Made by a program: the position numbers and the translations under genes. Shown here in pieces: positions 1 through 54,781 of a stretch of 54,781 nucleotides of DNA (its first letter is position 1; each line of letters starts with the position of its first letter). This stretch comes from a virus: the IMG/VR virus record IMGVR_UViG_3300030098_001280, positions 1 through 54,781 of that record, one strand, 5' to 3'. The notes under the pieces were generated by a model. The model was not told the DNA's origin. It was given only the letters and a program-made list of their open reading frames with translations, and made no database searches.

Positions 1-1
1 T

Positions 2-61
2 GATGGTGGTACACAGATAGAGTATCTGTTTAATGCAGATATAACAAAAGAAGAGAAATAA
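2..61 (+). CDS. 3' end of a truncated phage gene
   Basis: An open frame enters from the left edge and ends with TAA at 59-61, giving 19 visible residues ending in KEEK. It reads in the same direction as the following early genes and is closed by a strong terminator. Too little is present to name a family. It shows that the window cuts into a gene and is not a natural genome end. Confidence 0.55.
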   Translation, partial: DGGTQIEYLFNADITKEEK

Positions 62-78
62 CACCTCCGTCGGTGGGG

Positions 79-140
79 CCCCTATATAGTGCAGTATCTC
101 CTAATACGTTATTACTATATAGGGGTTTTTCTAAGTTTTT
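79..140 (+). terminator. Rho-independent terminator
   Basis: A perfect 12-bp inverted repeat (CCCCTATATAGT at 79-90, ACTATATAGGGG at 114-125) is followed immediately by a T run at 126-130 and a second long T run at 136-144. It lies just downstream of the truncated gene and would isolate it from the early operon starting at 339. Confidence 0.85.
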
Positions 141-159
141 TTTTCGAAATATGCTGTGC

Positions 160-242
160 GGCTCAATAAATACAATATGCCAATAATGTCTATAAAAATC
201 ATATATATAGGGACCCCTACATTGTATTGGCATTTTAGAGCC
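160..242. promoter_or_regulatory. Large dyad in the leader upstream of the early operon
   Basis: Two nested inverted repeats: GGCTC (160-164) with GAGCC (238-242), and a perfect 9-bp ATGCCAATA (177-185) with TATTGGCAT (225-233). The loop contains the string GGACCCCTAC (211-220), which recurs at 43081-43090 in the other divergent region. It could be an operator or a folded RNA. Nothing else is visible in the 277-base gap apart from the promoter at 254-289. Confidence 0.4.
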
Positions 243-253
243 AATAATAAATC

Positions 254-289
254 TGTTTATTTTGGGCTTAACTCAAGATATAATATAAT
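254..289 (+). promoter_or_regulatory. Early promoter, TGTTTA-N19-TATAAT type
   Basis: TGTTTA at 254-259 lies 19 bases upstream of TATAAT at 279-284; an overlapping second TATAAT occupies 284-289. The same hexamer pair with identical spacing occurs upstream of the genes at 1467 and 8527, supporting a shared promoter class for the left early module. Confidence 0.6.
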
Positions 290-338
290 TATGGTGTATA
301 ATAGGTTATATATCAGCTAACACAGAAAGGAGAATATT

Positions 339-503
339 ATGGCAGAACCACATTTGGTGAAGATACATAATGGCTTCAAACGATATGTTGTGCACTTTGA
401 TGCCTACACTGGTAAAATGGTTTACCACCGTAGGTTATCTAAAGATTGTCGCAAGATATTTTGGAAATGGGAGACCGGAAACATATGGAAAGCAATAACT
501 TAG
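339..503 (+). CDS. Small basic hypothetical early protein (54 aa)
   Basis: An ATG at 339 follows a good Shine-Dalgarno (AAAGGAG, 327-333) and opens a 54-residue frame ending at 503. The product is basic and aromatic, rich in K, R, H and W, with no recognised domain. It is the first gene after the leader and promoter, a position where phages often keep small host-takeover proteins; that role is inference. Its end overlaps the next gene by 19 bases, suggesting translational coupling. Confidence 0.6.
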   Translation: MAEPHLVKIHNGFKRYVVHFDAYTGKMVYHRRLSKDCRKIFWKWETGNIWKAIT

Positions 504-751
504 TTATTCTAGCAGACCTAGACAAGAGCTACGAGGACATCGATGAGTTTGTCAAGCTCTGTAAAGATCTGTTAACGGAATATTTTGATAGTGCTGACGA
601 AAAAGAACTAAAAACCCTGTATGACATGGGTAAAGGTTTGACAAAAGACAGCATGCTTCAGGCAGTTGATGGCATAGACGTCCGACTACGTGAAATGCAT
701 CGAGTTTGTACTTTATTAGCTAAAAAGCGGAGGATAAACTATGACGCGTAG
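485..751 (+). CDS. Hypothetical acidic early protein (88 aa)
   Basis: I chose ATG 485 because a GGGAG Shine-Dalgarno lies about 13 bases upstream and the longer frame from 446 has none. The 88-residue product is acidic and helix-rich (N-terminal MESNNLVILADLDKSYEDID) with no family I recognise. It overlaps its neighbours on both sides in the small-gene operon 339-1403. Confidence 0.6.
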   Translation: MESNNLVILADLDKSYEDIDEFVKLCKDLLTEYFDSADEKELKTLYDMGKGLTKDSMLQAVDGIDVRLREMHRVCTLLAKKRRINYDA

Positions 752-956
752 AATCTCGGTTGATCTTAACCAAAATGTCTTCGGTCTAATAGCTCTGAGC
801 AAGCAGTACGGTAGACAGTTAGGATACTCTGGAGACCGTATCGCCGAAATCAGAAAAGATATGACTAGTGGTACACACGAACACGCCAAAAAGGTGTTTC
901 GTAAGAACTTTGGTCATGTTGTTAATTGCATCGACGATGCAGGAGACTGGGAATGA
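741..956 (+). CDS. Hypothetical small protein (71 aa)
   Basis: A GGAGG-like Shine-Dalgarno precedes ATG 741, which overlaps the end of the previous gene by 11 bases. The 71-residue product is basic in its middle and acidic at its C-terminus. No domain is recognised. It is placed in an unbroken run of overlapping small early genes. Confidence 0.6.
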   Translation: MTRRISVDLNQNVFGLIALSKQYGRQLGYSGDRIAEIRKDMTSGTHEHAKKVFRKNFGHVVNCIDDAGDWE

Positions 957-1171
957 TAATAAATATCAACATGGAGTTTAAAGTTGACGACAAATATGTA
1001 GATGCAATGTCTCGCGATTTAGGTCAAGACAGATATGAAAGAGTCATTCAGACATATATCTCAAGGGAGATTAATAATCTGATGGCTGACCATCTGGATG
1101 TTAATGGCCAGCTGGTCTCGTATGTATCTCATATAGTCGAGGAGGAAGTACAAGAAAATGGACACGCCTAA
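953..1171 (+). CDS. Hypothetical small protein (72 aa)
   Basis: ATG 953 forms an ATGA overlap with the stop of the preceding gene and follows a GGAG Shine-Dalgarno; the frame-open ATG at 926 has no such support. The product is 72 residues, acidic, and ends in VEEEVQENGHA. No family is recognised. It overlaps the next gene by 14 bases. Confidence 0.55.
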   Translation: MIININMEFKVDDKYVDAMSRDLGQDRYERVIQTYISREINNLMADHLDVNGQLVSYVSHIVEEEVQENGHA

Positions 1172-1403
1172 GAAAGCAGGCAGACCAAAACTAAACAGAG
1201 CGCCGATCAAAAGTCGGCGCACCTTAGTTAGTTTGCCAAGGAATGTGTATAAGGCATTAAAGATAGCAGCTGAGCGAGACATGAGAACTGTTCAAGCTCA
1301 GATTGCTTATATATTAGTAAGGCATGGTTATACGACTGCAAAGATCTGGCCACCTACTAACGAGGATGTCGAAATACCAAAAGAGGATATATGGAACAAA
1401 TAA
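1158..1403 (+). CDS. Ribbon-helix-helix-like small DNA-binding protein (81 aa)
   Basis: The frame begins at ATG 1158 after a strong GAGGAGG Shine-Dalgarno. The 81-residue product has a basic N-terminus with an AT-hook-like GRP, then a stretch at residues 23-52 (LVSLPRNVYKALKIAAE, then TVQAQIAYIL) resembling the beta strand plus two helices of Arc/CopG repressors. It is last in the first small-gene operon, immediately upstream of a promoter, so autoregulation or early transcription control is plausible. The fold is a pattern match only. Confidence 0.55.
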   Translation: MDTPKKAGRPKLNRAPIKSRRTLVSLPRNVYKALKIAAERDMRTVQAQIAYILVRHGYTTAKIWPPTNEDVEIPKEDIWNK

Positions 1404-1434
1404 TGTTTAAATTGTTTATTCCGTATTTTATAAT
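1404..1434 (+). promoter_or_regulatory. Promoter upstream of DUF932 gene
   Basis: TGTTTA (1404-1409) and TATAAT (1429-1434) are separated by 19 bases. CGTAT sits two bases before the -10 element, exactly as in the promoter at 8458-8488. It drives the operon beginning at 1467. Confidence 0.65.
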
Positions 1435-1466
1435 ATAATAGTAAACTAGATATACAGGAGAAAGTT

Positions 1467-2423
1467 ATGTCACACATGGTAGATACTATGGCTTATGCTG
1501 GCAAGACACCCTGGCACGGCTTAGGTGAGCGGGTTGATGACAACCTTACACCACAACAGATGTTGAAAGCTGCTGGCCTTGAGTGGCAAGTTCAGAAGAA
1601 GCCTGTTTATCACTTGACTGATAAATCTTATGTTAAGTCTGATGAGTGGAATGTACTTGTCAGATCAGACACCAATAAGATCCTCGGTCCTTGTGGTAAA
1701 AATTACTTGCCTATCCAAAATGACACCGTCTTTGACTTCTTTAACAAGTTTGTCAAATCTGGTGACATGAAGATGGACACAGCGGGTTCTCTTGACGATG
1801 GTCGTCATGTTTGGGGATTAGCCTCTATTAAAGATGGTTTTTCCGTAACTAAAGGCGATGATGTTGAGGGATATTTACTTATTTCACACCCACACCAATG
1901 GGGTAAAGCATTAACTATAATGTTCACCAACATTCGTGTAGTGTGCAATAACACAATCACAGCAGCCTTGAATGAGACCGGTGCTACGAAGTTTCGTATG
2001 CCACACGTTCAAGAGTTTAATGAGTCTGTTCAATTTAGAGCGCAAGAAGCGCTTGGCTTAGCTAAATCACAACTCAGTGAGTTTAAACAACAAGCTCAGT
2101 TCTTAGCTAAGAAGAAATATAAGGAAGATAAACTCAACGAGTTTATCGTACGTCAATTTATGCCAAATAATGTTAACGAAGTTCAAAAACGTGAGCTTTG
2201 GAATCGATCTGCTACAACAGTTCATCAATTATTGCATAAACAACCTGGCGCAAAGATGTCAGAAGGTACATGGTGGTCTGCTCTTAATGCAGTCACGTAC
2301 TATGCTGATCATGTTGCCGGTCGCGACAGAAATGCTGCCCTACGCTCAGCGTGGTTTGGCAGTAAAGCTACAATGAAACGTAAAGCGTTAGACTTGGCAA
2401 CGGAATATGCTAAGGCCGCGTAA
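1467..2423 (+). CDS. DUF932 family phage/plasmid-like protein
   Basis: This 318-residue protein begins after a clear CAGGAGAAAG Shine-Dalgarno. The N-terminus with KTPWHGLG near residue 14 and the middle block with NIRVVCNNT near residue 155 are hallmarks of DUF932, found in plasmids and many marine phages. Length matches the family. Its biochemical role is not established; some family members sit beside replication or recombination genes. Here it heads the operon leading into nucleotide metabolism and has its own promoter. I am confident of the family, not of the function. Confidence 0.85.
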   Translation: MSHMVDTMAYAGKTPWHGLGERVDDNLTPQQMLKAAGLEWQVQKKPVYHLTDKSYVKSDEWNVLVRSDTNKILGPCGKNYLPIQNDTVFDFFNKFVKSGDMKMDTAGSLDDGRHVWGLASIKDGFSVTKGDDVEGYLLISHPHQWGKALTIMFTNIRVVCNNTITAALNETGATKFRMPHVQEFNESVQFRAQEALGLAKSQLSEFKQQAQFLAKKKYKEDKLNEFIVRQFMPNNVNEVQKRELWNRSATTVHQLLHKQPGAKMSEGTWWSALNAVTYYADHVAGRDRNAALRSAWFGSKATMKRKALDLATEYAKAA

Positions 2424-2430
2424 ATATTAT

Positions 2431-2688
2431 ATGTTTCGTGATAAATGCAGTGGTAACGTGCCTCTGCCTAAGCAAGCACGTTACTTACTTGACATCATTT
2501 ATAAAGCACAGATAATCGAGCAAAAGGATTTGCTCGCTCGCATTCGCGAAACAGTTAGGACTCGTCAAGAAGCTTCTAGGATTTTAACCTATTACACAGG
2601 TTATCTTATCCGCAGAAAAGCTATTGATATACTAATAAGTAACAACAAATTAATAACGGAATGCCCACACTGTGGAGGAGAAATATAA
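2431..2688 (+). CDS. Hypothetical protein with C-terminal CxxC (85 aa)
   Basis: The frame is open from ATG 2407, inside the DUF932 gene, but ATG 2431 just after that gene's stop seems more likely; neither has a strong Shine-Dalgarno. The 85-residue product is basic and ends in ECPHCGGEI, a single CPxCG knuckle that could be half of a zinc ribbon. The middle is predicted helical and could be a small DNA-binding unit. Stop and next start overlap (TAATG at 2686-2690). Confidence 0.55.
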   Translation: MFRDKCSGNVPLPKQARYLLDIIYKAQIIEQKDLLARIRETVRTRQEASRILTYYTGYLIRRKAIDILISNNKLITECPHCGGEI

Positions 2689-3536
2689 TGCCAAACCCTA
2701 AGCGGAAGATTGACAAAACTATGTTGTCGATTGACAATGCGGAGTCAAGAGGGTTCTTACATCGTGACTATATAGCTCACTGTCTAAGATGGACTCACGT
2801 AACTAAATATTTAATGAACCAAAAGCGCTACGCTACAGCTAGAGTCTTAGATATTGGCTGTGGTAAAGAGATACCGCTGGCTAAGTTAATGCATTCATCA
2901 CGCATGAAACCATCTGAGTACTATGCAGTCGATGTTAACAAATTAACGATGCCGGCTCAATTTGCTAAGGCTGGCTGGCAGCCTAAACTAGCAGGTAGTA
3001 CAGATATTTGTACTTTAGGTCTCAAAGACTTTCAAGAACCACCTAACACGATTGTATGTTTTGAGGTGCTAGAACATGTAGCGCCTGAACATGCTAGACG
3101 CATGCTAGGTAAAATATTTGAACTATTAGAAGTAGAAGGTACTGCATTTATTAGTACACCTTGCTGGGACCCAGATGTAGGTGCTGCTAACAATCATATT
3201 AACGAAATGACTTATCAAGCATTAGGAGCTATGATTGAAGATGTAGGCTTTGGAATCAGAGGTCATTGGGGTACTTTTGCTAGTATCAAAGATTATAAAC
3301 ATATGGTTGAAACAGACCCAAACTTAAGTTATGTTTTTGAAAATTTTAGGGAGTATTATGATACTAACTATTTAGCTACGATCTTTGCCCCTATGTTTCC
3401 TCAGCACTCACGTAACTGTATTTGGGAGTTGACTAAAACCCCAACTAATCATACATGGAGTAGATTGTTTAATAGTTTACCTGATATTGAGGGTCGTTGG
3501 TCCTCGTCTGAAGATTGGAGACAATTATGTCCTTAG
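2688..3536 (+). CDS. Class I SAM-dependent methyltransferase
   Basis: ATG 2688 follows GGAGGAG; the upstream frame extension lacks support. The 282-residue protein has the Rossmann methyltransferase signature: motif I VLDIGCGKE near residues 53-61, an acidic residue ending strand 2 (AVDVN, 80-84), and FEVLEHV near 125 as in UbiG/UbiE-type enzymes. The substrate is unknown. It opens a tightly overlapping cassette with MazG-like, kinase/glycosylase-fold and ThyA-family genes, so a modified-base or nucleotide substrate is worth considering. No DNA target-recognition domain is visible, arguing against an ordinary restriction-type methylase. Confidence 0.8.
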   Translation: MPNPKRKIDKTMLSIDNAESRGFLHRDYIAHCLRWTHVTKYLMNQKRYATARVLDIGCGKEIPLAKLMHSSRMKPSEYYAVDVNKLTMPAQFAKAGWQPKLAGSTDICTLGLKDFQEPPNTIVCFEVLEHVAPEHARRMLGKIFELLEVEGTAFISTPCWDPDVGAANNHINEMTYQALGAMIEDVGFGIRGHWGTFASIKDYKHMVETDPNLSYVFENFREYYDTNYLATIFAPMFPQHSRNCIWELTKTPTNHTWSRLFNSLPDIEGRWSSSEDWRQLCP

Positions 3537-3877
3537 AACAAGACGTTAAAGACTTTCTTAATAAGTTTGAGATGGATTGCCCTAAAAAAGGTAAATTTTT
3601 AAGTAAAACTAACCATGAGCAGCGTTTTACTCATATGATCGAGGAGCTTTGGGAATATTGTCATGCAAAGACTAAGGAAGATAAGCTTGACTCGTTAGTA
3701 GACCTGGTCTATATAGCGATTGGTACATCTATTATGCACGGTTTTGACTTTACTAAAGCATGGCAAAAGGTACACGAAGCTAATATGAAGAAAGTACGCG
3801 ACAAAGACGTAACTTTTAAGTCAGGTATTACTAAACCCGTGGGTTGGAAAAAACCTAATTTAGAGGATTGCGTATGA
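3527..3877 (+). CDS. MazG-like NTP pyrophosphohydrolase
   Basis: ATG 3527 lies inside the end of the methyltransferase gene and follows a GGAG. The 116-residue product is an all-alpha NTP pyrophosphatase: a metal-binding EELWEY near residues 39-44 and a second acidic helix with KLDSLVDLVYIAIGT near 54-68. The family removes pyrophosphate from (d)NTPs, and T4 gp56-type enzymes remove dCTP and dUTP. Next to a ThyA-family enzyme with dCMP-type features it could clear an unmodified dNTP and supply dNMP substrate. Specificity cannot be read from sequence. Confidence 0.8.
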   Translation: MSLEQDVKDFLNKFEMDCPKKGKFLSKTNHEQRFTHMIEELWEYCHAKTKEDKLDSLVDLVYIAIGTSIMHGFDFTKAWQKVHEANMKKVRDKDVTFKSGITKPVGWKKPNLEDCV

Positions 3878-4863
3878 CTAAACCAATCATCATTCTTGAT
3901 GGTCCTGATGGTGTAGGGAAAACCACTTTGGCCAGGGAGTTGTGTAAGCAACTCTCAGGTAAGTACCTACACCTGGGGTATCGGTGGAAGGATAAGATAT
4001 TCGACTACCATACTTCGGCTATACGTTTCGCATCTCGCAGCACCGTACCGGTGGTAATAGACAGATGGTGGCCTTCTGAGGCGGTGTACTCCTCCGTCTT
4101 TCGTGGTGGCTCAAAGTGGCCATTACAGGGCCGGTTAGCGGATCGTATAGCCCGGAAATTAGGTGCAGTTTATGTATACTGCTTACCTGATAAAAAACAT
4201 AGCAGTAGGTATCACAAATTAAAAGAAAGTAGATACGAAATGTACGACGATATGACAGACGTTTCAAAGTTATTTAGAAAATTATGGTATGGTTGTCAAT
4301 CACATGAAGATACAGGCAACTACATAGATTTTTTAATCAGAAAAGGCGGAGTTCAAGGTTTTAGTGACTGTACAAGGTATTGTATGGCTGAACAAGGTCA
4401 CTATTTAGATTTATATGCAGAACAAGTTATTGATTTTGCTATACTTAGACAAGAACTACAATACCCACCTGCGTTAGAACATAACGAGTGGAATATTGCA
4501 GGCCATTTACAAGGCGCGGAATACCTAATAGTTGGAGAGCAAGTTAACGCCAAGAGTCGTGAGCTGTTCTGGCCTTTCTATGAACACAGGAATAGTAGCT
4601 TATACTTAACTGAGTGTTTACATGAGGCTGGTATAGATGAACATAAGCTTATGTGGTGTAATGCTTTTGATCATGACGGTAAATTTAATAAACATATAGG
4701 CTACTTGGGAGACGGTCTCAAAGTAGTTACCCTTGGGGGACATGCGGCCGATGCCGTAACAGATCATGGAGTCGCTATCCATAAAGAGTTACCGCATCCG
4801 TCGTATGTTAAAAGATTTAAAAAAGTTGATTTAGTGGAGGCACTTAAACATGCAATATCTTAA
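3874..4863 (+). CDS. P-loop nucleoside-phosphate kinase fused to uracil-DNA-glycosylase-fold domain
   Basis: ATG 3874 has AGAGGA six bases upstream and an ATGA overlap with the previous stop; the frame-open TTG at 3868 is unlikely. The 329-residue protein has two parts. Residues 1-190 resemble thymidylate kinase: Walker A GPDGVGKT (10-17) and a DRWWPSEAVY block typical of dNMP kinases. Residues 215-325 carry UDG-superfamily marks: LIVGEQVN near 219-226, WCNAF near 261, a VVTLGGHAADAV strand-turn-helix and HPSY near 308. Glycosylase-fold enzymes act in some phage thymidine-hypermodification pathways. A coupled kinase and base-transfer or repair role is inferred; I know of no characterised protein with this exact layout. 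Confidence 0.75.
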   Translation: MTKPIIILDGPDGVGKTTLARELCKQLSGKYLHLGYRWKDKIFDYHTSAIRFASRSTVPVVIDRWWPSEAVYSSVFRGGSKWPLQGRLADRIARKLGAVYVYCLPDKKHSSRYHKLKESRYEMYDDMTDVSKLFRKLWYGCQSHEDTGNYIDFLIRKGGVQGFSDCTRYCMAEQGHYLDLYAEQVIDFAILRQELQYPPALEHNEWNIAGHLQGAEYLIVGEQVNAKSRELFWPFYEHRNSSLYLTECLHEAGIDEHKLMWCNAFDHDGKFNKHIGYLGDGLKVVTLGGHAADAVTDHGVAIHKELPHPSYVKRFKKVDLVEALKHAIS

Positions 4864-5626
4864 TAATGTTTGGATTGAGACATTAAAAGAATGTTTAGAA
4901 CACGGTAGAGATGTAAGCCCTCGTAGGAATCCTACAAAAGAGTTTACAAAAACTACTGTTATAAACATGAACTATCCAGTCTTAACAATAAAAAAGAGGA
5001 AGTTAGGTTACAAATTCATGGCTGCAGAAGCATATTGGATTTTAACTGGTGATAATAGACTAGAGTCAATTAAGCCATATTCAAAAACAATTAGTAAATA
5101 TTCAGATGACAAGATTACATTTTTTGGTGCCTATGGTCCTAAGTTTGTAGATCAGTCATCTTATGTTATAGAAAAGTTAGTATACGATAAATATACAAGA
5201 CAAGCTGTATGTAATATTTGGCGAGAACAGCCACGTATAACAAAAGATGTACCATGTACATTAAACTTACAGTGGACTATACGAGGTAATACATTAGATT
5301 GTCATGCTAATATGAGGTCGTCTGACTTATGGTTAGGTTGGCCATATGACGTATTTAACTTTAGTATGATGTCTAGGTATATTAAACATTGTTATGATCG
5401 TAGAATTGGATTTTGGGAAGGTGACCATGGTTTAGAAATGGGCCACTTATACTTACATTCAAGCTGTATGCACTTATACGAAACTGATATAGAACAAGCT
5501 AAAGAATGTATTAAAGACGATGTCAGACATATAGAACCAATAATAGATTCAGAAGATGTTAATAGCTTAAAAAGTATATTATTTAATTTAAGGGAGACTG
5601 GTTTTGAGTGGCCACAGACTAAGTAA
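4850..5626 (+). CDS. Thymidylate synthase family enzyme, dCMP hydroxymethylase-like
   Basis: This 258-residue ThyA-fold protein keeps the family catalytic set: E60 in AEAYW, Y95 in GAYG, C136 in DVPC, R156-S157 with D159 in RSSDLWLG, and HLY at 208-210. The residue matching E. coli ThyA Asn177, which reads the pyrimidine as dUMP, is Asp167 in GWPYD. T4-type dCMP hydroxymethylases have Asp at this site. The predicted reaction is methylene-tetrahydrofolate-dependent hydroxymethylation of dCMP, feeding 5-hydroxymethylcytosine into phage DNA. Plain thymidylate synthesis is the alternative. It overlaps both neighbours. Confidence 0.75.
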   Translation: MQYLNNVWIETLKECLEHGRDVSPRRNPTKEFTKTTVINMNYPVLTIKKRKLGYKFMAAEAYWILTGDNRLESIKPYSKTISKYSDDKITFFGAYGPKFVDQSSYVIEKLVYDKYTRQAVCNIWREQPRITKDVPCTLNLQWTIRGNTLDCHANMRSSDLWLGWPYDVFNFSMMSRYIKHCYDRRIGFWEGDHGLEMGHLYLHSSCMHLYETDIEQAKECIKDDVRHIEPIIDSEDVNSLKSILFNLRETGFEWPQTK

Positions 5627-6089
5627 ATCTGAGTATTTCTTAGCACTAGCCGTACTTGCTGCACAACGTAGTACTTGCGTACGACGTAAAGTAGGTTGTG
5701 TATTAGTTGACAGTAGAGCTAGAGTATTAGCAACCGGGTACAACGGAGTAGCTTCCGGTGAGACACATTGTAGTGATACACCGTGCTCGGGAGCTGATCA
5801 TAGATCTGGAGAAGGTCTAGATGATTGTATTGCTATACACGCAGAACAAAATGCTATCTTACAATGTAAGAATGTAGATGAAATTAGGACAGCTTATGTT
5901 ACAACAGCACCATGTGTTAGTTGTACTAAGTTATTATTAAACACGTCTTGTCAGACGATAGTTTTCTTACAAAGCTATCCTAATTCAGGACGAAAAATAT
6001 GGAATAGGAGTTGGATTAAACATGGACCAATTGAACATGTTCTTGCCAAAGTCCTCTTGGAAGCCACCGAGAGAACTGCCTGCGCTTAA
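5604..6089 (+). CDS. dCMP deaminase (ComE/CDA fold)
   Basis: The 161-residue protein has the zinc-dependent deaminase motifs HAEQN (H79, E81) and PCVSC (C104, C107), with the extra Cys/His-rich insertion of dCMP deaminases between residues 48 and 70. The start is TTG at 5604 with AGGGAG upstream; there is no in-frame ATG before the conserved N-terminus. It converts dCMP to dUMP, usually for dTTP synthesis. Here it competes for the predicted substrate of the preceding enzyme, as in T4, where both activities coexist. It overlaps the polymerase gene by 68 bases. Confidence 0.85.
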   Translation: MSGHRLSKSEYFLALAVLAAQRSTCVRRKVGCVLVDSRARVLATGYNGVASGETHCSDTPCSGADHRSGEGLDDCIAIHAEQNAILQCKNVDEIRTAYVTTAPCVSCTKLLLNTSCQTIVFLQSYPNSGRKIWNRSWIKHGPIEHVLAKVLLEATERTACA

Positions 6090-7884
6090 AGAAGCAAAGG
6101 TAATATCTTTTGATGTAGAGACACACGATCCTAACTTAATGACGTTAGGGCCAGGTGGCGTGCGCAATGATGGTAAGTTAATTGGTATATCTATATGTAC
6201 AGATACAGGTTTTAAGGGTTATTTCCCAATAGGTCATCCTGAAGGGAATATGGATAAACAAAGAGTATTAAATTGGGCTAAGGATATCTTTAACAGGGAT
6301 ATAGAGTATGTTGGTGCAAATGTCTTATACGATCTTGAGTGGTTACGTGTTAATGGCGTAGAAGTTACAGGTACACTACGTGATATTCAGATTGCTGAAC
6401 CTTTAATGAATGAAGAACTAGATGGTGGTTATAGTTTAGAAGCACTTGCTAAACGTTACTTAGATAAAGGTAAAGATGAAGAGATGCTTAAAAAAGTTGC
6501 TAGTATCTATAAAGTAGACCCTAAATCAGGTTTATGGGAATTACCTGCTAAATATGTAGGCCCATACGCAGAAGCTGATGCAGAACTACCACTACGCATT
6601 TGGGACTTACAAAAGATTAAATTAAAAGCACAAGATTTGTGGGATATATTTGAACTAGAATCAAAATTACTACATGTTGTCTTAGACATGAGGTTTAAAG
6701 GTGTAGCAATAGATATGTATGCTGCTGAAGAACTAAATGACAGAATGCTTAATGAGGAGGTACATAAGTTACGACAGATCAGAAAAGATTGTGGAATGAT
6801 TATAGACTTATGGTCTAATGACTCAATGGCAAAAGCGTTTGATAAGATGGGTATATGGTACCCTAAGACAGCAATAGGAAACCCATCATTCGTATCATCT
6901 TGGTTACAAAACCATGAAGAAGAACTTCCACGTAAAATTGCTGAATGGCGAAAGGCTTGTAAAATGCGGAGAGATTTTATAGAAGGTATTTGTTTAAATC
7001 ACTCGCATAACGGGCGTATCTATACACAGTTCCACCAGTTAAGAAAAGATTCAGAAGGTACACGTACAGGTCGTTTTAGTTCTAGTAATCCTAATTTACA
7101 ACAAATACCAGACGATGAATTAGTTAGAAGTTTATTTATACCTGATGAAGGTAAACACTGGGCTTGTCTAGATTATTCACAACAAGAACCCAGAGTGCTA
7201 CTACATTATGCTTATTTGAGAAAATTACGAGGTGCTGAGGAAGCAGTTGAGAAATTTAGGAAAGACCCAAACGCAGATTTCCATCGAATTGTGTCCGAAA
7301 TGGCAGGCATCCCCCGAAAGGAAGCGAAAACGATCAATTTAGGCATGTTTTACGGTATGGGAATTTTTAAACTTTCGCAACAACTTGACATGACTATGGA
7401 TGAAGCTAAGCCGTTGTTTGAACAGTACCACCAGCAAGTACCATTTGTTAGGGCATTAGCACAAGAGTGTTCTATTGCAGCAAGTACACGCGGTCTTGTA
7501 AGAACATTACTTGGTAGACATAGACATTTCTCTTTATGGGAACCTGCAGACTTTAAAAATAAATGGCCGAACAAAGAGATACCATTGAATCATGAAGCTG
7601 CACAAAAAGTATGGAAAGGTAGACCATTACGTAGAGCTTACACGCACAAAGCATTGAATGCTTTAATCCAAGGTTCATCAGCAGATATGATGAAGCAAGC
7701 ATTGATAGAGTTACATGAGCATGGCATTACACCACAGCTTACTGTACATGACGAGATAGATTTTTCTTTTGATAACAATCAAGACCTGATATTAGCAAAA
7801 GAAATTATGGAAAATTGTGTTCAACTTGAATTACCTTTAAAGGTAGATGTAGAGATTGGGCCTAACTGGGGCAATATAGAATGA
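6022..7884 (+). CDS. polA: Family A DNA polymerase with 3'-5' exonuclease domain
   Basis: This 620-residue replicative polymerase has the exonuclease motif FDVETHD (D31, E33), polymerase motif A LDYSQQEPR (D384), the O-helix block RKEAKTINLGMFYG (432-445) and motif C HDEID (576-580). There is no 5'-nuclease domain, as in T7-type enzymes. The position matching E. coli Phe762 is Leu440; this residue class is common in marine viral PolA and has been linked to slower or temperate life styles. It starts inside the deaminase gene and ends in an ATGA overlap with the next gene. A start at 6037 is also possible. Confidence 0.92.
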   Translation: MDQLNMFLPKSSWKPPRELPALKEAKVISFDVETHDPNLMTLGPGGVRNDGKLIGISICTDTGFKGYFPIGHPEGNMDKQRVLNWAKDIFNRDIEYVGANVLYDLEWLRVNGVEVTGTLRDIQIAEPLMNEELDGGYSLEALAKRYLDKGKDEEMLKKVASIYKVDPKSGLWELPAKYVGPYAEADAELPLRIWDLQKIKLKAQDLWDIFELESKLLHVVLDMRFKGVAIDMYAAEELNDRMLNEEVHKLRQIRKDCGMIIDLWSNDSMAKAFDKMGIWYPKTAIGNPSFVSSWLQNHEEELPRKIAEWRKACKMRRDFIEGICLNHSHNGRIYTQFHQLRKDSEGTRTGRFSSSNPNLQQIPDDELVRSLFIPDEGKHWACLDYSQQEPRVLLHYAYLRKLRGAEEAVEKFRKDPNADFHRIVSEMAGIPRKEAKTINLGMFYGMGIFKLSQQLDMTMDEAKPLFEQYHQQVPFVRALAQECSIAASTRGLVRTLLGRHRHFSLWEPADFKNKWPNKEIPLNHEAAQKVWKGRPLRRAYTHKALNALIQGSSADMMKQALIELHEHGITPQLTVHDEIDFSFDNNQDLILAKEIMENCVQLELPLKVDVEIGPNWGNIE

Positions 7885-8030
7885 GTATAACTAAAACACC
7901 TAACGATCATAGTCATTACTACTTACAAAAAGCTAAAGAAAAAGCTAAAGAAGAAGGAAAAGATTATGATAAATTAGATGCTATGGAAAGAGCATTTTTT
8001 GACGCATTAGTGAGGACAGAAGATGACTGA
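7881..8030 (+). CDS. Small Lys/Glu-rich hypothetical protein (49 aa)
   Basis: An ATGA overlap at 7881 joins it to the polymerase gene and another at 8023 joins it to the nuclease. The 49-residue product has a strongly charged helical centre (KAKEKAKEEGKDYDK). No family is recognised. Position suggests a polymerase- or nuclease-associated small protein. Confidence 0.6.
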   Translation: MSITKTPNDHSHYYLQKAKEKAKEEGKDYDKLDAMERAFFDALVRTEDD

Positions 8031-8454
8031 AGTAACTTTATGGGGACTCCTAAGAAAAAATTTAAAGGGACACTACCAACGTATAGAAAATGCAGTTGGT
8101 ACAGGTACACCTGATGTGTGTGGCTGCTGGAGTAATACAGATATTTGGATTGAGTTGAAAACAGTTAAAGGTAATAACATGCTGTTTCAATGGTCTCAAA
8201 TAGCCTGGTTTAAAAAGAGACATGAAGAGTTGTCTACAAACATTTGGGTTATTGCTAGAAAAGATACAACCCTCTATGCATTTAGAACGTATAGTTTATT
8301 TGAACCAGAAGATCGTATTAAACGTGCAGTAGAAAGTGCACGAGTAAGTCTTAAAGATATAGAAGACGCTGTACATGTGTGGGATAAACCATATGATTGG
8401 GAGGATATACAACAGACTTTATATAAGGACCTACCAAGTTACAATGATTATTAA
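8023..8454 (+). CDS. VRR-NUC type endonuclease
   Basis: This 143-residue protein shows the PD-(D/E)XK core of the VRR-NUC family: an N-terminal Glu in RIENAVGTGTPDV (residues 20-32) and IWIELKT (near 42-48), followed by a Gln-containing helix (LFQWSQIAWF). VRR-NUC proteins cut branched DNA and in phages act like T7 gp3, resolving replication intermediates and supplying host DNA nucleotides. It directly follows the polymerase in the same operon, fitting that role. Confidence 0.8.
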   Translation: MTEVTLWGLLRKNLKGHYQRIENAVGTGTPDVCGCWSNTDIWIELKTVKGNNMLFQWSQIAWFKKRHEELSTNIWVIARKDTTLYAFRTYSLFEPEDRIKRAVESARVSLKDIEDAVHVWDKPYDWEDIQQTLYKDLPSYNDY

Positions 8455-8457
8455 AAA

Positions 8458-8488
8458 TGTTTAATTAGGTTAAAACGTATTATATAAT
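8458..8488 (+). promoter_or_regulatory. Promoter upstream of gene at 8527
   Basis: TGTTTA (8458-8463) and TATAAT (8483-8488) are spaced 19 bases apart, with CGTAT two bases before the -10 box, matching the promoter at 1404-1434. It starts the operon 8527-10099. Confidence 0.65.
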
Positions 8489-8526
8489 AAATTATAATCA
8501 TTAGAAATTAGAATGGAGAAAGTTTA

Positions 8527-8835
8527 ATGAGTATAGTATATGTAGTTCAAGAAACAAAAGGTATTAACCTTTTACCAGCTGTTGAGTTTGGTGAAATAGA
8601 TATCTTGTTACCTGAAGGACAAGTTGTTTTTTCTACTGAAAGAACAATTAAACGGTTACAAATTAACTTACGTAAGTATACGTTCGAAGACTATCTTTTA
8701 ATGGTTGGTGATCCTGCTGCTATAGCTATGGCTGCTGCAGTTGCAAGTCAAATTACAACTGGTAAGTTTAAGTTATTAAAGTGGGATCGACAAGAAAAGA
8801 AATATTATCCTTTAATAGTTAATATAGGAGGTTAA
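8527..8835 (+). CDS. Hypothetical protein (102 aa)
   Basis: The 102-residue product is led by AATGGAGAAAG. It is mostly predicted beta with one alanine-rich helix near residues 63-75 and has no recognised domain. It is first in a three-gene unit with its own promoter, ending at a strong terminator, and sits between polymerase and primase genes. Participation in replication is inferred from position only. Confidence 0.65.
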   Translation: MSIVYVVQETKGINLLPAVEFGEIDILLPEGQVVFSTERTIKRLQINLRKYTFEDYLLMVGDPAAIAMAAAVASQITTGKFKLLKWDRQEKKYYPLIVNIGG

Positions 8836-9354
8836 ATGGATATCACAGATAAACAGTTAAAAGTTGTAAGTGATTTAGCTAAAATGCAAACTATCCTTGA
8901 AAATAAAATTAAGGAAAAAGAAGAAGATCTTGCAACTTTAAAAGATGAGTTAAAGCAATGCTCTCAAGTAGATTTACCTGAAGCACTTGCTGAAACCGGT
9001 TTGTCAGAAATAAAACTTGTAGATGGTACTAAAATTACTGTCCAACAGTTTTATAATGCAAGCATACCAAAAGATAGAGCTGAAGAGGCTTTCAAATGGC
9101 TCAGAGATAATGAGCACGGCGACCTTATTAAGAATACTATCTCTTGTGATTTTGGACGTGGTGAAGATGGAGATGCTAAAGTACTGAAAGAATCTTTAGA
9201 TAACTCTGGTGTATCTTACACGGACAAAGTGGGCGTTCATCCACAGACACTTAAAGCGTTTGTGCGTGAACAAGTAGAGTCAGGCCAGAAACTGCCCCTG
9301 GACTTACTCGGTGTATATATCGGGCAGAAAACTAAAATAATCAAAGGAGGTTAA
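8836..9354 (+). CDS. Coiled-coil hypothetical replication-region protein (172 aa)
   Basis: It starts directly after the previous stop behind AGGAGG. Residues 8-50 form a heptad-rich charged coiled coil. The remainder is a compact mixed domain rich in Asp and Gly (SCDFGRGEDGDAK near 104), ending in a beta-rich tail. I do not recognise a characterised family; similar-looking proteins often sit next to the following gene in marine phages. It may be a partner of the protein at 9359. Confidence 0.6.
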   Translation: MDITDKQLKVVSDLAKMQTILENKIKEKEEDLATLKDELKQCSQVDLPEALAETGLSEIKLVDGTKITVQQFYNASIPKDRAEEAFKWLRDNEHGDLIKNTISCDFGRGEDGDAKVLKESLDNSGVSYTDKVGVHPQTLKAFVREQVESGQKLPLDLLGVYIGQKTKIIKGG

Positions 9355-9358
9355 CATC

Positions 9359-10099
9359 ATGGCTCGTGATGTAGCTAATAAAAAGAGTAACTTACCTGCA
9401 GAGATTAACTTTGCTGAAGATGCGAATGCTGGTCTAAACGATCTAACTTCGCAGGACATGGCTATCCCATTTTTTGTTTTATTACAGAAAATGAGTCCTC
9501 AATTAGATACTGTTGAGGGTGCTAAGGCTGGTCAAATATTTAATACTGTGACAGAAGAGGTTTGTGACGAACTTCTAGTGCTACCGTGTGCTTATAAACG
9601 TGAGTTCGTGGAATGGACACCACGTGAGCAAGGCGGTGGTTTGGTCGCGCAACACAGTATTGATAGTGACGTAGTTACTAAAGCCAAACGTTCAGAAGAT
9701 GGAAGACTTATATCTGAAGCAGGTAATTGGTTAGTCGAGACAGCTTATCATTTTGTCTTGGCAATGACCAAAAATGGTTGTGAACGTGGTCTTATCACCA
9801 TGACATCTACGCAACTTAAAAAGAACAGACGTTGGAATTCTCTAATGTCTGGTATTAAGATGCAAGATGGTTCTGGTAAGAGTTTCACACCAGCGAGGTA
9901 TAGTCACTTCTATAAATTAACATCAGTTCAAGAATCTAATGATAAGGGATCTTGGTATGGCTGGGTTATTGAGTTAGAAGGAAAAGTATCTGATGCACAA
10001 ATGTATGCAACAGGTAAAGACTTTGCCACTTCTATAAGTGCAGGTGATGTAAAAGTATCAGCACCAGTACAAGAAGAAGAAACAAAATCTCACTTTTAG
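9359..10099 (+). CDS. Phage conserved protein, possible ssDNA-binding protein (246 aa)
   Basis: AAAGGAGG precedes ATG 9359. The product is 246 residues with an acidic N-terminal third, a conserved-looking centre (IPFFVLLQKMSPQ near 37; CAYKREFVEWTPR near 80) and an acidic tail ending in EEETKSHF. An acidic C-terminal tail with a terminal Phe is typical of phage ssDNA-binding proteins such as T7 gp2.5, and this block has no other SSB. That assignment is an inference from layout; the core motif is not diagnostic. Confidence 0.55.
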   Translation: MARDVANKKSNLPAEINFAEDANAGLNDLTSQDMAIPFFVLLQKMSPQLDTVEGAKAGQIFNTVTEEVCDELLVLPCAYKREFVEWTPREQGGGLVAQHSIDSDVVTKAKRSEDGRLISEAGNWLVETAYHFVLAMTKNGCERGLITMTSTQLKKNRRWNSLMSGIKMQDGSGKSFTPARYSHFYKLTSVQESNDKGSWYGWVIELEGKVSDAQMYATGKDFATSISAGDVKVSAPVQEEETKSHF

Positions 10100-10116
10100 T
10101 AGATTTCAGTGAGATG

Positions 10117-10175
10117 AGGTGCTAGGCATAGCGGAAAGCTAAAGCGCTTAAAGCCGCCGGACCTAGCACCTTTTT
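10117..10175 (+). terminator. Strong terminator with structured apical region
   Basis: A perfect 10-bp outer stem (AGGTGCTAGG 10117-10126, CCTAGCACCT 10162-10171) ends in a T run. The 35-base apical part can form further helices (GCGG 10131-10134 with CCGC 10154-10157, plus AAGC with GCTT). It separates the operon at 8527-10099 from the primase operon. The apex is more elaborate than a simple terminator needs. Confidence 0.8.
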
Positions 10176-10185
10176 AAGGATTATT

Positions 10186-11667
10186 ATGGAAAAAGAATTT
10201 AATGAATTATTTTTAGGTTTAACCAGAGCTCACGGCGAATATACTTTGTCAGGTAAAAACAGAGCTGATGGTAAAAAAGAGGGACGTGCTACAACAGTAC
10301 GTCAAGATGTAACTTTAGAAAAATGGAAGGAGCATTTAAATGGAGATAAAGGACTTGGAATTATTCCTATTAATGATGATTCTCGGTGCCGTTTTGGCGC
10401 GATCGATGTAGATAATTATAAGGACTTAGACTATAACCAGACAATAGAAAGGGTACGCGCACTCAACTTGCCATTGTACGCATGTAGATCTAAATCCGGC
10501 GGGGTCCACTTATATTTATTCATGAAAGAGTGGACACCTGCTAAATTAGTACAAGATAAATTAAAGGAGTTTGCTGCAGCTTTAGGTTTTGGTGGCTCTG
10601 AAATATTCCCTAAACAAACTGAAATACTAGCAGACCGTGGTGATATAGGTCAATGGATTAATATGCCTTACTTCGGTACAGAACGATGGTGTGGTGAAAT
10701 ACCACCTCAAGAATTTTTAAGAACAGTTAAACCTATAACTATTAAACAACTAGAAGAATTAAGTATAGCGGTGAGCACAGAATTTGAAGAAGGCCCACCA
10801 TGTTTACAACACTTAGCACAACAAGGATTTCCAGAAGGTACACGAAACAATGGTTTATTTAATGTAGCTGTATACTGTCGTAAGAGTAATCCTGATGGTT
10901 GGAGGACAGACGTAGATAAATATAATGTAGAGTGTATGGATCCACCATTACCTTCATCAGAAGTACAAGCAGTTATTAAATCAGCTAGTCGTAAAGACTA
11001 TCATTATACATGCAGTCGTGCACCAATAGCACCACACTGTAATTCACCTGTATGTAGACTACGTAAGTATGGTATTGATGATAACTCAGATATGCCTACT
11101 GTACATAGCTTAACGAAGTTTGATAGCTCACCACCGATCTGGTTTTTAGATATAGAGGGTGGTGGTAGATTAGAACTAGAGACAGATGACTTACAAAACC
11201 AAAGAAGATTTCAACGTAAGTGTATGGAAAAGTTAAACACTATGCCTACTAAGATGAATGAACAAGCATGGACTAAGTTAGTAAACCACTTAATGGAAAA
11301 CTTAACCGTGATTCCTGCGCCTGTAGACGCTAGTCCTGTTGGACAGTTATTTGAACACTTAGAACGATTCTGTACTGGTCGTGTACAAGCAAGAAACAAA
11401 GATGAATTATTATTAGGTAAACCTTGGAAGGATAATGGGAGAAGTTATTTTAGGATGTCAGACTTTATGGCATACCTTGATCGTATGCATTTTAGAGAGT
11501 ATAAAATTAACCAAGTTACTGCTATATTTAAGAACAATAAAGCAGAGCACCACTTCTTTAATTGTAAAGGTAAGGGCGTTAACTGCTGGTCAGTGCCTGA
11601 GTTTGAACAACACACCGGAGATTTTGAAGTACCTATGGAGTTAGATGATGATGGAACACCGTTCTGA
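10186..11667 (+). CDS. AEP-type primase
   Basis: This 493-residue protein looks like an archaeo-eukaryotic primase used by phages and TOTE-type elements: FGAIDVDNY near residues 69-77 gives the catalytic acidic pair, and KSGGVHLYLF near 103 and FPKQTE near 139 follow. The region after about residue 210 carries EGTRNNGLFNVAVYCRK, resembling the PriCT accessory domain. A Cys/His-rich segment lies near 278-295. It would prime the family A polymerase. AAGGA precedes the ATG, and the gene overlaps the next helicase gene by 23 bases. Confidence 0.78.
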   Translation: MEKEFNELFLGLTRAHGEYTLSGKNRADGKKEGRATTVRQDVTLEKWKEHLNGDKGLGIIPINDDSRCRFGAIDVDNYKDLDYNQTIERVRALNLPLYACRSKSGGVHLYLFMKEWTPAKLVQDKLKEFAAALGFGGSEIFPKQTEILADRGDIGQWINMPYFGTERWCGEIPPQEFLRTVKPITIKQLEELSIAVSTEFEEGPPCLQHLAQQGFPEGTRNNGLFNVAVYCRKSNPDGWRTDVDKYNVECMDPPLPSSEVQAVIKSASRKDYHYTCSRAPIAPHCNSPVCRLRKYGIDDNSDMPTVHSLTKFDSSPPIWFLDIEGGGRLELETDDLQNQRRFQRKCMEKLNTMPTKMNEQAWTKLVNHLMENLTVIPAPVDASPVGQLFEHLERFCTGRVQARNKDELLLGKPWKDNGRSYFRMSDFMAYLDRMHFREYKINQVTAIFKNNKAEHHFFNCKGKGVNCWSVPEFEQHTGDFEVPMELDDDGTPF

Positions 11668-12874
11668 TTGGAATGTTATATTTGGCCCACCTGGTACAGG
11701 TAAGACTACTGCTTGTATGAGTCAGATTAATAACCTAATACAAGATGGCGTTAATCCTCAAGATATAGGCTACATAGCCTTTACTAAGAAGGCAGCAACT
11801 GAAGCAAGAGTTAGAGCTGCTAATAAGTTTGGTTTTAAGAAGGATGATATGCCTTACTTTAGAACGATACATAGCTTATGCTTTATGCAGCTAGGTATAC
11901 TTCCACAACAAATGATGCAACGTTCTCATTATAGAGATTTAGGTGATATCTTAGGTATTGATATAGCTGGAAATAAATTAAATGAGGATGTATATAATAT
12001 GTCAGCACCCGTAGGTGACAGACTACTATTCTTAGATAACTTAGCTAGGATTAGTAACACTAGTTTAAAAGATATCTATGACTCATCTGTAGACGATGAT
12101 ATATCACTAGATGAATTAATACTAATGTCGGAGGCTTTATATAAATATAAAAATAAATTTAAACTCTATGATTTTACTGATCTTTTAGAAATGTTTGTAG
12201 AGAACGGCACTATACCTAAGTTACATACTTTAATTGTTGATGAAGCACAAGACCTATCTAACTTACAATGGCAAGTAGTACACCGTATAGCTAGTAATGC
12301 AGAGTATGTGTATGCAGCAGGTGATGATGACCAAGCTATATACCGTTGGGCTGGAGCTTCTGTAGAAGATTTTATAAAGTTAAAAGGTAATAAGACTATC
12401 CTTGACCAATCATATCGTGTACCTGAAGAAGCGCATAAGCTTGCCACTGGTATATTAAAGAATATTAAGAACAGAGTAGTAAAGATGTTTAAGCCTGCAA
12501 GCTTAAGAGGTGAGGTTCACTACCACTTTTCAGTTGATGATATAGACATGAGCAAAGGTTCATGGTTATGTTTAGCGCGTAATGCTTACTTGCTTAAAGA
12601 ATATGAGAGAGTTTGTGAGGTTAATGGTTGGGAGTACGAAAGAATTAGTAAAGAGTTAGATCGTATTCCTAGGATATTGATTAGTACGATACACGGAGTT
12701 AAGGGAGGTGAGGCAGACCATGTAGCAATCATGACTGATATGGCGTCTCGCTCGTATAAGTATATGGAAAGATGTCCAGACGATGAGCACCGGGTGTTCT
12801 ATGTGGCTCTAACGCGCGCAAAGGAGTCAATTCATATCATTCAACCTAAGGGGCGGATTTATTATGAAATTTGA
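11645..12874 (+). CDS. SF1 (UvrD-like) DNA helicase
   Basis: The 409-residue protein has the SF1 motifs in order: Walker A GPPGTGKTT near residues 13-21, motif Ia AFTKKAA near 44, Walker B LIVDEAQDL near 199, motif III GDDDQAIYRWAGA near 225, and a C-terminal STIHGVKG and VALTRAKESI (motifs V and VI). It is compact relative to UvrD, as is usual in phages. It probably unwinds the fork or recombination intermediates. The start may be any of three adjacent ATGs at 11645-11653; GGAG lies just upstream. Confidence 0.88.
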   Translation: MMMEHRSDWNVIFGPPGTGKTTACMSQINNLIQDGVNPQDIGYIAFTKKAATEARVRAANKFGFKKDDMPYFRTIHSLCFMQLGILPQQMMQRSHYRDLGDILGIDIAGNKLNEDVYNMSAPVGDRLLFLDNLARISNTSLKDIYDSSVDDDISLDELILMSEALYKYKNKFKLYDFTDLLEMFVENGTIPKLHTLIVDEAQDLSNLQWQVVHRIASNAEYVYAAGDDDQAIYRWAGASVEDFIKLKGNKTILDQSYRVPEEAHKLATGILKNIKNRVVKMFKPASLRGEVHYHFSVDDIDMSKGSWLCLARNAYLLKEYERVCEVNGWEYERISKELDRIPRILISTIHGVKGGEADHVAIMTDMASRSYKYMERCPDDEHRVFYVALTRAKESIHIIQPKGRIYYEI

Positions 12875-12909
12875 GCTCCATATATATGCCAAAATGAGTC
12901 CTTTTAAGT

Positions 12910-14364
12910 ATGTCACATAGTAATATATATAGATATAAAACTAAGCCTTATGGCCATCAAGAGGAAGCGTGGGAGATATCTAAAGATTTATCTGAGTATG
13001 CTCTCTTTATGGAAATGGGCACAGGCAAATCTAAGGTTATAATTGATACATTTTCATGGCTTTATGACCACAATAAGATCGACTGCGTACTTATCGTAGC
13101 GCCTAAAGGTAATTATATGAACTGGTTTAATAACGAGATACCTACCCATATGCCAGATCGTATTAAATCTATTATGGCTAACTGGAATGCAGCTGCTAAG
13201 AAAAAAGAAAGGCTAGCTTTAGAAAAGGTTTCACTTCCGTCTGATGATTTACGTATATTAGTCATGAACGTTGAGGCGTTTAGTACATCTAAAGGTTTTA
13301 AATTTGCTAAGCGCTTTGTTGACTATAGTAGGTGTATGATAATCATAGATGAATCAACCACTATTAAGAACCCAGGAGCTATACGTACTAAGAACATTTT
13401 AAAGACTGCAATCAATGCTAAGTATAAACGTATATTAACAGGTGAACCTGTAACACGTTCTCCATTAGACTTATATACTCAATGTCAGTTTCTTAATCCT
13501 GCTCTATTAGGTTTTAGTAGCTACTATAGTTTTAGGAATCGTTATGCTATTATGATTAACATGTCTAAAGGTAATCGTTCATTTAAACATATAGTAGGTT
13601 TTCAACGTCTTGATGAACTATCAGAAAGTGTTAAGCATTTTAGTTATCGTTGTAAGAAGCAAGACTGCTTAGATCTTCCAGAAAAAATATATCAATACAG
13701 GTTTATAGATATTACGCCAGAGCAAAAAAGATTATATAAAGAAATATCTGAGCAAGCTATGACAGAGCTTGAAGGTAAAGATATGACTGTACAAAATGTA
13801 CTTACTGAAATGATGAGACTACATCAAATTACCTGTGGTCACTTTAAGTCAGATACAGGAGACATTATTAATGTAGAGAATAACAGAGTCAAAGAACTTA
13901 TGTCAGTACTTAACGAATCACCTGATAAGGTTATTATATGGGCTACATATGTACAAGATATACACACTATCTCTGATGAAATACGACATAAGTATGGGTC
14001 AAAATCTGTTGTACAATACTATGGTGCAGTGAACCAAGATGCTAGGTTAGAGGCTGTTGATAGATTTCAAAACGATCCTGAATGTAAATTCTTTATTGGT
14101 AACCCTCAGACTGGTGGTTTTGGCCTAACATTAACTGCTGCTAACACTGTTATATATTACTCTAACAGTTATAACTTAGAGCATAGAATACAATCAGAAG
14201 ATCGAGCACACCGTATTGGTCAAAAGAATAATGTAACTTACGTAGATATTATATGTCCTGGTACTGTTGATGAACGTATTGTTAAATCACTCCGCGACAA
14301 GAAACAAATAGCTACACAAGTAATGGCAGAAAAATGGCAAGACTGGTTATCAATCAAGCCATGA
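12910..14364 (+). CDS. SNF2-like SF2 DNA helicase/translocase
   Basis: The 484-residue protein has SNF2-type SF2 motifs: MEMGTGKS (motif I, near 34-41), LIVAPKGNYMNW (Ia), IIIDEST (II, near 144), ILTGEPV (III), and a C-terminal QSEDRAHRIGQ (motif VI). Such phage translocases probably assist replication restart or remodel bound proteins. No Shine-Dalgarno is evident at ATG 12910. The gene ends tail-to-tail with the minus-strand gene at 14350, overlapping by 15 bases with no terminator between. Confidence 0.88.
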   Translation: MSHSNIYRYKTKPYGHQEEAWEISKDLSEYALFMEMGTGKSKVIIDTFSWLYDHNKIDCVLIVAPKGNYMNWFNNEIPTHMPDRIKSIMANWNAAAKKKERLALEKVSLPSDDLRILVMNVEAFSTSKGFKFAKRFVDYSRCMIIIDESTTIKNPGAIRTKNILKTAINAKYKRILTGEPVTRSPLDLYTQCQFLNPALLGFSSYYSFRNRYAIMINMSKGNRSFKHIVGFQRLDELSESVKHFSYRCKKQDCLDLPEKIYQYRFIDITPEQKRLYKEISEQAMTELEGKDMTVQNVLTEMMRLHQITCGHFKSDTGDIINVENNRVKELMSVLNESPDKVIIWATYVQDIHTISDEIRHKYGSKSVVQYYGAVNQDARLEAVDRFQNDPECKFFIGNPQTGGFGLTLTAANTVIYYSNSYNLEHRIQSEDRAHRIGQKNNVTYVDIICPGTVDERIVKSLRDKKQIATQVMAEKWQDWLSIKP

Positions 14365-14664
14365 CTTTAATTTATTAATCATACTTCTAGGTACATTAAT
14401 TCGATTAATTTCTTTAATCCATGTTTTATCTAGTACAAGACTACCATCAATATCAGTTTGATTATTATCACCAGATAGATGTGATACAATGGTAATGGTC
14501 TTATCATCCTCAGCTACAACAATTCCAATAGAAATACAGTCGGCAAGTTGGGATCGAAGATCCTTAACGTCCGTCCAACCGTGCGTTGGAGAGATAGCAT
14601 CTTTCCAATTAATCATCACCAATCTTGGTGAACGCTTCTTTTGTATAAAGTTGTTCTTTTCCAT
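14350..14664 (-). CDS. Conserved phage hypothetical protein (104 aa)
   Basis: The last gene of the late block encodes a 104-residue protein. The motif WKDAISPTHGWTD near residues 20-32 looks familiar from small phage proteins often linked to regulatory or nucleotide functions, but no function is known to me. It overlaps the nuclease gene upstream by 56 bases and the helicase gene on the opposite strand by 15. It has no counterpart in the second tip cassette. Confidence 0.65.
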   Translation of the reverse strand: MEKNNFIQKKRSPRLVMINWKDAISPTHGWTDVKDLRSQLADCISIGIVVAEDDKTITIVSHLSGDNNQTDIDGSLVLDKTWIKEINRINVPRSMINKLKSWLD

Positions 14665-14989
14665 GTTTTTTAACCCAATCCTTACGTCTCTTAACTATCC
14701 TACAAGTACAATTAGTAAGGTTTACATATAGTAATTGTACACCTAATTCCCTGGCTTTTTTACTAACAATTCTAGATCTGATGGCATTAGTTCCATCCTT
14801 ATTAAACCTATCCTTCTGCCAGGAGGCTACCTTAACATCTAGAAATAGGACTTCTCCTGTCTTTTGATGGACGGCTATGATGTCGATTGGCCCTTGTGGA
14901 GCTCGGTTCTTGAAGACCCAATAACCCTTACTGATCAGCCAGGCTTCGGCCATAGCTTCGCCTAGGTGACCCTTGTCAGTGTGTTTCAC
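14609..14989 (-). CDS. PD-(D/E)XK nuclease, Holliday-junction-resolvase-like
   Basis: The 126-residue protein starts KGHLGEAMAEAWLISKGY and continues with GPIDIIAVHQ and LFLDVKVAS, the E, D and D-x-K pattern of small PD-(D/E)XK enzymes (YraN/Hjc-like), with catalytic Glu near residue 10, Asp near 35 and DVK near 52. It may resolve branched DNA before packaging or degrade host DNA. It overlaps neighbours at both ends and is absent from the second copy of the cassette at 51722-54781. Confidence 0.72.
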   Translation of the reverse strand: MKHTDKGHLGEAMAEAWLISKGYWVFKNRAPQGPIDIIAVHQKTGEVLFLDVKVASWQKDRFNKDGTNAIRSRIVSKKARELGVQLLYVNLTNCTCRIVKRRKDWVKKHGKEQLYTKEAFTKIGDD

Positions 14990-15177
14990 TGTGCTAGTGG
15001 ATTACTACTCTTCTTTTGTAAAGCTTCTATATCTTTTTTAATTGCAGTTATTTCTTTTTGGTCTATAACCTGAGATTCTAATACCTCGACCCTTTGAATT
15101 AACTGACCCTGAAATACAAATAAACTTGCTATCGTAATAACAAGACCTATACCGGTGGCTATTGTCTTAATGTCCAT
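14986..15177 (-). CDS. Small N-terminal-anchor membrane protein, copy 1 (63 aa)
   Basis: Residues 5-25 form one hydrophobic segment (IATGIGLVITIASLFVF), followed by a charged coiled-coil tail. Topology suits a holin/spanin-type accessory or a membrane-anchored partner, but no family is assigned. The paralogue at 51722-51946 is nearly identical in the membrane segment and first turn of the coil, then diverges, and both end in NPL-Q-type tails. This split conservation suggests the membrane part is the constrained function. Confidence 0.7.
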   Translation of the reverse strand: MDIKTIATGIGLVITIASLFVFQGQLIQRVEVLESQVIDQKEITAIKKDIEALQKKSSNPLAQ

Positions 15178-16418
15178 AATCTATCCTCATATGTTTTACC
15201 TGAGTATATACTCCTTATGTCTACATAACTAGTAGCTATGTATGAATCTATATTAGCACTAGTTAACTCTGGTTGTACAAATATTTGTAAGTTAACCTTA
15301 GCATAATCATTTAATTTTTCATTGTTCTTCTGCATTGCTTTAGCTACGATCATTTGCGTAACTTTTAATTGACCATCAATCGATTTAATCTTATCAGCTA
15401 CCCTAATAGCTATTTCTTCTACGTTGACATCAACATTAACTCTCTCACTGTTAGAGCTTCTAGGTTCTTCTTCTGTTGTTGGCTCGACTGATTCGATTGT
15501 TTCTGTTTCTTCCGCAACTTCCATTTCTTCAGTAACAGTTTCAGTTGGAGATTCGACAACCTCTTCATATACTTCCTCCGCAATTTCTATTGGTTCTTCT
15601 ATAGGTAATTCTTCTACAACTTCTGTTGCTAGTACAATAGTTTCTTCAACAAATTCTTCTTCAACTGTTTTAACTTCTGGAAGGTACTCCTCTATCTGTG
15701 TAAACTCAACTTCACTTGTTAGTACTATAGAGGGTACCTCAATAAGTTCTTCAATCTCAACGATCTCAATCTCTGTAGCTAGTACTTCTTCAATCTCTTC
15801 AAAAGCTTCTGCTATGATAGCAGTTTCTGTAGCCGATAAGACCGTATCGTCATAGGTCATAGTAACCGATATGTTATCTAAATTAGGACCACCAAGATAA
15901 GCAGGACTATTGCCATCAGACCCACTAATAAAAATATTTCCAATGTTAGAACCAACCCCTGTATACGATACAGAGTCGTTGAAATCTTTGCCATTAATTC
16001 CCGTAACATTTGTTCTCTCCTGGCTTGTTACAGCCAATACATTATTGTCTGAATCTCTGATTTGTAACCTAATTGTAAATGTATCTGCTGGGCCAGAGCC
16101 TCCCCAGCATTGAGCTACACCACATTCTCCATTTTGTACTTGGACACTAGAGTTCAGAGTAATTCCATTATTGAGCATTTGCTGTGTGATTGTGTCTGTG
16201 GTGAGAGCAAAGCCCTGTTCTATAGAACCGGAGTCTCCAAACTCTAGGTCGTAGCTGGACCCACAACAATCGTTGAGCACGGTTACATCTCCCGTAGTGG
16301 TCCAGCTAGTCGAGTTACCTCCCTCGAAAGTACCGTTTGTAATTAAATTGTTTGTAGTTAATTCTTCTGCTAATGCAGTACTACTTAGTAATATTGCCGC
16401 TAGGAACAGGTTTTTCAT
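15159..16418 (-). CDS. Secreted carbohydrate-binding-like protein with Glu-rich region, copy 1 (419 aa)
   Basis: A Sec signal peptide (MKNLFLAAILLSSTALA, cut after ALA) leads into a domain at about residues 20-190 that starts NLITNGTF and has paired Cys (DCC, GECGVAQCWGG), resembling CBM/galactose-binding beta sandwiches. Residues 200-330 are Glu/Val/Ile-rich and low complexity, and the C-terminal 90 residues form a helical region. The start overlaps the previous gene by 38 bases. Export with a sugar-binding fold suggests a cell-surface or lysis-related late protein; function is unknown. A diverged paralogue lies at 51936-53483. Confidence 0.7.
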   Translation of the reverse strand: MKNLFLAAILLSSTALAEELTTNNLITNGTFEGGNSTSWTTTGDVTVLNDCCGSSYDLEFGDSGSIEQGFALTTDTITQQMLNNGITLNSSVQVQNGECGVAQCWGGSGPADTFTIRLQIRDSDNNVLAVTSQERTNVTGINGKDFNDSVSYTGVGSNIGNIFISGSDGNSPAYLGGPNLDNISVTMTYDDTVLSATETAIIAEAFEEIEEVLATEIEIVEIEELIEVPSIVLTSEVEFTQIEEYLPEVKTVEEEFVEETIVLATEVVEELPIEEPIEIAEEVYEEVVESPTETVTEEMEVAEETETIESVEPTTEEEPRSSNSERVNVDVNVEEIAIRVADKIKSIDGQLKVTQMIVAKAMQKNNEKLNDYAKVNLQIFVQPELTSANIDSYIATSYVDIRSIYSGKTYEDRLWTLRQ

Positions 16419-17001
16419 TCCAAGTCATACTCCGTTTATCGTTACTTAATTCTTTCTTACGTTTCTCCATCCACTTAGCTTTAGCCTCGTTTCCGATCAA
16501 ACCATCAATAGGGCACGGGGTCCCTGCGTCCATCATCGCTTGCCATATATTTTCATCTTGGCACATCAATGATATTGCTGCAACCTTCATGCCTAGTGCA
16601 TTTAATACTTTAGCTTTCTTTCTACGTTCACACATTTCATCTAAGTGATAACTACCAAAAGAACCTGAAAATCCGATTATAGTCACACCAGCAGCTAATG
16701 GTATAACGCAGCTATCTTGACCGTAGACAGACATAGCTGGAGCACTAGCCGGGTTTACGGCAGTCTTAGTATTTGTACTATTGTTAGTTTCGTTATTAGT
16801 TGTAGTATTGGAACTACTACCAGACTGGTACGTTGTAGAGCTTTCGTACCCACCGGTAATAGCAGTATTGGAACCGGCATTGTTGGTCTGTGTATTTGTA
16901 GTAGCTCCTGAACTAGTGACATCTGCTTTAGCCTCAATAGAAAGAAGTATAGCTAAAACTAAAACTACACCTACTGCTTTTGCTATGAGCTTCCAATCCA
17001 T
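16381..17001 (-). CDS. Exported or anchored late protein, Ser/Thr/Asn-rich, copy 1 (206 aa)
   Basis: Residues 7-25 form a signal peptide or anchor (AVGVVLVLAILLSIEAKA). Residues 28-85 are very rich in N, S, T and G. The C-terminal half is well ordered: QDSCVIPLAAG, a conserved MKVAAISLMCQDENIWQAMM and paired Cys. The copy at 53446-54072 keeps the C-terminal half almost unchanged. No catalytic motif is recognised; a role in lysis or envelope interaction is inferred from its place between a holin-like gene and a secreted lectin-like gene. Confidence 0.65.
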   Translation of the reverse strand: MDWKLIAKAVGVVLVLAILLSIEAKADVTSSGATTNTQTNNAGSNTAITGGYESSTTYQSGSSSNTTTNNETNNSTNTKTAVNPASAPAMSVYGQDSCVIPLAAGVTIIGFSGSFGSYHLDEMCERRKKAKVLNALGMKVAAISLMCQDENIWQAMMDAGTPCPIDGLIGNEAKAKWMEKRKKELSNDKRSMTWNEKPVPSGNITK

Positions 17002-17432
17002 TACTTCCTCGTTAGTGAACCACCAAAGTATAGTCCTATAATTGAAAAGATCGTGTGTGATTGTAGGCTAGTAATAAAGATTCCTGAACCTTCGCGCCAT
17101 ACAGTAGTTTCAAATGATGTACCAAAGATCCACCAGCCACTACTCATTTCAGTAGTTACTTGATAGATTACCTTAACGTCCGTAAAAATAGGAGCGATAA
17201 TTGGTACTACAATTATTGAGAAAACGCACATTAAGGCAATCCATCTCCTCGTATGTTTAGTATGAGGATCTGATACAGCTCGAGCTTTATCAGTTTGAAC
17301 TGCTGCAAATTTAGCGCGGTTCATTAACATCTTTTCTCGCTCAGCTTCTGCTTGAGCTTTCTGTGCCATGATAGACATAACGCCACCTAGCACCGTGCTA
17401 GCTAACATAGACAATAGTTCCATTGGTATCAT
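17001..17432 (-). CDS. Holin-like membrane protein, copy 1 (143 aa)
   Basis: I chose the start at 17432 (MIPMELLSML) because it aligns with the start of the copy at 54072-54503; the frame is open to 17480. The protein has an amphipathic N-terminal segment, a charged linker (residues 25-60), a strong membrane segment (ALMCVFSIIVVPIIAPIF) and a final hydrophobic helix near IFSIIGLYFGG. The layout resembles three-segment holins such as GTA-type holins, but identity is not proven. It overlaps flanking genes by 1-4 bases. Confidence 0.6.
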   Translation of the reverse strand: MIPMELLSMLASTVLGGVMSIMAQKAQAEAEREKMLMNRAKFAAVQTDKARAVSDPHTKHTRRWIALMCVFSIIVVPIIAPIFTDVKVIYQVTTEMSSGWWIFGTSFETTVWREGSGIFITSLQSHTIFSIIGLYFGGSLTRK

Positions 17433-17611
17433 TCTGATAACCTCCATCCTAGTATTGCTATGACTATTGTACCAACCCATATTAGCACTCGTACACCACC
17501 TTTACCTATATTTATGATCTTGTATAGTTCGACAATGTCCCTACTATTGCGCTCTACGATCTTGGTTAAAGCATCAATCTTCTCGGCTAATTGTTCGTTG
17601 GTTACTTTCAT
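17429..17611 (-). CDS. Small coiled-coil membrane protein (60 aa)
   Basis: An N-terminal amphipathic coiled coil (residues 1-35) is followed by one membrane segment (VRVLIWVGTIVIAILGW). It is joined to neighbours by ATGA-type overlaps. A holin, antiholin or spanin-like role is possible. It is the only gene of this part of the tip cassette missing from the second copy, where the fibre gene is followed directly by the holin-like gene. Confidence 0.65.
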   Translation of the reverse strand: MKVTNEQLAEKIDALTKIVERNSRDIVELYKIINIGKGGVRVLIWVGTIVIAILGWRLSE

Positions 17612-18750
17612 TAGAATGCTGTGGTTAATAATTTAGTTGTTGTTACTGATGGTTCTTTTGCCCATGCGACATAGATATAATGGTTTCCTTCCCCATTTGA
17701 TTTTCCATCAGACGTAGTTGGTGAAAATCCCTGTGCAAAAAAATGTATATTATCTTGGTTTGCAACCTCTGCTCCACCATTGTTTGCTTCATCTAGTTTT
17801 ATATTATGTTGAATAGGATTACCATGATTACTACCACTACCACTTTGAGCGGCATTATCTGGACCTAGAGCCATTGTAGTAGAAGTTTTCCATGATGTAC
17901 TCTCCCCTGTAGTATCAAATCTTGTAATCCATATTGCCCTTGGTTTAAACCCTGTAAAGATAAATGGACCATGTACATTACCATTTCCTTGATAAGTACC
18001 AGCACGAACACTTCCATTTACATTTGCAATACATATTGCCATCTGGTCTATACCACTTTGGTTTATATTATTTTTAGGACCAACACTAAATACAGTAGAT
18101 GTTGGAGCAGTATCATTCCAATAATCGTGGTCATCATTTGCTGCAACACCTGTATTAAAAGGTTGTTGAGTATCTGTTTCATTAAGTCTGCCATGTCCGA
18201 ATGCTGTTTGACCAGAACGATTACCACCATGCCAATATGCTTCCCAATTATATCCATCTTGTTCTATATCTTTGCAAATTATTGCATCTGGAATTTTTCC
18301 AAGTCCATGAGCTATCGTTCCAGCTGCACCTGTACCTGTCCAAGTCACTACTGATAGTCCAGAATCGGTGTTAGCACGATAACTTGAATTTATTGAACCT
18401 ACTCCTGTAGATGCAGTTGTTGAACTAGCTAGTTTCCAAAAGTGTCCAATAAAACCAGCACTTGCTGTATTAGTATTTGCTTCCCCACCTGTTAATGTAC
18501 AACCATCTGATGTAATACTTGCTACTCTTGAGGCAGTATCTTGTCCATCTGTTTCATCGAAGTATATATTCTTGTCAATACCTCTTACAGTATCTACTAC
18601 ATTGTGATCCGTTGTTGACGATCTGTTTGCAATATGAATCCAGTCTGGTTGAAAACCTAATCCACTTACTGTTGTTGTGCTACTGCTACCAGCCCATGTT
18701 TTTTCATCATGGTGTGCTGATGGTTTTATTAATTTACTAAATGTTGCCAT
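17611..18750 (-). CDS. DUF7483-like tail-fibre/receptor-binding protein, copy 1 (379 aa)
   Basis: The 379-residue beta-rich protein has two imperfect copies of a module with GLGFQPDWIHIANR (near 30) and HGLGKIPDAIICKD (near 155), followed by repeated W and G motifs. This is the pattern of DUF7483 proteins common in marine phages, taken to be fibre or adhesin subunits. It ends in TTKLLTTAF, identical to the partial copy at 54505-54781. It lies downstream of the main fibre and lectin-like genes. Confidence 0.72.
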   Translation of the reverse strand: MATFSKLIKPSAHHDEKTWAGSSSTTTVSGLGFQPDWIHIANRSSTTDHNVVDTVRGIDKNIYFDETDGQDTASRVASITSDGCTLTGGEANTNTASAGFIGHFWKLASSTTASTGVGSINSSYRANTDSGLSVVTWTGTGAAGTIAHGLGKIPDAIICKDIEQDGYNWEAYWHGGNRSGQTAFGHGRLNETDTQQPFNTGVAANDDHDYWNDTAPTSTVFSVGPKNNINQSGIDQMAICIANVNGSVRAGTYQGNGNVHGPFIFTGFKPRAIWITRFDTTGESTSWKTSTTMALGPDNAAQSGSGSNHGNPIQHNIKLDEANNGGAEVANQDNIHFFAQGFSPTTSDGKSNGEGNHYIYVAWAKEPSVTTTKLLTTAF

Positions 18751-18752
18751 GA

Positions 18753-20168
18753 TTAACCTCCATAATCCTGTATATTCTTAGAGCATACTGCATAAAATCC
18801 ACTTGGTACAGCATACTCAAAAGCTCCCATACCAGCTCCATCTGAATTTGCTGATGCTACTGCTGTTGTTCCAAAATAACCATCTCCGAAATTTGTATGT
18901 ATAAGTCTGTCTGTTGAGCTTGATTCTTGTCCAGCTACATAAAAAGCCATTAACTCTCTGTCTGTATTAGTTAATGTTTTACCACTATCGTTAGTGCCAC
19001 TTGCTGGATTGCCAACATCAGAAGTGCCAGGTGCATTAAACCATGTTCCATTACGACCTGTCCAAACTTTGCCGTTATCTGCATCGAAAGCAAACATAAT
19101 AATATCGTCATCACTTATGCCTGTGCCATAACTAGTTGTGCTGTTCCCTTGTTGTATTAATGATGATGAGTTACACAGAAAACTTATTGCAGCATTACCA
19201 CCACTTGATGTACTAGTTAGTGCCAAATCACCAGCAAGCTGTTCTATTCTTTTTGCTGACATTGAATCTGTAAGGAATACACCTAATGTCGATGAAGCAT
19301 CATTTTTTATAATCTTTGCCTCCCAATACCATTTACCTCCAGCAAAACACATATCTGTCATACAAGGTCTAGTTGTAGTTGAAGTACCTAAAAAACTTCT
19401 GCCACCATTAGGATGATATATTGGTGTGTCATAACTTCTACTTGTACCTCTAGGATTCATTCTTGGAAATTTATTGTGTGGTGTAGATGGCATTTGTTTT
19501 AAATCTCCACTAACAGTAAATGTATTACTATTGCCACTTGAATCTGTACCCATAGCTCCACTATTTTCAAACTTCAAAAAAGCACCATTTGTTCCATAAG
19601 TAACACTTGGGTTTGTTTTAGGTTTCCACACACCTGTTGTGCTATCAGTTTCTCCAAATGTATCTGGCCCATAACTTGTACCATCTACTATATGAAGATG
19701 TGCTATCTCTCCCTCAAAATAATTAGGAGATGAGCTTGGGTGTCTGATCCCTACTAATGTTGCAGTTCCACTTTTAAATAATCCTGTATCTGTGTTCTGA
19801 GTGGGTGTAGTGGAATGAGCCCAGTTAGTTACTTGATTGCCATTTACATATAATCTAATTCTATCTCCAGCAGTTGACTGTGTTGTATCCACTCTTAATA
19901 CAATATGATACCAAGCTGTAGTGTCTAAAAACTTAGGATTAGATTGATAGTTAGTTACAAGTGAGCTACTTGTCATATTTATAAATTTTAATTGTCCACC
20001 TGATTCCATAGACAAACTTGCATAATTAGCACCATCATCTTCTATATCGCTACTAAACATTGTCATGCTGCTATGGTCTGAATGACTAAATCTATACCAA
20101 CCTGATACTGTGTAAGTTCTTTGATTACCAGCTGATGATGTTGCTCTTGTCAAATATGAATTAGCCAT
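18753..20168 (-). CDS. Lectin-like tail protein: LamG/ConA-type plus SPRY-type domain (471 aa)
   Basis: Residues 1-195 look like a LamG/concanavalin A sandwich (YTVSGWYRFS, WYHIVLRVDT, IRLYVNGNQV, GEIAHLHIVDGTSYGPD). Residues 255-471 resemble SPRY (GKWYWEAKIIKNDASSTLGVF, IIMFAFDADNGKVWTGRNGTW). Both domains bind glycans or surface ligands and are common at phage tail tips. It sits between the main fibre and the DUF7483-like gene, forming a three-protein receptor-recognition set. Confidence 0.78.
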   Translation of the reverse strand: MANSYLTRATSSAGNQRTYTVSGWYRFSHSDHSSMTMFSSDIEDDGANYASLSMESGGQLKFINMTSSSLVTNYQSNPKFLDTTAWYHIVLRVDTTQSTAGDRIRLYVNGNQVTNWAHSTTPTQNTDTGLFKSGTATLVGIRHPSSSPNYFEGEIAHLHIVDGTSYGPDTFGETDSTTGVWKPKTNPSVTYGTNGAFLKFENSGAMGTDSSGNSNTFTVSGDLKQMPSTPHNKFPRMNPRGTSRSYDTPIYHPNGGRSFLGTSTTTRPCMTDMCFAGGKWYWEAKIIKNDASSTLGVFLTDSMSAKRIEQLAGDLALTSTSSGGNAAISFLCNSSSLIQQGNSTTSYGTGISDDDIIMFAFDADNGKVWTGRNGTWFNAPGTSDVGNPASGTNDSGKTLTNTDRELMAFYVAGQESSSTDRLIHTNFGDGYFGTTAVASANSDGAGMGAFEYAVPSGFYAVCSKNIQDYGG

Positions 20169-21913
20169 TAGTTAAATCCCCCTGAGTTATTAATTCCTAC
20201 TGTAACTGTTATGCTAAATGCTCTGTCAGCAGTTTGCGACTCTGCATCTGTAGCTCGTAGGGTAAAGTTATATGTTGTCTCTGCTGTTGCCGCTGGAGCT
20301 GTGCCTGTGATTGCTCCAGTCGATGAGTTGAGAGTTAGATTCATTGTACTTGCTGGCGTGTTTGAGTTGCTTGTGAGTACGCTTGTGGTCTCACTAAACG
20401 CTACTGTTGAGTCTGATGAAGCATCTACGTCTAAAGATACTGACGCTCCAGCCGCTACACTTCCTAAACTTCCAGCACTTGTACTCCATGTAGGTGCATC
20501 TGATACTGTAAGCAATGCTGAGCTACTCAATACGCTTAAGCCATCTGGATTTTCTACTCTTAATTTATAAGTAGCATCTACTGATAGGGTAAAGTTAGCT
20601 ACGATCGTTGTAGCATTGGTAAATGATACTGAGTTAGCTGTGTACCAAATCCCTGTCGATGGGTTTAGCGCCTCTACTTGAGGCACGGTTACAAAGTTGG
20701 TTCCAGTTATGGTAATAGATGTAGCTGTATTAGATATTGTGCTAGGAGAAATTGAGCTGATCGTAGGTTTAGTCTCCCCAACGCTCACACTCCCACCAAG
20801 AGATACAGCACTACCGTTAATCGTTATAGATGAGTTAGCCAGAGAAGAGTTAGGCATACTTGCTGCCGTAATGTTTAAAGTCTCTGAGCTTCCATCATTG
20901 GTTTCCGTTAGTGTAATCCCTGTGCTACCTGTTGCTGTAAGCTTAGCTCCAAGCAATCCAGATGAAGCATCGTTTGCTGATATACTGACGTTAGTATCTG
21001 TATTTGCTACTACAGACCATGCACTACCAGAATAATATTTTAATTGATTAGCTGTTGTATTAAATACTAGGTCTCCAGCGTTTAGTGAGCTGGATGGATC
21101 AGATGAAGCTACTCTATACCTGTCTGCAAAATCATTAATACCAGAGACATTGCTTGCTACTGTTGTTACATTAGCAGAGATTCCAGCTACCGTGGTGACG
21201 TTTGATGATATTCCAGCTACCGTGTTAATGTTTGATGTGTTGTCTGCCACCGTTGTCACATTTGAGGAAATGCCAGCAACGGATGTAACGTTTGACGAGA
21301 TGCCGGCTACCGTGGTGACGTTTGAGGAAATACCAGCTACAGTTGTGACATTACTTGCAATTCCAGCTACAGTTGTGGTGTCTACAGCTGAGTATGTCGT
21401 TGCTACATTCCCATCGCTATCAAAAGTTAATACCTTAGATGCTCTGGTCGCCTTGGCTGGTAAAGTTACAGTGGCAGAAATTGAATCTGTGTCTAAAAGT
21501 TTAACCGATCTATCGCTTTGTTGGTCAATATCTGCAAGTTTAGCCCATATTTTATCTAAGTCTGTATTTAAAGCAGACATAGAGAATGAGCCAGATGATG
21601 CAAAATCAGAGCCTCTCTCTATAACTATATCTCTGATAATGGTAATGATAGCTCCAGCAGATATGCCAGTAGCTCCTATATTGACAGTACCTCCAGCACC
21701 AAACTCATATGCTTCATCACTATCTGATGCTGTGCCTGTAATTGAATACTCATTTACAGCGTCAGCATTAGCGTCATAGGTAAGTAATGTTGTGCCGTTA
21801 TAAACCTTAATATCTGTGACAGCAAAAAATTCAAACGGTATAGTAAAAGTTTGTTGGTTTGCTGTAGCTGTGTACGCTACTCTTGGCGTATTTTTACTGC
21901 TTACTATTGTCAT
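20168..21913 (-). CDS. Tail fibre protein (581 aa)
   Basis: The N-terminus (PRVAYTATANQQTFTIPFEF, then IKVYNG) is the T7-type fibre domain that binds the tail. Residues 178-258 hold eight decapeptide repeats of the TTVAGISSNV type, predicted to form a trimeric stalk. Near residue 390 an IPT/TIG-like fold begins (PTISSISPSTISNTATSITI), and the C-terminus is Ig/cadherin-like, ending in FSITVTVGINNSGGFN. It is the main fibre, with the following genes supplying lectin-like tips. Its start overlaps the previous stop by four bases. Confidence 0.85.
   Translation of the reverse strand: MTIVSSKNTPRVAYTATANQQTFTIPFEFFAVTDIKVYNGTTLLTYDANADAVNEYSITGTASDSDEAYEFGAGGTVNIGATGISAGAIITIIRDIVIERGSDFASSGSFSMSALNTDLDKIWAKLADIDQQSDRSVKLLDTDSISATVTLPAKATRASKVLTFDSDGNVATTYSAVDTTTVAGIASNVTTVAGISSNVTTVAGISSNVTSVAGISSNVTTVADNTSNINTVAGISSNVTTVAGISANVTTVASNVSGINDFADRYRVASSDPSSSLNAGDLVFNTTANQLKYYSGSAWSVVANTDTNVSISANDASSGLLGAKLTATGSTGITLTETNDGSSETLNITAASMPNSSLANSSITINGSAVSLGGSVSVGETKPTISSISPSTISNTATSITITGTNFVTVPQVEALNPSTGIWYTANSVSFTNATTIVANFTLSVDATYKLRVENPDGLSVLSSSALLTVSDAPTWSTSAGSLGSVAAGASVSLDVDASSDSTVAFSETTSVLTSNSNTPASTMNLTLNSSTGAITGTAPAATAETTYNFTLRATDAESQTADRAFSITVTVGINNSGGFN
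21138..21380 (-). repeat. Tandem 30-bp repeats in the fibre stalk
   Basis: About eight imperfect 30-bp units encode the decapeptide TTVAGISSNV and variants. Unit drift is mainly synonymous or conservative. Copy-number change here would alter stalk length. Confidence 0.8.
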
Positions 21914-24900
21914 CTAAATATTGCATCCGTTGTTGAGTTATATATTTTTTTAAATAATCCATCAGTCCAGGCAAGTGTTGCCCCTGGAATTAATCTTCTA
22001 GATAAGTTTTGACGTTGTTCATAAGTAACATCATCGCCAAACATATGATATAAAATATCTATTGGTATACTTGGACCAGCACCAACAAACTCTCCAAGAG
22101 CATCATGTGCTTTAGGTTGTCCAAATCGTGGTTCTATTCCGATCAAAGGTCTTAAACCCATTGGATAATTAAACAGTCCACCAGTTATTTGTTCTGTTAA
22201 AAAGTTCATATCTGTAATCATACCACCAATACCACTAAGTTCTACAGCCCTGATAATCTTCTCTTCTGTTGATTTGTGAGCGTGATAGCGAGGATTTTTT
22301 AAATAATCAGCTATATATCCTAATGAAACCATAGCTATAATTCCTGAAATATAATCAGCTTCTCTACCTGAAAGCCCTGACATTACTATCTTTCTGTTAG
22401 CTGCCATGCCCCATGAAAAGAATTGGAAAGGTCTGGCAAGCATAGCATTATGTATCTTACCTCCTCTCTCATCTGGTCTATATCCTATGAATTCTCCAAG
22501 TTCAGAACCCTCTAATTCTTTTCTTACTTCTGGATCTCTTATTCTCATACCACCGTGCATTAAAGATGGTGTGTCTGAAACATCTGGTGTGACTATGGAT
22601 CTATTGGTTTCTCCCCATACAGCATTTCTAAATCTTGTTCTTGCTGCTTCTGATCCTGGACCTGTCCATTCTCTAACATTAGCTGTATAAAGAATGTCAT
22701 CATCAACCGTACCTAAAATTGTCTTGGTTTCTAATGCTCTTTCTCCTACGCCAGGTATGTTTCCTAAATCTGCTCCTGTTTTTTCATATGGCATTTTGGC
22801 TATTAGTTTAGCAGTATCTTCATCAATCATATGATGTGCTAATGTTTTTATATCTTCCTTAGTTGCCTTGCCACCAGCTGTTTTGATCGACAATCTAATA
22901 AGAGTATCTGCCGCCACAAGCCCAGTAACTTCTTTATGAAAAGTAGTATGGAATGCTAAACCATTTAATAAATAATAACCACCAACCCAGTCATCAAATT
23001 TTTGTCCTACTTTATTAAATATTTTCTCAGCCAAATTAGATGTCGGACCACCCCACATAGTAGTACCAGTATCTTCTACGTATCTTCTTTTCATTTGACC
23101 TAATACAATGTCGGTAGCAATACCCATTTGTCTAAGATTTTTAACAGCTTTAAGTTGTTGATCTGTATATTTGAAATAACCACCAAATCCTTTGCTAAAT
23201 GTTTTGTTTAAACCTTGAGACATTATCATCTTGCCTATATCTGGAAGTGCAGCAAACGCTACTTTACCCATCATGGCTAATTGCGCCCAGTTTCCTAAGA
23301 AATTTGCCATTCTTTTATTAAGAGATGAGGCATTTTCTAAGTTATACATACCCATCATCTTATCTTTTATGTCTACAAAGGATGTAATGACATCATCTAC
23401 ATCTTGTTTAGTCATATTTCTACCCAGATCCTGAGCTAACATTTCTATTTCAAGAACATCTAGTGCATCATCCATATGATGACTACCAAAAGCATCCATA
23501 ATAGCTGCCGCTGGAGCTACTTTTTGTCTATAATTATTCATGGTTACTTTAGCGTCTAGCTGTAAGTAATCCATTATCTTTTTATTAGGGATATCTATCT
23601 TTCTTGACATTAATGTTGTGGTTCCAGATACATATTTACCAAAATTATCTATACCTAAGCCACCTACATTTAAACTCTCTCCATCTTCTGCTTGTCTAAT
23701 AATGGTTTCCATATCTTCGTTGATTTGTCTTTCAATTCTTGCTTTAAGCCCAGGCATTTGTGCTTGACCAGCAGCTTTAGCTTCTAAAATTTCTTCTCCA
23801 GGTTTTTTTTCAACTTCTTTAAATTTAATTTCTTTAGATTTTAATTCTTCAATTTTATCTGCATATTTTTTATCTTTTTTTGATATGAACTTTCTTTCTG
23901 GTTTTTTTCCTGGCAATTTTTCATACCATACAACACCAGCATAACCCTCCATGTCTGCTACTTTTTCTATTTGAGTCAATTCTCCAGTAGTTTTGTCTAT
24001 TCTAGTGTATGGTCTTAATAATTTTTGGTTTTCAGAATAATGTTGAAACAATATTTTTCTAAGTCCCTCTTCATCTTGCATAACTTTAGTTAAATTCCAT
24101 ACTCTAGGAAAGAAATCTTCAAAATCTTCTGGATTATGAAGTCCAGCTTTCTTTCTTTTTTCTTGGTCTTTAACATAACGTTCATGAGTTTCTTTTAATT
24201 GTTTTACTTGTTCGTCTAGTTTTTCTTTTTTAATTTTAAGCTCATTAATAGCTTCTTCTGGTATTTTATTAGTTGTTCTAGCATTATTTGATCTAATAAT
24301 ATTACCAATTTCAATAGAGCGATTTTGTTTACTTAGTAATACTTTTTCATAACCACCAGCAGATACATATGCTTTATGTTTTTTAAATATTTCATCAATA
24401 AACTTGTTGTAATTGATAATGGCATCAATTGGTTCGTGTAATTCTTTAGGTAACTTCGCTCTGAACTCTGGATCTATTACTCCTCTGCCTATTGCTTCAT
24501 TGACCTGATCTTCATTTACTACTCTAGCTTTTTGTTTATCTTTACCAGCTTTCTCTAATGCTGGATTAACAACTTTATTTCTAAATACATCTCTAGCTAC
24601 TAACGATGCCTTAGAAACATTAAATCCCATCCAATTCATAGGATCTTTATTTGACATATTTACTCTGACATAAGCATTATCAATAGCTTCTGTTAATTCT
24701 CTAAACTTAGCAGCAAATTCAGTATTAATTCTAACTAAAGCAGAGGGAGGAGCGACCAATCCATGCATAGCCATTCTCATAGGAACACCGTGTGTACCAG
24801 CAAGTCTAGTAATCATAGAACCAATGATTGGTGTTGTTTTCATATTTGGAAGTTTCTTTTGAAGATTAATTAACCAGCCATATTGTGATTGAAATTGTGA

Positions 24901-27900
24901 TATTTCAGTAGCCCACATCGGTATATCTTCTGAATAATCCTTAAACTTGTTTTCTCTTAGATCATCTAATGTCTTTTTATTTAAAGCGTTTTGGTATTCA
25001 ACAGTAGTTTTAAATATAGGATTTGGTCTGTGAAGTGCTAATTCATTTATCCTGTTTTCGTATTCTCCAACAGATTCATTCTTTTTTCTTTTATGAAGCG
25101 TGTGCATTTTTTCATGTTTTAATACAAAATCGTACCATTCATCTGGTGTTTTAAACTGTTCTTCTGGGTATGGCTTAACGCCTTTTGTTTTAGCTACTGT
25201 CCATGGTTTGTTTTTAAAATCATCTAATATTGCTTGTTTGTTGACGTTTATTTCTTGTTTATTTTTATCAAACCAAGCGTGTTTTACACCACCACCCTCT
25301 CTTTTTTTACTTTTAGTAACAATATTAATAGGTGTATCTATAACTAATTCGTCTTTACGGAACCTTGTGTGTCTTAAAATCTCTTTATGTGTCCTAAAGT
25401 TTAAATAATCTAACCAATTTCTAAACTCTCCAGCTGGCAATGGATTAACTCCTTTACCATCTGGCTTTAAATATTCTTTATTGTCATAAATAACCTTGAT
25501 AGATCCTGTATCTCTTTGCATAACACCTGTTCTAGGATTGTATTTAACAAATCTACTTCTAGTATTTGATGTTGTATTAGTTAATTTAGTTATTTGTTGT
25601 ACTTGTTCTTGTATAGCTTTAACAAATCTTTGGACACCAGTTAAATTATCAAAGTTATTCTGCATTGTTCTTTCTGGGCTATCAAATGCTCTTATTTCTT
25701 GTTCCATAATTTCTTCTTTAGTCCATTTTTTAACCACTTCTCCAACAGCCTGTGCTGTTCTTTCTCCAGGAATAAGACCATTTTCTTTTAATCTTTTTTG
25801 TAAATAAGCATATGTTTTAGGAGCTTTAGCTTTTAAATCTGCTCTTCCTGTGCCTAATCCATATGATGACATTACAATAGGTTTGTCTCTTGGAATTTTA
25901 GCGATAGCGGCATCAATAGCTGCTGCGTTTGAAGCAAAATTAAGGTCTGACATAAACTCATTAGGACTTACTTTAGTAGGAATACCATATGAATTTTTCC
26001 AATCTCTAATTACAGCTTGTCCAGATCGTGGACCTCTACCAACACCAGCTAAATTATCTCCAAATATATATGTTTTATTTGGGTCTGGTTTGTCTGGAAA
26101 ACGATCGACAAATTCTATAGGAACATCTTCTTTTGCTACACTTTTAGCTTTTGTTTGTTTTGTTAAATCAATTACTTCTAATGGTTTTTTAGCAGTTTTT
26201 GTTCTAGAAATTGTATTTGCAGTACCTGGCGTACTACCCATTGTGATTGCAATTACTTGTTCTGCCTCGTCTACTATTTCTTGGTTTCTTGCCATGTATG
26301 CATTACGAGTATTTGATGCTGGTGGTTTTGCTATATATTCTACGCCTGGTCTATTCTTAGCATAAACTTTAGCGGCTATATCTACGCCTTTGCCTGGAGA
26401 TTCTCCAGATACTATAGCTTTATGAGGTCCTCTTGCATCTAATTCTTTTGCTACTATTTCATTTACTTCTTCTTGTGTTTTTCCTTTAAAATACTTAAGC
26501 CTACTACCTACCACTGCTGTAACTTTATTAGGTTTTATAGGGCTTTCTTTTGATGTTATTTTATCTATTTCTCCTATAGCATCTCTTCTTTGTTCAAAGG
26601 TATAAAAATCATCCATGGTTTTATCTGTAATTGTTCCATGAGAGTATAGAGTATTTAATTCATCTGTCTTTTTTGCTTTAAGAGTAGCTATAAAATCTCT
26701 CATTTTTTGAATTTCTATACCTAAATCTTTTTCAAGTTTAATTGTATCAGGAGCATCAGGTACTAATTCTTCTTTAAACTTTGTAAGAGGTTCATTACTC
26801 ATTTGGTCAATTTGTTTTTCCATATATCTAGGAATAGGAATATCTTTATCTGTAAATGCTTCTGACCAGCTTTCCGCTTTTCTTAAAAAATTTGGATCGT
26901 CTAGTTTTTTATCTATTGCATCTAATTCGTGTAATTCTTTTCTGATAGCTTTACCTTGTTTTACATGGTCTCCCATAATGTGTTTAAATCTAGCTTCTTC
27001 AACTTTATTAAATCCTAGTTTTTTAAAATTAAAACCTTTAAAACTTGGTTGTACGTTGTTTTGCTCGTTAATAATATTTCTATATTCTTTTAATAATCCC
27101 TTATTTTTCAATGCTTTAGCTAACTCTAACTGCCCCTCTCTTGTTGAAAATATTTGACCCATTCTCATATGCTCATCCATTACTTCTGGAGCAGTTTTGA
27201 CAACGGATCTAGGTGTTCTTTGGCTTAAGTCTAAAAAGGTTTTTGTTTTTCTACCAATATCACTTTCTCTTAGCTTTTCATATACATCTTTAAAGACATT
27301 GTTTATTTCTATTAGATTATTATCTCTTTCTGTTGGCACATATTTATTTTTGTTAGTAGTAATAGGACCCTCTACTAAGTCCATGTGAGGTTCATAATCT
27401 TTTGGGCTATAAATTAAATGATTGTTAGTATGAGCATCTAATTCTCTATCTGCTGTGTGTAAACCAGACTCTGTATGATCTACTTTATTCATGTTTTCAA
27501 CCTGAATATCAGGCTCACTCATGTTTTTCATGTCAGGTTCGTTATTGTTTTTATTTACAGTGCCTCTAAATCCTCTCCCACCTAATGCAGCAGTTAATCC
27601 ACCACCTAATAAAAAAGCTCCTCCAATATAAAATGCAGACTCTTCTGCTGTTGATGTAGGATCTAATGGTCTTCTTAAAAATTCAGTAGCAGCAACCGAT
27701 CCACCTACTACAGCACCACCTTTTATAAATTTATGTGCTATTCCTAGCCCTTTTACGTAAGGTAATGCAATAAAGTTGATTGGATCGAACACACCAGCCA
27801 TTAAAGCCGGTCCAAATTGTCTATCAGTTGCTTCTAATCTTGCTCTAGAAGCTAAATGATTGTCAATTTTTGCTTTTAAATACTCAAAATGCTCTCTAGT

Positions 27901-28320
27901 TCTTACATTTTTCCATAAATGACGGTACTTTTCATAGCCTTGGTCCTCTAAATAAGGATTAAAATCCATTTCTGGGTCTTGTTGCCACCATTGTTTAGTG
28001 CCTTGAAACCATGTATTAGTAAATTCGTTGTCATCTAGTACTAATCCATGCCACCATAAACCTAATTCATCTGATACATCAGCCCAAAACCCATGGTCAT
28101 AATTAATATCAGATTTAACAGTTGACCTAATTGGTCTATAAGTACCAGTGTAAGAAGAAAGGCTATCCCAAATATCTTCTCCTGTTAATTCTTGTTCTTT
28201 TTGTAATGACTCGTATAATTGATTGTTTCTTTGAGTATGTAAACCTGTTTCTCCATGAGTATCATAGAGTTTCATTGGATCAATTTCTTCTCTAGTATAT
28301 TGTTCTTCTAAATCACTCAT
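21910..28320 (-). CDS. Giant ejection (internal virion) protein with embedded SLOG-like, GxNLAG and HExxH segments (2136 aa)
   Basis: This 2136-residue protein lies between the gp15-like gene and the fibre, the position of T7 gp16. The C-terminal 600 residues (ALPDIGKMIMSQ, then RPFQFFSWGMAANRK) look like a helical membrane-penetrating ejection region. Residues 600-720 match a YpsA-type SLOG fold: VVGSR, SGESPGKGVDIAA, ARN and a GS-GT turn. Residues 735-850 match a phage family with IFGDNLAG and GIPTK. HEKMH near 1069 resembles a zincin. Charged coiled coils fill the rest. The combination fits a polyvalent injected protein; activities are unproven. Confidence 0.75.
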   Translation of the reverse strand: MSDLEEQYTREEIDPMKLYDTHGETGLHTQRNNQLYESLQKEQELTGEDIWDSLSSYTGTYRPIRSTVKSDINYDHGFWADVSDELGLWWHGLVLDDNEFTNTWFQGTKQWWQQDPEMDFNPYLEDQGYEKYRHLWKNVRTREHFEYLKAKIDNHLASRARLEATDRQFGPALMAGVFDPINFIALPYVKGLGIAHKFIKGGAVVGGSVAATEFLRRPLDPTSTAEESAFYIGGAFLLGGGLTAALGGRGFRGTVNKNNNEPDMKNMSEPDIQVENMNKVDHTESGLHTADRELDAHTNNHLIYSPKDYEPHMDLVEGPITTNKNKYVPTERDNNLIEINNVFKDVYEKLRESDIGRKTKTFLDLSQRTPRSVVKTAPEVMDEHMRMGQIFSTREGQLELAKALKNKGLLKEYRNIINEQNNVQPSFKGFNFKKLGFNKVEEARFKHIMGDHVKQGKAIRKELHELDAIDKKLDDPNFLRKAESWSEAFTDKDIPIPRYMEKQIDQMSNEPLTKFKEELVPDAPDTIKLEKDLGIEIQKMRDFIATLKAKKTDELNTLYSHGTITDKTMDDFYTFEQRRDAIGEIDKITSKESPIKPNKVTAVVGSRLKYFKGKTQEEVNEIVAKELDARGPHKAIVSGESPGKGVDIAAKVYAKNRPGVEYIAKPPASNTRNAYMARNQEIVDEAEQVIAITMGSTPGTANTISRTKTAKKPLEVIDLTKQTKAKSVAKEDVPIEFVDRFPDKPDPNKTYIFGDNLAGVGRGPRSGQAVIRDWKNSYGIPTKVSPNEFMSDLNFASNAAAIDAAIAKIPRDKPIVMSSYGLGTGRADLKAKAPKTYAYLQKRLKENGLIPGERTAQAVGEVVKKWTKEEIMEQEIRAFDSPERTMQNNFDNLTGVQRFVKAIQEQVQQITKLTNTTSNTRSRFVKYNPRTGVMQRDTGSIKVIYDNKEYLKPDGKGVNPLPAGEFRNWLDYLNFRTHKEILRHTRFRKDELVIDTPINIVTKSKKREGGGVKHAWFDKNKQEINVNKQAILDDFKNKPWTVAKTKGVKPYPEEQFKTPDEWYDFVLKHEKMHTLHKRKKNESVGEYENRINELALHRPNPIFKTTVEYQNALNKKTLDDLRENKFKDYSEDIPMWATEISQFQSQYGWLINLQKKLPNMKTTPIIGSMITRLAGTHGVPMRMAMHGLVAPPSALVRINTEFAAKFRELTEAIDNAYVRVNMSNKDPMNWMGFNVSKASLVARDVFRNKVVNPALEKAGKDKQKARVVNEDQVNEAIGRGVIDPEFRAKLPKELHEPIDAIINYNKFIDEIFKKHKAYVSAGGYEKVLLSKQNRSIEIGNIIRSNNARTTNKIPEEAINELKIKKEKLDEQVKQLKETHERYVKDQEKRKKAGLHNPEDFEDFFPRVWNLTKVMQDEEGLRKILFQHYSENQKLLRPYTRIDKTTGELTQIEKVADMEGYAGVVWYEKLPGKKPERKFISKKDKKYADKIEELKSKEIKFKEVEKKPGEEILEAKAAGQAQMPGLKARIERQINEDMETIIRQAEDGESLNVGGLGIDNFGKYVSGTTTLMSRKIDIPNKKIMDYLQLDAKVTMNNYRQKVAPAAAIMDAFGSHHMDDALDVLEIEMLAQDLGRNMTKQDVDDVITSFVDIKDKMMGMYNLENASSLNKRMANFLGNWAQLAMMGKVAFAALPDIGKMIMSQGLNKTFSKGFGGYFKYTDQQLKAVKNLRQMGIATDIVLGQMKRRYVEDTGTTMWGGPTSNLAEKIFNKVGQKFDDWVGGYYLLNGLAFHTTFHKEVTGLVAADTLIRLSIKTAGGKATKEDIKTLAHHMIDEDTAKLIAKMPYEKTGADLGNIPGVGERALETKTILGTVDDDILYTANVREWTGPGSEAARTRFRNAVWGETNRSIVTPDVSDTPSLMHGGMRIRDPEVRKELEGSELGEFIGYRPDERGGKIHNAMLARPFQFFSWGMAANRKIVMSGLSGREADYISGIIAMVSLGYIADYLKNPRYHAHKSTEEKIIRAVELSGIGGMITDMNFLTEQITGGLFNYPMGLRPLIGIEPRFGQPKAHDALGEFVGAGPSIPIDILYHMFGDDVTYEQRQNLSRRLIPGATLAWTDGLFKKIYNSTTDAIFR

Positions 28321-31300
28321 TTGGAATACCTGGATTTATACCATCTAACCACCAGTTTGTATGAGGGTTTGATCTCCAATAATCAACAGTTTCTTTAAAT
28401 CCCTCTGCCATATTACGTGCATCCATTCCATCTTCAAACGGAATATATCCTACATTTACACCTTTATCTTTAGCATGTTGCATTGCTTCTTCGGTGTTCA
28501 ATAATTTTCTCTCTCCATTTATAACTACTACATGAGGGAATACTATCCAGCCAAGGTCAGGGTCTTGTTCTGCTCCTAGCAAAACTGTACTTTTAGATCC
28601 TTTGTTGAAACTTGTTCCAGATGGAGTTATATATTCTTCAGTGTGTACGTATTCAGGAATACTTGGGTCATAAGCATCTACTAAAAATTCTGGGAGATCA
28701 TACATCCCTGGCTCTCTGTAATATCCTAAATAAGGTAAACCATGATCGTTTTCCCAAAGATTGTTGCCATCTAAAGCATTAGCTATGTATCGGCTATTTG
28801 CACTAGACATAGTAAACAGACCCATACCAATTGCTGCTCTTGCTTGCCAAGGAAGTTTTGAATTTTTCATTCCTTCATAAGCAAGTTTTGCTTTTCTTGT
28901 AACATTTGTTATAGTTTTATATTTGATACCTGTTTTACTAAGCGCCCAATTAATCGCACGTTTTCCCGCATCTTTTACAGCACCTACACCTCTATACATT
29001 CCAGGAGCTGCTACACCAGCAGCACCAGCAAATAATGTTTCTTCTGTTGTTTGCCATGGATCAGGAATGATATCAGCTAAACCGTGTTTAAGTTGTAGAT
29101 ATTCACTAGAAGCCCAATACGCCCAGCTATCTATGTCTATTTGTTCTTGGTTTATTGGAGTTCCGTCATGTTTTAAAAATTCTTTATCTACTAACATTTT
29201 TCTAAATTCAGAGTTACCAGTTACTAGATTTCTTTTTGCTGGAACATAATATTTAGCTAAATCTAATATAGCTTTTGATCCGTCTGGATTTTGTATGTAA
29301 TCAATACTTCCGTTATCATTAACTTTCCCAACATAAAATTGTGGAAATTCTTGTGCTGCGCCAGTAGGTACTAATTTTATTCTACCCATGGTTCTAAATT
29401 CTTCATCAACAAATTGTTGTACAGTTAATCTCCCTTGTCTAAATGTGCTAAAAAATCCTGGTTTATCAGCTGTCCAAAATTTATCATAATGACCTATTTT
29501 AATTCTAGGATCTTTGGAAATCATCATGTTTATAAGTGGAATAGCATAATCTAAATTCCATTCTTTATTAATTTCCCATCGTTTAGTTTCTCTATTAAAA
29601 CTTGGCAACATATATTTTTGTGCTGATCTATGTCGTGCAATATAACTCTCTCTATGTATGCTATCTCTTGCACGTCTATTGCTTGGATTGTGAATATAAC
29701 CGTCTTTAATTAAAGCATATTGTTGGTCTACTGTTGCTTCTTGTTTATAGATCCAATTTTTTAAATCAAAATTACTTAATAATGTTTCTGTCATAACATT
29801 ACTTTGTACTTTTTTTAGTATCAAATTATATCTTGATGCCATTCTCATTTCTGATGCTCCAGGACTCATAGTTTGATAAATACCAAAAACACCTTTTTTT
29901 AATGCCGCTGCATCTGTATAGCCTAACTTTGAAGCAATTTCATCATCATTTAAGTCTGTTCCTCTTGCTCTTCTATCACTAATGTCAGTATACATTCTGC
30001 CTAAATCTTCTATGCTTACTACTCCGCTTTCTATCATTTCTGTAAATACAGTCATGTCATGTCCTACTTCATCTCCAAAATGGACTACTAAAGCGTTTTC
30101 TGCTGTTCCTTTATGAGTGTAGTTTTTTAAAGCTGAGAAAAACCCATTGTCATAAAATTGTCTTATTTGAGCTGGGTCAAAATTAACAAAATTATTTTTT
30201 ATAAGTGATTGCATTTTAGGGTCCATCTTTTGCATATAAGTAGCTAACCATATTTGATATTGTGGGTCTGTTGCGGCATTACCTACACCAAGATTTTTTC
30301 CTGTTGTTTGATTGTATTTATCAATATATCGTTTGTTAGCAAGGACATTCATTTTGCCTAATTCTTGTTTTGTATAATCTCTATCTTGAAATCCAGCATC
30401 TCTAGTTGCAATGGAAGCATTGGTTAAATTAATTCCCTCAATAAGATCATCTTGACCAGTAAGTAATGATTTTAAATACGCTGAACGCCTATTAAAATGA
30501 GCAAGCATTTTAGTTCTCATTTCTGGATTTTGTAATGTATCGTGTACTTGTTGTTTAGTTAAAGTTGTTCCTGATTTATTAACCATGTCGTAAACATTAT
30601 ATGAATCTACGCCTGGAATAGGATTAAGTAAATTTATTATTGCCTGTGTATTTTTTAAATCCATAGAAACAATGGTTGGATCTTTGTAATCTTTTGTAGT
30701 TAAAGTATTTGTTAATTTAAAAAATGATACTATACCAGCTACATCTTTCATTCTTTGAGCATGATTAGTACTAGTTGCTTCTTTTATATTTTTTAATTCT
30801 ATTCCGTTTTTATAATGCTCATTCAATTCATCTATAAGTTTTGTTGCATCTCCTCCTGATTCTGCTGTATTCCATATTTTTTCAGTAAGATTGCTATGTC
30901 CATTGTCCCAAAGCTCGTTATCTCTTCTATTTTTTTCAGCTAAAAAAATGTTTTGTACTCTAGCTCCTCGAGTAATTATATGTTTTTCAGCATCTGCTCT
31001 TAATAAATTACTAACAGTATTTGGTAATTGTTCGTATATAGCTTCATGTTTTTGTAGAGTTTTAGCTGAAAACATCTCCATAGTTTCAAACATATCTTCT
31101 GATTCATTAGCCTGAGTTTCGGTTATTTGAGTTAAATCGTTGTCTAATTGATTAATCCAATTGCTAGCTAAGATTTTTTTATAAGCCAACATTCCACTCT
31201 CCCCTACTATCTTGCCCTCTGGCTGGATAACATGAGTCATTTCTACAGTTTCTGTTTGACCATTTATTTCAACATCTACTGGCTTTTTATCATAACTAAT

Positions 31301-31504
31301 CTGACTTGCTAACTCAGTAGCATTTTCTACGTTTCTTAATTTTAATTCATCCGTAATCATGGTGGTTAAATCAGTACCTAATGCTGACCAATTTTCTGCT
31401 ATTTGTCGTTCAGATTGTGCAGCTTTTGAAATACCAGAATGTGCAGATACACTTATTTGAGATGTATAATCTACTGCTGGCTGATATGTTTTAATTTTTG
31501 CCAT
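28313..31504 (-). CDS. Internal virion/ejection protein, gp15-like position (1063 aa)
   Basis: The 1063-residue protein is largely helical and charged, with no lysozyme or transglycosylase signature visible. A small hydrophobic segment lies near residue 815. By position between the gp14-like gene and the giant ejection protein it matches the second component of the T7-type ejectosome that forms the periplasmic channel. The C-terminus holds a beta-rich unit (GWIVFPHVVVINGERK) that could contact the tail. It overlaps both neighbours by a few bases. Confidence 0.7.
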   Translation of the reverse strand: MAKIKTYQPAVDYTSQISVSAHSGISKAAQSERQIAENWSALGTDLTTMITDELKLRNVENATELASQISYDKKPVDVEINGQTETVEMTHVIQPEGKIVGESGMLAYKKILASNWINQLDNDLTQITETQANESEDMFETMEMFSAKTLQKHEAIYEQLPNTVSNLLRADAEKHIITRGARVQNIFLAEKNRRDNELWDNGHSNLTEKIWNTAESGGDATKLIDELNEHYKNGIELKNIKEATSTNHAQRMKDVAGIVSFFKLTNTLTTKDYKDPTIVSMDLKNTQAIINLLNPIPGVDSYNVYDMVNKSGTTLTKQQVHDTLQNPEMRTKMLAHFNRRSAYLKSLLTGQDDLIEGINLTNASIATRDAGFQDRDYTKQELGKMNVLANKRYIDKYNQTTGKNLGVGNAATDPQYQIWLATYMQKMDPKMQSLIKNNFVNFDPAQIRQFYDNGFFSALKNYTHKGTAENALVVHFGDEVGHDMTVFTEMIESGVVSIEDLGRMYTDISDRRARGTDLNDDEIASKLGYTDAAALKKGVFGIYQTMSPGASEMRMASRYNLILKKVQSNVMTETLLSNFDLKNWIYKQEATVDQQYALIKDGYIHNPSNRRARDSIHRESYIARHRSAQKYMLPSFNRETKRWEINKEWNLDYAIPLINMMISKDPRIKIGHYDKFWTADKPGFFSTFRQGRLTVQQFVDEEFRTMGRIKLVPTGAAQEFPQFYVGKVNDNGSIDYIQNPDGSKAILDLAKYYVPAKRNLVTGNSEFRKMLVDKEFLKHDGTPINQEQIDIDSWAYWASSEYLQLKHGLADIIPDPWQTTEETLFAGAAGVAAPGMYRGVGAVKDAGKRAINWALSKTGIKYKTITNVTRKAKLAYEGMKNSKLPWQARAAIGMGLFTMSSANSRYIANALDGNNLWENDHGLPYLGYYREPGMYDLPEFLVDAYDPSIPEYVHTEEYITPSGTSFNKGSKSTVLLGAEQDPDLGWIVFPHVVVINGERKLLNTEEAMQHAKDKGVNVGYIPFEDGMDARNMAEGFKETVDYWRSNPHTNWWLDGINPGIPNE

Positions 31505-32256
31505 TATTTATTCCTCTTAAATAAGTTATCAATTCCTACATCAGCTGTAGAAAATACTTTACTTTCACCAAATACACTTGCAGTTTCTCTAAAGCCTTTA
31601 AGTAATCCTTTAGTAAGTGTAGATTTTTTCGTAGAATCTACTGCTTTTCTTCCAATTACTTTATCTTGTGCTTCCCATATATTGTTCAACACAGCATTTA
31701 AACCTTGCGCTCTTAGTCTAGCTTGATCTTCTTTATATGCTCTTGTAGAAGCTGCCGCTAAAGCCTCATAAGATGCTGAGCTTATTTCCATGCCACTCGC
31801 TCCCATTGCAGTATTCATACTGCTTAATGATGATATATATGCCCTGGTCCTGTCGTTTTGTTTTTTCTGATAAGCTAGTCTTTCATCTTCTGCTTTGTCT
31901 CTAAGTCTTTTTTCCTGTAATTCAAATCGTTGCTTTTCATATTCAGCAGCCCTTAAACTAGCTGATGTTTCATTGACATTAGAAAATATACTTAAACCCA
32001 TTCCTATAGTTCCAAGGTTATCGTTTAATATACCTCCTATTTTCCCTATATTTCTTACTGCTCCCATTGCATTGCCAGCACTAAAAAATCCGCCAGCTGA
32101 ACCAGCCCCCCATGCCGAACTAGCATTAAATAAAGAAGCAGTATTAATCATACCTACTCCCATAGATGAAACCCATCCTGTTGAAGAACCAGCTAACCAT
32201 CCTCCAGCTGAACTCATTCCGGTTGATATTGCTGTCATAGTTACTGGATCACACAT
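31504..32256 (-). CDS. Internal virion protein, gp14-like (250 aa)
   Basis: The first 90 residues are Gly/Ala/Ser-rich and hydrophobic (SAGGWLAGSSTGW), followed by a long charged helix (residues 95-150) and an Ala/Arg-rich helix. This is the usual form of the smallest T7-type ejection protein, which inserts in the outer membrane at DNA entry. Its place directly after tail tubular protein B supports this. Confidence 0.75.
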   Translation of the reverse strand: MCDPVTMTAISTGMSSAGGWLAGSSTGWVSSMGVGMINTASLFNASSAWGAGSAGGFFSAGNAMGAVRNIGKIGGILNDNLGTIGMGLSIFSNVNETSASLRAAEYEKQRFELQEKRLRDKAEDERLAYQKKQNDRTRAYISSLSSMNTAMGASGMEISSASYEALAAASTRAYKEDQARLRAQGLNAVLNNIWEAQDKVIGRKAVDSTKKSTLTKGLLKGFRETASVFGESKVFSTADVGIDNLFKRNK

Positions 32257-34742
32257 TAGTAATAAATCTCCTCAGTTATCGTTAATACTCTCATAGGCAA
32301 AGGTGCAGATTGAGTTATAGATATAAATGGTTTTGTGCTATATCCTAAAAAATGCACTTCCTTTTGTCCTGTGAATGCTGTTAAACCTGTTGATGTATCA
32401 AGATCAGATACACTATTTACATAAACATCTTTAGTGTTTACTTTCAAATTGTATGTATTTTCTAATTCAAATATTGCTTTAGCAATTTTACGAGGAGCGC
32501 CAGTTAGCGTTGCTACAGATCCTGAAGACTTAACTTGTACGTCTGTAGGCATAGTATCAGCTTGTACTGTATAATTTAGCCCTATATCTATTGCAGTTGC
32601 GACACTATCCAATACGACAACACCACCGCTAGTAACAGTTCCATCTCCATAATAATTAATGTCTGTTGCTCCCTCTGTAGATCCAGATGTTCCATATACT
32701 GTTAATCCTCGCATATCAGGAGCAGAATTCAAGCCAGACCAAGTTTTTGAAAAAGTAAACCTAAGCTCAACATTGTCAGATGTACTAACAGCAGCGTTAA
32801 GCGTAATGCTATATTCTCCAGATGTCGAAGTAGTAGCAACAGCATTTATAGTGTATTCTGTGCCTGTACCGGCAAACTTGAATTTCTCTCCTACTTGAGG
32901 AGCATTGGTAAATCCATCAGCAATTAAGCCAGTCGAACTACTAGTCGTTCCTTTTGTGAGGGGGGAACCGTGGGGTTGGTAGCTCGCTGACAAGGTCTTT
33001 GTGACCGTCATATCCGTTGGTATATCAAAAGATGTGCTTGCTAATTGTTCCAGATAATAAACTGTAGCTGAGTTAATAGTTCTTTTTACAGAAACATAGA
33101 TGTTATTAGTGGTACAAGTAACGGATTCAAATGTTCCATCTGTTGACCAAAGCATCCAGCCAAATATTTTTTGCGCCCTTTGTGCTGAAAATACAGCTAA
33201 AGTTCCATCTCCGCTATTAACCACAAAATAAAATTGTTCTGTTCTATCTGGAAGAGAGTCAATGCTTGCAGTATCAGTAGGTGTGGAAAATAAATGAGGA
33301 GCTAAAACATTAATCAATGCTGATTGATAAGCTTCTCCAGATGGGTCATATAGGTATTCTCTTATATTAATTCCATTATTTTGTATAAAATTCGTAGTTC
33401 CATTATACGATCTAGGCATTCCTTTTTGTTGAACACCGTAATTGGATTGTTTTTTTATCTGAATATCTGATGGTGTAATCGCTTTTCCTATAGGTGGTTT
33501 TAAATAAAACTCTCCTCTACTAGTTAATATTTCTATATTTTGATTAGAAATAAGATGTCTTATTTCATTGATTTGATTAGAAGCTATTTGGATCTGTACA
33601 GAATCTGCATCTTCTCCATCTCCTACATCAAAATTAAAGAATTGGCTAACTTTACTTGCCTGAATACCATCTGGAAGATTGGTAACTCCTCCAAAAAATA
33701 ACCTTTGTTCATGGAAACAAACAGCTTTTGGATAACCATTTACAGGACTCATTACTTGTTCATCCCAATCTCTAGTAGCTGGATGTCCAGATATAGTAAC
33801 TCTCACACCTCCTCCGTCTACAGATTCAGTAGCTGTATCGCCTGAAGCGGCAGTAAATTGGTAATGATTGTCGTCTACTACGGTAATAGTTTTAGCTCCA
33901 TTTAGGTTTGAGAAAGCTAACCCATTTCCATCTGTATCAAATATATCCTCTGTTCCAGCTATAGTTACAGAAGCCCCTGTAGAAAATCCATGACCTACAT
34001 GGGTAACTACTACAACACCTGAGCCAGCTGATGTAGCAAATGGGTCTTCATCTAATTCCATAATTGGTACTTCTTTAAGTGTTGCTGTAACGGTTGTGGC
34101 GTTAGTATATGCTGTAATATCAAGCTCAGCTCCCATATATCGTATGGTTGTGCCTACATATGCTGAAGTAAAATAATCAGCTGAAGAAGTACAAGTAACA
34201 TTAGTATCTCCTTTAGTAATAGAGTTAATATCTAATGTAATTGTATCAGCGGCAAATTTAAAATAAGGTTGATAAGTTTTTTCTGCATTTACGCTACTAT
34301 CAAAGCTTAATGCTGCCGATGTAAAAGTCGTAGCTCCTGTTCTGGTAATAACTCTTGGCATGAAATCTTCATGTGCCACAATCATTACATCTTTTTTTTG
34401 TGCTACATTTAATTCAAATAAATCTGCTGTATCCCAAGGCTGTGAAGTTAAAGTCTGAAGCAATACTCCAGCAGTAGAATATATCTTTAGAACAGTATTT
34501 TGAAAGGCAAAGATATACTCTTGATCTCCTGAAAATATAAAAGATTCTAATCTACTCTCTGCTCCTAAATCTGCTCTAAAATAAGTTCCAGGTCTTCTTT
34601 CTACTGGTCCTTGGTTTCTGCAAATAATGTTCCGAGCTTTCTGTAATCCATCCCCATAAGCAGCTTGATCGTTACGTGCTATTAGTTTGGGGTCTAATTC
34701 GCCTGAATGAAATGATGATAAATGTCGTCTGGTACTACCCAT
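32256..34742 (-). CDS. Tail tubular protein B (gp12-like nozzle, 828 aa)
   Basis: The N-terminus has the family signature: FHSGELDPKLIARND, then a YGDGLQKARNIICRNQGPVERRPGT-like block within residues 1-55. The protein is long and beta-rich and matches T7 gp12-type nozzle proteins, which bind tail tubular protein A and the fibres. Length 828 is typical. It sits directly after the gp11-like gene. Confidence 0.9.
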   Translation of the reverse strand: MGSTRRHLSSFHSGELDPKLIARNDQAAYGDGLQKARNIICRNQGPVERRPGTYFRADLGAESRLESFIFSGDQEYIFAFQNTVLKIYSTAGVLLQTLTSQPWDTADLFELNVAQKKDVMIVAHEDFMPRVITRTGATTFTSAALSFDSSVNAEKTYQPYFKFAADTITLDINSITKGDTNVTCTSSADYFTSAYVGTTIRYMGAELDITAYTNATTVTATLKEVPIMELDEDPFATSAGSGVVVVTHVGHGFSTGASVTIAGTEDIFDTDGNGLAFSNLNGAKTITVVDDNHYQFTAASGDTATESVDGGGVRVTISGHPATRDWDEQVMSPVNGYPKAVCFHEQRLFFGGVTNLPDGIQASKVSQFFNFDVGDGEDADSVQIQIASNQINEIRHLISNQNIEILTSRGEFYLKPPIGKAITPSDIQIKKQSNYGVQQKGMPRSYNGTTNFIQNNGINIREYLYDPSGEAYQSALINVLAPHLFSTPTDTASIDSLPDRTEQFYFVVNSGDGTLAVFSAQRAQKIFGWMLWSTDGTFESVTCTTNNIYVSVKRTINSATVYYLEQLASTSFDIPTDMTVTKTLSASYQPHGSPLTKGTTSSSTGLIADGFTNAPQVGEKFKFAGTGTEYTINAVATTSTSGEYSITLNAAVSTSDNVELRFTFSKTWSGLNSAPDMRGLTVYGTSGSTEGATDINYYGDGTVTSGGVVVLDSVATAIDIGLNYTVQADTMPTDVQVKSSGSVATLTGAPRKIAKAIFELENTYNLKVNTKDVYVNSVSDLDTSTGLTAFTGQKEVHFLGYSTKPFISITQSAPLPMRVLTITEEIYY

Positions 34743-35354
34743 CTATGAGCTAACAGTGGCTTTAATTGTTCCTAAAGACCCTGTATTCCTCCTATTTCTA
34801 AATCTGGTTAAGTCTACTTTTCTAGTTGTTTGTGCTTGTGAATCTTGAGCTTTTGCATAAGCAAGTTGTGCGATTGCTCTATTTTGATACAGCACAGATA
34901 AATTATCATTTCTAGCAATTGCTCCAGCAAATAAGGAAGCAAGTTCAAAGACTAAAGCCTGTTTAAAATAAGGGGGAAAGTTAGCTTCTGATGGTTGAAA
35001 GGTGTAATCAGCTACTACTGTATCAGTAGAAGAAGCATCACACAGTATATCTTGTTCATATCTGTCATATTCAATGACATTGTCGTTTACGGTTACAGTA
35101 TGGATCAACATTGTGCCAGTAGGTACAGCATATTTTGCAGACCATCTAGCTGTTGGTGCCGAGGCATTTCTAGACAATTGTGATTGTTTTGTAGCAAATC
35201 TCCAACGACATCTTGTCAATAGATTTTCTAAGGTAGATTCGTATAATTGACCAGCTACTAAGGATTCTGTTGTATTAGAAGTGAAGTCAGAGATAGTGTT
35301 AGCTCCTACTAGAACCAATGCTTTGCTACATATATCGTACTTACTATCACTCAT
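34743..35354 (-). CDS. Tail tubular protein A (gp11-like adaptor, 203 aa)
   Basis: The 203-residue protein starts KYDICSKALVLVGANTISDF and continues with LENLLTRCRWRFATKQ, the usual pattern of gp11-type adaptors. It joins portal to nozzle and forms fibre-binding sites. Its stop abuts the start of the tail tubular B gene. Confidence 0.88.
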   Translation of the reverse strand: MSDSKYDICSKALVLVGANTISDFTSNTTESLVAGQLYESTLENLLTRCRWRFATKQSQLSRNASAPTARWSAKYAVPTGTMLIHTVTVNDNVIEYDRYEQDILCDASSTDTVVADYTFQPSEANFPPYFKQALVFELASLFAGAIARNDNLSVLYQNRAIAQLAYAKAQDSQAQTTRKVDLTRFRNRRNTGSLGTIKATVSS

Positions 35355-35402
35355 AATTTAAGTGAGGGAGAGGATAAACAAGGAAACTCTCCCTCTGAAA
35401 CA

Positions 35403-35651
35403 TTATGTTCCGTTAGTGCAAGTTACAGTTGCAGCTCCTGTTGCAGATGAAACAATCAATACATCTACAGTTGCAGTACCACCAGTGGCACCTACAGCTA
35501 AGATAATATCAAATTGTTTAAGGTCATCTGTCGAGTTATTAAAATAACCAGAACCAGCAATTGTACTTACAGCGTCAGTACTGTGATAAACGAATAAGTT
35601 TTGATCACCAGCACCAGCTATCTTTTTCAAGTTAGTTGCATCTAAAGCCAT
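35403..35651 (-). CDS. Small virion decoration-like protein (82 aa)
   Basis: The 82-residue product is small, neutral and beta-rich (Gly, Ala, Thr and Val), beginning MALDATNLKKIAGAGDQNLF. It lies right after the major capsid gene, a usual place for head decoration or head-fibre proteins. A GGAGGA Shine-Dalgarno precedes it. The assignment is based on position and composition. Confidence 0.6.
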   Translation of the reverse strand: MALDATNLKKIAGAGDQNLFVYHSTDAVSTIAGSGYFNNSTDDLKQFDIILAVGATGGTATVDVLIVSSATGAATVTCTNGT

Positions 35652-35661
35652 GATATCCTCC

Positions 35662-36486
35662 TTATTCTGCGATTATACATTGTATCATACCGTTTCCGTC
35701 TATTTCGACAGCTCCAGCACTAAAGTACGATGTAATCAAGTTACTGACCTTTTCAGGTACATAGTTCATTTCTGTCCTAACATCTGAACCAGTTGCCAAG
35801 CCAATAGCACTACTGTGCCAAGCGTGACAATCACGGTTGCTAGATGCAACAGTTAATCCCGAATGTGTGAACCACAAGAATCCTAACCAACGCTTAGCGG
35901 TCATGCCACCAGCATAAGGTAGGTCTGCTTCTCCCACATACTCTGCTCTACTGAATTGATCTATTTGTAATAGGTCAGCCCAGCCAGCAGGCGAAACAAC
36001 AAAATATCTTTGTCCGTCATCTGGAACATCTGCTCCACCGAATGTTTCGTACACAGTTAAAGCTTTAGCTAGTGTTAAACCAGCAGAGCCGTGTGCGATA
36101 TTCGCTGAGTTAGATCCAGCGTCCATGACATCAATAATTAATTGGTCCATTTTACGTCCTAGAGCAGCCGCAGCAGATTGCGCCAACACCTGTCTCTCGT
36201 CTATGTTAGTTTTGAGTTCATCTAAACTATCGACATAGTCGGCAGCATAGTAATCGCTCAATGTAACATCAACAGTAGAGTGTGTGACTTCCATAGTATT
36301 GACTTGACCGTGTCTAGATTTAGTAGACGCTGATCCTTTGCCAACCTTTTGGAATCGTGCTTGGTTACCTACGACATTATTAGTTTGTCTAACGGTATTC
36401 TTCAGTTTGGAACCCATCCTCTGGTAAGCCATGTGGACTTCTGCTTCAAACTGCTTAATAAACGCATTAGAAATTTGCGTAGCCAT
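35662..36486 (-). CDS. Major capsid protein (274 aa)
   Basis: The 274-residue protein begins MATQISNAFIKQFEAEVHMAYQ and contains the central TLSDYYAADYVDSLDELK and FVVSPAGWADLLQ blocks typical of HK97-fold capsid proteins of marine podoviruses. It is downstream of scaffold and portal genes and upstream of the adaptor, in normal head-gene order. Length is on the short side for T7-like capsids but normal for this group. Confidence 0.85.
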   Translation of the reverse strand: MATQISNAFIKQFEAEVHMAYQRMGSKLKNTVRQTNNVVGNQARFQKVGKGSASTKSRHGQVNTMEVTHSTVDVTLSDYYAADYVDSLDELKTNIDERQVLAQSAAAALGRKMDQLIIDVMDAGSNSANIAHGSAGLTLAKALTVYETFGGADVPDDGQRYFVVSPAGWADLLQIDQFSRAEYVGEADLPYAGGMTAKRWLGFLWFTHSGLTVASSNRDCHAWHSSAIGLATGSDVRTEMNYVPEKVSNLITSYFSAGAVEIDGNGMIQCIIAE

Positions 36487-36531
36487 ATTAAGCCTCCAAA
36501 TTGTTAATATTAAACTAACAGTTGTCCTTTT

Positions 36532-37059
36532 CTAGCTTATCTCGGTTGTCCATATAGGACCGATATCCCCTAAAATGGGCTGTATATCTTTAGATACCCT
36601 ATGTATCTTCTTATAAAAATACAAAACTTTAGTTGATTTGACAAGTATTTCTTCCTTTTTAAAGTTAAATCCTAGCCATTTTAACCATTTTATGTTCCTT
36701 TTATGCTCAATTGAGATGTAATTGTGTACAAAATTATAATCAGCAAGGAAATAATCTGCCCATTTTTTTGTTCGTTTTGTGAAATAAAACCAATTTTTAT
36801 CTAAATCTTTTGAAGATAACATCCATACTGTACCTTTTTTTGGATCATGAGCTGTTGATATAACGCCAAACATAGCTACTACATTCCCGTCATCTAGTAC
36901 TGTATAGGTATTAACATTCTCTCTGGTATAGCGAAAGGGAGCAATGAGTGCTTCTAAAGGGGTGTTACCCATTGCTGCCACTTCAAATCTATCTAAAGGT
37001 CTTAATTTAAAAGCTAAATCAAAAGCATGGTTTGGTATAGATTTTTCTACATATAACAC
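36532..37059 (-). CDS. GNAT-fold protein, T7 gp13-like (175 aa)
   Basis: The 175-residue protein has a GNAT-like pattern: VVAMFGVIS (beta 4), a central AHDPKKGTVWMLSS segment, and a C-terminal KWLKWLGFNFK as in acyltransferase beta 6-7. T7 gp13 (DUF2833) proteins share this fold and affect virion assembly. No acceptor substrate can be read from sequence. It lies between scaffold and capsid genes. Confidence 0.7.
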   Translation of the reverse strand: MLYVEKSIPNHAFDLAFKLRPLDRFEVAAMGNTPLEALIAPFRYTRENVNTYTVLDDGNVVAMFGVISTAHDPKKGTVWMLSSKDLDKNWFYFTKRTKKWADYFLADYNFVHNYISIEHKRNIKWLKWLGFNFKKEEILVKSTKVLYFYKKIHRVSKDIQPILGDIGPIWTTEIS

Positions 37060-37826
37060 TAGACTTTGCCAGCATTATTTAACCTAGCCCAAGCATCATC
37101 TACTTTTTTAACATAGTCACGATCTCTAAATCTTGAGTCAAAATAACGTTTATCGTTCATCATTTGTTTCACATCAGCAACAGTTAATTCTCTCTCTGGC
37201 TGTGCTACTTGTTCTGATCTTGTCATTTGTGATTTGCCCATGTCCATGATTCTTTCTAATGCTGATATTCCAGTAGCACTAGTACCTAACGTATTTGCTA
37301 TTAGCTCAAATTCTTCTGGTGGAAATTGAGATTTAGCATAATTAGTTACAGCATTTATTCTGTCATTAGCATTTTCTCCTAATTTTTCCATTTCTCCATC
37401 TAAATTTGGTCCAGAATTCATGATGATATCAATCCATTTATTAATACCCTCTTCGTATTGATCTTGGGACAATCCAAATTCTTTACATTTTTCTTCCCAC
37501 CATTCAGTCATTGGGTTTTCTTTTACCATTTCTTCGGTAATTCCCTCTACTAATTTAGGTAATTCATATTTTTCAGGTACTAATTCATCAGCTTCCCCTT
37601 TCAGTTCAGCTAATACTGCCTCTTTCATTTCATCTTTTTTACCAGTAGCAAACTTTTCTAGATTGTTATAAGACTTAATCATGTCGTCTTGTCTTAACTC
37701 TCCAGTCTCTGCATTCCAAAATTTTTCTGGTATATGCTCTGGTCTTTCTGCAATTGTTTCACGTGAAACATCTTCAGTTTGTTGTGGTGCTTCTTCAGTA
37801 GAAGCTGGTGCTTGTTCTTCAGCCAT
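37059..37826 (-). CDS. Scaffold protein (255 aa)
   Basis: This acidic helix-rich 255-residue protein begins with a Glu/Thr/Gln-rich disordered segment, continues with PEKFWNAETGELRQDDMIKSYNNLEK-type sequence near residues 33-55, and ends in a basic region with YFDSRFRDRDYVKKVDDAW. This is the usual layout of podovirus scaffolds: disordered acidic N-terminus and basic capsid-binding C-terminus. It lies between portal and capsid genes. Confidence 0.85.
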   Translation of the reverse strand: MAEEQAPASTEEAPQQTEDVSRETIAERPEHIPEKFWNAETGELRQDDMIKSYNNLEKFATGKKDEMKEAVLAELKGEADELVPEKYELPKLVEGITEEMVKENPMTEWWEEKCKEFGLSQDQYEEGINKWIDIIMNSGPNLDGEMEKLGENANDRINAVTNYAKSQFPPEEFELIANTLGTSATGISALERIMDMGKSQMTRSEQVAQPERELTVADVKQMMNDKRYFDSRFRDRDYVKKVDDAWARLNNAGKV

Positions 37827-38106
37827 CTTGTTTCTCCTTTACTGTGTTTTGTGATAGACCTTTGTTTACTCTTCTTTGGATCAAACCCACCAAATAACGT
37901 TGTCCCTCTAAATGCCTTAGCTGTGAATCAGATATCTCTGGTCCAGCTACTGCTTCGAGAGTCAATGCTTTAAGGTGTTTTAAGACTTCAGCCCCTCCTG
38001 GGGTATTGAACAAAGCGTAAAACAAAGTATTTAAGTTCTCCTCAGCTTTTGGTTCTCGTTTAACTCCATCTAAACCAATTAGCATATTGGGCTTTTTCTC
38101 TGTCAT
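37819..38106 (-). CDS. Bbp19-like small head-region protein (95 aa)
   Basis: The 95-residue protein has LFYALFNTPGGAEVLKHLKAL (in part, near 28-46) and HLEGQRYLVGLIQRRVNKG near 65-83, the pattern of the Bbp19 family (Bordetella phage BPP-1) usually encoded between portal and scaffold. Its role is not known in detail, but it is a steady member of podovirus head operons. Confidence 0.75.
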   Translation of the reverse strand: MTEKKPNMLIGLDGVKREPKAEENLNTLFYALFNTPGGAEVLKHLKALTLEAVAGPEISDSQLRHLEGQRYLVGLIQRRVNKGLSQNTVKEKQDG

Positions 38107-38114
38107 AGTTACTC

Positions 38115-39695
38115 CTATTGAGGAGGTGCCTCCTCTTGTTGTTGCATTTGTTGTTGTTGCATCATCTCTTGCATTTGCTGAGCTGCTGCTTGCATTTCCT
38201 CTGGAGATCGTATTAATTCCTCTGGAATGCCTAGTTTTTTAGCCAAATGTTTAGCAACTTGGTCTTGTTTAATGAGTATATTCATCAATTCAGGACCCAC
38301 TCTGCCTTGTATTAAAGCTAAAAATCTGTCTAAATTTGCTACATCTTGTTGATTTTGTGCCTGTGCCAATGGAGATGAGGATCTAACTTTAACTTCTCTG
38401 CCATTGATAATAGGAATTTGTATTCTTCCTTGCTTTTTAAGTATATGCACAACTCTCTGTAGCACTGGTGTTACCATTTCTGACTGTAATCTGCCAAATG
38501 CAGCGCCAATTTGTCTTGATAAATCTGCTTGTCTTTCAGCTACCTCAGTAGCAGACATAGGTGTTTTCTCGTTTGGAGTACCTAACATATCGTTATATAA
38601 GGCTTTTTTAATATTGTTCCTCATATCTCTGATAACCAAATCAGATACTTGGAAATTACCAGCTGGTGGTATTGGTGTTAATCCTTGTGACCCAGCAGCC
38701 TTTGGTATAACGGTTCCAGGGATTAATTGGATATTATCAACATTGATAACGCCATCATCTTCTACCTGATACATACCTGAGATTGCCATTTGAGCGTTTT
38801 CTAAGATTAATTCTACGGTTAAGTTAGCTACTTTGATAGCTGGTAAGGCTAATTGTAATGGTCCTCTACCATATACTTCGCCAGCACATTTGCTCCAGCG
38901 ATATACAACATATGGGTTAGATCCTAGACCTTTATACATTTCTGTATAGAGTTTATCTTCAAATTCTTTAGCAATAGCACAGAAATGATACTCTTCTTCC
39001 TTAGTGTTAAAGTAATTTCTATACACTACTTCAATAATTTCACATTCTTTATCTGGCTGTTTCTCCATAGCCATTAACAGTTTATCCCCAAAAGTAGCTC
39101 CTGGGTAAGCAACAGCTAATTCGCTCATTTTAATCATTCTTTTTCTAAAAATATGGTCAACTTTGTCGTCATGTCCTGAAGTCATGTAAATATGTGGTAG
39201 GGGTACAGCTTTAAACTTAACAGGGTTGGTAGCATCTCCCTCTTCTACTAGCAATACCCCTGTGCCTAGAGCGATATCTAGGAATGATTCGTGTATTTCT
39301 TGTGAAAAGTTAGAATTCTGTAGTATTTCAAAGACATAATCCGTTACATCGTCAAGCATTTGATTGACTTCTTTCTCTTGTTCTTTAGGAATCTCGCTTC
39401 CAGCTACAAAATCAGCCCATCTGGCATAGTTTGGTACGATTCCAGCCTGTAATCTAGAGGCAAATTCTTGTACTCCGACTACTGCTGTCTCATCAAAGAT
39501 GCGATCCGTACGTCTTCTGCCTGGAGTTTCGGTATAAAAGCTTTCTCTTTGTGGTAAAGCGTACTCATAACACTCTTCAAATACACCATTCCATTGATCT
39601 TTAAGCATTCTAGCGTATTCATAGCGTTTAAGTAGCTGTCTAACAGGGTTACTGCTGTAATCTATTTGTGCTTCTGTTTTAACTTCTACTACCAT
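38115..39695 (-). CDS. Portal (head-tail connector) protein (526 aa)
   Basis: The 526-residue protein matches T7-type connectors: an N-terminal LLKRYEYARMLKDQWNGVFEE-like helix, PQRESFY near 51, GVQEFASRLQAGIVPNYARW-type sequence near 75-93, and MSATEVAERQ near 383. The last 30 residues are Gln/Met-rich (repeated MQQQ), a low-complexity tail. It forms the dodecameric packaging vertex with the terminase encoded upstream. Confidence 0.9.
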   Translation of the reverse strand: MVVEVKTEAQIDYSSNPVRQLLKRYEYARMLKDQWNGVFEECYEYALPQRESFYTETPGRRRTDRIFDETAVVGVQEFASRLQAGIVPNYARWADFVAGSEIPKEQEKEVNQMLDDVTDYVFEILQNSNFSQEIHESFLDIALGTGVLLVEEGDATNPVKFKAVPLPHIYMTSGHDDKVDHIFRKRMIKMSELAVAYPGATFGDKLLMAMEKQPDKECEIIEVVYRNYFNTKEEEYHFCAIAKEFEDKLYTEMYKGLGSNPYVVYRWSKCAGEVYGRGPLQLALPAIKVANLTVELILENAQMAISGMYQVEDDGVINVDNIQLIPGTVIPKAAGSQGLTPIPPAGNFQVSDLVIRDMRNNIKKALYNDMLGTPNEKTPMSATEVAERQADLSRQIGAAFGRLQSEMVTPVLQRVVHILKKQGRIQIPIINGREVKVRSSSPLAQAQNQQDVANLDRFLALIQGRVGPELMNILIKQDQVAKHLAKKLGIPEELIRSPEEMQAAAQQMQEMMQQQQMQQQEEAPPQ

Positions 39696-39958
39696 TATGC
39701 GCCTAATGTTTTTCTAGAGAGCATTTGTTGATCTAAAGCAAACCCAGCGCCTCCTTTAGCACCCATAAGTAAGTTTCTGCCGCCAAATTTAGTAGCGTAT
39801 TGAGCTACTCTCTTTTCAAATAATTCATTTTTTAACTGAGTAGCTTCTCTGTTAGCTATCTCTCTTTCTCTTTTACGAATAGCTTTACCTTGCACATCTT
39901 CCGTTACAGGTGGAGGAGGTGGTATGTTAATGCTTGGGCTACTTCCTCCAATACACAT
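39695..39958 (-). CDS. Small Pro-rich protein before the portal gene (87 aa)
   Basis: The 87-residue protein begins MCIGGSSPSINIPPPPP and continues with a charged helix rich in Arg, Glu and Lys, ending in GGAGFALDQQMLSRKTLGA. Small proteins of this MCIGG type frequently lie between terminase and portal genes in marine podoviruses. The Cys near the N-terminus might be lipidated only if a cryptic signal existed, which I do not see. Function unknown. Confidence 0.7.
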   Translation of the reverse strand: MCIGGSSPSINIPPPPPVTEDVQGKAIRKREREIANREATQLKNELFEKRVAQYATKFGGRNLLMGAKGGAGFALDQQMLSRKTLGA

Positions 39959-41463
39959 TATTTTCTTCTCTCATATACTCTCTTTGGTTTTAAATCAAAG
40001 ACATTAAATTCTTTTTTAGCTATTCTAGGTTTAGCATTTTTTGTCCCTACGGTCAATTGTCTTCCCTCCCCAGCGCCCAATAACATATACTGTAGAGCGT
40101 CATGTATATGTGAAAACCTGTTCTTGCAAGGTTTTTCTTCATAGCGTTCCCCTGATACTTGTAGTCTTCTGTAATGATATCCTCCATCAAAACCTCGTAT
40201 AATGTTAGTACATTTAGGATCTATCAATATTCCAGAATCCCCATCTATCATTCTTTGCAACGTAACATTAACTGCTTCTAATCTCAACATAACATCGTTA
40301 CTTGGAGCTGGTCTTGCCGTGATTCCACGCCCTCTAAGTATCTGAAATGGGGTAGATTCGTCTGTTTGCGCTCTATGATCGCCAGCTGGATCGCCAAATA
40401 TCACAAAGTTTTTAGGTAAATACTCTGCCATTTTCTGTTTCATAAGGTCTGAAAAGCGTAATATACCCATATCTTCAGCTACAAGCTCATCAATAATGAG
40501 CCATCTGCCCCTAACTCTCTGCCCAAATACACAAGCTGGGGTCAATCCAAAGTCAATCCCTACGTAAATAGGAGCTTCTTTCATGATTGCAACATCCGAT
40601 CTAGCTACATGGACATCCTTTCTAAACATCTCATAGACTGGTTTACCATCCTCAATTTGTCCTAGTTTATTGAGTACATAGACATCAATCCATGATTTAG
40701 TTTTACCTCGTATAATATTTTTATAGTATTCAGGGGTAAGGTTTTTACCATTTTCTTTATCTGGATTCTCATCATATTTTTCAAATTCTTTGTCTTTGTT
40801 AAACACTTCTGTCATTGCTGGAGGCTGATTAAAGAAGATCCAATTGTCTGGTTTGACTAACATCTTAGCCTCCTGTTTGGTAATATAATCAGGAATTACA
40901 GTCTCTCCAGCTAATATAGCCCACCAATGATCCGTATCTGGAGGGTTAGTATCAGCTATAACACCATACCAGCTAGGACCACCATCTCGCATACTAGGAT
41001 AACGTCCAACCCGCATAGTACAAGCATCAACGATTGACTTAGGTATCTCTCTTGCTTCATTGATCCACACTCCTGTCAATTCTAATGACAATAATTTCTT
41101 TACATCTTCTGGTCTATCTAAGGCTAAAAAGATAACTTCAAGCTCAATATCGCCTTTTTTTATCTCATGAGTATAGGGAACCGACCATTTGAAGTTGCCC
41201 CAATTTTGCTCAGGCATCCAATCTAACCATGTTTTAATGGTAGTTGTTTTAAGTTGTGGATTGGTATTTCTAATAACCGCCCACCTAGATCGTCTCTTTC
41301 CATCCTCCCCAGGCTTCTGCTCAATGGCTCTTCTTAGTATTTCAATACAACATGAAACTGATTTACCTGATCCAACAGGTCCCCTCAATCCCCTGAAAAA
41401 GGAATTGTCTTTCATGAATTGTTTGATTATCTCGCCATCTGGCTTATAGCTTAATGATACCAT
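39958..41463 (-). CDS. Terminase large subunit (501 aa)
   Basis: The ATPase has Walker A GPVGSGKS at residues 28-35 and Walker B VWINE at 132-136. The RNase H-fold nuclease carries D304 in VGIDFG, an acidic FGDPAGD near 355-361 and a late HDALQYMLL. Length is normal. It powers headful or site-specific packaging into the portal encoded downstream. The start overlaps the previous small gene by 20 bases. Confidence 0.93.
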   Translation of the reverse strand: MVSLSYKPDGEIIKQFMKDNSFFRGLRGPVGSGKSVSCCIEILRRAIEQKPGEDGKRRSRWAVIRNTNPQLKTTTIKTWLDWMPEQNWGNFKWSVPYTHEIKKGDIELEVIFLALDRPEDVKKLLSLELTGVWINEAREIPKSIVDACTMRVGRYPSMRDGGPSWYGVIADTNPPDTDHWWAILAGETVIPDYITKQEAKMLVKPDNWIFFNQPPAMTEVFNKDKEFEKYDENPDKENGKNLTPEYYKNIIRGKTKSWIDVYVLNKLGQIEDGKPVYEMFRKDVHVARSDVAIMKEAPIYVGIDFGLTPACVFGQRVRGRWLIIDELVAEDMGILRFSDLMKQKMAEYLPKNFVIFGDPAGDHRAQTDESTPFQILRGRGITARPAPSNDVMLRLEAVNVTLQRMIDGDSGILIDPKCTNIIRGFDGGYHYRRLQVSGERYEEKPCKNRFSHIHDALQYMLLGAGEGRQLTVGTKNAKPRIAKKEFNVFDLKPKRVYERRK

Positions 41464-41668
41464 CGTCTGTAACTACCCTTTTATTGGTTACCATTTGATA
41501 CAATTGTTCTAATGTCTCTGGAGTAAGCGTCTCAAGGACCTTATCAGCCTCATAATCGCTTACAAATTCTTTTGGGTAGTCTTTCATGTACCGAAGTTTA
41601 ACGGCTTGTCTGAGCTTCTTAAGACCGTCAAATGAGTATTTATTAAGTTTCTCTATGGAGTGTGCCAT
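41444..41668 (-). CDS. Hypothetical protein between terminase subunits (74 aa)
   Basis: This helix-rich basic 74-residue product (MAHSIEKLNKYSFDGLKKLR at its start) lies between the small and large terminase genes and overlaps both. A packaging accessory role is suggested by position only. Confidence 0.65.
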   Translation of the reverse strand: MAHSIEKLNKYSFDGLKKLRQAVKLRYMKDYPKEFVSDYEADKVLETLTPETLEQLYQMVTNKRVVTDDGIIKL

Positions 41669-42039
41669 TACTTGAGGTCAATATTGATGGAAAAATCGCC
41701 AGATACAATGTGTTGGTTCTTCTCAGCTGGTTTAAATCCAGCACGATCTAACAAATCTTTGCTCGCCTCTAGCTGAACATACTCACTTTGAGCAGAATTA
41801 GAGAGTCTAAGTACGCTATTTAGGGCTTTATGGCTAGAATAACCAATCTTATTGCGCACTTGTTGTAGATAATATTCCTGTACTTCTGGCTTATGCAGTA
41901 GTTTAGAGGCATTGACACGAGCTGAATTGCCTTTATAACCAATTTCTTTAGCGGCATCCGTGATCGTACAATTTTTTTCAATTAAAATTTTGACTAGTTG
42001 CTTTGCTTTCTCTGGTAATGGTTTGGATAATTGCTTCAT
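41668..42039 (-). CDS. Terminase small subunit (123 aa)
   Basis: The 123-residue protein has a helix-turn-helix near residues 20-45 (KNCTITDAAKEIGYKGNSAR) followed by ASKLLHKPEVQEYY, characteristic of TerS proteins that recognise the packaging site. It precedes the large subunit in the usual order. Start ATGA overlaps the stop of the gene at 42036. Confidence 0.85.
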   Translation of the reverse strand: MKQLSKPLPEKAKQLVKILIEKNCTITDAAKEIGYKGNSARVNASKLLHKPEVQEYYLQQVRNKIGYSSHKALNSVLRLSNSAQSEYVQLEASKDLLDRAGFKPAEKNQHIVSGDFSINIDLK

Positions 42040-42209
42040 TGGTTGTCAATTAGCTCCTTAGCCATGAATGTAGCCTCTTCTCTGGTATAACCTTTGAGCA
42101 TTTTCATCTCAATATAGTCTTTAACCTTAACGTTTCTCTCTTGCCTTTGTAATTTATCCTCGTTTTGAATAATTTTTTTGGCTCTTTTTAGGTTTTTTTC
42201 TATACTCAT
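42036..42209 (-). CDS. Small charged hypothetical protein (57 aa)
   Basis: An intact 57-codon frame fills the gap between TerS and the gene at 42216, starting ATG at 42207-42209 and ending in a TGA that overlaps the TerS start. The product is Lys/Glu-rich and helical (MSIEKNLKRAKKIIQNE at start; KGYTREEATFMAKEL near 40). It is too small for many gene finders but is coupled on both sides. Confidence 0.6.
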   Translation of the reverse strand: MSIEKNLKRAKKIIQNEDKLQRQERNVKVKDYIEMKMLKGYTREEATFMAKELIDNQ

Positions 42210-42215
42210 TTGCCA

Positions 42216-42899
42216 TTAATAGCCTTGATATGCTCTGTATTTGCTTTTATCTTTAACCTTAATGCCATGTTTTTTGTGCAATTGTCTCATTTTAGCGTAA
42301 TATCCCTCTAAATCTCCAGCTTTGGTAGTATGAGTGGTTACCTTACCAGTAGATGATTTAGGTCCAGATCCTTGCCATTCTCCATCTAATTTCCATTGTT
42401 TATTTTTTTTATCAAATTTTGGCAAATTATACTTTGATGTATCCCAGGGCTGTTTGTTTTTAGTAGTATAAGCACCTTTTATCTTAGGAGTGGTATTGGT
42501 TAATCTTTGAGTATTGGTCATCATATCAGAGTATGAGGAAATTAAAGATTGACCTGTTGGTCCTTGAAAGGCTTTAGCGTTTTTCGCCATTTTTTCAGCC
42601 GTGTTCTTAGCTTTATTAAATCCAGCTACCAATTGTTGTCCTGTAGGCTTTTTAAAACCAGATTTTTCATAGAGCGATTTGATATGAGATCCATAGAGTT
42701 TCATACCCATTTTATTAAACATCGCTTGTGATGGGTTTGGTTGAGTAAATTTTTTCTTATTGGATCTAACGGTATCAGCTGTCCTTAAGCTTGCTCCTAA
42801 CTCTAGAATTCCTTTCTTTATACCAGCTTGAGTTGAAGTCTTTATCAAACTCTTTTTAGCTGATTCATCCCATGCTCCATATCCTGTTCCTTTTGGCAT
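42216..42899 (-). CDS. Basic late hypothetical protein (227 aa)
   Basis: The 227-residue protein is strongly basic (many Lys, with Gly, Thr and Asn) and starts MPKGTGYGAWDESAKKSL. No domain is recognised. It is second in the late operon, after the AT-hook-like peptide, and both begin MP-x-G. A DNA-binding or packaging-related role is possible from charge and position. Confidence 0.65.
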   Translation of the reverse strand: MPKGTGYGAWDESAKKSLIKTSTQAGIKKGILELGASLRTADTVRSNKKKFTQPNPSQAMFNKMGMKLYGSHIKSLYEKSGFKKPTGQQLVAGFNKAKNTAEKMAKNAKAFQGPTGQSLISSYSDMMTNTQRLTNTTPKIKGAYTTKNKQPWDTSKYNLPKFDKKNKQWKLDGEWQGSGPKSSTGKVTTHTTKAGDLEGYYAKMRQLHKKHGIKVKDKSKYRAYQGY

Positions 42900-42901
42900 A
42901 A

Positions 42902-42967
42902 TTATTTACCTCTCTTCTTAGTAGGTCTACCTCTTTTCTTACCATATGTTCCTGGTCCGCTTGGCAT
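42902..42967 (-). CDS. 21-residue AT-hook-like basic peptide
   Basis: A complete small frame starts at 42967 behind AAGGAG and ends with TAA two bases before the next gene. The peptide reads MPSGPGTYGKKRGRP then a basic tail. The RGRP core with flanking Lys/Arg is an AT-hook, which binds the minor groove of AT-rich DNA. It is the first coding unit of the late operon. The strong ribosome site and clean boundaries argue it is real. Confidence 0.6.
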   Translation of the reverse strand: MPSGPGTYGKKRGRPTKKRGK

Positions 42968-43082
42968 ACTCTCTTCTCCTTAAAAATTTTTTTTAAAGCC
43001 GTTTTTATTCGTCTCTCTCTTGTTGTATCACAATTGTGTGGGAAAAGTCAAAGACCTTGAAAGAAAATAATGCGAGGGGAGG

Positions 43083-43137
43083 ACCCCTACTATCGTAGTG
43101 GCTTCAGTTTTTGAACCCCTACCCCCTGGGTAGTGGC
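43083..43137. repeat. Two paired hairpins with conserved arms
   Basis: Two units share arms ACCCCTAC and TAGTGGC: 43083-43102 (loop TATC) and 43115-43137 (CTACCC-CCT-GGGTAG stem). The string GGACCCCTAC at 43081-43090 also occurs at 211-220. They lie in the 563-base divergent non-coding region next to the packaging genes, so a packaging-site, terminator or protein-binding role is possible. Confidence 0.5.
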
Positions 43138-43156
43138 AAAAACAATCAGAAAAAGT

Positions 43157-43200
43157 CACGAGGCAAGCTCGTGTCATATTAATCTGGGACGAGCCCAGAT
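43157..43200. repeat. Tandem perfect hairpins in divergent region
   Basis: CACGAG-GCAAG-CTCGTG occupies 43157-43173 and ATCTGGG-ACGAG-CCCAGAT occupies 43182-43200. Both stems are perfect with five-base loops, nine bases apart. No T run follows, so they are not ordinary terminators. The rest of 42968-43531 holds a GT-repeat near 43333-43344 and no credible gene. Confidence 0.55.
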
Positions 43201-43486
43201 GATGATACGACAAATCAGGGTACGATGAGAGGAAAGGGAGATATATATTCCACGAGTCTAATGACAATGCAACCTTTTAGTTCACGTCTTCATTGGTTCC
43301 CCCACATTCCTCTCACTCTATTCGTATCCTAAGTGTGTGTGTGTCACGTACATTTGTAACCTCGATTAGTACCTCTTTCATTCACGAGGAATGTACCACC
43401 CCCAATTCAGTCTGTGAACGAAAAGGACATGATTATTCTTTTGCATTTCGCATTGCCATTAGACATCGTGGAATAGTCAAAGATAT

Positions 43487-43505
43487 AGTAAATAGAATAT
43501 TTACT
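43487..43505. promoter_or_regulatory. Perfect dyad upstream of the second early module
   Basis: AGTAAATA (43487-43494) and TATTTACT (43498-43505) are perfect inverted repeats around GAA, 26 bases before the start codon at 43532. Size and symmetry suit a repressor operator. It may be bound by the LexA-type wHTH protein encoded at 51257, but nothing in the sequence proves this. Confidence 0.4.
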
Positions 43506-43531
43506 GTTAATTAAAGTTATGGAGGTTAATC

Positions 43532-44143
43532 ATGACTAAACAACAAAACACTAAACCAGATACTGCTAATTCAAGTGTTACTATGTTTAATGGTAATCCT
43601 AAAGAAAAGAGTATCATGGCTAAACCAATATTCACAAAGATGGTAGAAGATGCTGATACGATTAAAGCCAATGACGGTAAAAAGATATCAGAGGAAATAG
43701 CATCTGAATATTGTTTTATGTGGGATAATATTCCAGCTCAATTAAGTATGACATTTGAGGGTAAGAAACCAGCAATGGTGTACTTTATTGAGAAACAGAT
43801 GGACGTATGTGCGGAAACTGTATGTCAATTATCAACTAATATAGATTGGCGTAATGAACAGATTGCAAGGTTATCAAGTGATGAGGGTGGATTTACTACT
43901 CAAGTTAGTGATAGCGATGAAATCACAGTTAATAAAATCCGTGACCATGAACGTGCTATTGAAACTCTTAAAGAGAATATAGACCAAGTTAATTATCTTG
44001 GTACTCTATTCGCTAAATTGGGTAAAGATATGTGTCTACCAGGTATCCATTTAACTAGTAAATTAGATAGATGGAACTCATATGAAAATAGTATGACACA
44101 TAAGAATAGCGTTCATGCGATTAAGAAAAGAAAACGTAAGTAA
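43532..44143 (+). CDS. Hypothetical early protein (203 aa)
   Basis: A strong TGGAGG precedes ATG 43532. The 203-residue product has a polar N-terminus, a helical centre with several Cys, and a basic end (HAIKKRKRK). An internal ATG at 43616 could give a shorter form. No family is recognised. As the first gene of the second early module it is likely expressed immediately after infection. Confidence 0.65.
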   Translation: MTKQQNTKPDTANSSVTMFNGNPKEKSIMAKPIFTKMVEDADTIKANDGKKISEEIASEYCFMWDNIPAQLSMTFEGKKPAMVYFIEKQMDVCAETVCQLSTNIDWRNEQIARLSSDEGGFTTQVSDSDEITVNKIRDHERAIETLKENIDQVNYLGTLFAKLGKDMCLPGIHLTSKLDRWNSYENSMTHKNSVHAIKKRKRK

Positions 44144-44185
44144 ACAGTAGCTCAAGCACATATAAGCAACGAGCTAATTGTAAAA

Positions 44186-44228
44186 GGTAGTAGACTACAG
44201 GATGTGGTCTACTATCTACATTTTTTTT
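44186..44228 (+). terminator. Rho-independent terminator
   Basis: GGTAGTAGAC (44186-44195) pairs with GTCTACTATC (44207-44216) over ten base pairs with one G-U, and eight Ts follow at 44221-44228. It ends the single-gene unit 43532-44143. Confidence 0.8.
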
Positions 44229-44298
44229 ATTATCCCCACTCCTAAACTTTTATGCTGGGTTGAGGGATATTTCATACAATTAATTGGAGGATTAGAAA

Positions 44299-44640
44299 AT
44301 GTTATATGAAAGAGTAGAGATATTAGGTTACTTAAAAGAAAAAATCACAAAACTTAAAGAAGAATGTTTAGAACAATTACCATATAAACACAAGACTACA
44401 ACTCTTGATTCAAATGCAAGATGTTCTCTTTCTTATCATCAAGGTTATCGAGATGGCGTTGAGAGATCGCTTTCCTGGGTACGAGTGTGTTATACCACCG
44501 ACCGTGATCGCTTGCAAGATGAAGAAGATAACATGTACTTAGACCATTTGAGAAAAAGATGTCTTGATGCAAATAATATGAGTAAGGAAGATTGTATCAA
44601 ATATCTTAAAGATAAGGGATTGTGGAAGTATCCTAAATAA
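44299..44640 (+). CDS. Hypothetical early protein (113 aa)
   Basis: TTGGAGG precedes ATG 44299. The 113-residue product is charged and helical with a central conserved-looking SYHQGYRDGVERSLSW and an end resembling KEDCIKYLKDKGLWKYPK. No domain is recognised. It is a single-gene unit flanked by a terminator upstream and hairpins downstream. Confidence 0.65.
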   Translation: MLYERVEILGYLKEKITKLKEECLEQLPYKHKTTTLDSNARCSLSYHQGYRDGVERSLSWVRVCYTTDRDRLQDEEDNMYLDHLRKRCLDANNMSKEDCIKYLKDKGLWKYPK

Positions 44641-44664
44641 ACTCCCAGGCTGATTGTCTGGAGT
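44641..44664 (+). ncRNA. Hairpin immediately after stop codon
   Basis: ACTCCCAG (44641-44648) pairs with CTGGAGT (44658-44664) with one bulged base, starting at the first base after the TAA of the preceding gene. No T run follows. It is the first of two hairpins filling this 110-base gap. Confidence 0.4.
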
Positions 44665-44671
44665 ATCTGTG

Positions 44672-44726
44672 GGATAGATAGTTACGGCTAAAACTTCCAT
44701 ACGTTGAAAGCGAAGTCTATCTATCC
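44672..44726 (+). ncRNA. Structured RNA element, GGATAGATAG family, copy 1
   Basis: A perfect 10-bp stem GGATAGATAG (44672-44681) with CTATCTATCC (44717-44726) encloses an inner hairpin ACTTC (44693-44697) with GAAGT (44712-44716). The arms, extended as GGGATAGATA and TATCTATCCTTAA, recur at 45916-45983 around a different tip. It ends 24 bases before the next start codon, so control of translation or RNA processing is plausible. Confidence 0.55.
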
Positions 44727-44750
44727 TTAATGAATTAATAGGAGATGTAA

Positions 44751-45221
44751 ATGGAACAAGTGGATATCTTTGGTAACGTTGAATGTGAACGAGTAAGAGC
44801 AATAAAAAGTCTTAAAGTTTATGAAAGAAAGATCAAAACTTATGGAACAGATTGGATTTCTGTTCAACCAAAGCTTAAAAAAAGAAAACATATGTTTACT
44901 TATACTTACTGGTACAACGTACAAACTAAAATGTTAATGGCTATTCCTACTGAGAAAGCTTTTTATACAATGATTGGTAAGTTTGGTATTGATGAAGCCA
45001 ATAATTTATACAAAGAATTAGGTAGAATTTTTGGTCGAATAGAGTTTGGCTGGATTAGACAAAGTAAAGGTTGGTTATCTGGTCGTATATCTGGATTAAG
45101 ACATAAGCATTACAGGAGGAGGAGGCATGGTCAATGGACAATGGGTATAGCACAACATAAATTTGACGGAGAAGATACAACAGATTATGAAGAAAAGTTT
45201 GGAGAACCAGAAGAGGAGTAA
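44751..45221 (+). CDS. Hypothetical early protein (156 aa)
   Basis: TAGGAG precedes ATG 44751. The 156-residue product is basic in the centre, including an RHKHYRRRRHGQW stretch near residue 118, and has an acidic end (EEKFGEPEEE). No family is recognised. It is a one-gene unit between structured RNA elements. Confidence 0.65.
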   Translation: MEQVDIFGNVECERVRAIKSLKVYERKIKTYGTDWISVQPKLKKRKHMFTYTYWYNVQTKMLMAIPTEKAFYTMIGKFGIDEANNLYKELGRIFGRIEFGWIRQSKGWLSGRISGLRHKHYRRRRHGQWTMGIAQHKFDGEDTTDYEEKFGEPEEE

Positions 45222-45227
45222 CGAATT

Positions 45228-45243
45228 CCTTACGGGCGTAAGG
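45228..45243 (+). ncRNA. Perfect hairpin between early genes
   Basis: CCTTAC-GGGC-GTAAGG forms a perfect 6-bp stem with a four-base loop, 24 bases upstream of the start codon at 45268. There is no T run. It resembles the other inter-gene hairpins of this module in position. Confidence 0.45.
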
Positions 45244-45267
45244 ATGTAATAAAACAAGGAGGCAATT

Positions 45268-45906
45268 ATGCCAGACAATACAAGACGTATGACTCCCATC
45301 CGTGTACCAGATATGGTATGGATGGAAGATGATATACAAAATAAGTTTAGTAAACACAGACGAGCTTATGAAACAGAGAGAAACTCAATCGTTAATGCAA
45401 ATGTTGACTTAGCTAAACCTGAATACATCAAAGTAATGGGTTGTAAAAAACTCGTAGATGATTTCAATAAAGCTAGCGATGCACGTAAAGAGTTTCAACT
45501 AACTATGGAAACTAAGCTTGAAATATTAAAGGCTAAAGAAAAAGAGATTGCTTTAGAATTAGAAGATAAAGTAAATACTTATGTTGATAGCCAAGAAACA
45601 CATAACGTTTGTAGATTTTCAATGAGAACAAATGATTACGATGCAGACCCAGACATTTATGCATTTAATAAATTTGTTATTGAAAGATGCAAGGAAGAAG
45701 CTGAGATTGCTTATGAGAAATCAGCTAAAGGCGCAGCATTAAAGAATCTTAATGATGCAGAGAATGCTTGTTATCAAGTACTTCATAGTGGATACGATAT
45801 TACAGATGCTAGAAGATTTATTGATAAAGTATTCAAAGATGTAGGAATTGACAGCCCAGTTATACCTGACATTAGTCAAGGTCTAGCTTGGGATGGCAAT
45901 AAATAA
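45268..45906 (+). CDS. Helical hypothetical early protein (212 aa)
   Basis: AAGGAGG precedes ATG 45268. The 212-residue product is mostly charged helix with a probable coiled coil at residues 60-110 (KASDARKEFQLTMETKLEIL). No domain is recognised. It is a one-gene unit bracketed by hairpins at 45228 and 45917. Confidence 0.65.
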   Translation: MPDNTRRMTPIRVPDMVWMEDDIQNKFSKHRRAYETERNSIVNANVDLAKPEYIKVMGCKKLVDDFNKASDARKEFQLTMETKLEILKAKEKEIALELEDKVNTYVDSQETHNVCRFSMRTNDYDADPDIYAFNKFVIERCKEEAEIAYEKSAKGAALKNLNDAENACYQVLHSGYDITDARRFIDKVFKDVGIDSPVIPDISQGLAWDGNK

Positions 45907-45916
45907 ATAACCAACG

Positions 45917-45979
45917 GGATAGATATACCAGAACAGTCCTGATGAAATAGTCAGGTGAAAAGAATCTGGGTATCTATCC
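45917..45979 (+). ncRNA. Structured RNA element, GGATAGATA family, copy 2
   Basis: GGATAGATA (45917-45925) pairs with TATCTATCC (45971-45979), extended by ACCAGA with TCTGGGT across a bulge. The tip is a separate hairpin CCTGA (45938-45942) with TCAGG (45951-45955). Outer arms match the element at 44672-44726 while the tip differs, which implies selection on the stem. It lies 22 bases before the next start codon. Confidence 0.55.
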
Positions 45980-46001
45980 TTAACAGAGAGAGGAAAATAT
46001 T

Positions 46002-46568
46002 ATGGGATTTGATTTATATGGGTTAGACCCAGCTGAACAAGAACATGATAGACCAAACTTTGAATTGTATGAGACAGACAAAGATGCCTGGCATAAACAA
46101 TATGAAGATTGGTTGCAACAAGATGGTACATATTTTAGGAGTAATGTATGGTGGTGGCGTAGACTAGCTAACTATGTTTTAGAATGTTGCCATGATTTTA
46201 TTCCACAAGATGACCATCAAGGATGGCATGAGAACGGAGGACATGAAGTATCTCATCCGTTAGCTTGTAAGATAGCTGACCGTATGCAGATACACATAGA
46301 CTCTGGCGATGCTAAAGAAACTGAGGCTCATGTTATGAATAAAGTAAAAAAAGCTAAGGAACATAATAAATTTATTGATAAACAATTAATGGATCTATTA
46401 GCTAAACATAAAGCTAGCAATTTTATGGAGCTTAAAGATAAACAAAAAGAAGAATGGGAAAAGATACGTGACCAAAAAAATTGGGATCATGCTTATCCAT
46501 TCACAGTAAAACATCTAGAGAGTTTTGTTAAATTCTGTAGAGAATCTGGTGGATTTGAAATCTGTTAG
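46002..46568 (+). CDS. Conserved phage hypothetical protein with NVWWWRRL motif (188 aa)
   Basis: The N-terminus MGFDLYGLDP and the later YFRSNVWWWRRLANYV near residue 46 form a pattern recurring in small phage and prophage proteins of unknown function. Residues 100-150 are a charged helix. AGAGAGG precedes the start. No activity is known to me. Confidence 0.7.
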   Translation: MGFDLYGLDPAEQEHDRPNFELYETDKDAWHKQYEDWLQQDGTYFRSNVWWWRRLANYVLECCHDFIPQDDHQGWHENGGHEVSHPLACKIADRMQIHIDSGDAKETEAHVMNKVKKAKEHNKFIDKQLMDLLAKHKASNFMELKDKQKEEWEKIRDQKNWDHAYPFTVKHLESFVKFCRESGGFEIC

Positions 46569-46569
46569 A

Positions 46570-46585
46570 TAGTATAATAATAGTA
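46570..46585 (+). promoter_or_regulatory. Candidate promoter, TAGTATAATAATAGTA box, copy 1
   Basis: A 16-base string TAGTATAATAATAGTA directly follows a stop codon and contains TATAAT at 46573-46578. The identical 16 bases occur at 49322-49337 upstream of another early gene. No convincing -35 box is shared, so these may be extended or factor-dependent promoters. Confidence 0.45.
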
Positions 46586-46586
46586 T

Positions 46587-46625
46587 GGATGTAGTACATA
46601 TAAATTAATTCCCTGTATTACATCC
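46587..46625 (+). ncRNA. Hairpin upstream of the ArdC gene
   Basis: GGATGTA (46587-46593) pairs with TACATCC (46619-46625), with a further short pairing inside. It directly follows the TATAAT-containing box and would lie in the leader of the ArdC transcript. Confidence 0.45.
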
Positions 46626-46646
46626 TACTAAAACAAGGAAAATAAT

Positions 46647-47480
46647 ATGAAGAGAGAGAGTAAAGGTACGCCTACCCTTTTAAGCGAGGCGATTCTCAAA
46701 CTAATGAAATCTGAAGATACTGATTGGCAAAAGCCATGGCGTAATAAGAGATTCATTACTTGTCAAGGACACTACCTATCTGGTGGTAACCTTGTAACTC
46801 TAGCTAGTCTATCTGATTTTGATAGAACAGTATGGGGAACATACGATCAATGGAGTTGGCATGGATGTCAGGTAAAGAAAGGAGCTAAAGCAGTTAAGCT
46901 TACAGTATACAAAGGCAAAGATGAGGACGGTCGTCTCAAGTTTGGTAAGTATATTGCATTCAATATCGAGCAAGTTGATGGAGATATCAGTAAGTTTAGT
47001 GGCTTCGATAAGATTGATATCAATAAAGATGAGAGGTCAGCTAAAGCTGATAATCTAATTGATAAGTTAGGTGCAATTGTTAAGCCTGGAGTTGGAGCTT
47101 GTTATATACCTAGTCAGGATGTAATCAGGATGCCATCTTTTGAGCAGTTTGATTCAGCTGCACACTACTACAGTACTATGATGCATGAACAAGGTCATCG
47201 TACCGGTCATGGATCTAGATTAGATCGCAATCTTAAAGGAAAGTTTGGCGATAAGAAGTACGCTATGGAAGAACTCATAGCTGAGCTTACATCGTGCTTT
47301 ATGTGTGTAGAAATGGGTGTTATATCAGCACCTAGAAAAGACCACGCTCAATATTTAAACAGCTGGATTAAGCTACTCTCTGATGATAAGAGAGCATTTA
47401 ATATGGCAGTAGGTCAGGCACAAAAAGCAACAAACTATATGTTAAACATCATGGGTCTTGAGATCCAGGAGGTAGCGTAA
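46647..47480 (+). CDS. ArdC-like antirestriction protein with zincin domain
   Basis: The 277-residue protein has two parts. Residues 1-125 match the ArdC N-terminal (DUF1738) ssDNA-binding domain, with WQKPW near 27 and GGNLVTLA near 48. Residues 140-277 form a metallopeptidase with HEQGH (H180, E181, H184) and a downstream ELIAELTSCF helix giving the third ligand. ArdC proteins protect incoming DNA from restriction. It is expressed early here, as expected for a counter-defence function. Stop and next start overlap. Confidence 0.85.
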   Translation: MKRESKGTPTLLSEAILKLMKSEDTDWQKPWRNKRFITCQGHYLSGGNLVTLASLSDFDRTVWGTYDQWSWHGCQVKKGAKAVKLTVYKGKDEDGRLKFGKYIAFNIEQVDGDISKFSGFDKIDINKDERSAKADNLIDKLGAIVKPGVGACYIPSQDVIRMPSFEQFDSAAHYYSTMMHEQGHRTGHGSRLDRNLKGKFGDKKYAMEELIAELTSCFMCVEMGVISAPRKDHAQYLNSWIKLLSDDKRAFNMAVGQAQKATNYMLNIMGLEIQEVA

Positions 47481-47731
47481 TGTCAGACATAAGAGATAAA
47501 TGGACAATAGACATAAAAGAATTCTTAATTGGTAAGAAGATAACTCATGTTCGTTATATGTCTAAGTCAGAAATGAAAGAAACAGGATGGTACAAAAATT
47601 CTATCATGATATTTTTTGATGATGGCTCATGGATTAATCCAATGCAAGATGATGAGGGTAATGATGGTGGAGCATTAGCAACATCAAGTGAAACCTTACC
47701 AGTCATACCAGTCATAGGACAGGAGGACTAA
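47480..47731 (+). CDS. Small acidic hypothetical protein (83 aa)
   Basis: The 83-residue product has a beta-rich centre (IMIFFDDGSWINPMQDDEGN) and an acidic, Gly-rich end. The DDGSW and DDEGNDGGAL pattern is common in small phage proteins without known function. It overlaps the ArdC stop by one base (TAATG). Confidence 0.6.
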   Translation: MSDIRDKWTIDIKEFLIGKKITHVRYMSKSEMKETGWYKNSIMIFFDDGSWINPMQDDEGNDGGALATSSETLPVIPVIGQED

Positions 47732-47905
47732 ATGAGAATAGAAATATATGTAGATGAATCGACAGCTGATGGTATGTATCACTTTGATATATTCATTAAT
47801 GATGACCATCATGATGGCGGTATTGTAGATGTAGACAATCATTCAGATGCTATAAAATGGATAGGAAATAATATGTTAAATAATATAACTAAGGAGGTAA
47901 TATGA
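47732..47905 (+). CDS. Small acidic hypothetical protein (57 aa)
   Basis: ATG 47732 directly follows the previous stop, behind AGGAGG. The 57-residue product is rich in Asp, His and Ile (FINDDHHDGGIVDVD) and could bind metal. It ends in an ATGA overlap with the next gene. Confidence 0.55.
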   Translation: MRIEIYVDESTADGMYHFDIFINDDHHDGGIVDVDNHSDAIKWIGNNMLNNITKEVI

Positions 47906-48093
47906 TGGGTAAACAAAAATATCATAAAATAGCATTAAAAAATTGTGAGTATATCGGTGGTGACGGTGTCGAATACGAGTATTATCTAGATAAATATAGT
48001 GGGTTGACTTATAGAGTACCCATACATATTCATAGATATACCAATAGTGCAGAGATAGTACCACCTGAAATTAAACAAGAGGAGTTGATATAA
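47902..48093 (+). CDS. Small hypothetical protein (63 aa)
   Basis: A strong AAGGAGG leads to ATG 47902 (or 47905). The 63-residue product is Tyr-rich and mixed in charge, with no recognised motif. It overlaps both neighbours by one to four bases, marking a coupled operon. Confidence 0.55.
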   Translation: MMGKQKYHKIALKNCEYIGGDGVEYEYYLDKYSGLTYRVPIHIHRYTNSAEIVPPEIKQEELI

Positions 48094-48593
48094 TGGGTAG
48101 AGTAAAAGAGATGTACTTCGATAATATGACAGAAAAAGAGCGAGAAAGCTTTGAAGAAACGTCTGATATTATGGAAGCAAGGGCTGAGTTTAATGAAAGA
48201 CAAGATGCATTAGATAAACAAATGTCTTTTGCAGTTAACTTTGTTAGATTCAACGAGAACAATCCTAAAATATTTCATAAGATTGTAGAGTTAGCTGATC
48301 ATCAAAGAGAAAGACGTGATCACTACAGTATAGAAATCATTATGAATGTTGTTAGGTATCACACGGACTTGGATGGAAAGGGAGATCCATTCAAGATAAA
48401 CAATAACTATAAAGCTTACTACGCTAGAATGTATATGCAATATCGTGACTGTCCAGGTTTCTTCCAAGTCAGAGGTAGCCTAGCTGACGAATATGATTTC
48501 GTTCCAGACATAGACTATTACGTGGACTGGTTATTAGATAAAGAATGTTGTGAAGATGCAGAAAGAGCAGAAGCTCGAGACAACGAGGAGTAA
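48093..48593 (+). CDS. Hypothetical charged protein (166 aa)
   Basis: The 166-residue product is strongly helical and acidic, with a central HHKIVELADHQRE-like helix and an aromatic segment near YYARMYMQYRDCPGFF. The end is highly acidic (DAERAEARDNEE). No family is recognised. Confidence 0.6.
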   Translation: MGRVKEMYFDNMTEKERESFEETSDIMEARAEFNERQDALDKQMSFAVNFVRFNENNPKIFHKIVELADHQRERRDHYSIEIIMNVVRYHTDLDGKGDPFKINNNYKAYYARMYMQYRDCPGFFQVRGSLADEYDFVPDIDYYVDWLLDKECCEDAERAEARDNEE

Positions 48594-48597
48594 TTTA

Positions 48598-48942
48598 ATG
48601 AGCAAGAAACAAATAAGTGAGGATTGGGTAGCAAGTCATGCGACATTAGAGCGCATGACTAAACTCTTTCCAGGAGTAAATATACAATATGAACAAGAAA
48701 AATTCGTTGACTACTACCTCAGCAATGGAGGTGTTTCAGCAAATTGGGAAGCAGCTTTCAGAAACTGGATCAGACGTGCAGATGAATATGAAAGAGCAAG
48801 AGGAGTTAGAGAACCAGGACATTCTGAAACAAATTCCTCCAATGTTTCGAATAGACGGAAGCGTATACTTAGAGTTGCGAAGTCAGGAGATTCAACAGTG
48901 GATGGGCGTGTCAAACGACTTCCCTCTGGAGAAAGGGATTGA
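48598..48942 (+). CDS. DnaT-like replication protein fragment or small protein (114 aa)
   Basis: ATG 48598 lies just behind the previous gene. Residues 20-65 (FPGVNIQYEQEKFVDYYLSN, then WEAAFRNWIRRADEY) match the C-terminal DNA-binding domain of DnaT/replisome-organiser proteins. The last 40 residues overlap another frame and look less natural (Ser/Arg-rich). It may help load the host helicase. The following gene is in the +1 frame and overlaps by up to 250 bases. Confidence 0.6.
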   Translation: MSKKQISEDWVASHATLERMTKLFPGVNIQYEQEKFVDYYLSNGGVSANWEAAFRNWIRRADEYERARGVREPGHSETNSSNVSNRRKRILRVAKSGDSTVDGRVKRLPSGERD

Positions 48943-49324
48943 TGGCGTAGCTGTTGATATGTGTCAAAAGTTTGTGGTCCAAATGGAGCCATGCAAGAGA
49001 GATGATATAGCAATAGCACTTGAGACTATTGCTTCTACCTTTCAATGCAAAGTTCCAGATGACTTTGGCTTGACACAATACTTCAATCTCTTAGAGCAAT
49101 ACCCTAGGTTTTGTATAGAACAAGCAACACACGATTTGTTGACCAAGTATACCTATCCTAGATTGCCCTTACCTAAAGACTTTATTGATATATGTGAACC
49201 AATGTATATCGAACATAAAGAATGGTTGACTAAAACTGCCAGACGGTTTTATCAGCTAGAGATTTGGAAGCAAATGGGAGGTAAAGTAAAGAATAAATAC
49301 ATACCAGATGTAGAAGAAAAGTAG
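48689..49324 (+). CDS. Conserved phage hypothetical protein, start uncertain (211 aa or shorter)
   Basis: The frame is open from ATG 48689 (AGGAG 12 bases upstream), but the first 33 codons lie within the DnaT-like domain coding region, so a start at 48788 (MKEQEELENQ) is also plausible. The C-terminal 120 residues look conserved: YPRFCIEQATHDLL and a YPRLPLPKDFIDICEP-like block near 165-180. Function is unknown; location suggests a primosome accessory. Confidence 0.55.
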   Translation: MNKKNSLTTTSAMEVFQQIGKQLSETGSDVQMNMKEQEELENQDILKQIPPMFRIDGSVYLELRSQEIQQWMGVSNDFPLEKGIDGVAVDMCQKFVVQMEPCKRDDIAIALETIASTFQCKVPDDFGLTQYFNLLEQYPRFCIEQATHDLLTKYTYPRLPLPKDFIDICEPMYIEHKEWLTKTARRFYQLEIWKQMGGKVKNKYIPDVEEK

Positions 49325-49337
49325 TATAATAATAGTA
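49322..49337 (+). promoter_or_regulatory. Candidate promoter, TAGTATAATAATAGTA box, copy 2
   Basis: The 16 bases are identical to 46570-46585, again starting within a stop codon (TAG 49322-49324) and containing TATAAT at 49325-49330. It precedes the recombination genes by 16 bases, so a transcript would have a very short leader. Confidence 0.45.
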
Positions 49338-49352
49338 AACAAGGAGATAAAT

Positions 49353-50153
49353 ATGAACAGAAACATAGACGATACCGGTAACTATACTCTCGGTGGATCA
49401 GATGCTAATAGGCTGATGCGAGGGGAATGGTTAGACCTGTATAAAGAAATCAAAGGTGAGAAACCAAGAGATGATTTATCAAAAGTATTGCAAGTACAAA
49501 TAGGTATTGCTACTGAGAAAGTTAATCTTGATTTTTTAGAATATGATTTAGAAGAAAAGATAACTATCCGAGATTTTAATGTTGAAAGAAATAAGGAATT
49601 TCCATTCTTAAGATCCACATTAGATGGTATTACAGAATCTAAAATACCATGTGAAGCTAAGCATACATATCAAGACAATCGAATGGAGTTAGTAGCTGAA
49701 AACTACTACCCTCAATTGCAACATTATATGATGCACGCTAATGTAGATGATATGTACGTATCAGTTATCTTTGGCAATAGGAGGTTTGAATACACAAGAA
49801 TAGATGCGGACCTTACATACCAAAAAAAATTATTGGCAGTAGAACAATGGTTTATTGAACACCTTAATGAGAATAAAGAACCTAAAGGATTCAAAGGCTT
49901 ACCTAAAATTGATAAGAAAGAAATCAAACTAGACGGTATGAAACAATACGATATGAAAGACCACATCAAATGGAAAGACTTTGTAAAACAATACAAAGAA
50001 GTTAAACCATATGTTGATGAGTACGAGAATTGTAAGAAAGCAATCAAAGGTTTAGTACCAGATGATTGCTATCGAGCAAGTGGGGACGGTGTCGTGGTGA
50101 CACGTAATAAAAGAAACATACTAACCATTAAGGAGGAAAACAATGGAAAGTAA
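49353..50153 (+). CDS. YqaJ-like viral exonuclease (recombinase)
   Basis: The 266-residue protein has the YqaJ/lambda-exo PD-(D/E)XK pattern: GGSDANRLM near residue 10, ATEKVNLDF near 53, FLRSTLDGI near 88 followed by CEAKHTY near 99, and NYYPQLQHYMM near 114. It degrades one strand of DNA ends for the annealing protein encoded next, forming a Red-like pair. An AAGGAG Shine-Dalgarno precedes the start. Confidence 0.85.
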   Translation: MNRNIDDTGNYTLGGSDANRLMRGEWLDLYKEIKGEKPRDDLSKVLQVQIGIATEKVNLDFLEYDLEEKITIRDFNVERNKEFPFLRSTLDGITESKIPCEAKHTYQDNRMELVAENYYPQLQHYMMHANVDDMYVSVIFGNRRFEYTRIDADLTYQKKLLAVEQWFIEHLNENKEPKGFKGLPKIDKKEIKLDGMKQYDMKDHIKWKDFVKQYKEVKPYVDEYENCKKAIKGLVPDDCYRASGDGVVVTRNKRNILTIKEENNGK

Positions 50154-50592
50154 CTATACAAAAAGTCTGATTAAGAAATTTAAAGAAGACTATAAACTAG
50201 ATGCTTTTGATTTTTGGTTGCATAAGCAAAGCAATAATTGGATCATCAAACACAATGCTCTTGAGAAAGTAGCAGTTCAAGAAAAAATAACTTGGAAACT
50301 AGAAGTACTTAACTTTAGTCCAGATATTGTTGTGAAATGTATTGCTACTAGTGGAGACAGAGTTATAGAATCATTAGGTGAAGCATCTCCTAAGAATACT
50401 ATAATCAATCATCCATATGCAATGGCAGAGAAGAGAGCAATAGATAGATGTATCTTAAAACTACTTAACGCTCACGCCTACATATACTCAGAAACAGAAG
50501 CTGATGAGTTTAAAGAACCAATAAGTAACAAAGTTAAAGCAGTAGCTAATAACCAAATTGATAATATCAAAGGAGATATAGAAGATGAATAA
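50143..50592 (+). CDS. Single-strand annealing protein, Sak3/ERF-like
   Basis: The 149-residue protein has the C-terminal block HPYAMAEKRAIDRCILKLL, then YIYSETEADEF, typical of Rad52-superfamily Sak3/ERF-type phage annealing proteins, after a beta-rich domain with IVVKCIATSGDRVIESLGEA. It overlaps the YqaJ gene by 11 bases. Together they form a two-part recombination system. Confidence 0.75.
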   Translation: MESNYTKSLIKKFKEDYKLDAFDFWLHKQSNNWIIKHNALEKVAVQEKITWKLEVLNFSPDIVVKCIATSGDRVIESLGEASPKNTIINHPYAMAEKRAIDRCILKLLNAHAYIYSETEADEFKEPISNKVKAVANNQIDNIKGDIEDE

Positions 50593-50860
50593 AGATAAAG
50601 TAACAAACATAGATGCAAAAGAAGAAGCTGCAAAAGGTTCTAACTTAGATCCAAATAAAGCATATACTAGTACATGGAAAGACACAGTGTCTGCTATTAC
50701 TAGTATTGGAAAAACTTTGTATGAACCTGCTGGTATGATCTTAGCATTAAGAAAGGTTGAAGTCTCTTTATTAGAAGTAATCAAAGAAATTAATGTAGAG
50801 ATTAATAAACAACAAGCTATCATAGATGCAAATAAAGATAAGGAGGCTGACAATGGCTAA
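50585..50860 (+). CDS. Hypothetical recombination-module protein (91 aa)
   Basis: The 91-residue acidic helical product lies between the annealing protein and SSB, overlapping both. No family is recognised. An AAGGAG precedes the ATG. A helper role in recombination is inferred from location. Confidence 0.55.
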   Translation: MNKDKVTNIDAKEEAAKGSNLDPNKAYTSTWKDTVSAITSIGKTLYEPAGMILALRKVEVSLLEVIKEINVEINKQQAIIDANKDKEADNG

Positions 50861-51257
50861 TGACTTAAACAAAATCTGTTTAATAGGGAGGCTTGGCAAG
50901 GATGCTGAGCTATCTACTAGCAGAAGTGGCAAACAATACATGAAGTTTACTATGGCTACCAACAGGAATGTAGGTAAAGAAGAGAAAACTGAATGGCATA
51001 ACATTACTGTATGGAATGAGAAATTGGTTGAAGCTTTACATCCCTATCTCACTAAAGGTAAACAAATATATCTTGAGGGTGTAGCTACTTCTTGGAAGAA
51101 AGAAGATGGTAGCATTATACCTTTTGTTGAAGTTAATTACGGACATCATATTCAATTGCTTGGCGCTAAAGGAGATTCTCCTATGAATGAATCTACTGAT
51201 AATACTGAAGCTATTAAAGATGAGAAACAAGAACAAGACGGTGGAGTGCCTTGGTAA
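50853..51257 (+). CDS. ssb: Single-stranded DNA-binding protein
   Basis: The start is ATG 50853 (AAGGAGG upstream; the frame extension from 50826 is rejected). The 134-residue OB-fold protein has NKICLIGRLGKDAEL at the N-terminus and the EWHNITVWNEKLVEALHPYL core of bacterial SSBs. It ends in an acidic tip DGGVPW like the DDDIPF tail used for partner binding. It supports the YqaJ/annealing pair. Confidence 0.88.
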   Translation: MANDLNKICLIGRLGKDAELSTSRSGKQYMKFTMATNRNVGKEEKTEWHNITVWNEKLVEALHPYLTKGKQIYLEGVATSWKKEDGSIIPFVEVNYGHHIQLLGAKGDSPMNESTDNTEAIKDEKQEQDGGVPW

Positions 51258-51463
51258 TGACAAAGCAACAAAAGATAGTGTTAGATTTTATCCACGAATA
51301 CAATAGAGTAGAGGGGATAAGCCCAACATACAGAGAGATTAAAGAATACTGTGAATTATCAGCAGTATCTCATGCTCACAAGATTGTTATGGCTTTAGTT
51401 AGAGATAAAAAACTAGCACTATCAAAATCAGAATATGTAAGAAAGATACATATAATGCAATGA
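51257..51463 (+). CDS. LexA-type winged-helix DNA-binding protein (68 aa)
   Basis: ATG 51257 overlaps the ssb stop (TAATGA). The 68-residue protein matches only the N-terminal domain of LexA: MTKQQKIVLDFIHEY, GISPTYREIKEYC and VSHAHKIVMALVRDKKL. There is no peptidase domain, so it cannot self-cleave. It could repress the early module or interfere with the host SOS regulon. Confidence 0.78.
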   Translation: MTKQQKIVLDFIHEYNRVEGISPTYREIKEYCELSAVSHAHKIVMALVRDKKLALSKSEYVRKIHIMQ

Positions 51464-51753
51464 TCAAACGTGACAAAAAGATTATGAACTACATGGCACA
51501 GGTTTACGGTTGTGTAGTTTGTAAAAGAGAGGGTCACGGTTTTGTTGAGGCAAATATCCATCATCTAAGGACAGGGATGGGTATGTCTCAACGAAACAAA
51601 CTCTATATTCCACTCTGTTGGAACCATCATCAGCATCCTAAACATGGAATACATGGTGGTACTAAATCATGGCAGAAGAAATACGGTACTGAGCTAGAAC
51701 TTCTTGAGTATTATAATGATACTACTGAAGAGGGTTATCAGATCGAGCTTTAA
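51460..51753 (+). CDS. Ref/YbcO-like HNH nuclease (97 aa)
   Basis: The 97-residue protein has paired Cys (YGCVVCKREG), then NIHHLRTG, PLCWNHHQHPKHGIHGG and WQKKYGTE, the layout of the Ref/YbcO HNH-type nucleases found in lambdoid and P1-like phages. P1 Ref is a RecA-dependent nuclease. It ends the plus-strand recombination module and overlaps the minus-strand gene at 51722 by 32 bases. Confidence 0.75.
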   Translation: MIKRDKKIMNYMAQVYGCVVCKREGHGFVEANIHHLRTGMGMSQRNKLYIPLCWNHHQHPKHGIHGGTKSWQKKYGTELELLEYYNDTTEEGYQIEL

Positions 51754-51946
51754 TCTCTTCTACTTTAGCTTTAAGTACAGCAATTTCAGCCTTGTTGACA
51801 GCTATGTCTTGCTCCAGAGGTTTAATATCTGGGGCAGACCTAGCTTCAAGCACATCCACTCTCTGTATTAATTGACCTTGAAATACAAATAGACTAGCTA
51901 TTGTAATCACAAGACCTACGCCTGTAGCAATTGTTTTAATATCCAC
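51722..51946 (-). CDS. Small N-terminal-anchor membrane protein, copy 2 (74 aa)
   Basis: The first 35 residues (membrane segment plus first coiled-coil turn) are almost identical to the protein at 14986-15177. The coiled-coil tail is longer and differs in sequence. It is the last gene of the second tip cassette. In copy 1 a nuclease and another gene follow; here the plus-strand HNH gene is met directly. Confidence 0.7.
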   Translation of the reverse strand: MDIKTIATGVGLVITIASLFVFQGQLIQRVDVLEARSAPDIKPLEQDIAVNKAEIAVLKAKVEEIKARSDNPLQ

Positions 51947-53483
51947 GTATCCTCCTTAAATGTTCTTCTGCTCTAATCACTTCATCAGAAGCTTTTTCAA
52001 TCTTCCTTTGATAAAGAATGACTGGGTCATTATAGCTAGCTTGAGTCTCAGCATATATATTCCTACCATCGCTATAGTTTCTCGAATAGTATTCATCTAC
52101 ATTACCTCCATCAATTGTTGGTTGTCTTAGTATATCTTCATTCATATTGGTGTACGAATCAAGGTTTGTCGTAACCATTAGGCTAGCTACGATGTTAGAT
52201 GTAGCCACTAATTGTTGGTCTAACTCTTTGATAGTCTGCGATACTTGCTTCTCTATATCTGCTACTTGAACAGACTGAGTAGCCACTTCCGAAACTTCTG
52301 TATCGGATTCAGTTCCACTTCCAGAGTTTGGATCGGTTTGGGTGCTGGCTTCACTTCTACTTTCGGCTCCACTTTCGGTGCTGGCTGTTGCATCGCTGTT
52401 GGATTCTTCGCCTTGAGTACTGTTGACTTCTGATTCAGATAGTCTTTCAGCTCCTCTGGATTCCTCTTGCTCTCCACTTGCGACTGTGATTTCTTCTTCA
52501 GCGTTAGTGTTTCCTTCGATAGTTTTATTTTGCTCATTTGAGTTTCCTCCTGGGATTTCTCCTGTTGGTTCAATTGTTTCTGTAATTTCAGACGTTTCTT
52601 CAAAGCTTTCGACTTCTGTTGTGAACGCTTCGATCGTCTCCGGTTCTTCATAAGTTACCTCCATAGGTACAATCTCTTCTTCAATAGCTACTGCAAATAT
52701 CTCAACAATACCTGTGTTGATTTCTTCAATAGCTATCTCTTCGAAAGTTATCTCTTCTATTATTTCTGTTAAAATCTGTGGTTCTTCAAAGGGAATAAAC
52801 TCTTCTACTATAAACTCTTCGTATATAAATAATTCTTCTGGACTTACTGTGGTTAAGACTTCTTCAATCTCTTCAAAGGCTGTGGCTATAATAGCTGTCT
52901 CTGTTGCTGATAGTACGACTGGATCGTAAGTCATTGTTACAGAAATATTATCCACATTAGGACCACCAAGAGTATTAGGACTATTACCGTCAGACCCACT
53001 AATAAATATATTTCCTTGATTAGACCCTGTCCCAGTAAACGAAACGCTATCTGTAAAATCTTCTCCATTAATTCCCGTAACATCTGTTCTCTCCTGTGTT
53101 GTTGTAGCTAACACATTGCTATCTGAATCTTTGATCTGTAGCCTAATCGTAAAGGTATCTGCTGGTCCGCTACCTCCCCAACATTGAGCTACACCACACT
53201 CTCCATTTTGTACTTGGACACTAGAGTTTAGAGTAATGCCATTATCAAGCATTGGTTGTGAAATATTATTTGAAGTTAAGCCGAACGTCTGCTCAATACT
53301 ACCACTATCTCCAAACTCTAGGTCGTACCCCCCTGGACAACAATCATTAATTCTTTGTGCATCACCAGATAAAGTCCAGCCTGTAGTACCATTGTCAAAT
53401 GTTCCATTGGTTATTAGGTTACCGGTAGTATCTGCAAGTACAGTACTACTTAGTAATATTGCCGCTAGGTACAGGCTTCTCAT
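51936..53483 (-). CDS. Secreted carbohydrate-binding-like protein with variable acidic region, copy 2 (515 aa)
   Basis: A Sec signal peptide and CBM-like domain (residues 1-190) closely resemble copy 1 at 15159-16418, including DCC, the GECGVAQCWGG segment and GGPNVDNISVTMTYD. The middle differs: Glu/Ile-rich to about residue 300, then Ser/Glu/Thr/Gly-rich to about 410. The C-terminal 105 residues are unrelated in detail to copy 1 apart from scattered positions. A second frame (52262-52651) lies inside. The conserved head with variable middle suggests fast surface-exposed evolution. Confidence 0.7.
   Translation of the reverse strand: MRSLYLAAILLSSTVLADTTGNLITNGTFDNGTTGWTLSGDAQRINDCCPGGYDLEFGDSGSIEQTFGLTSNNISQPMLDNGITLNSSVQVQNGECGVAQCWGGSGPADTFTIRLQIKDSDSNVLATTTQERTDVTGINGEDFTDSVSFTGTGSNQGNIFISGSDGNSPNTLGGPNVDNISVTMTYDPVVLSATETAIIATAFEEIEEVLTTVSPEELFIYEEFIVEEFIPFEEPQILTEIIEEITFEEIAIEEINTGIVEIFAVAIEEEIVPMEVTYEEPETIEAFTTEVESFEETSEITETIEPTGEIPGGNSNEQNKTIEGNTNAEEEITVASGEQEESRGAERLSESEVNSTQGEESNSDATASTESGAESRSEASTQTDPNSGSGTESDTEVSEVATQSVQVADIEKQVSQTIKELDQQLVATSNIVASLMVTTNLDSYTNMNEDILRQPTIDGGNVDEYYSRNYSDGRNIYAETQASYNDPVILYQRKIEKASDEVIRAEEHLRRIRGY
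52262..52651 (-). other. Possible overlapping reading frame inside the secreted protein gene (129 aa)
   Basis: On the same strand but another frame, a 129-codon ORF runs inside the 515-residue gene. Its first half is Lys/Gln/Ser-rich, as expected from a shifted Glu-rich sequence. Its end reads like a normal protein: QPAPKVEPKVEVKPAPKPIQ, then NPIQKFRKWLLSLFK and stop. No clear Shine-Dalgarno was found. It could be a relic of a frameshift or a dual-coding region. Confidence 0.3.
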
Positions 53484-54072
53484 TCCAAGTCATGCTCCGT
53501 TTAGTTGTTTCACTACCTAATTCTTTCTTACGTATCTCCATCCATTTCTCTTTCGCTTTCTGACCTATCAACCCCTGAATGGGACATGGCGTACCAGCGT
53601 CCATCATGGCTTGCCATACATTCTCATCTTGACACATAAGAGAAATCGCTGCCACTTTCATGCCAAGCTTGGCTAATACAGCTACAGATTTTCTACGCTC
53701 ACATTCCTCGTCAACGATATAGGAGCCAACGGATGCCGAAAAAGAGAGGACAGTTAGTCCGCCAGCAAGGGGAATAACACAGCTATCTTGTCCATATACG
53801 CTCATAGAGGGAGCTGATGCGCTGTTTACGGCTGTTTTCTGATTGGTACTATTGTTGGTTTCATTATTGGTAGTAGTGCTAGAAGATGAGCCTGACTGAT
53901 ATGTCGTGCTTGATTCGTAACCACCCGTTATTGCGGTATTAGACCCCGCATTATTCGATTGCGTATTTGTTGTTGAGCCACTAGAGGTCACATCAGCCCT
54001 TGCCTCAATAGAAAGCAGTATAGCCATAACTAAAACTACACCTACTGCTTTTGCTATGAGCTTCCAATCCAT
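53446..54072 (-). CDS. Exported or anchored late protein, Ser/Thr/Asn-rich, copy 2 (208 aa)
   Basis: The protein has the same layout as 16381-17001: hydrophobic N-terminus, N/S/T-rich linker, and a conserved C-terminal half with QDSCVIPLAGG, MKVAAISLMCQDENVWQAMM and GTPCPI. It overlaps the signal peptide of the next gene by 38 bases, exactly as copy 1 does. The preserved overlap supports common descent as a block. Confidence 0.65.
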   Translation of the reverse strand: MDWKLIAKAVGVVLVMAILLSIEARADVTSSGSTTNTQSNNAGSNTAITGGYESSTTYQSGSSSSTTTNNETNNSTNQKTAVNSASAPSMSVYGQDSCVIPLAGGLTVLSFSASVGSYIVDEECERRKSVAVLAKLGMKVAAISLMCQDENVWQAMMDAGTPCPIQGLIGQKAKEKWMEIRKKELGSETTKRSMTWNEKPVPSGNITK

Positions 54073-54503
54073 TACTTCCTCGTTAAGCTACCACCAAAGT
54101 ATAATCCTATGATTGAGAATATAGTATGTGATTGAAGATTAGTTATAAAGATAGTGTTGCCCTCTTCAAAGTATGAGGTTTCATAGGTAGATCCAAATAT
54201 CCACCAGCCACTATCAGCTTCTGTTACTATTTGGTATGCAATGTTTACATCTGTAAAGATTGGAGCCACGATAGGTACTACGATAATAGAGAATACACAC
54301 ATCAAAGCAATCCATCGTCTGGTATGTTTAGTATGTGGATCAGATACTGCTCTAGCTTTATCGGTTTGTTTAGCTGCAAAGTTTGCACGTTGCATTAACA
54401 TCTTTTCTCTCTCAGCTTCAGCCTGTCCTTTCTGCGCCATGATAGACATAACGCCACCTAGTACAGTAGACGCTAACATTGATAATAATTCCATTGGTAT
54501 CAT
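54072..54503 (-). CDS. Holin-like membrane protein, copy 2 (143 aa)
   Basis: The length and start are the same as the chosen start of copy 1 (17001-17432), with strong identity in the first 80 residues and the last 25. The loop around residues 90-118 differs most. The ATG lies directly after the stop of the fibre gene; the 60-residue gene between these in copy 1 is absent. Confidence 0.62.
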   Translation of the reverse strand: MIPMELLSMLASTVLGGVMSIMAQKGQAEAEREKMLMQRANFAAKQTDKARAVSDPHTKHTRRWIALMCVFSIIVVPIVAPIFTDVNIAYQIVTEADSGWWIFGSTYETSYFEEGNTIFITNLQSHTIFSIIGLYFGGSLTRK

Positions 54504-54504
54504 T

Positions 54505-54781
54505 TTAAAACGCCGTTGTTAATAATTTAGTTGTTGTTACTGATGGTTCTTTTGCCCATGCTACATAGACATAATGGTTTCCTTCCCCATTTGATTTTCC
54601 ATCAGTTGTAAATGGAGAAAATCCCTGTGCAAAAAAATGTATATTATCTTGTGATGCAACCTCTGCTCCACCATCGTTTGCTTCATCTAGTTTTATATTA
54701 TGTGCGATAGGATTACCATGATTACTACCACTACCACTTTGAGCGGCATTATCTGGACCTAGAGCCATTGTAGTAGAAGTT
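54505..54781 (-). CDS. DUF7483-like tail-fibre protein, copy 2, C-terminal part
   Basis: The frame runs off the right edge; about 92 codons are present. The sequence matches the C-terminus of the protein at 17611-18750 nearly residue for residue (MALGPDNAAQSGSGSNHGNP, then GFSP-TTDGKSNGEGNHY and TTKLLTTAF). The gene is cut only by the window end, so the duplicated block is longer than the 3.06 kb visible. Confidence 0.75.
   Translation of the reverse strand, partial: TSTTMALGPDNAAQSGSGSNHGNPIAHNIKLDEANDGGAEVASQDNIHFFAQGFSPFTTDGKSNGEGNHYVYVAWAKEPSVTTTKLLTTAF

Follow-up and report, generated by a model that had tools for sequence, protein, structure and literature searches.

Organization of the locus

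The window, that is the whole stretch of DNA analysed, comprises the 54,781 bases of one IMG/VR virus record. It holds five overlapping genes with predicted roles in nucleotide metabolism and base modification, immediately followed by a DNA polymerase gene, and a separate gene of the ArdC type lies elsewhere in it.

2688..3536, + strand: class I SAM methyltransferase, the proposed decorator of 5-hydroxymethylcytosine, 5hmC (Methyltransf_23, 2e-12)
3527..3877, + strand: MazG-like NTP pyrophosphatase, a proposed dCTPase (PRA-PH, 2.4e-7; phrog_671 nucleotide pyrophosphohydrolase, 2.7e-18)
3874..4863, + strand: TMP-type deoxynucleotide kinase fused to a UDG-fold domain (phrog_761 thymidylate kinase, 3.2e-14; AlphaFold2 model)
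4850..5626, + strand: ThyA-family enzyme, predicted dCMP 5-hydroxymethylase (PF00303, 2e-19; phrog_5131, 1.5e-34)
5604..6089, + strand: dCMP deaminase (PF00383, 1.7e-20; phrog_174, 1.8e-37)
6022..7884, + strand: family A DNA polymerase, next in the operon (PF00476, 2e-60)
46647..47480, + strand: ArdC-type anti-restriction protein, a separate gene (ArdcN, 5.3e-13; MPTase-PolyVal, 2.7e-41; phrog_7245, 1.9e-60)

The overlapping cassette directly before a polymerase, at 2688-6089, was recognized in a preliminary description and holds up: its five ORFs are intact, all on the + strand and with mutual overlaps of 4 to 23 nt, and the polymerase gene overlaps that for dCMP deaminase by 68 nt. Initiation of the MazG-like protein is probably at the ATG at 3527 rather than at the upstream TTG at 3515 with which its ORF opens, and that of the kinase is probably at the ATG at 3874, which forms an ATGA overlap with the MazG stop codon, rather than at the TTG at 3868 that opens its ORF. 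The family assignments made at that stage agree with Pfam and phrog matches for four of the five genes, where the family is clear by sequence; the exception is the third gene, in whose UDG half the assignment comes from the fold matches of an AlphaFold2 model. The ArdC-type gene, also noted then, has both the ArdcN and the MPTase-PolyVal match, and the purpose proposed for it, anti-restriction, is the same as that proposed for the cassette.

Conservation among relatives

Searching 2.9 million viral contigs with the ThyA-type protein as query yielded 71 loci, and in most of them the gene content and order are those of the window. The neighbourhood search for the same five families that had been advised at the outset is thus answered, as 73 unique ThyA relatives have the exact one-strand order methyltransferase, MazG, kinase, ThyA, dCMP deaminase. 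Counted by unique ThyA sequences, the kinase and ThyA genes overlap or are at most 20 nt apart in 112 of 115 cases, and this spacing together with the conserved order argues that the grouping is not due to chance. As a guard against circularity the methyltransferase and the kinase served as extra seeds, and among loci with enough flank the ThyA clade is present in 49 of the 51 found with the former and 55 of the 56 found with the latter. The methyltransferase family is encoded on 408 viral contigs and on 5 contigs from bacterial MAGs, three of which hold the entire cassette and are probably viral in origin. The kinase is missing in 11 unique relatives, and seven have neither the methyltransferase nor a gene in the glucosyltransferase slot described below, so that individual steps are not always phage-encoded. 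The type of pathway is already known; the novelty lies in the methyltransferase-bearing form with the kinase-UDG fusion, of which no description was found in the open-licence literature.

The ThyA-type enzyme

The window enzyme retains Arg126, Cys146, Arg166, Ser167, His207 and Tyr209 of E. coli ThyA. At the positions by which a canonical thymidylate synthase is recognized, it has Asp for Asn177, Thr for His147, and gaps in place of Trp80 and of the closing residues at the C-terminus; the first two substitutions are the same as in T4 gp42, with which the local alignment lies around gp42 Asp179. The features that mark a dCMP hydroxymethylase of the gp42 class, the thymidylate synthase fold, the catalytic Cys146 and Asp177, are all present. 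The dCMP-type Asp to which attention had been drawn is accompanied by Thr147, and positions 177 and 147 are the two that MetaGPA found to separate best the thymidylate synthases of cytosine-modified from those of unmodified contigs (PMC8670742). When 148 unique ThyA sequences were aligned, 147 including T4 gp42 plus the dUMP hydroxymethylase of SP8 as a control, Cys146 and Asp177 were found in all 147 and Thr147 in nearly all; the sole sequence without Asp177 is the SP8 control, which has Asn. The Trp80 column is a gap in 77 of 77 clade members in a careful alignment and holds Trp for 27 relatives in a faster one, and because the two disagree about the relatives the absence of Trp80 is relied on for the window enzyme only.

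The best PDB match is to the CMP hydroxymethylase MilA (2e-13), which has the same Asp in its DVF motif. The preference of MilA for CMP is due to Ala176 and Lys133 (PMC5175136), whereas the window enzyme has at these positions Ser and Arg, the form that goes with the deoxy substrate dCMP. From these residues the enzyme is predicted to be a dCMP 5-hydroxymethylase with 5-hydroxymethyl-dCMP as its product.

Two other products need to be considered. Taken literally, the family names thymidylate synthase, dCMP deaminase and thymidylate kinase fit an ordinary supply of thymidylate, from dCMP via dUMP and dTMP to dTDP, with no modified base. Asp in place of Asn177 in 147 of 147 sequences, and the lack of Trp80 and of the C-terminus in the window enzyme, speak against such a role, which is very improbable once the relatives and the phage DNA considered below are also taken into account. 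Alternatively the enzyme could make 5-methyl-dCMP, as in phage Xp12, with 5-methylcytosine (5mC) or a derivative as the final base; Asn177Asp mutants of thymidylate synthase do produce 5-methyl-dCMP, according to the citing statement in PMC8670742. The missing Trp80, a feature shared with SP8, and a hydroxymethylase as the best solved match speak for the hydroxymethyl product instead, and 5-methyl-dCMP is quite improbable given also the decorating enzymes of relatives.

A proposed slot for decorating enzymes

Relatives that lack the methyltransferase (loci L063/L064, L065 and L067/L068) have between the ThyA and dCMP deaminase genes one for a T4-type β-glucosyltransferase (PF09198, 1e-23; solved T4 enzyme, 5e-30). 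The acceptor of the T4 enzyme is 5hmC in DNA. Its counterpart in the relatives' operon thus supports hydroxymethylcytosine as the product, in keeping with the original proposal of a hydroxymethyl rather than a methyl group, and it counts against 5-methyl-dCMP, since a hydroxyl is required, as well as against mere thymidylate supply. In the tree the phages with β-glucosyltransferase form one well-supported branch within the ThyA clade.

Counted over unique ThyA sequences whose flanks are long enough, 118 are accompanied by the methyltransferase, 12 by β-glucosyltransferase or a second family (13 if T4 is included), 7 by neither and 0 by both. As it never co-occurs with the alternative decorators, the methyltransferase probably caps the hydroxymethyl group, though the exclusion, with about five changes on the tree behind it, is suggestive but statistically not strong. 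Consistent with these counts, PF09198 occurs in 3 of 50 whole records of the clade, every one of them without the methyltransferase, and in no methyltransferase-bearing record among the 50; the carbamoyltransferase decorator PF16861 is absent from the same 50. The second family in loci without the methyltransferase (alignment A3) has no match in Pfam or among solved structures, and that it is a glycosyltransferase is a guess; a rescan with the L063 glucosyltransferase recovered only its own two contigs. The arrangement suggests a decorating step with exchangeable enzymes: methyltransferase, β-glucosyltransferase or the uncharacterized family.

The methyltransferase

The motifs RDYxAHxxRW, STP, NHxxE, GTF and RNxxW are retained in at least 116 of 124 unique relatives of the methyltransferase, and neither [DNS]PP[YFWH] (DPPY-type) nor PCQ occurs in any of the 124, on which ground a role as a DNA N4 or N6 amino-methyltransferase or a C5-methyltransferase was rejected. 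The structure is modeled with high confidence (pLDDT 93), and the nearest folds are 3dli, the tRNA enzyme CmoM and cap N7-methyltransferase. The methylation that CmoM carries out in tRNA is on the C5 side chain of a pyrimidine. With CmoM among the structural neighbours and the amino- and C5-methyltransferase motifs lacking, O-methylation of 5hmC is the best guess for the reaction, and an O-methyl ether of 5hmC for the end product. The ‘decorate’ step of the preliminary description fits the methyltransferase, given its mutual exclusion with glucosyltransferase in relatives.

The family could have a target other than 5hmC. The fold is a generic class I one, close to tRNA and small-molecule enzymes, and with a tRNA, a host protein or a small molecule as target the final base would be plain 5hmC, as it might be in the seven relatives with neither the methyltransferase nor a glucosyltransferase-slot gene; T4gt DNA, with mostly plain 5hmC, itself resists 82% of restriction enzymes (PMC7653180). 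Against this, the methyltransferase heads the overlapping operon in most relatives, is substituted by glucosyltransferase in others and accompanies ThyA in nearly all of the loci for which it was the seed, and we consider plain 5hmC as the final base rather unlikely. With the capped base preferred, a fuller reading is offered tentatively, as one to which we give somewhat under even chances: the methyltransferase makes 5-methoxymethylcytosine, the kinase reads the base through its UDG-fold domain, and the carriers are small phages that form a large group, most of it uncultured. A search of the open-licence literature for 5-methoxymethylcytosine as a DNA base did not find it.

Kinase-UDG fusion, pyrophosphatase and deaminase

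By sequence the UDG half matches PF03167 with an E value of 0.0098, too weak for the Pfam cut-off. In the AlphaFold2 model of the fusion (pLDDT 93) the N-terminal half matches TMP-kinase-type folds (2axp, 2v54), those of YorR and vaccinia TMPK, and the C-terminal half the UdgX structures 6iob and 6iod. The kinase half has the P-loop and DR.W.SE..Y conserved in a TMPK-type fold, as expected of a TMP/dNMP kinase. The other half has the fold, motif I and HP motif of the UDG superfamily, with G[ED]....K, N265 and HP...RF conserved, and it shares its fold and the GEQ and HP motifs with UdgX and the family 4 uracil-DNA glycosylases; it differs from them in the absence of Pro-Gly from motif I and in its fusion to a kinase. 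A 162-aa protein of locus L073, annotated as a G:T/U glycosylase, was considered as a stand-alone UDG and rejected, as Pfam gave no support.

The state of the UDG domain changed about 11 times on the tree, and a domain gained or lost so repeatedly is probably not needed for the core pathway. It is seen only together with the methyltransferase, in 44 loci and in none without it, though this dependence (44/15/0/11) involves too few independent changes for a test. Fusion of such a domain to a P-loop kinase, and the precedent of a 5hmdU DNA kinase (PMC7653180), could mean that the kinase phosphorylates 5hmC within DNA after the UDG fold has flipped the base, on the way to a larger hypermodification. 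That is improbable: the fold and motifs of the kinase are of TMP-kinase type, and UDG-less kinases are common, two lineages without the methyltransferase having them beside a β-glucosyltransferase, which needs a free hydroxyl. This juxtaposition makes hm-dCMP, and not the hydroxyl, the most likely substrate, and in the pathway favored below the UDG-fold domain would most likely serve as a base-recognition module on the kinase. Some phages have in the kinase slot a protein of 122-139 aa with a marginal match to DUF1599, ‘nucleotide modification associated’ (E 0.042).

The metal-site residues of MazG/PRA-PH proteins, E43, E44, E47, D59 and D63, are invariant in 57 sequences, and the zinc residues of dCMP deaminase, HAE and PC..C, are conserved.

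Cultured carriers and restriction resistance

Stenotrophomonas phage AXL3 and Pseudoxanthomonas phage PW916 have the five families in the same order, with the kinase-UDG fusion and Asp177. For both, thymidylate supply is the published interpretation (PMC7504290, PMC9414467). Only two of 37 enzymes, TasI and Tru1I, both with A/T-only sites, cut AXL3 DNA, and its authors took the genes as a thymidylate pathway yet raised the possibility that G/C bases are altered (PMC7504290). The resistance to the other 35 already contradicts thymidylate supply with no modified base. ThyX is encoded as well by AXL3, PW916 and six others, which makes the Asp-bearing ThyA dispensable for dTMP.

Resistance to 35 of 37 enzymes in a cultured bearer of the cassette (PMC7504290) lends weight to the earlier idea of a protective modification. 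In published benchmarks 5hmC confers resistance to 82% of enzymes, glucosyl-5hmC to 94%, 5mC to 90% and 5hmdU to 8% (PMC7653180), and the AXL3 value fits modified cytosine, the comparison being rough as enzyme panels and digestion conditions differ. Plain 5hmdU was rejected because of Asp177 and because SP8 DNA, which contains it, has the 8% value. Modification of C and of G are not told apart by restriction since the tested sites hold both. Eam1105I is an isoschizomer of AhdI. The 5mC-containing DNA of Xp12, for all its resistance to 90% of enzymes, is cut fully by KpnI and AhdI (PMC7653180), whereas AXL3 DNA resists KpnI and Eam1105I (PMC7504290), which, again on a rough comparison, speaks against plain 5mC.

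Proposed pathway

In the pathway that we favor, the MazG-like pyrophosphatase would convert dCTP to dCMP, part of which the deaminase, going by its family function, would turn into dUMP for thymidine synthesis. The remaining dCMP would be converted by the Asp177 enzyme to 5-hydroxymethyl-dCMP, a prediction from its active-site residues and from the β-glucosyltransferase of sister phages; the TMP-type kinase would phosphorylate this toward hm-dCTP, and the adjoining polymerase would incorporate it. The methyltransferase may cap the hydroxymethyl group, likeliest as an O-methyl ether, in the role that glucosyltransferase has in T4, as mutual exclusion suggests, and the window virus would be protected from host restriction. 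The earlier interpretation is supported: the cassette reads as a condensed version of the T4-type 5hmC pathway in which another enzyme does the decorating, and its likely outcome is phage DNA that has decorated 5hmC in place of cytosine and resists host restriction enzymes.

Such a pathway would extend T4-style cytosine replacement to small phages that form a widespread group, and it would account for the restriction-resistant DNA of AXL3, a cultured phage considered for therapy. It predicts a methyltransferase that acts on 5hmC, a potential reagent for 5hmC mapping, and with AXL3 and PW916 in culture the question is directly testable.

Relation to known systems

Among the closest known counterparts are the cassettes of AXL3 (gp27-gp31) and PW916. 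They differ from the window in that the polymerase is not adjacent, ThyX is present and the genes are annotated as thymidylate synthesis, and identity is about 32% in the methyltransferase and 45% in ThyA. MetaGPA linked ThyA with Asp177, PRA-PH and dCMP deaminase experimentally to modified cytosine, and its 5-carbamoyloxymethylcytosine phages share these three and a decorator with the cassette (PMC8670742). Their decorator is instead a carbamoyltransferase, the family absent from the whole records above, and the main text of that report mentions no such kinase or methyltransferase.

With the T4 5hmC pathway (gp42, gp1, gp56, cd and α/β-glucosyltransferase) the cassette shares an Asp-class hydroxymethylase, a nucleotide kinase, a pyrophosphatase, a deaminase and a proposed decorator. 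In contrast to T4, its genes overlap in a compact operon, the genomes are small and have a family A polymerase, its ThyA-type enzyme is only distantly like gp42, its kinase is fused to a UDG fold, and a SAM methyltransferase stands in place of the glucosyltransferase. The first four families of the T4-type pathway are nevertheless all present, and in some relatives without the methyltransferase the decorator too is a T4-like β-glucosyltransferase.

The enzyme of Pseudoxanthomonas phage PW916 (L076:3280-4098) is labelled in GenBank as a deoxyuridylate hydroxymethyltransferase, and this is probably wrong because Asp177 in its sequence suggests that dCMP is the substrate. Pelagiphage-type record AP013540 (L080) has MazG-kinase-ThyA-deaminase with Asp177; its ThyA (L080:6380-7138) retains a Trp in the region of E. 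coli Trp80, and the product may be 5-methyl-dCMP instead of 5-hydroxymethyl-dCMP.

Close to the Asp177-bearing ThyA of phages without the methyltransferase is a protein family of 335-344 aa (phrog_14998), a candidate third decorating enzyme, for which Pfam and PDB gave zero matches:
L061:1167-2174, phrog_14998 protein
L239:4982-6016, phrog_14998 protein
L241:4991-6016, phrog_14998 protein
L233:9710-10741, phrog_14998 protein

Some cassettes are without the kinase, its slot being occupied by a protein of 122-131 aa whose match to DUF1599 (nucleotide modification associated) is marginal:
L026:5597-5992, kinase-slot protein
L027:5624-5992, kinase-slot protein
L038:5627-6007, kinase-slot protein

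A tail-fibre-like module occurs twice in the window, at 15784-17887 and 52858-54781, the latter cut off by the contig end. The match is 75% between 15784-17433 and 52858-54504, and 93.5% between 17611-17887 and 54505-54781; the two copies are either tail modules that serve as alternatives or an effect of assembly.

The window also has:
8527-10099, three proteins resembling phage Pam3 gp32-gp34 (PF23992, PF23984, PF23977)
10186-11667, AEP-TOTE-type primase with PriCT-1

UvrD-like and SNF2-like helicases follow the primase, and genes similar to the Pam3-like trio are found repeatedly close to the cassette in relatives.
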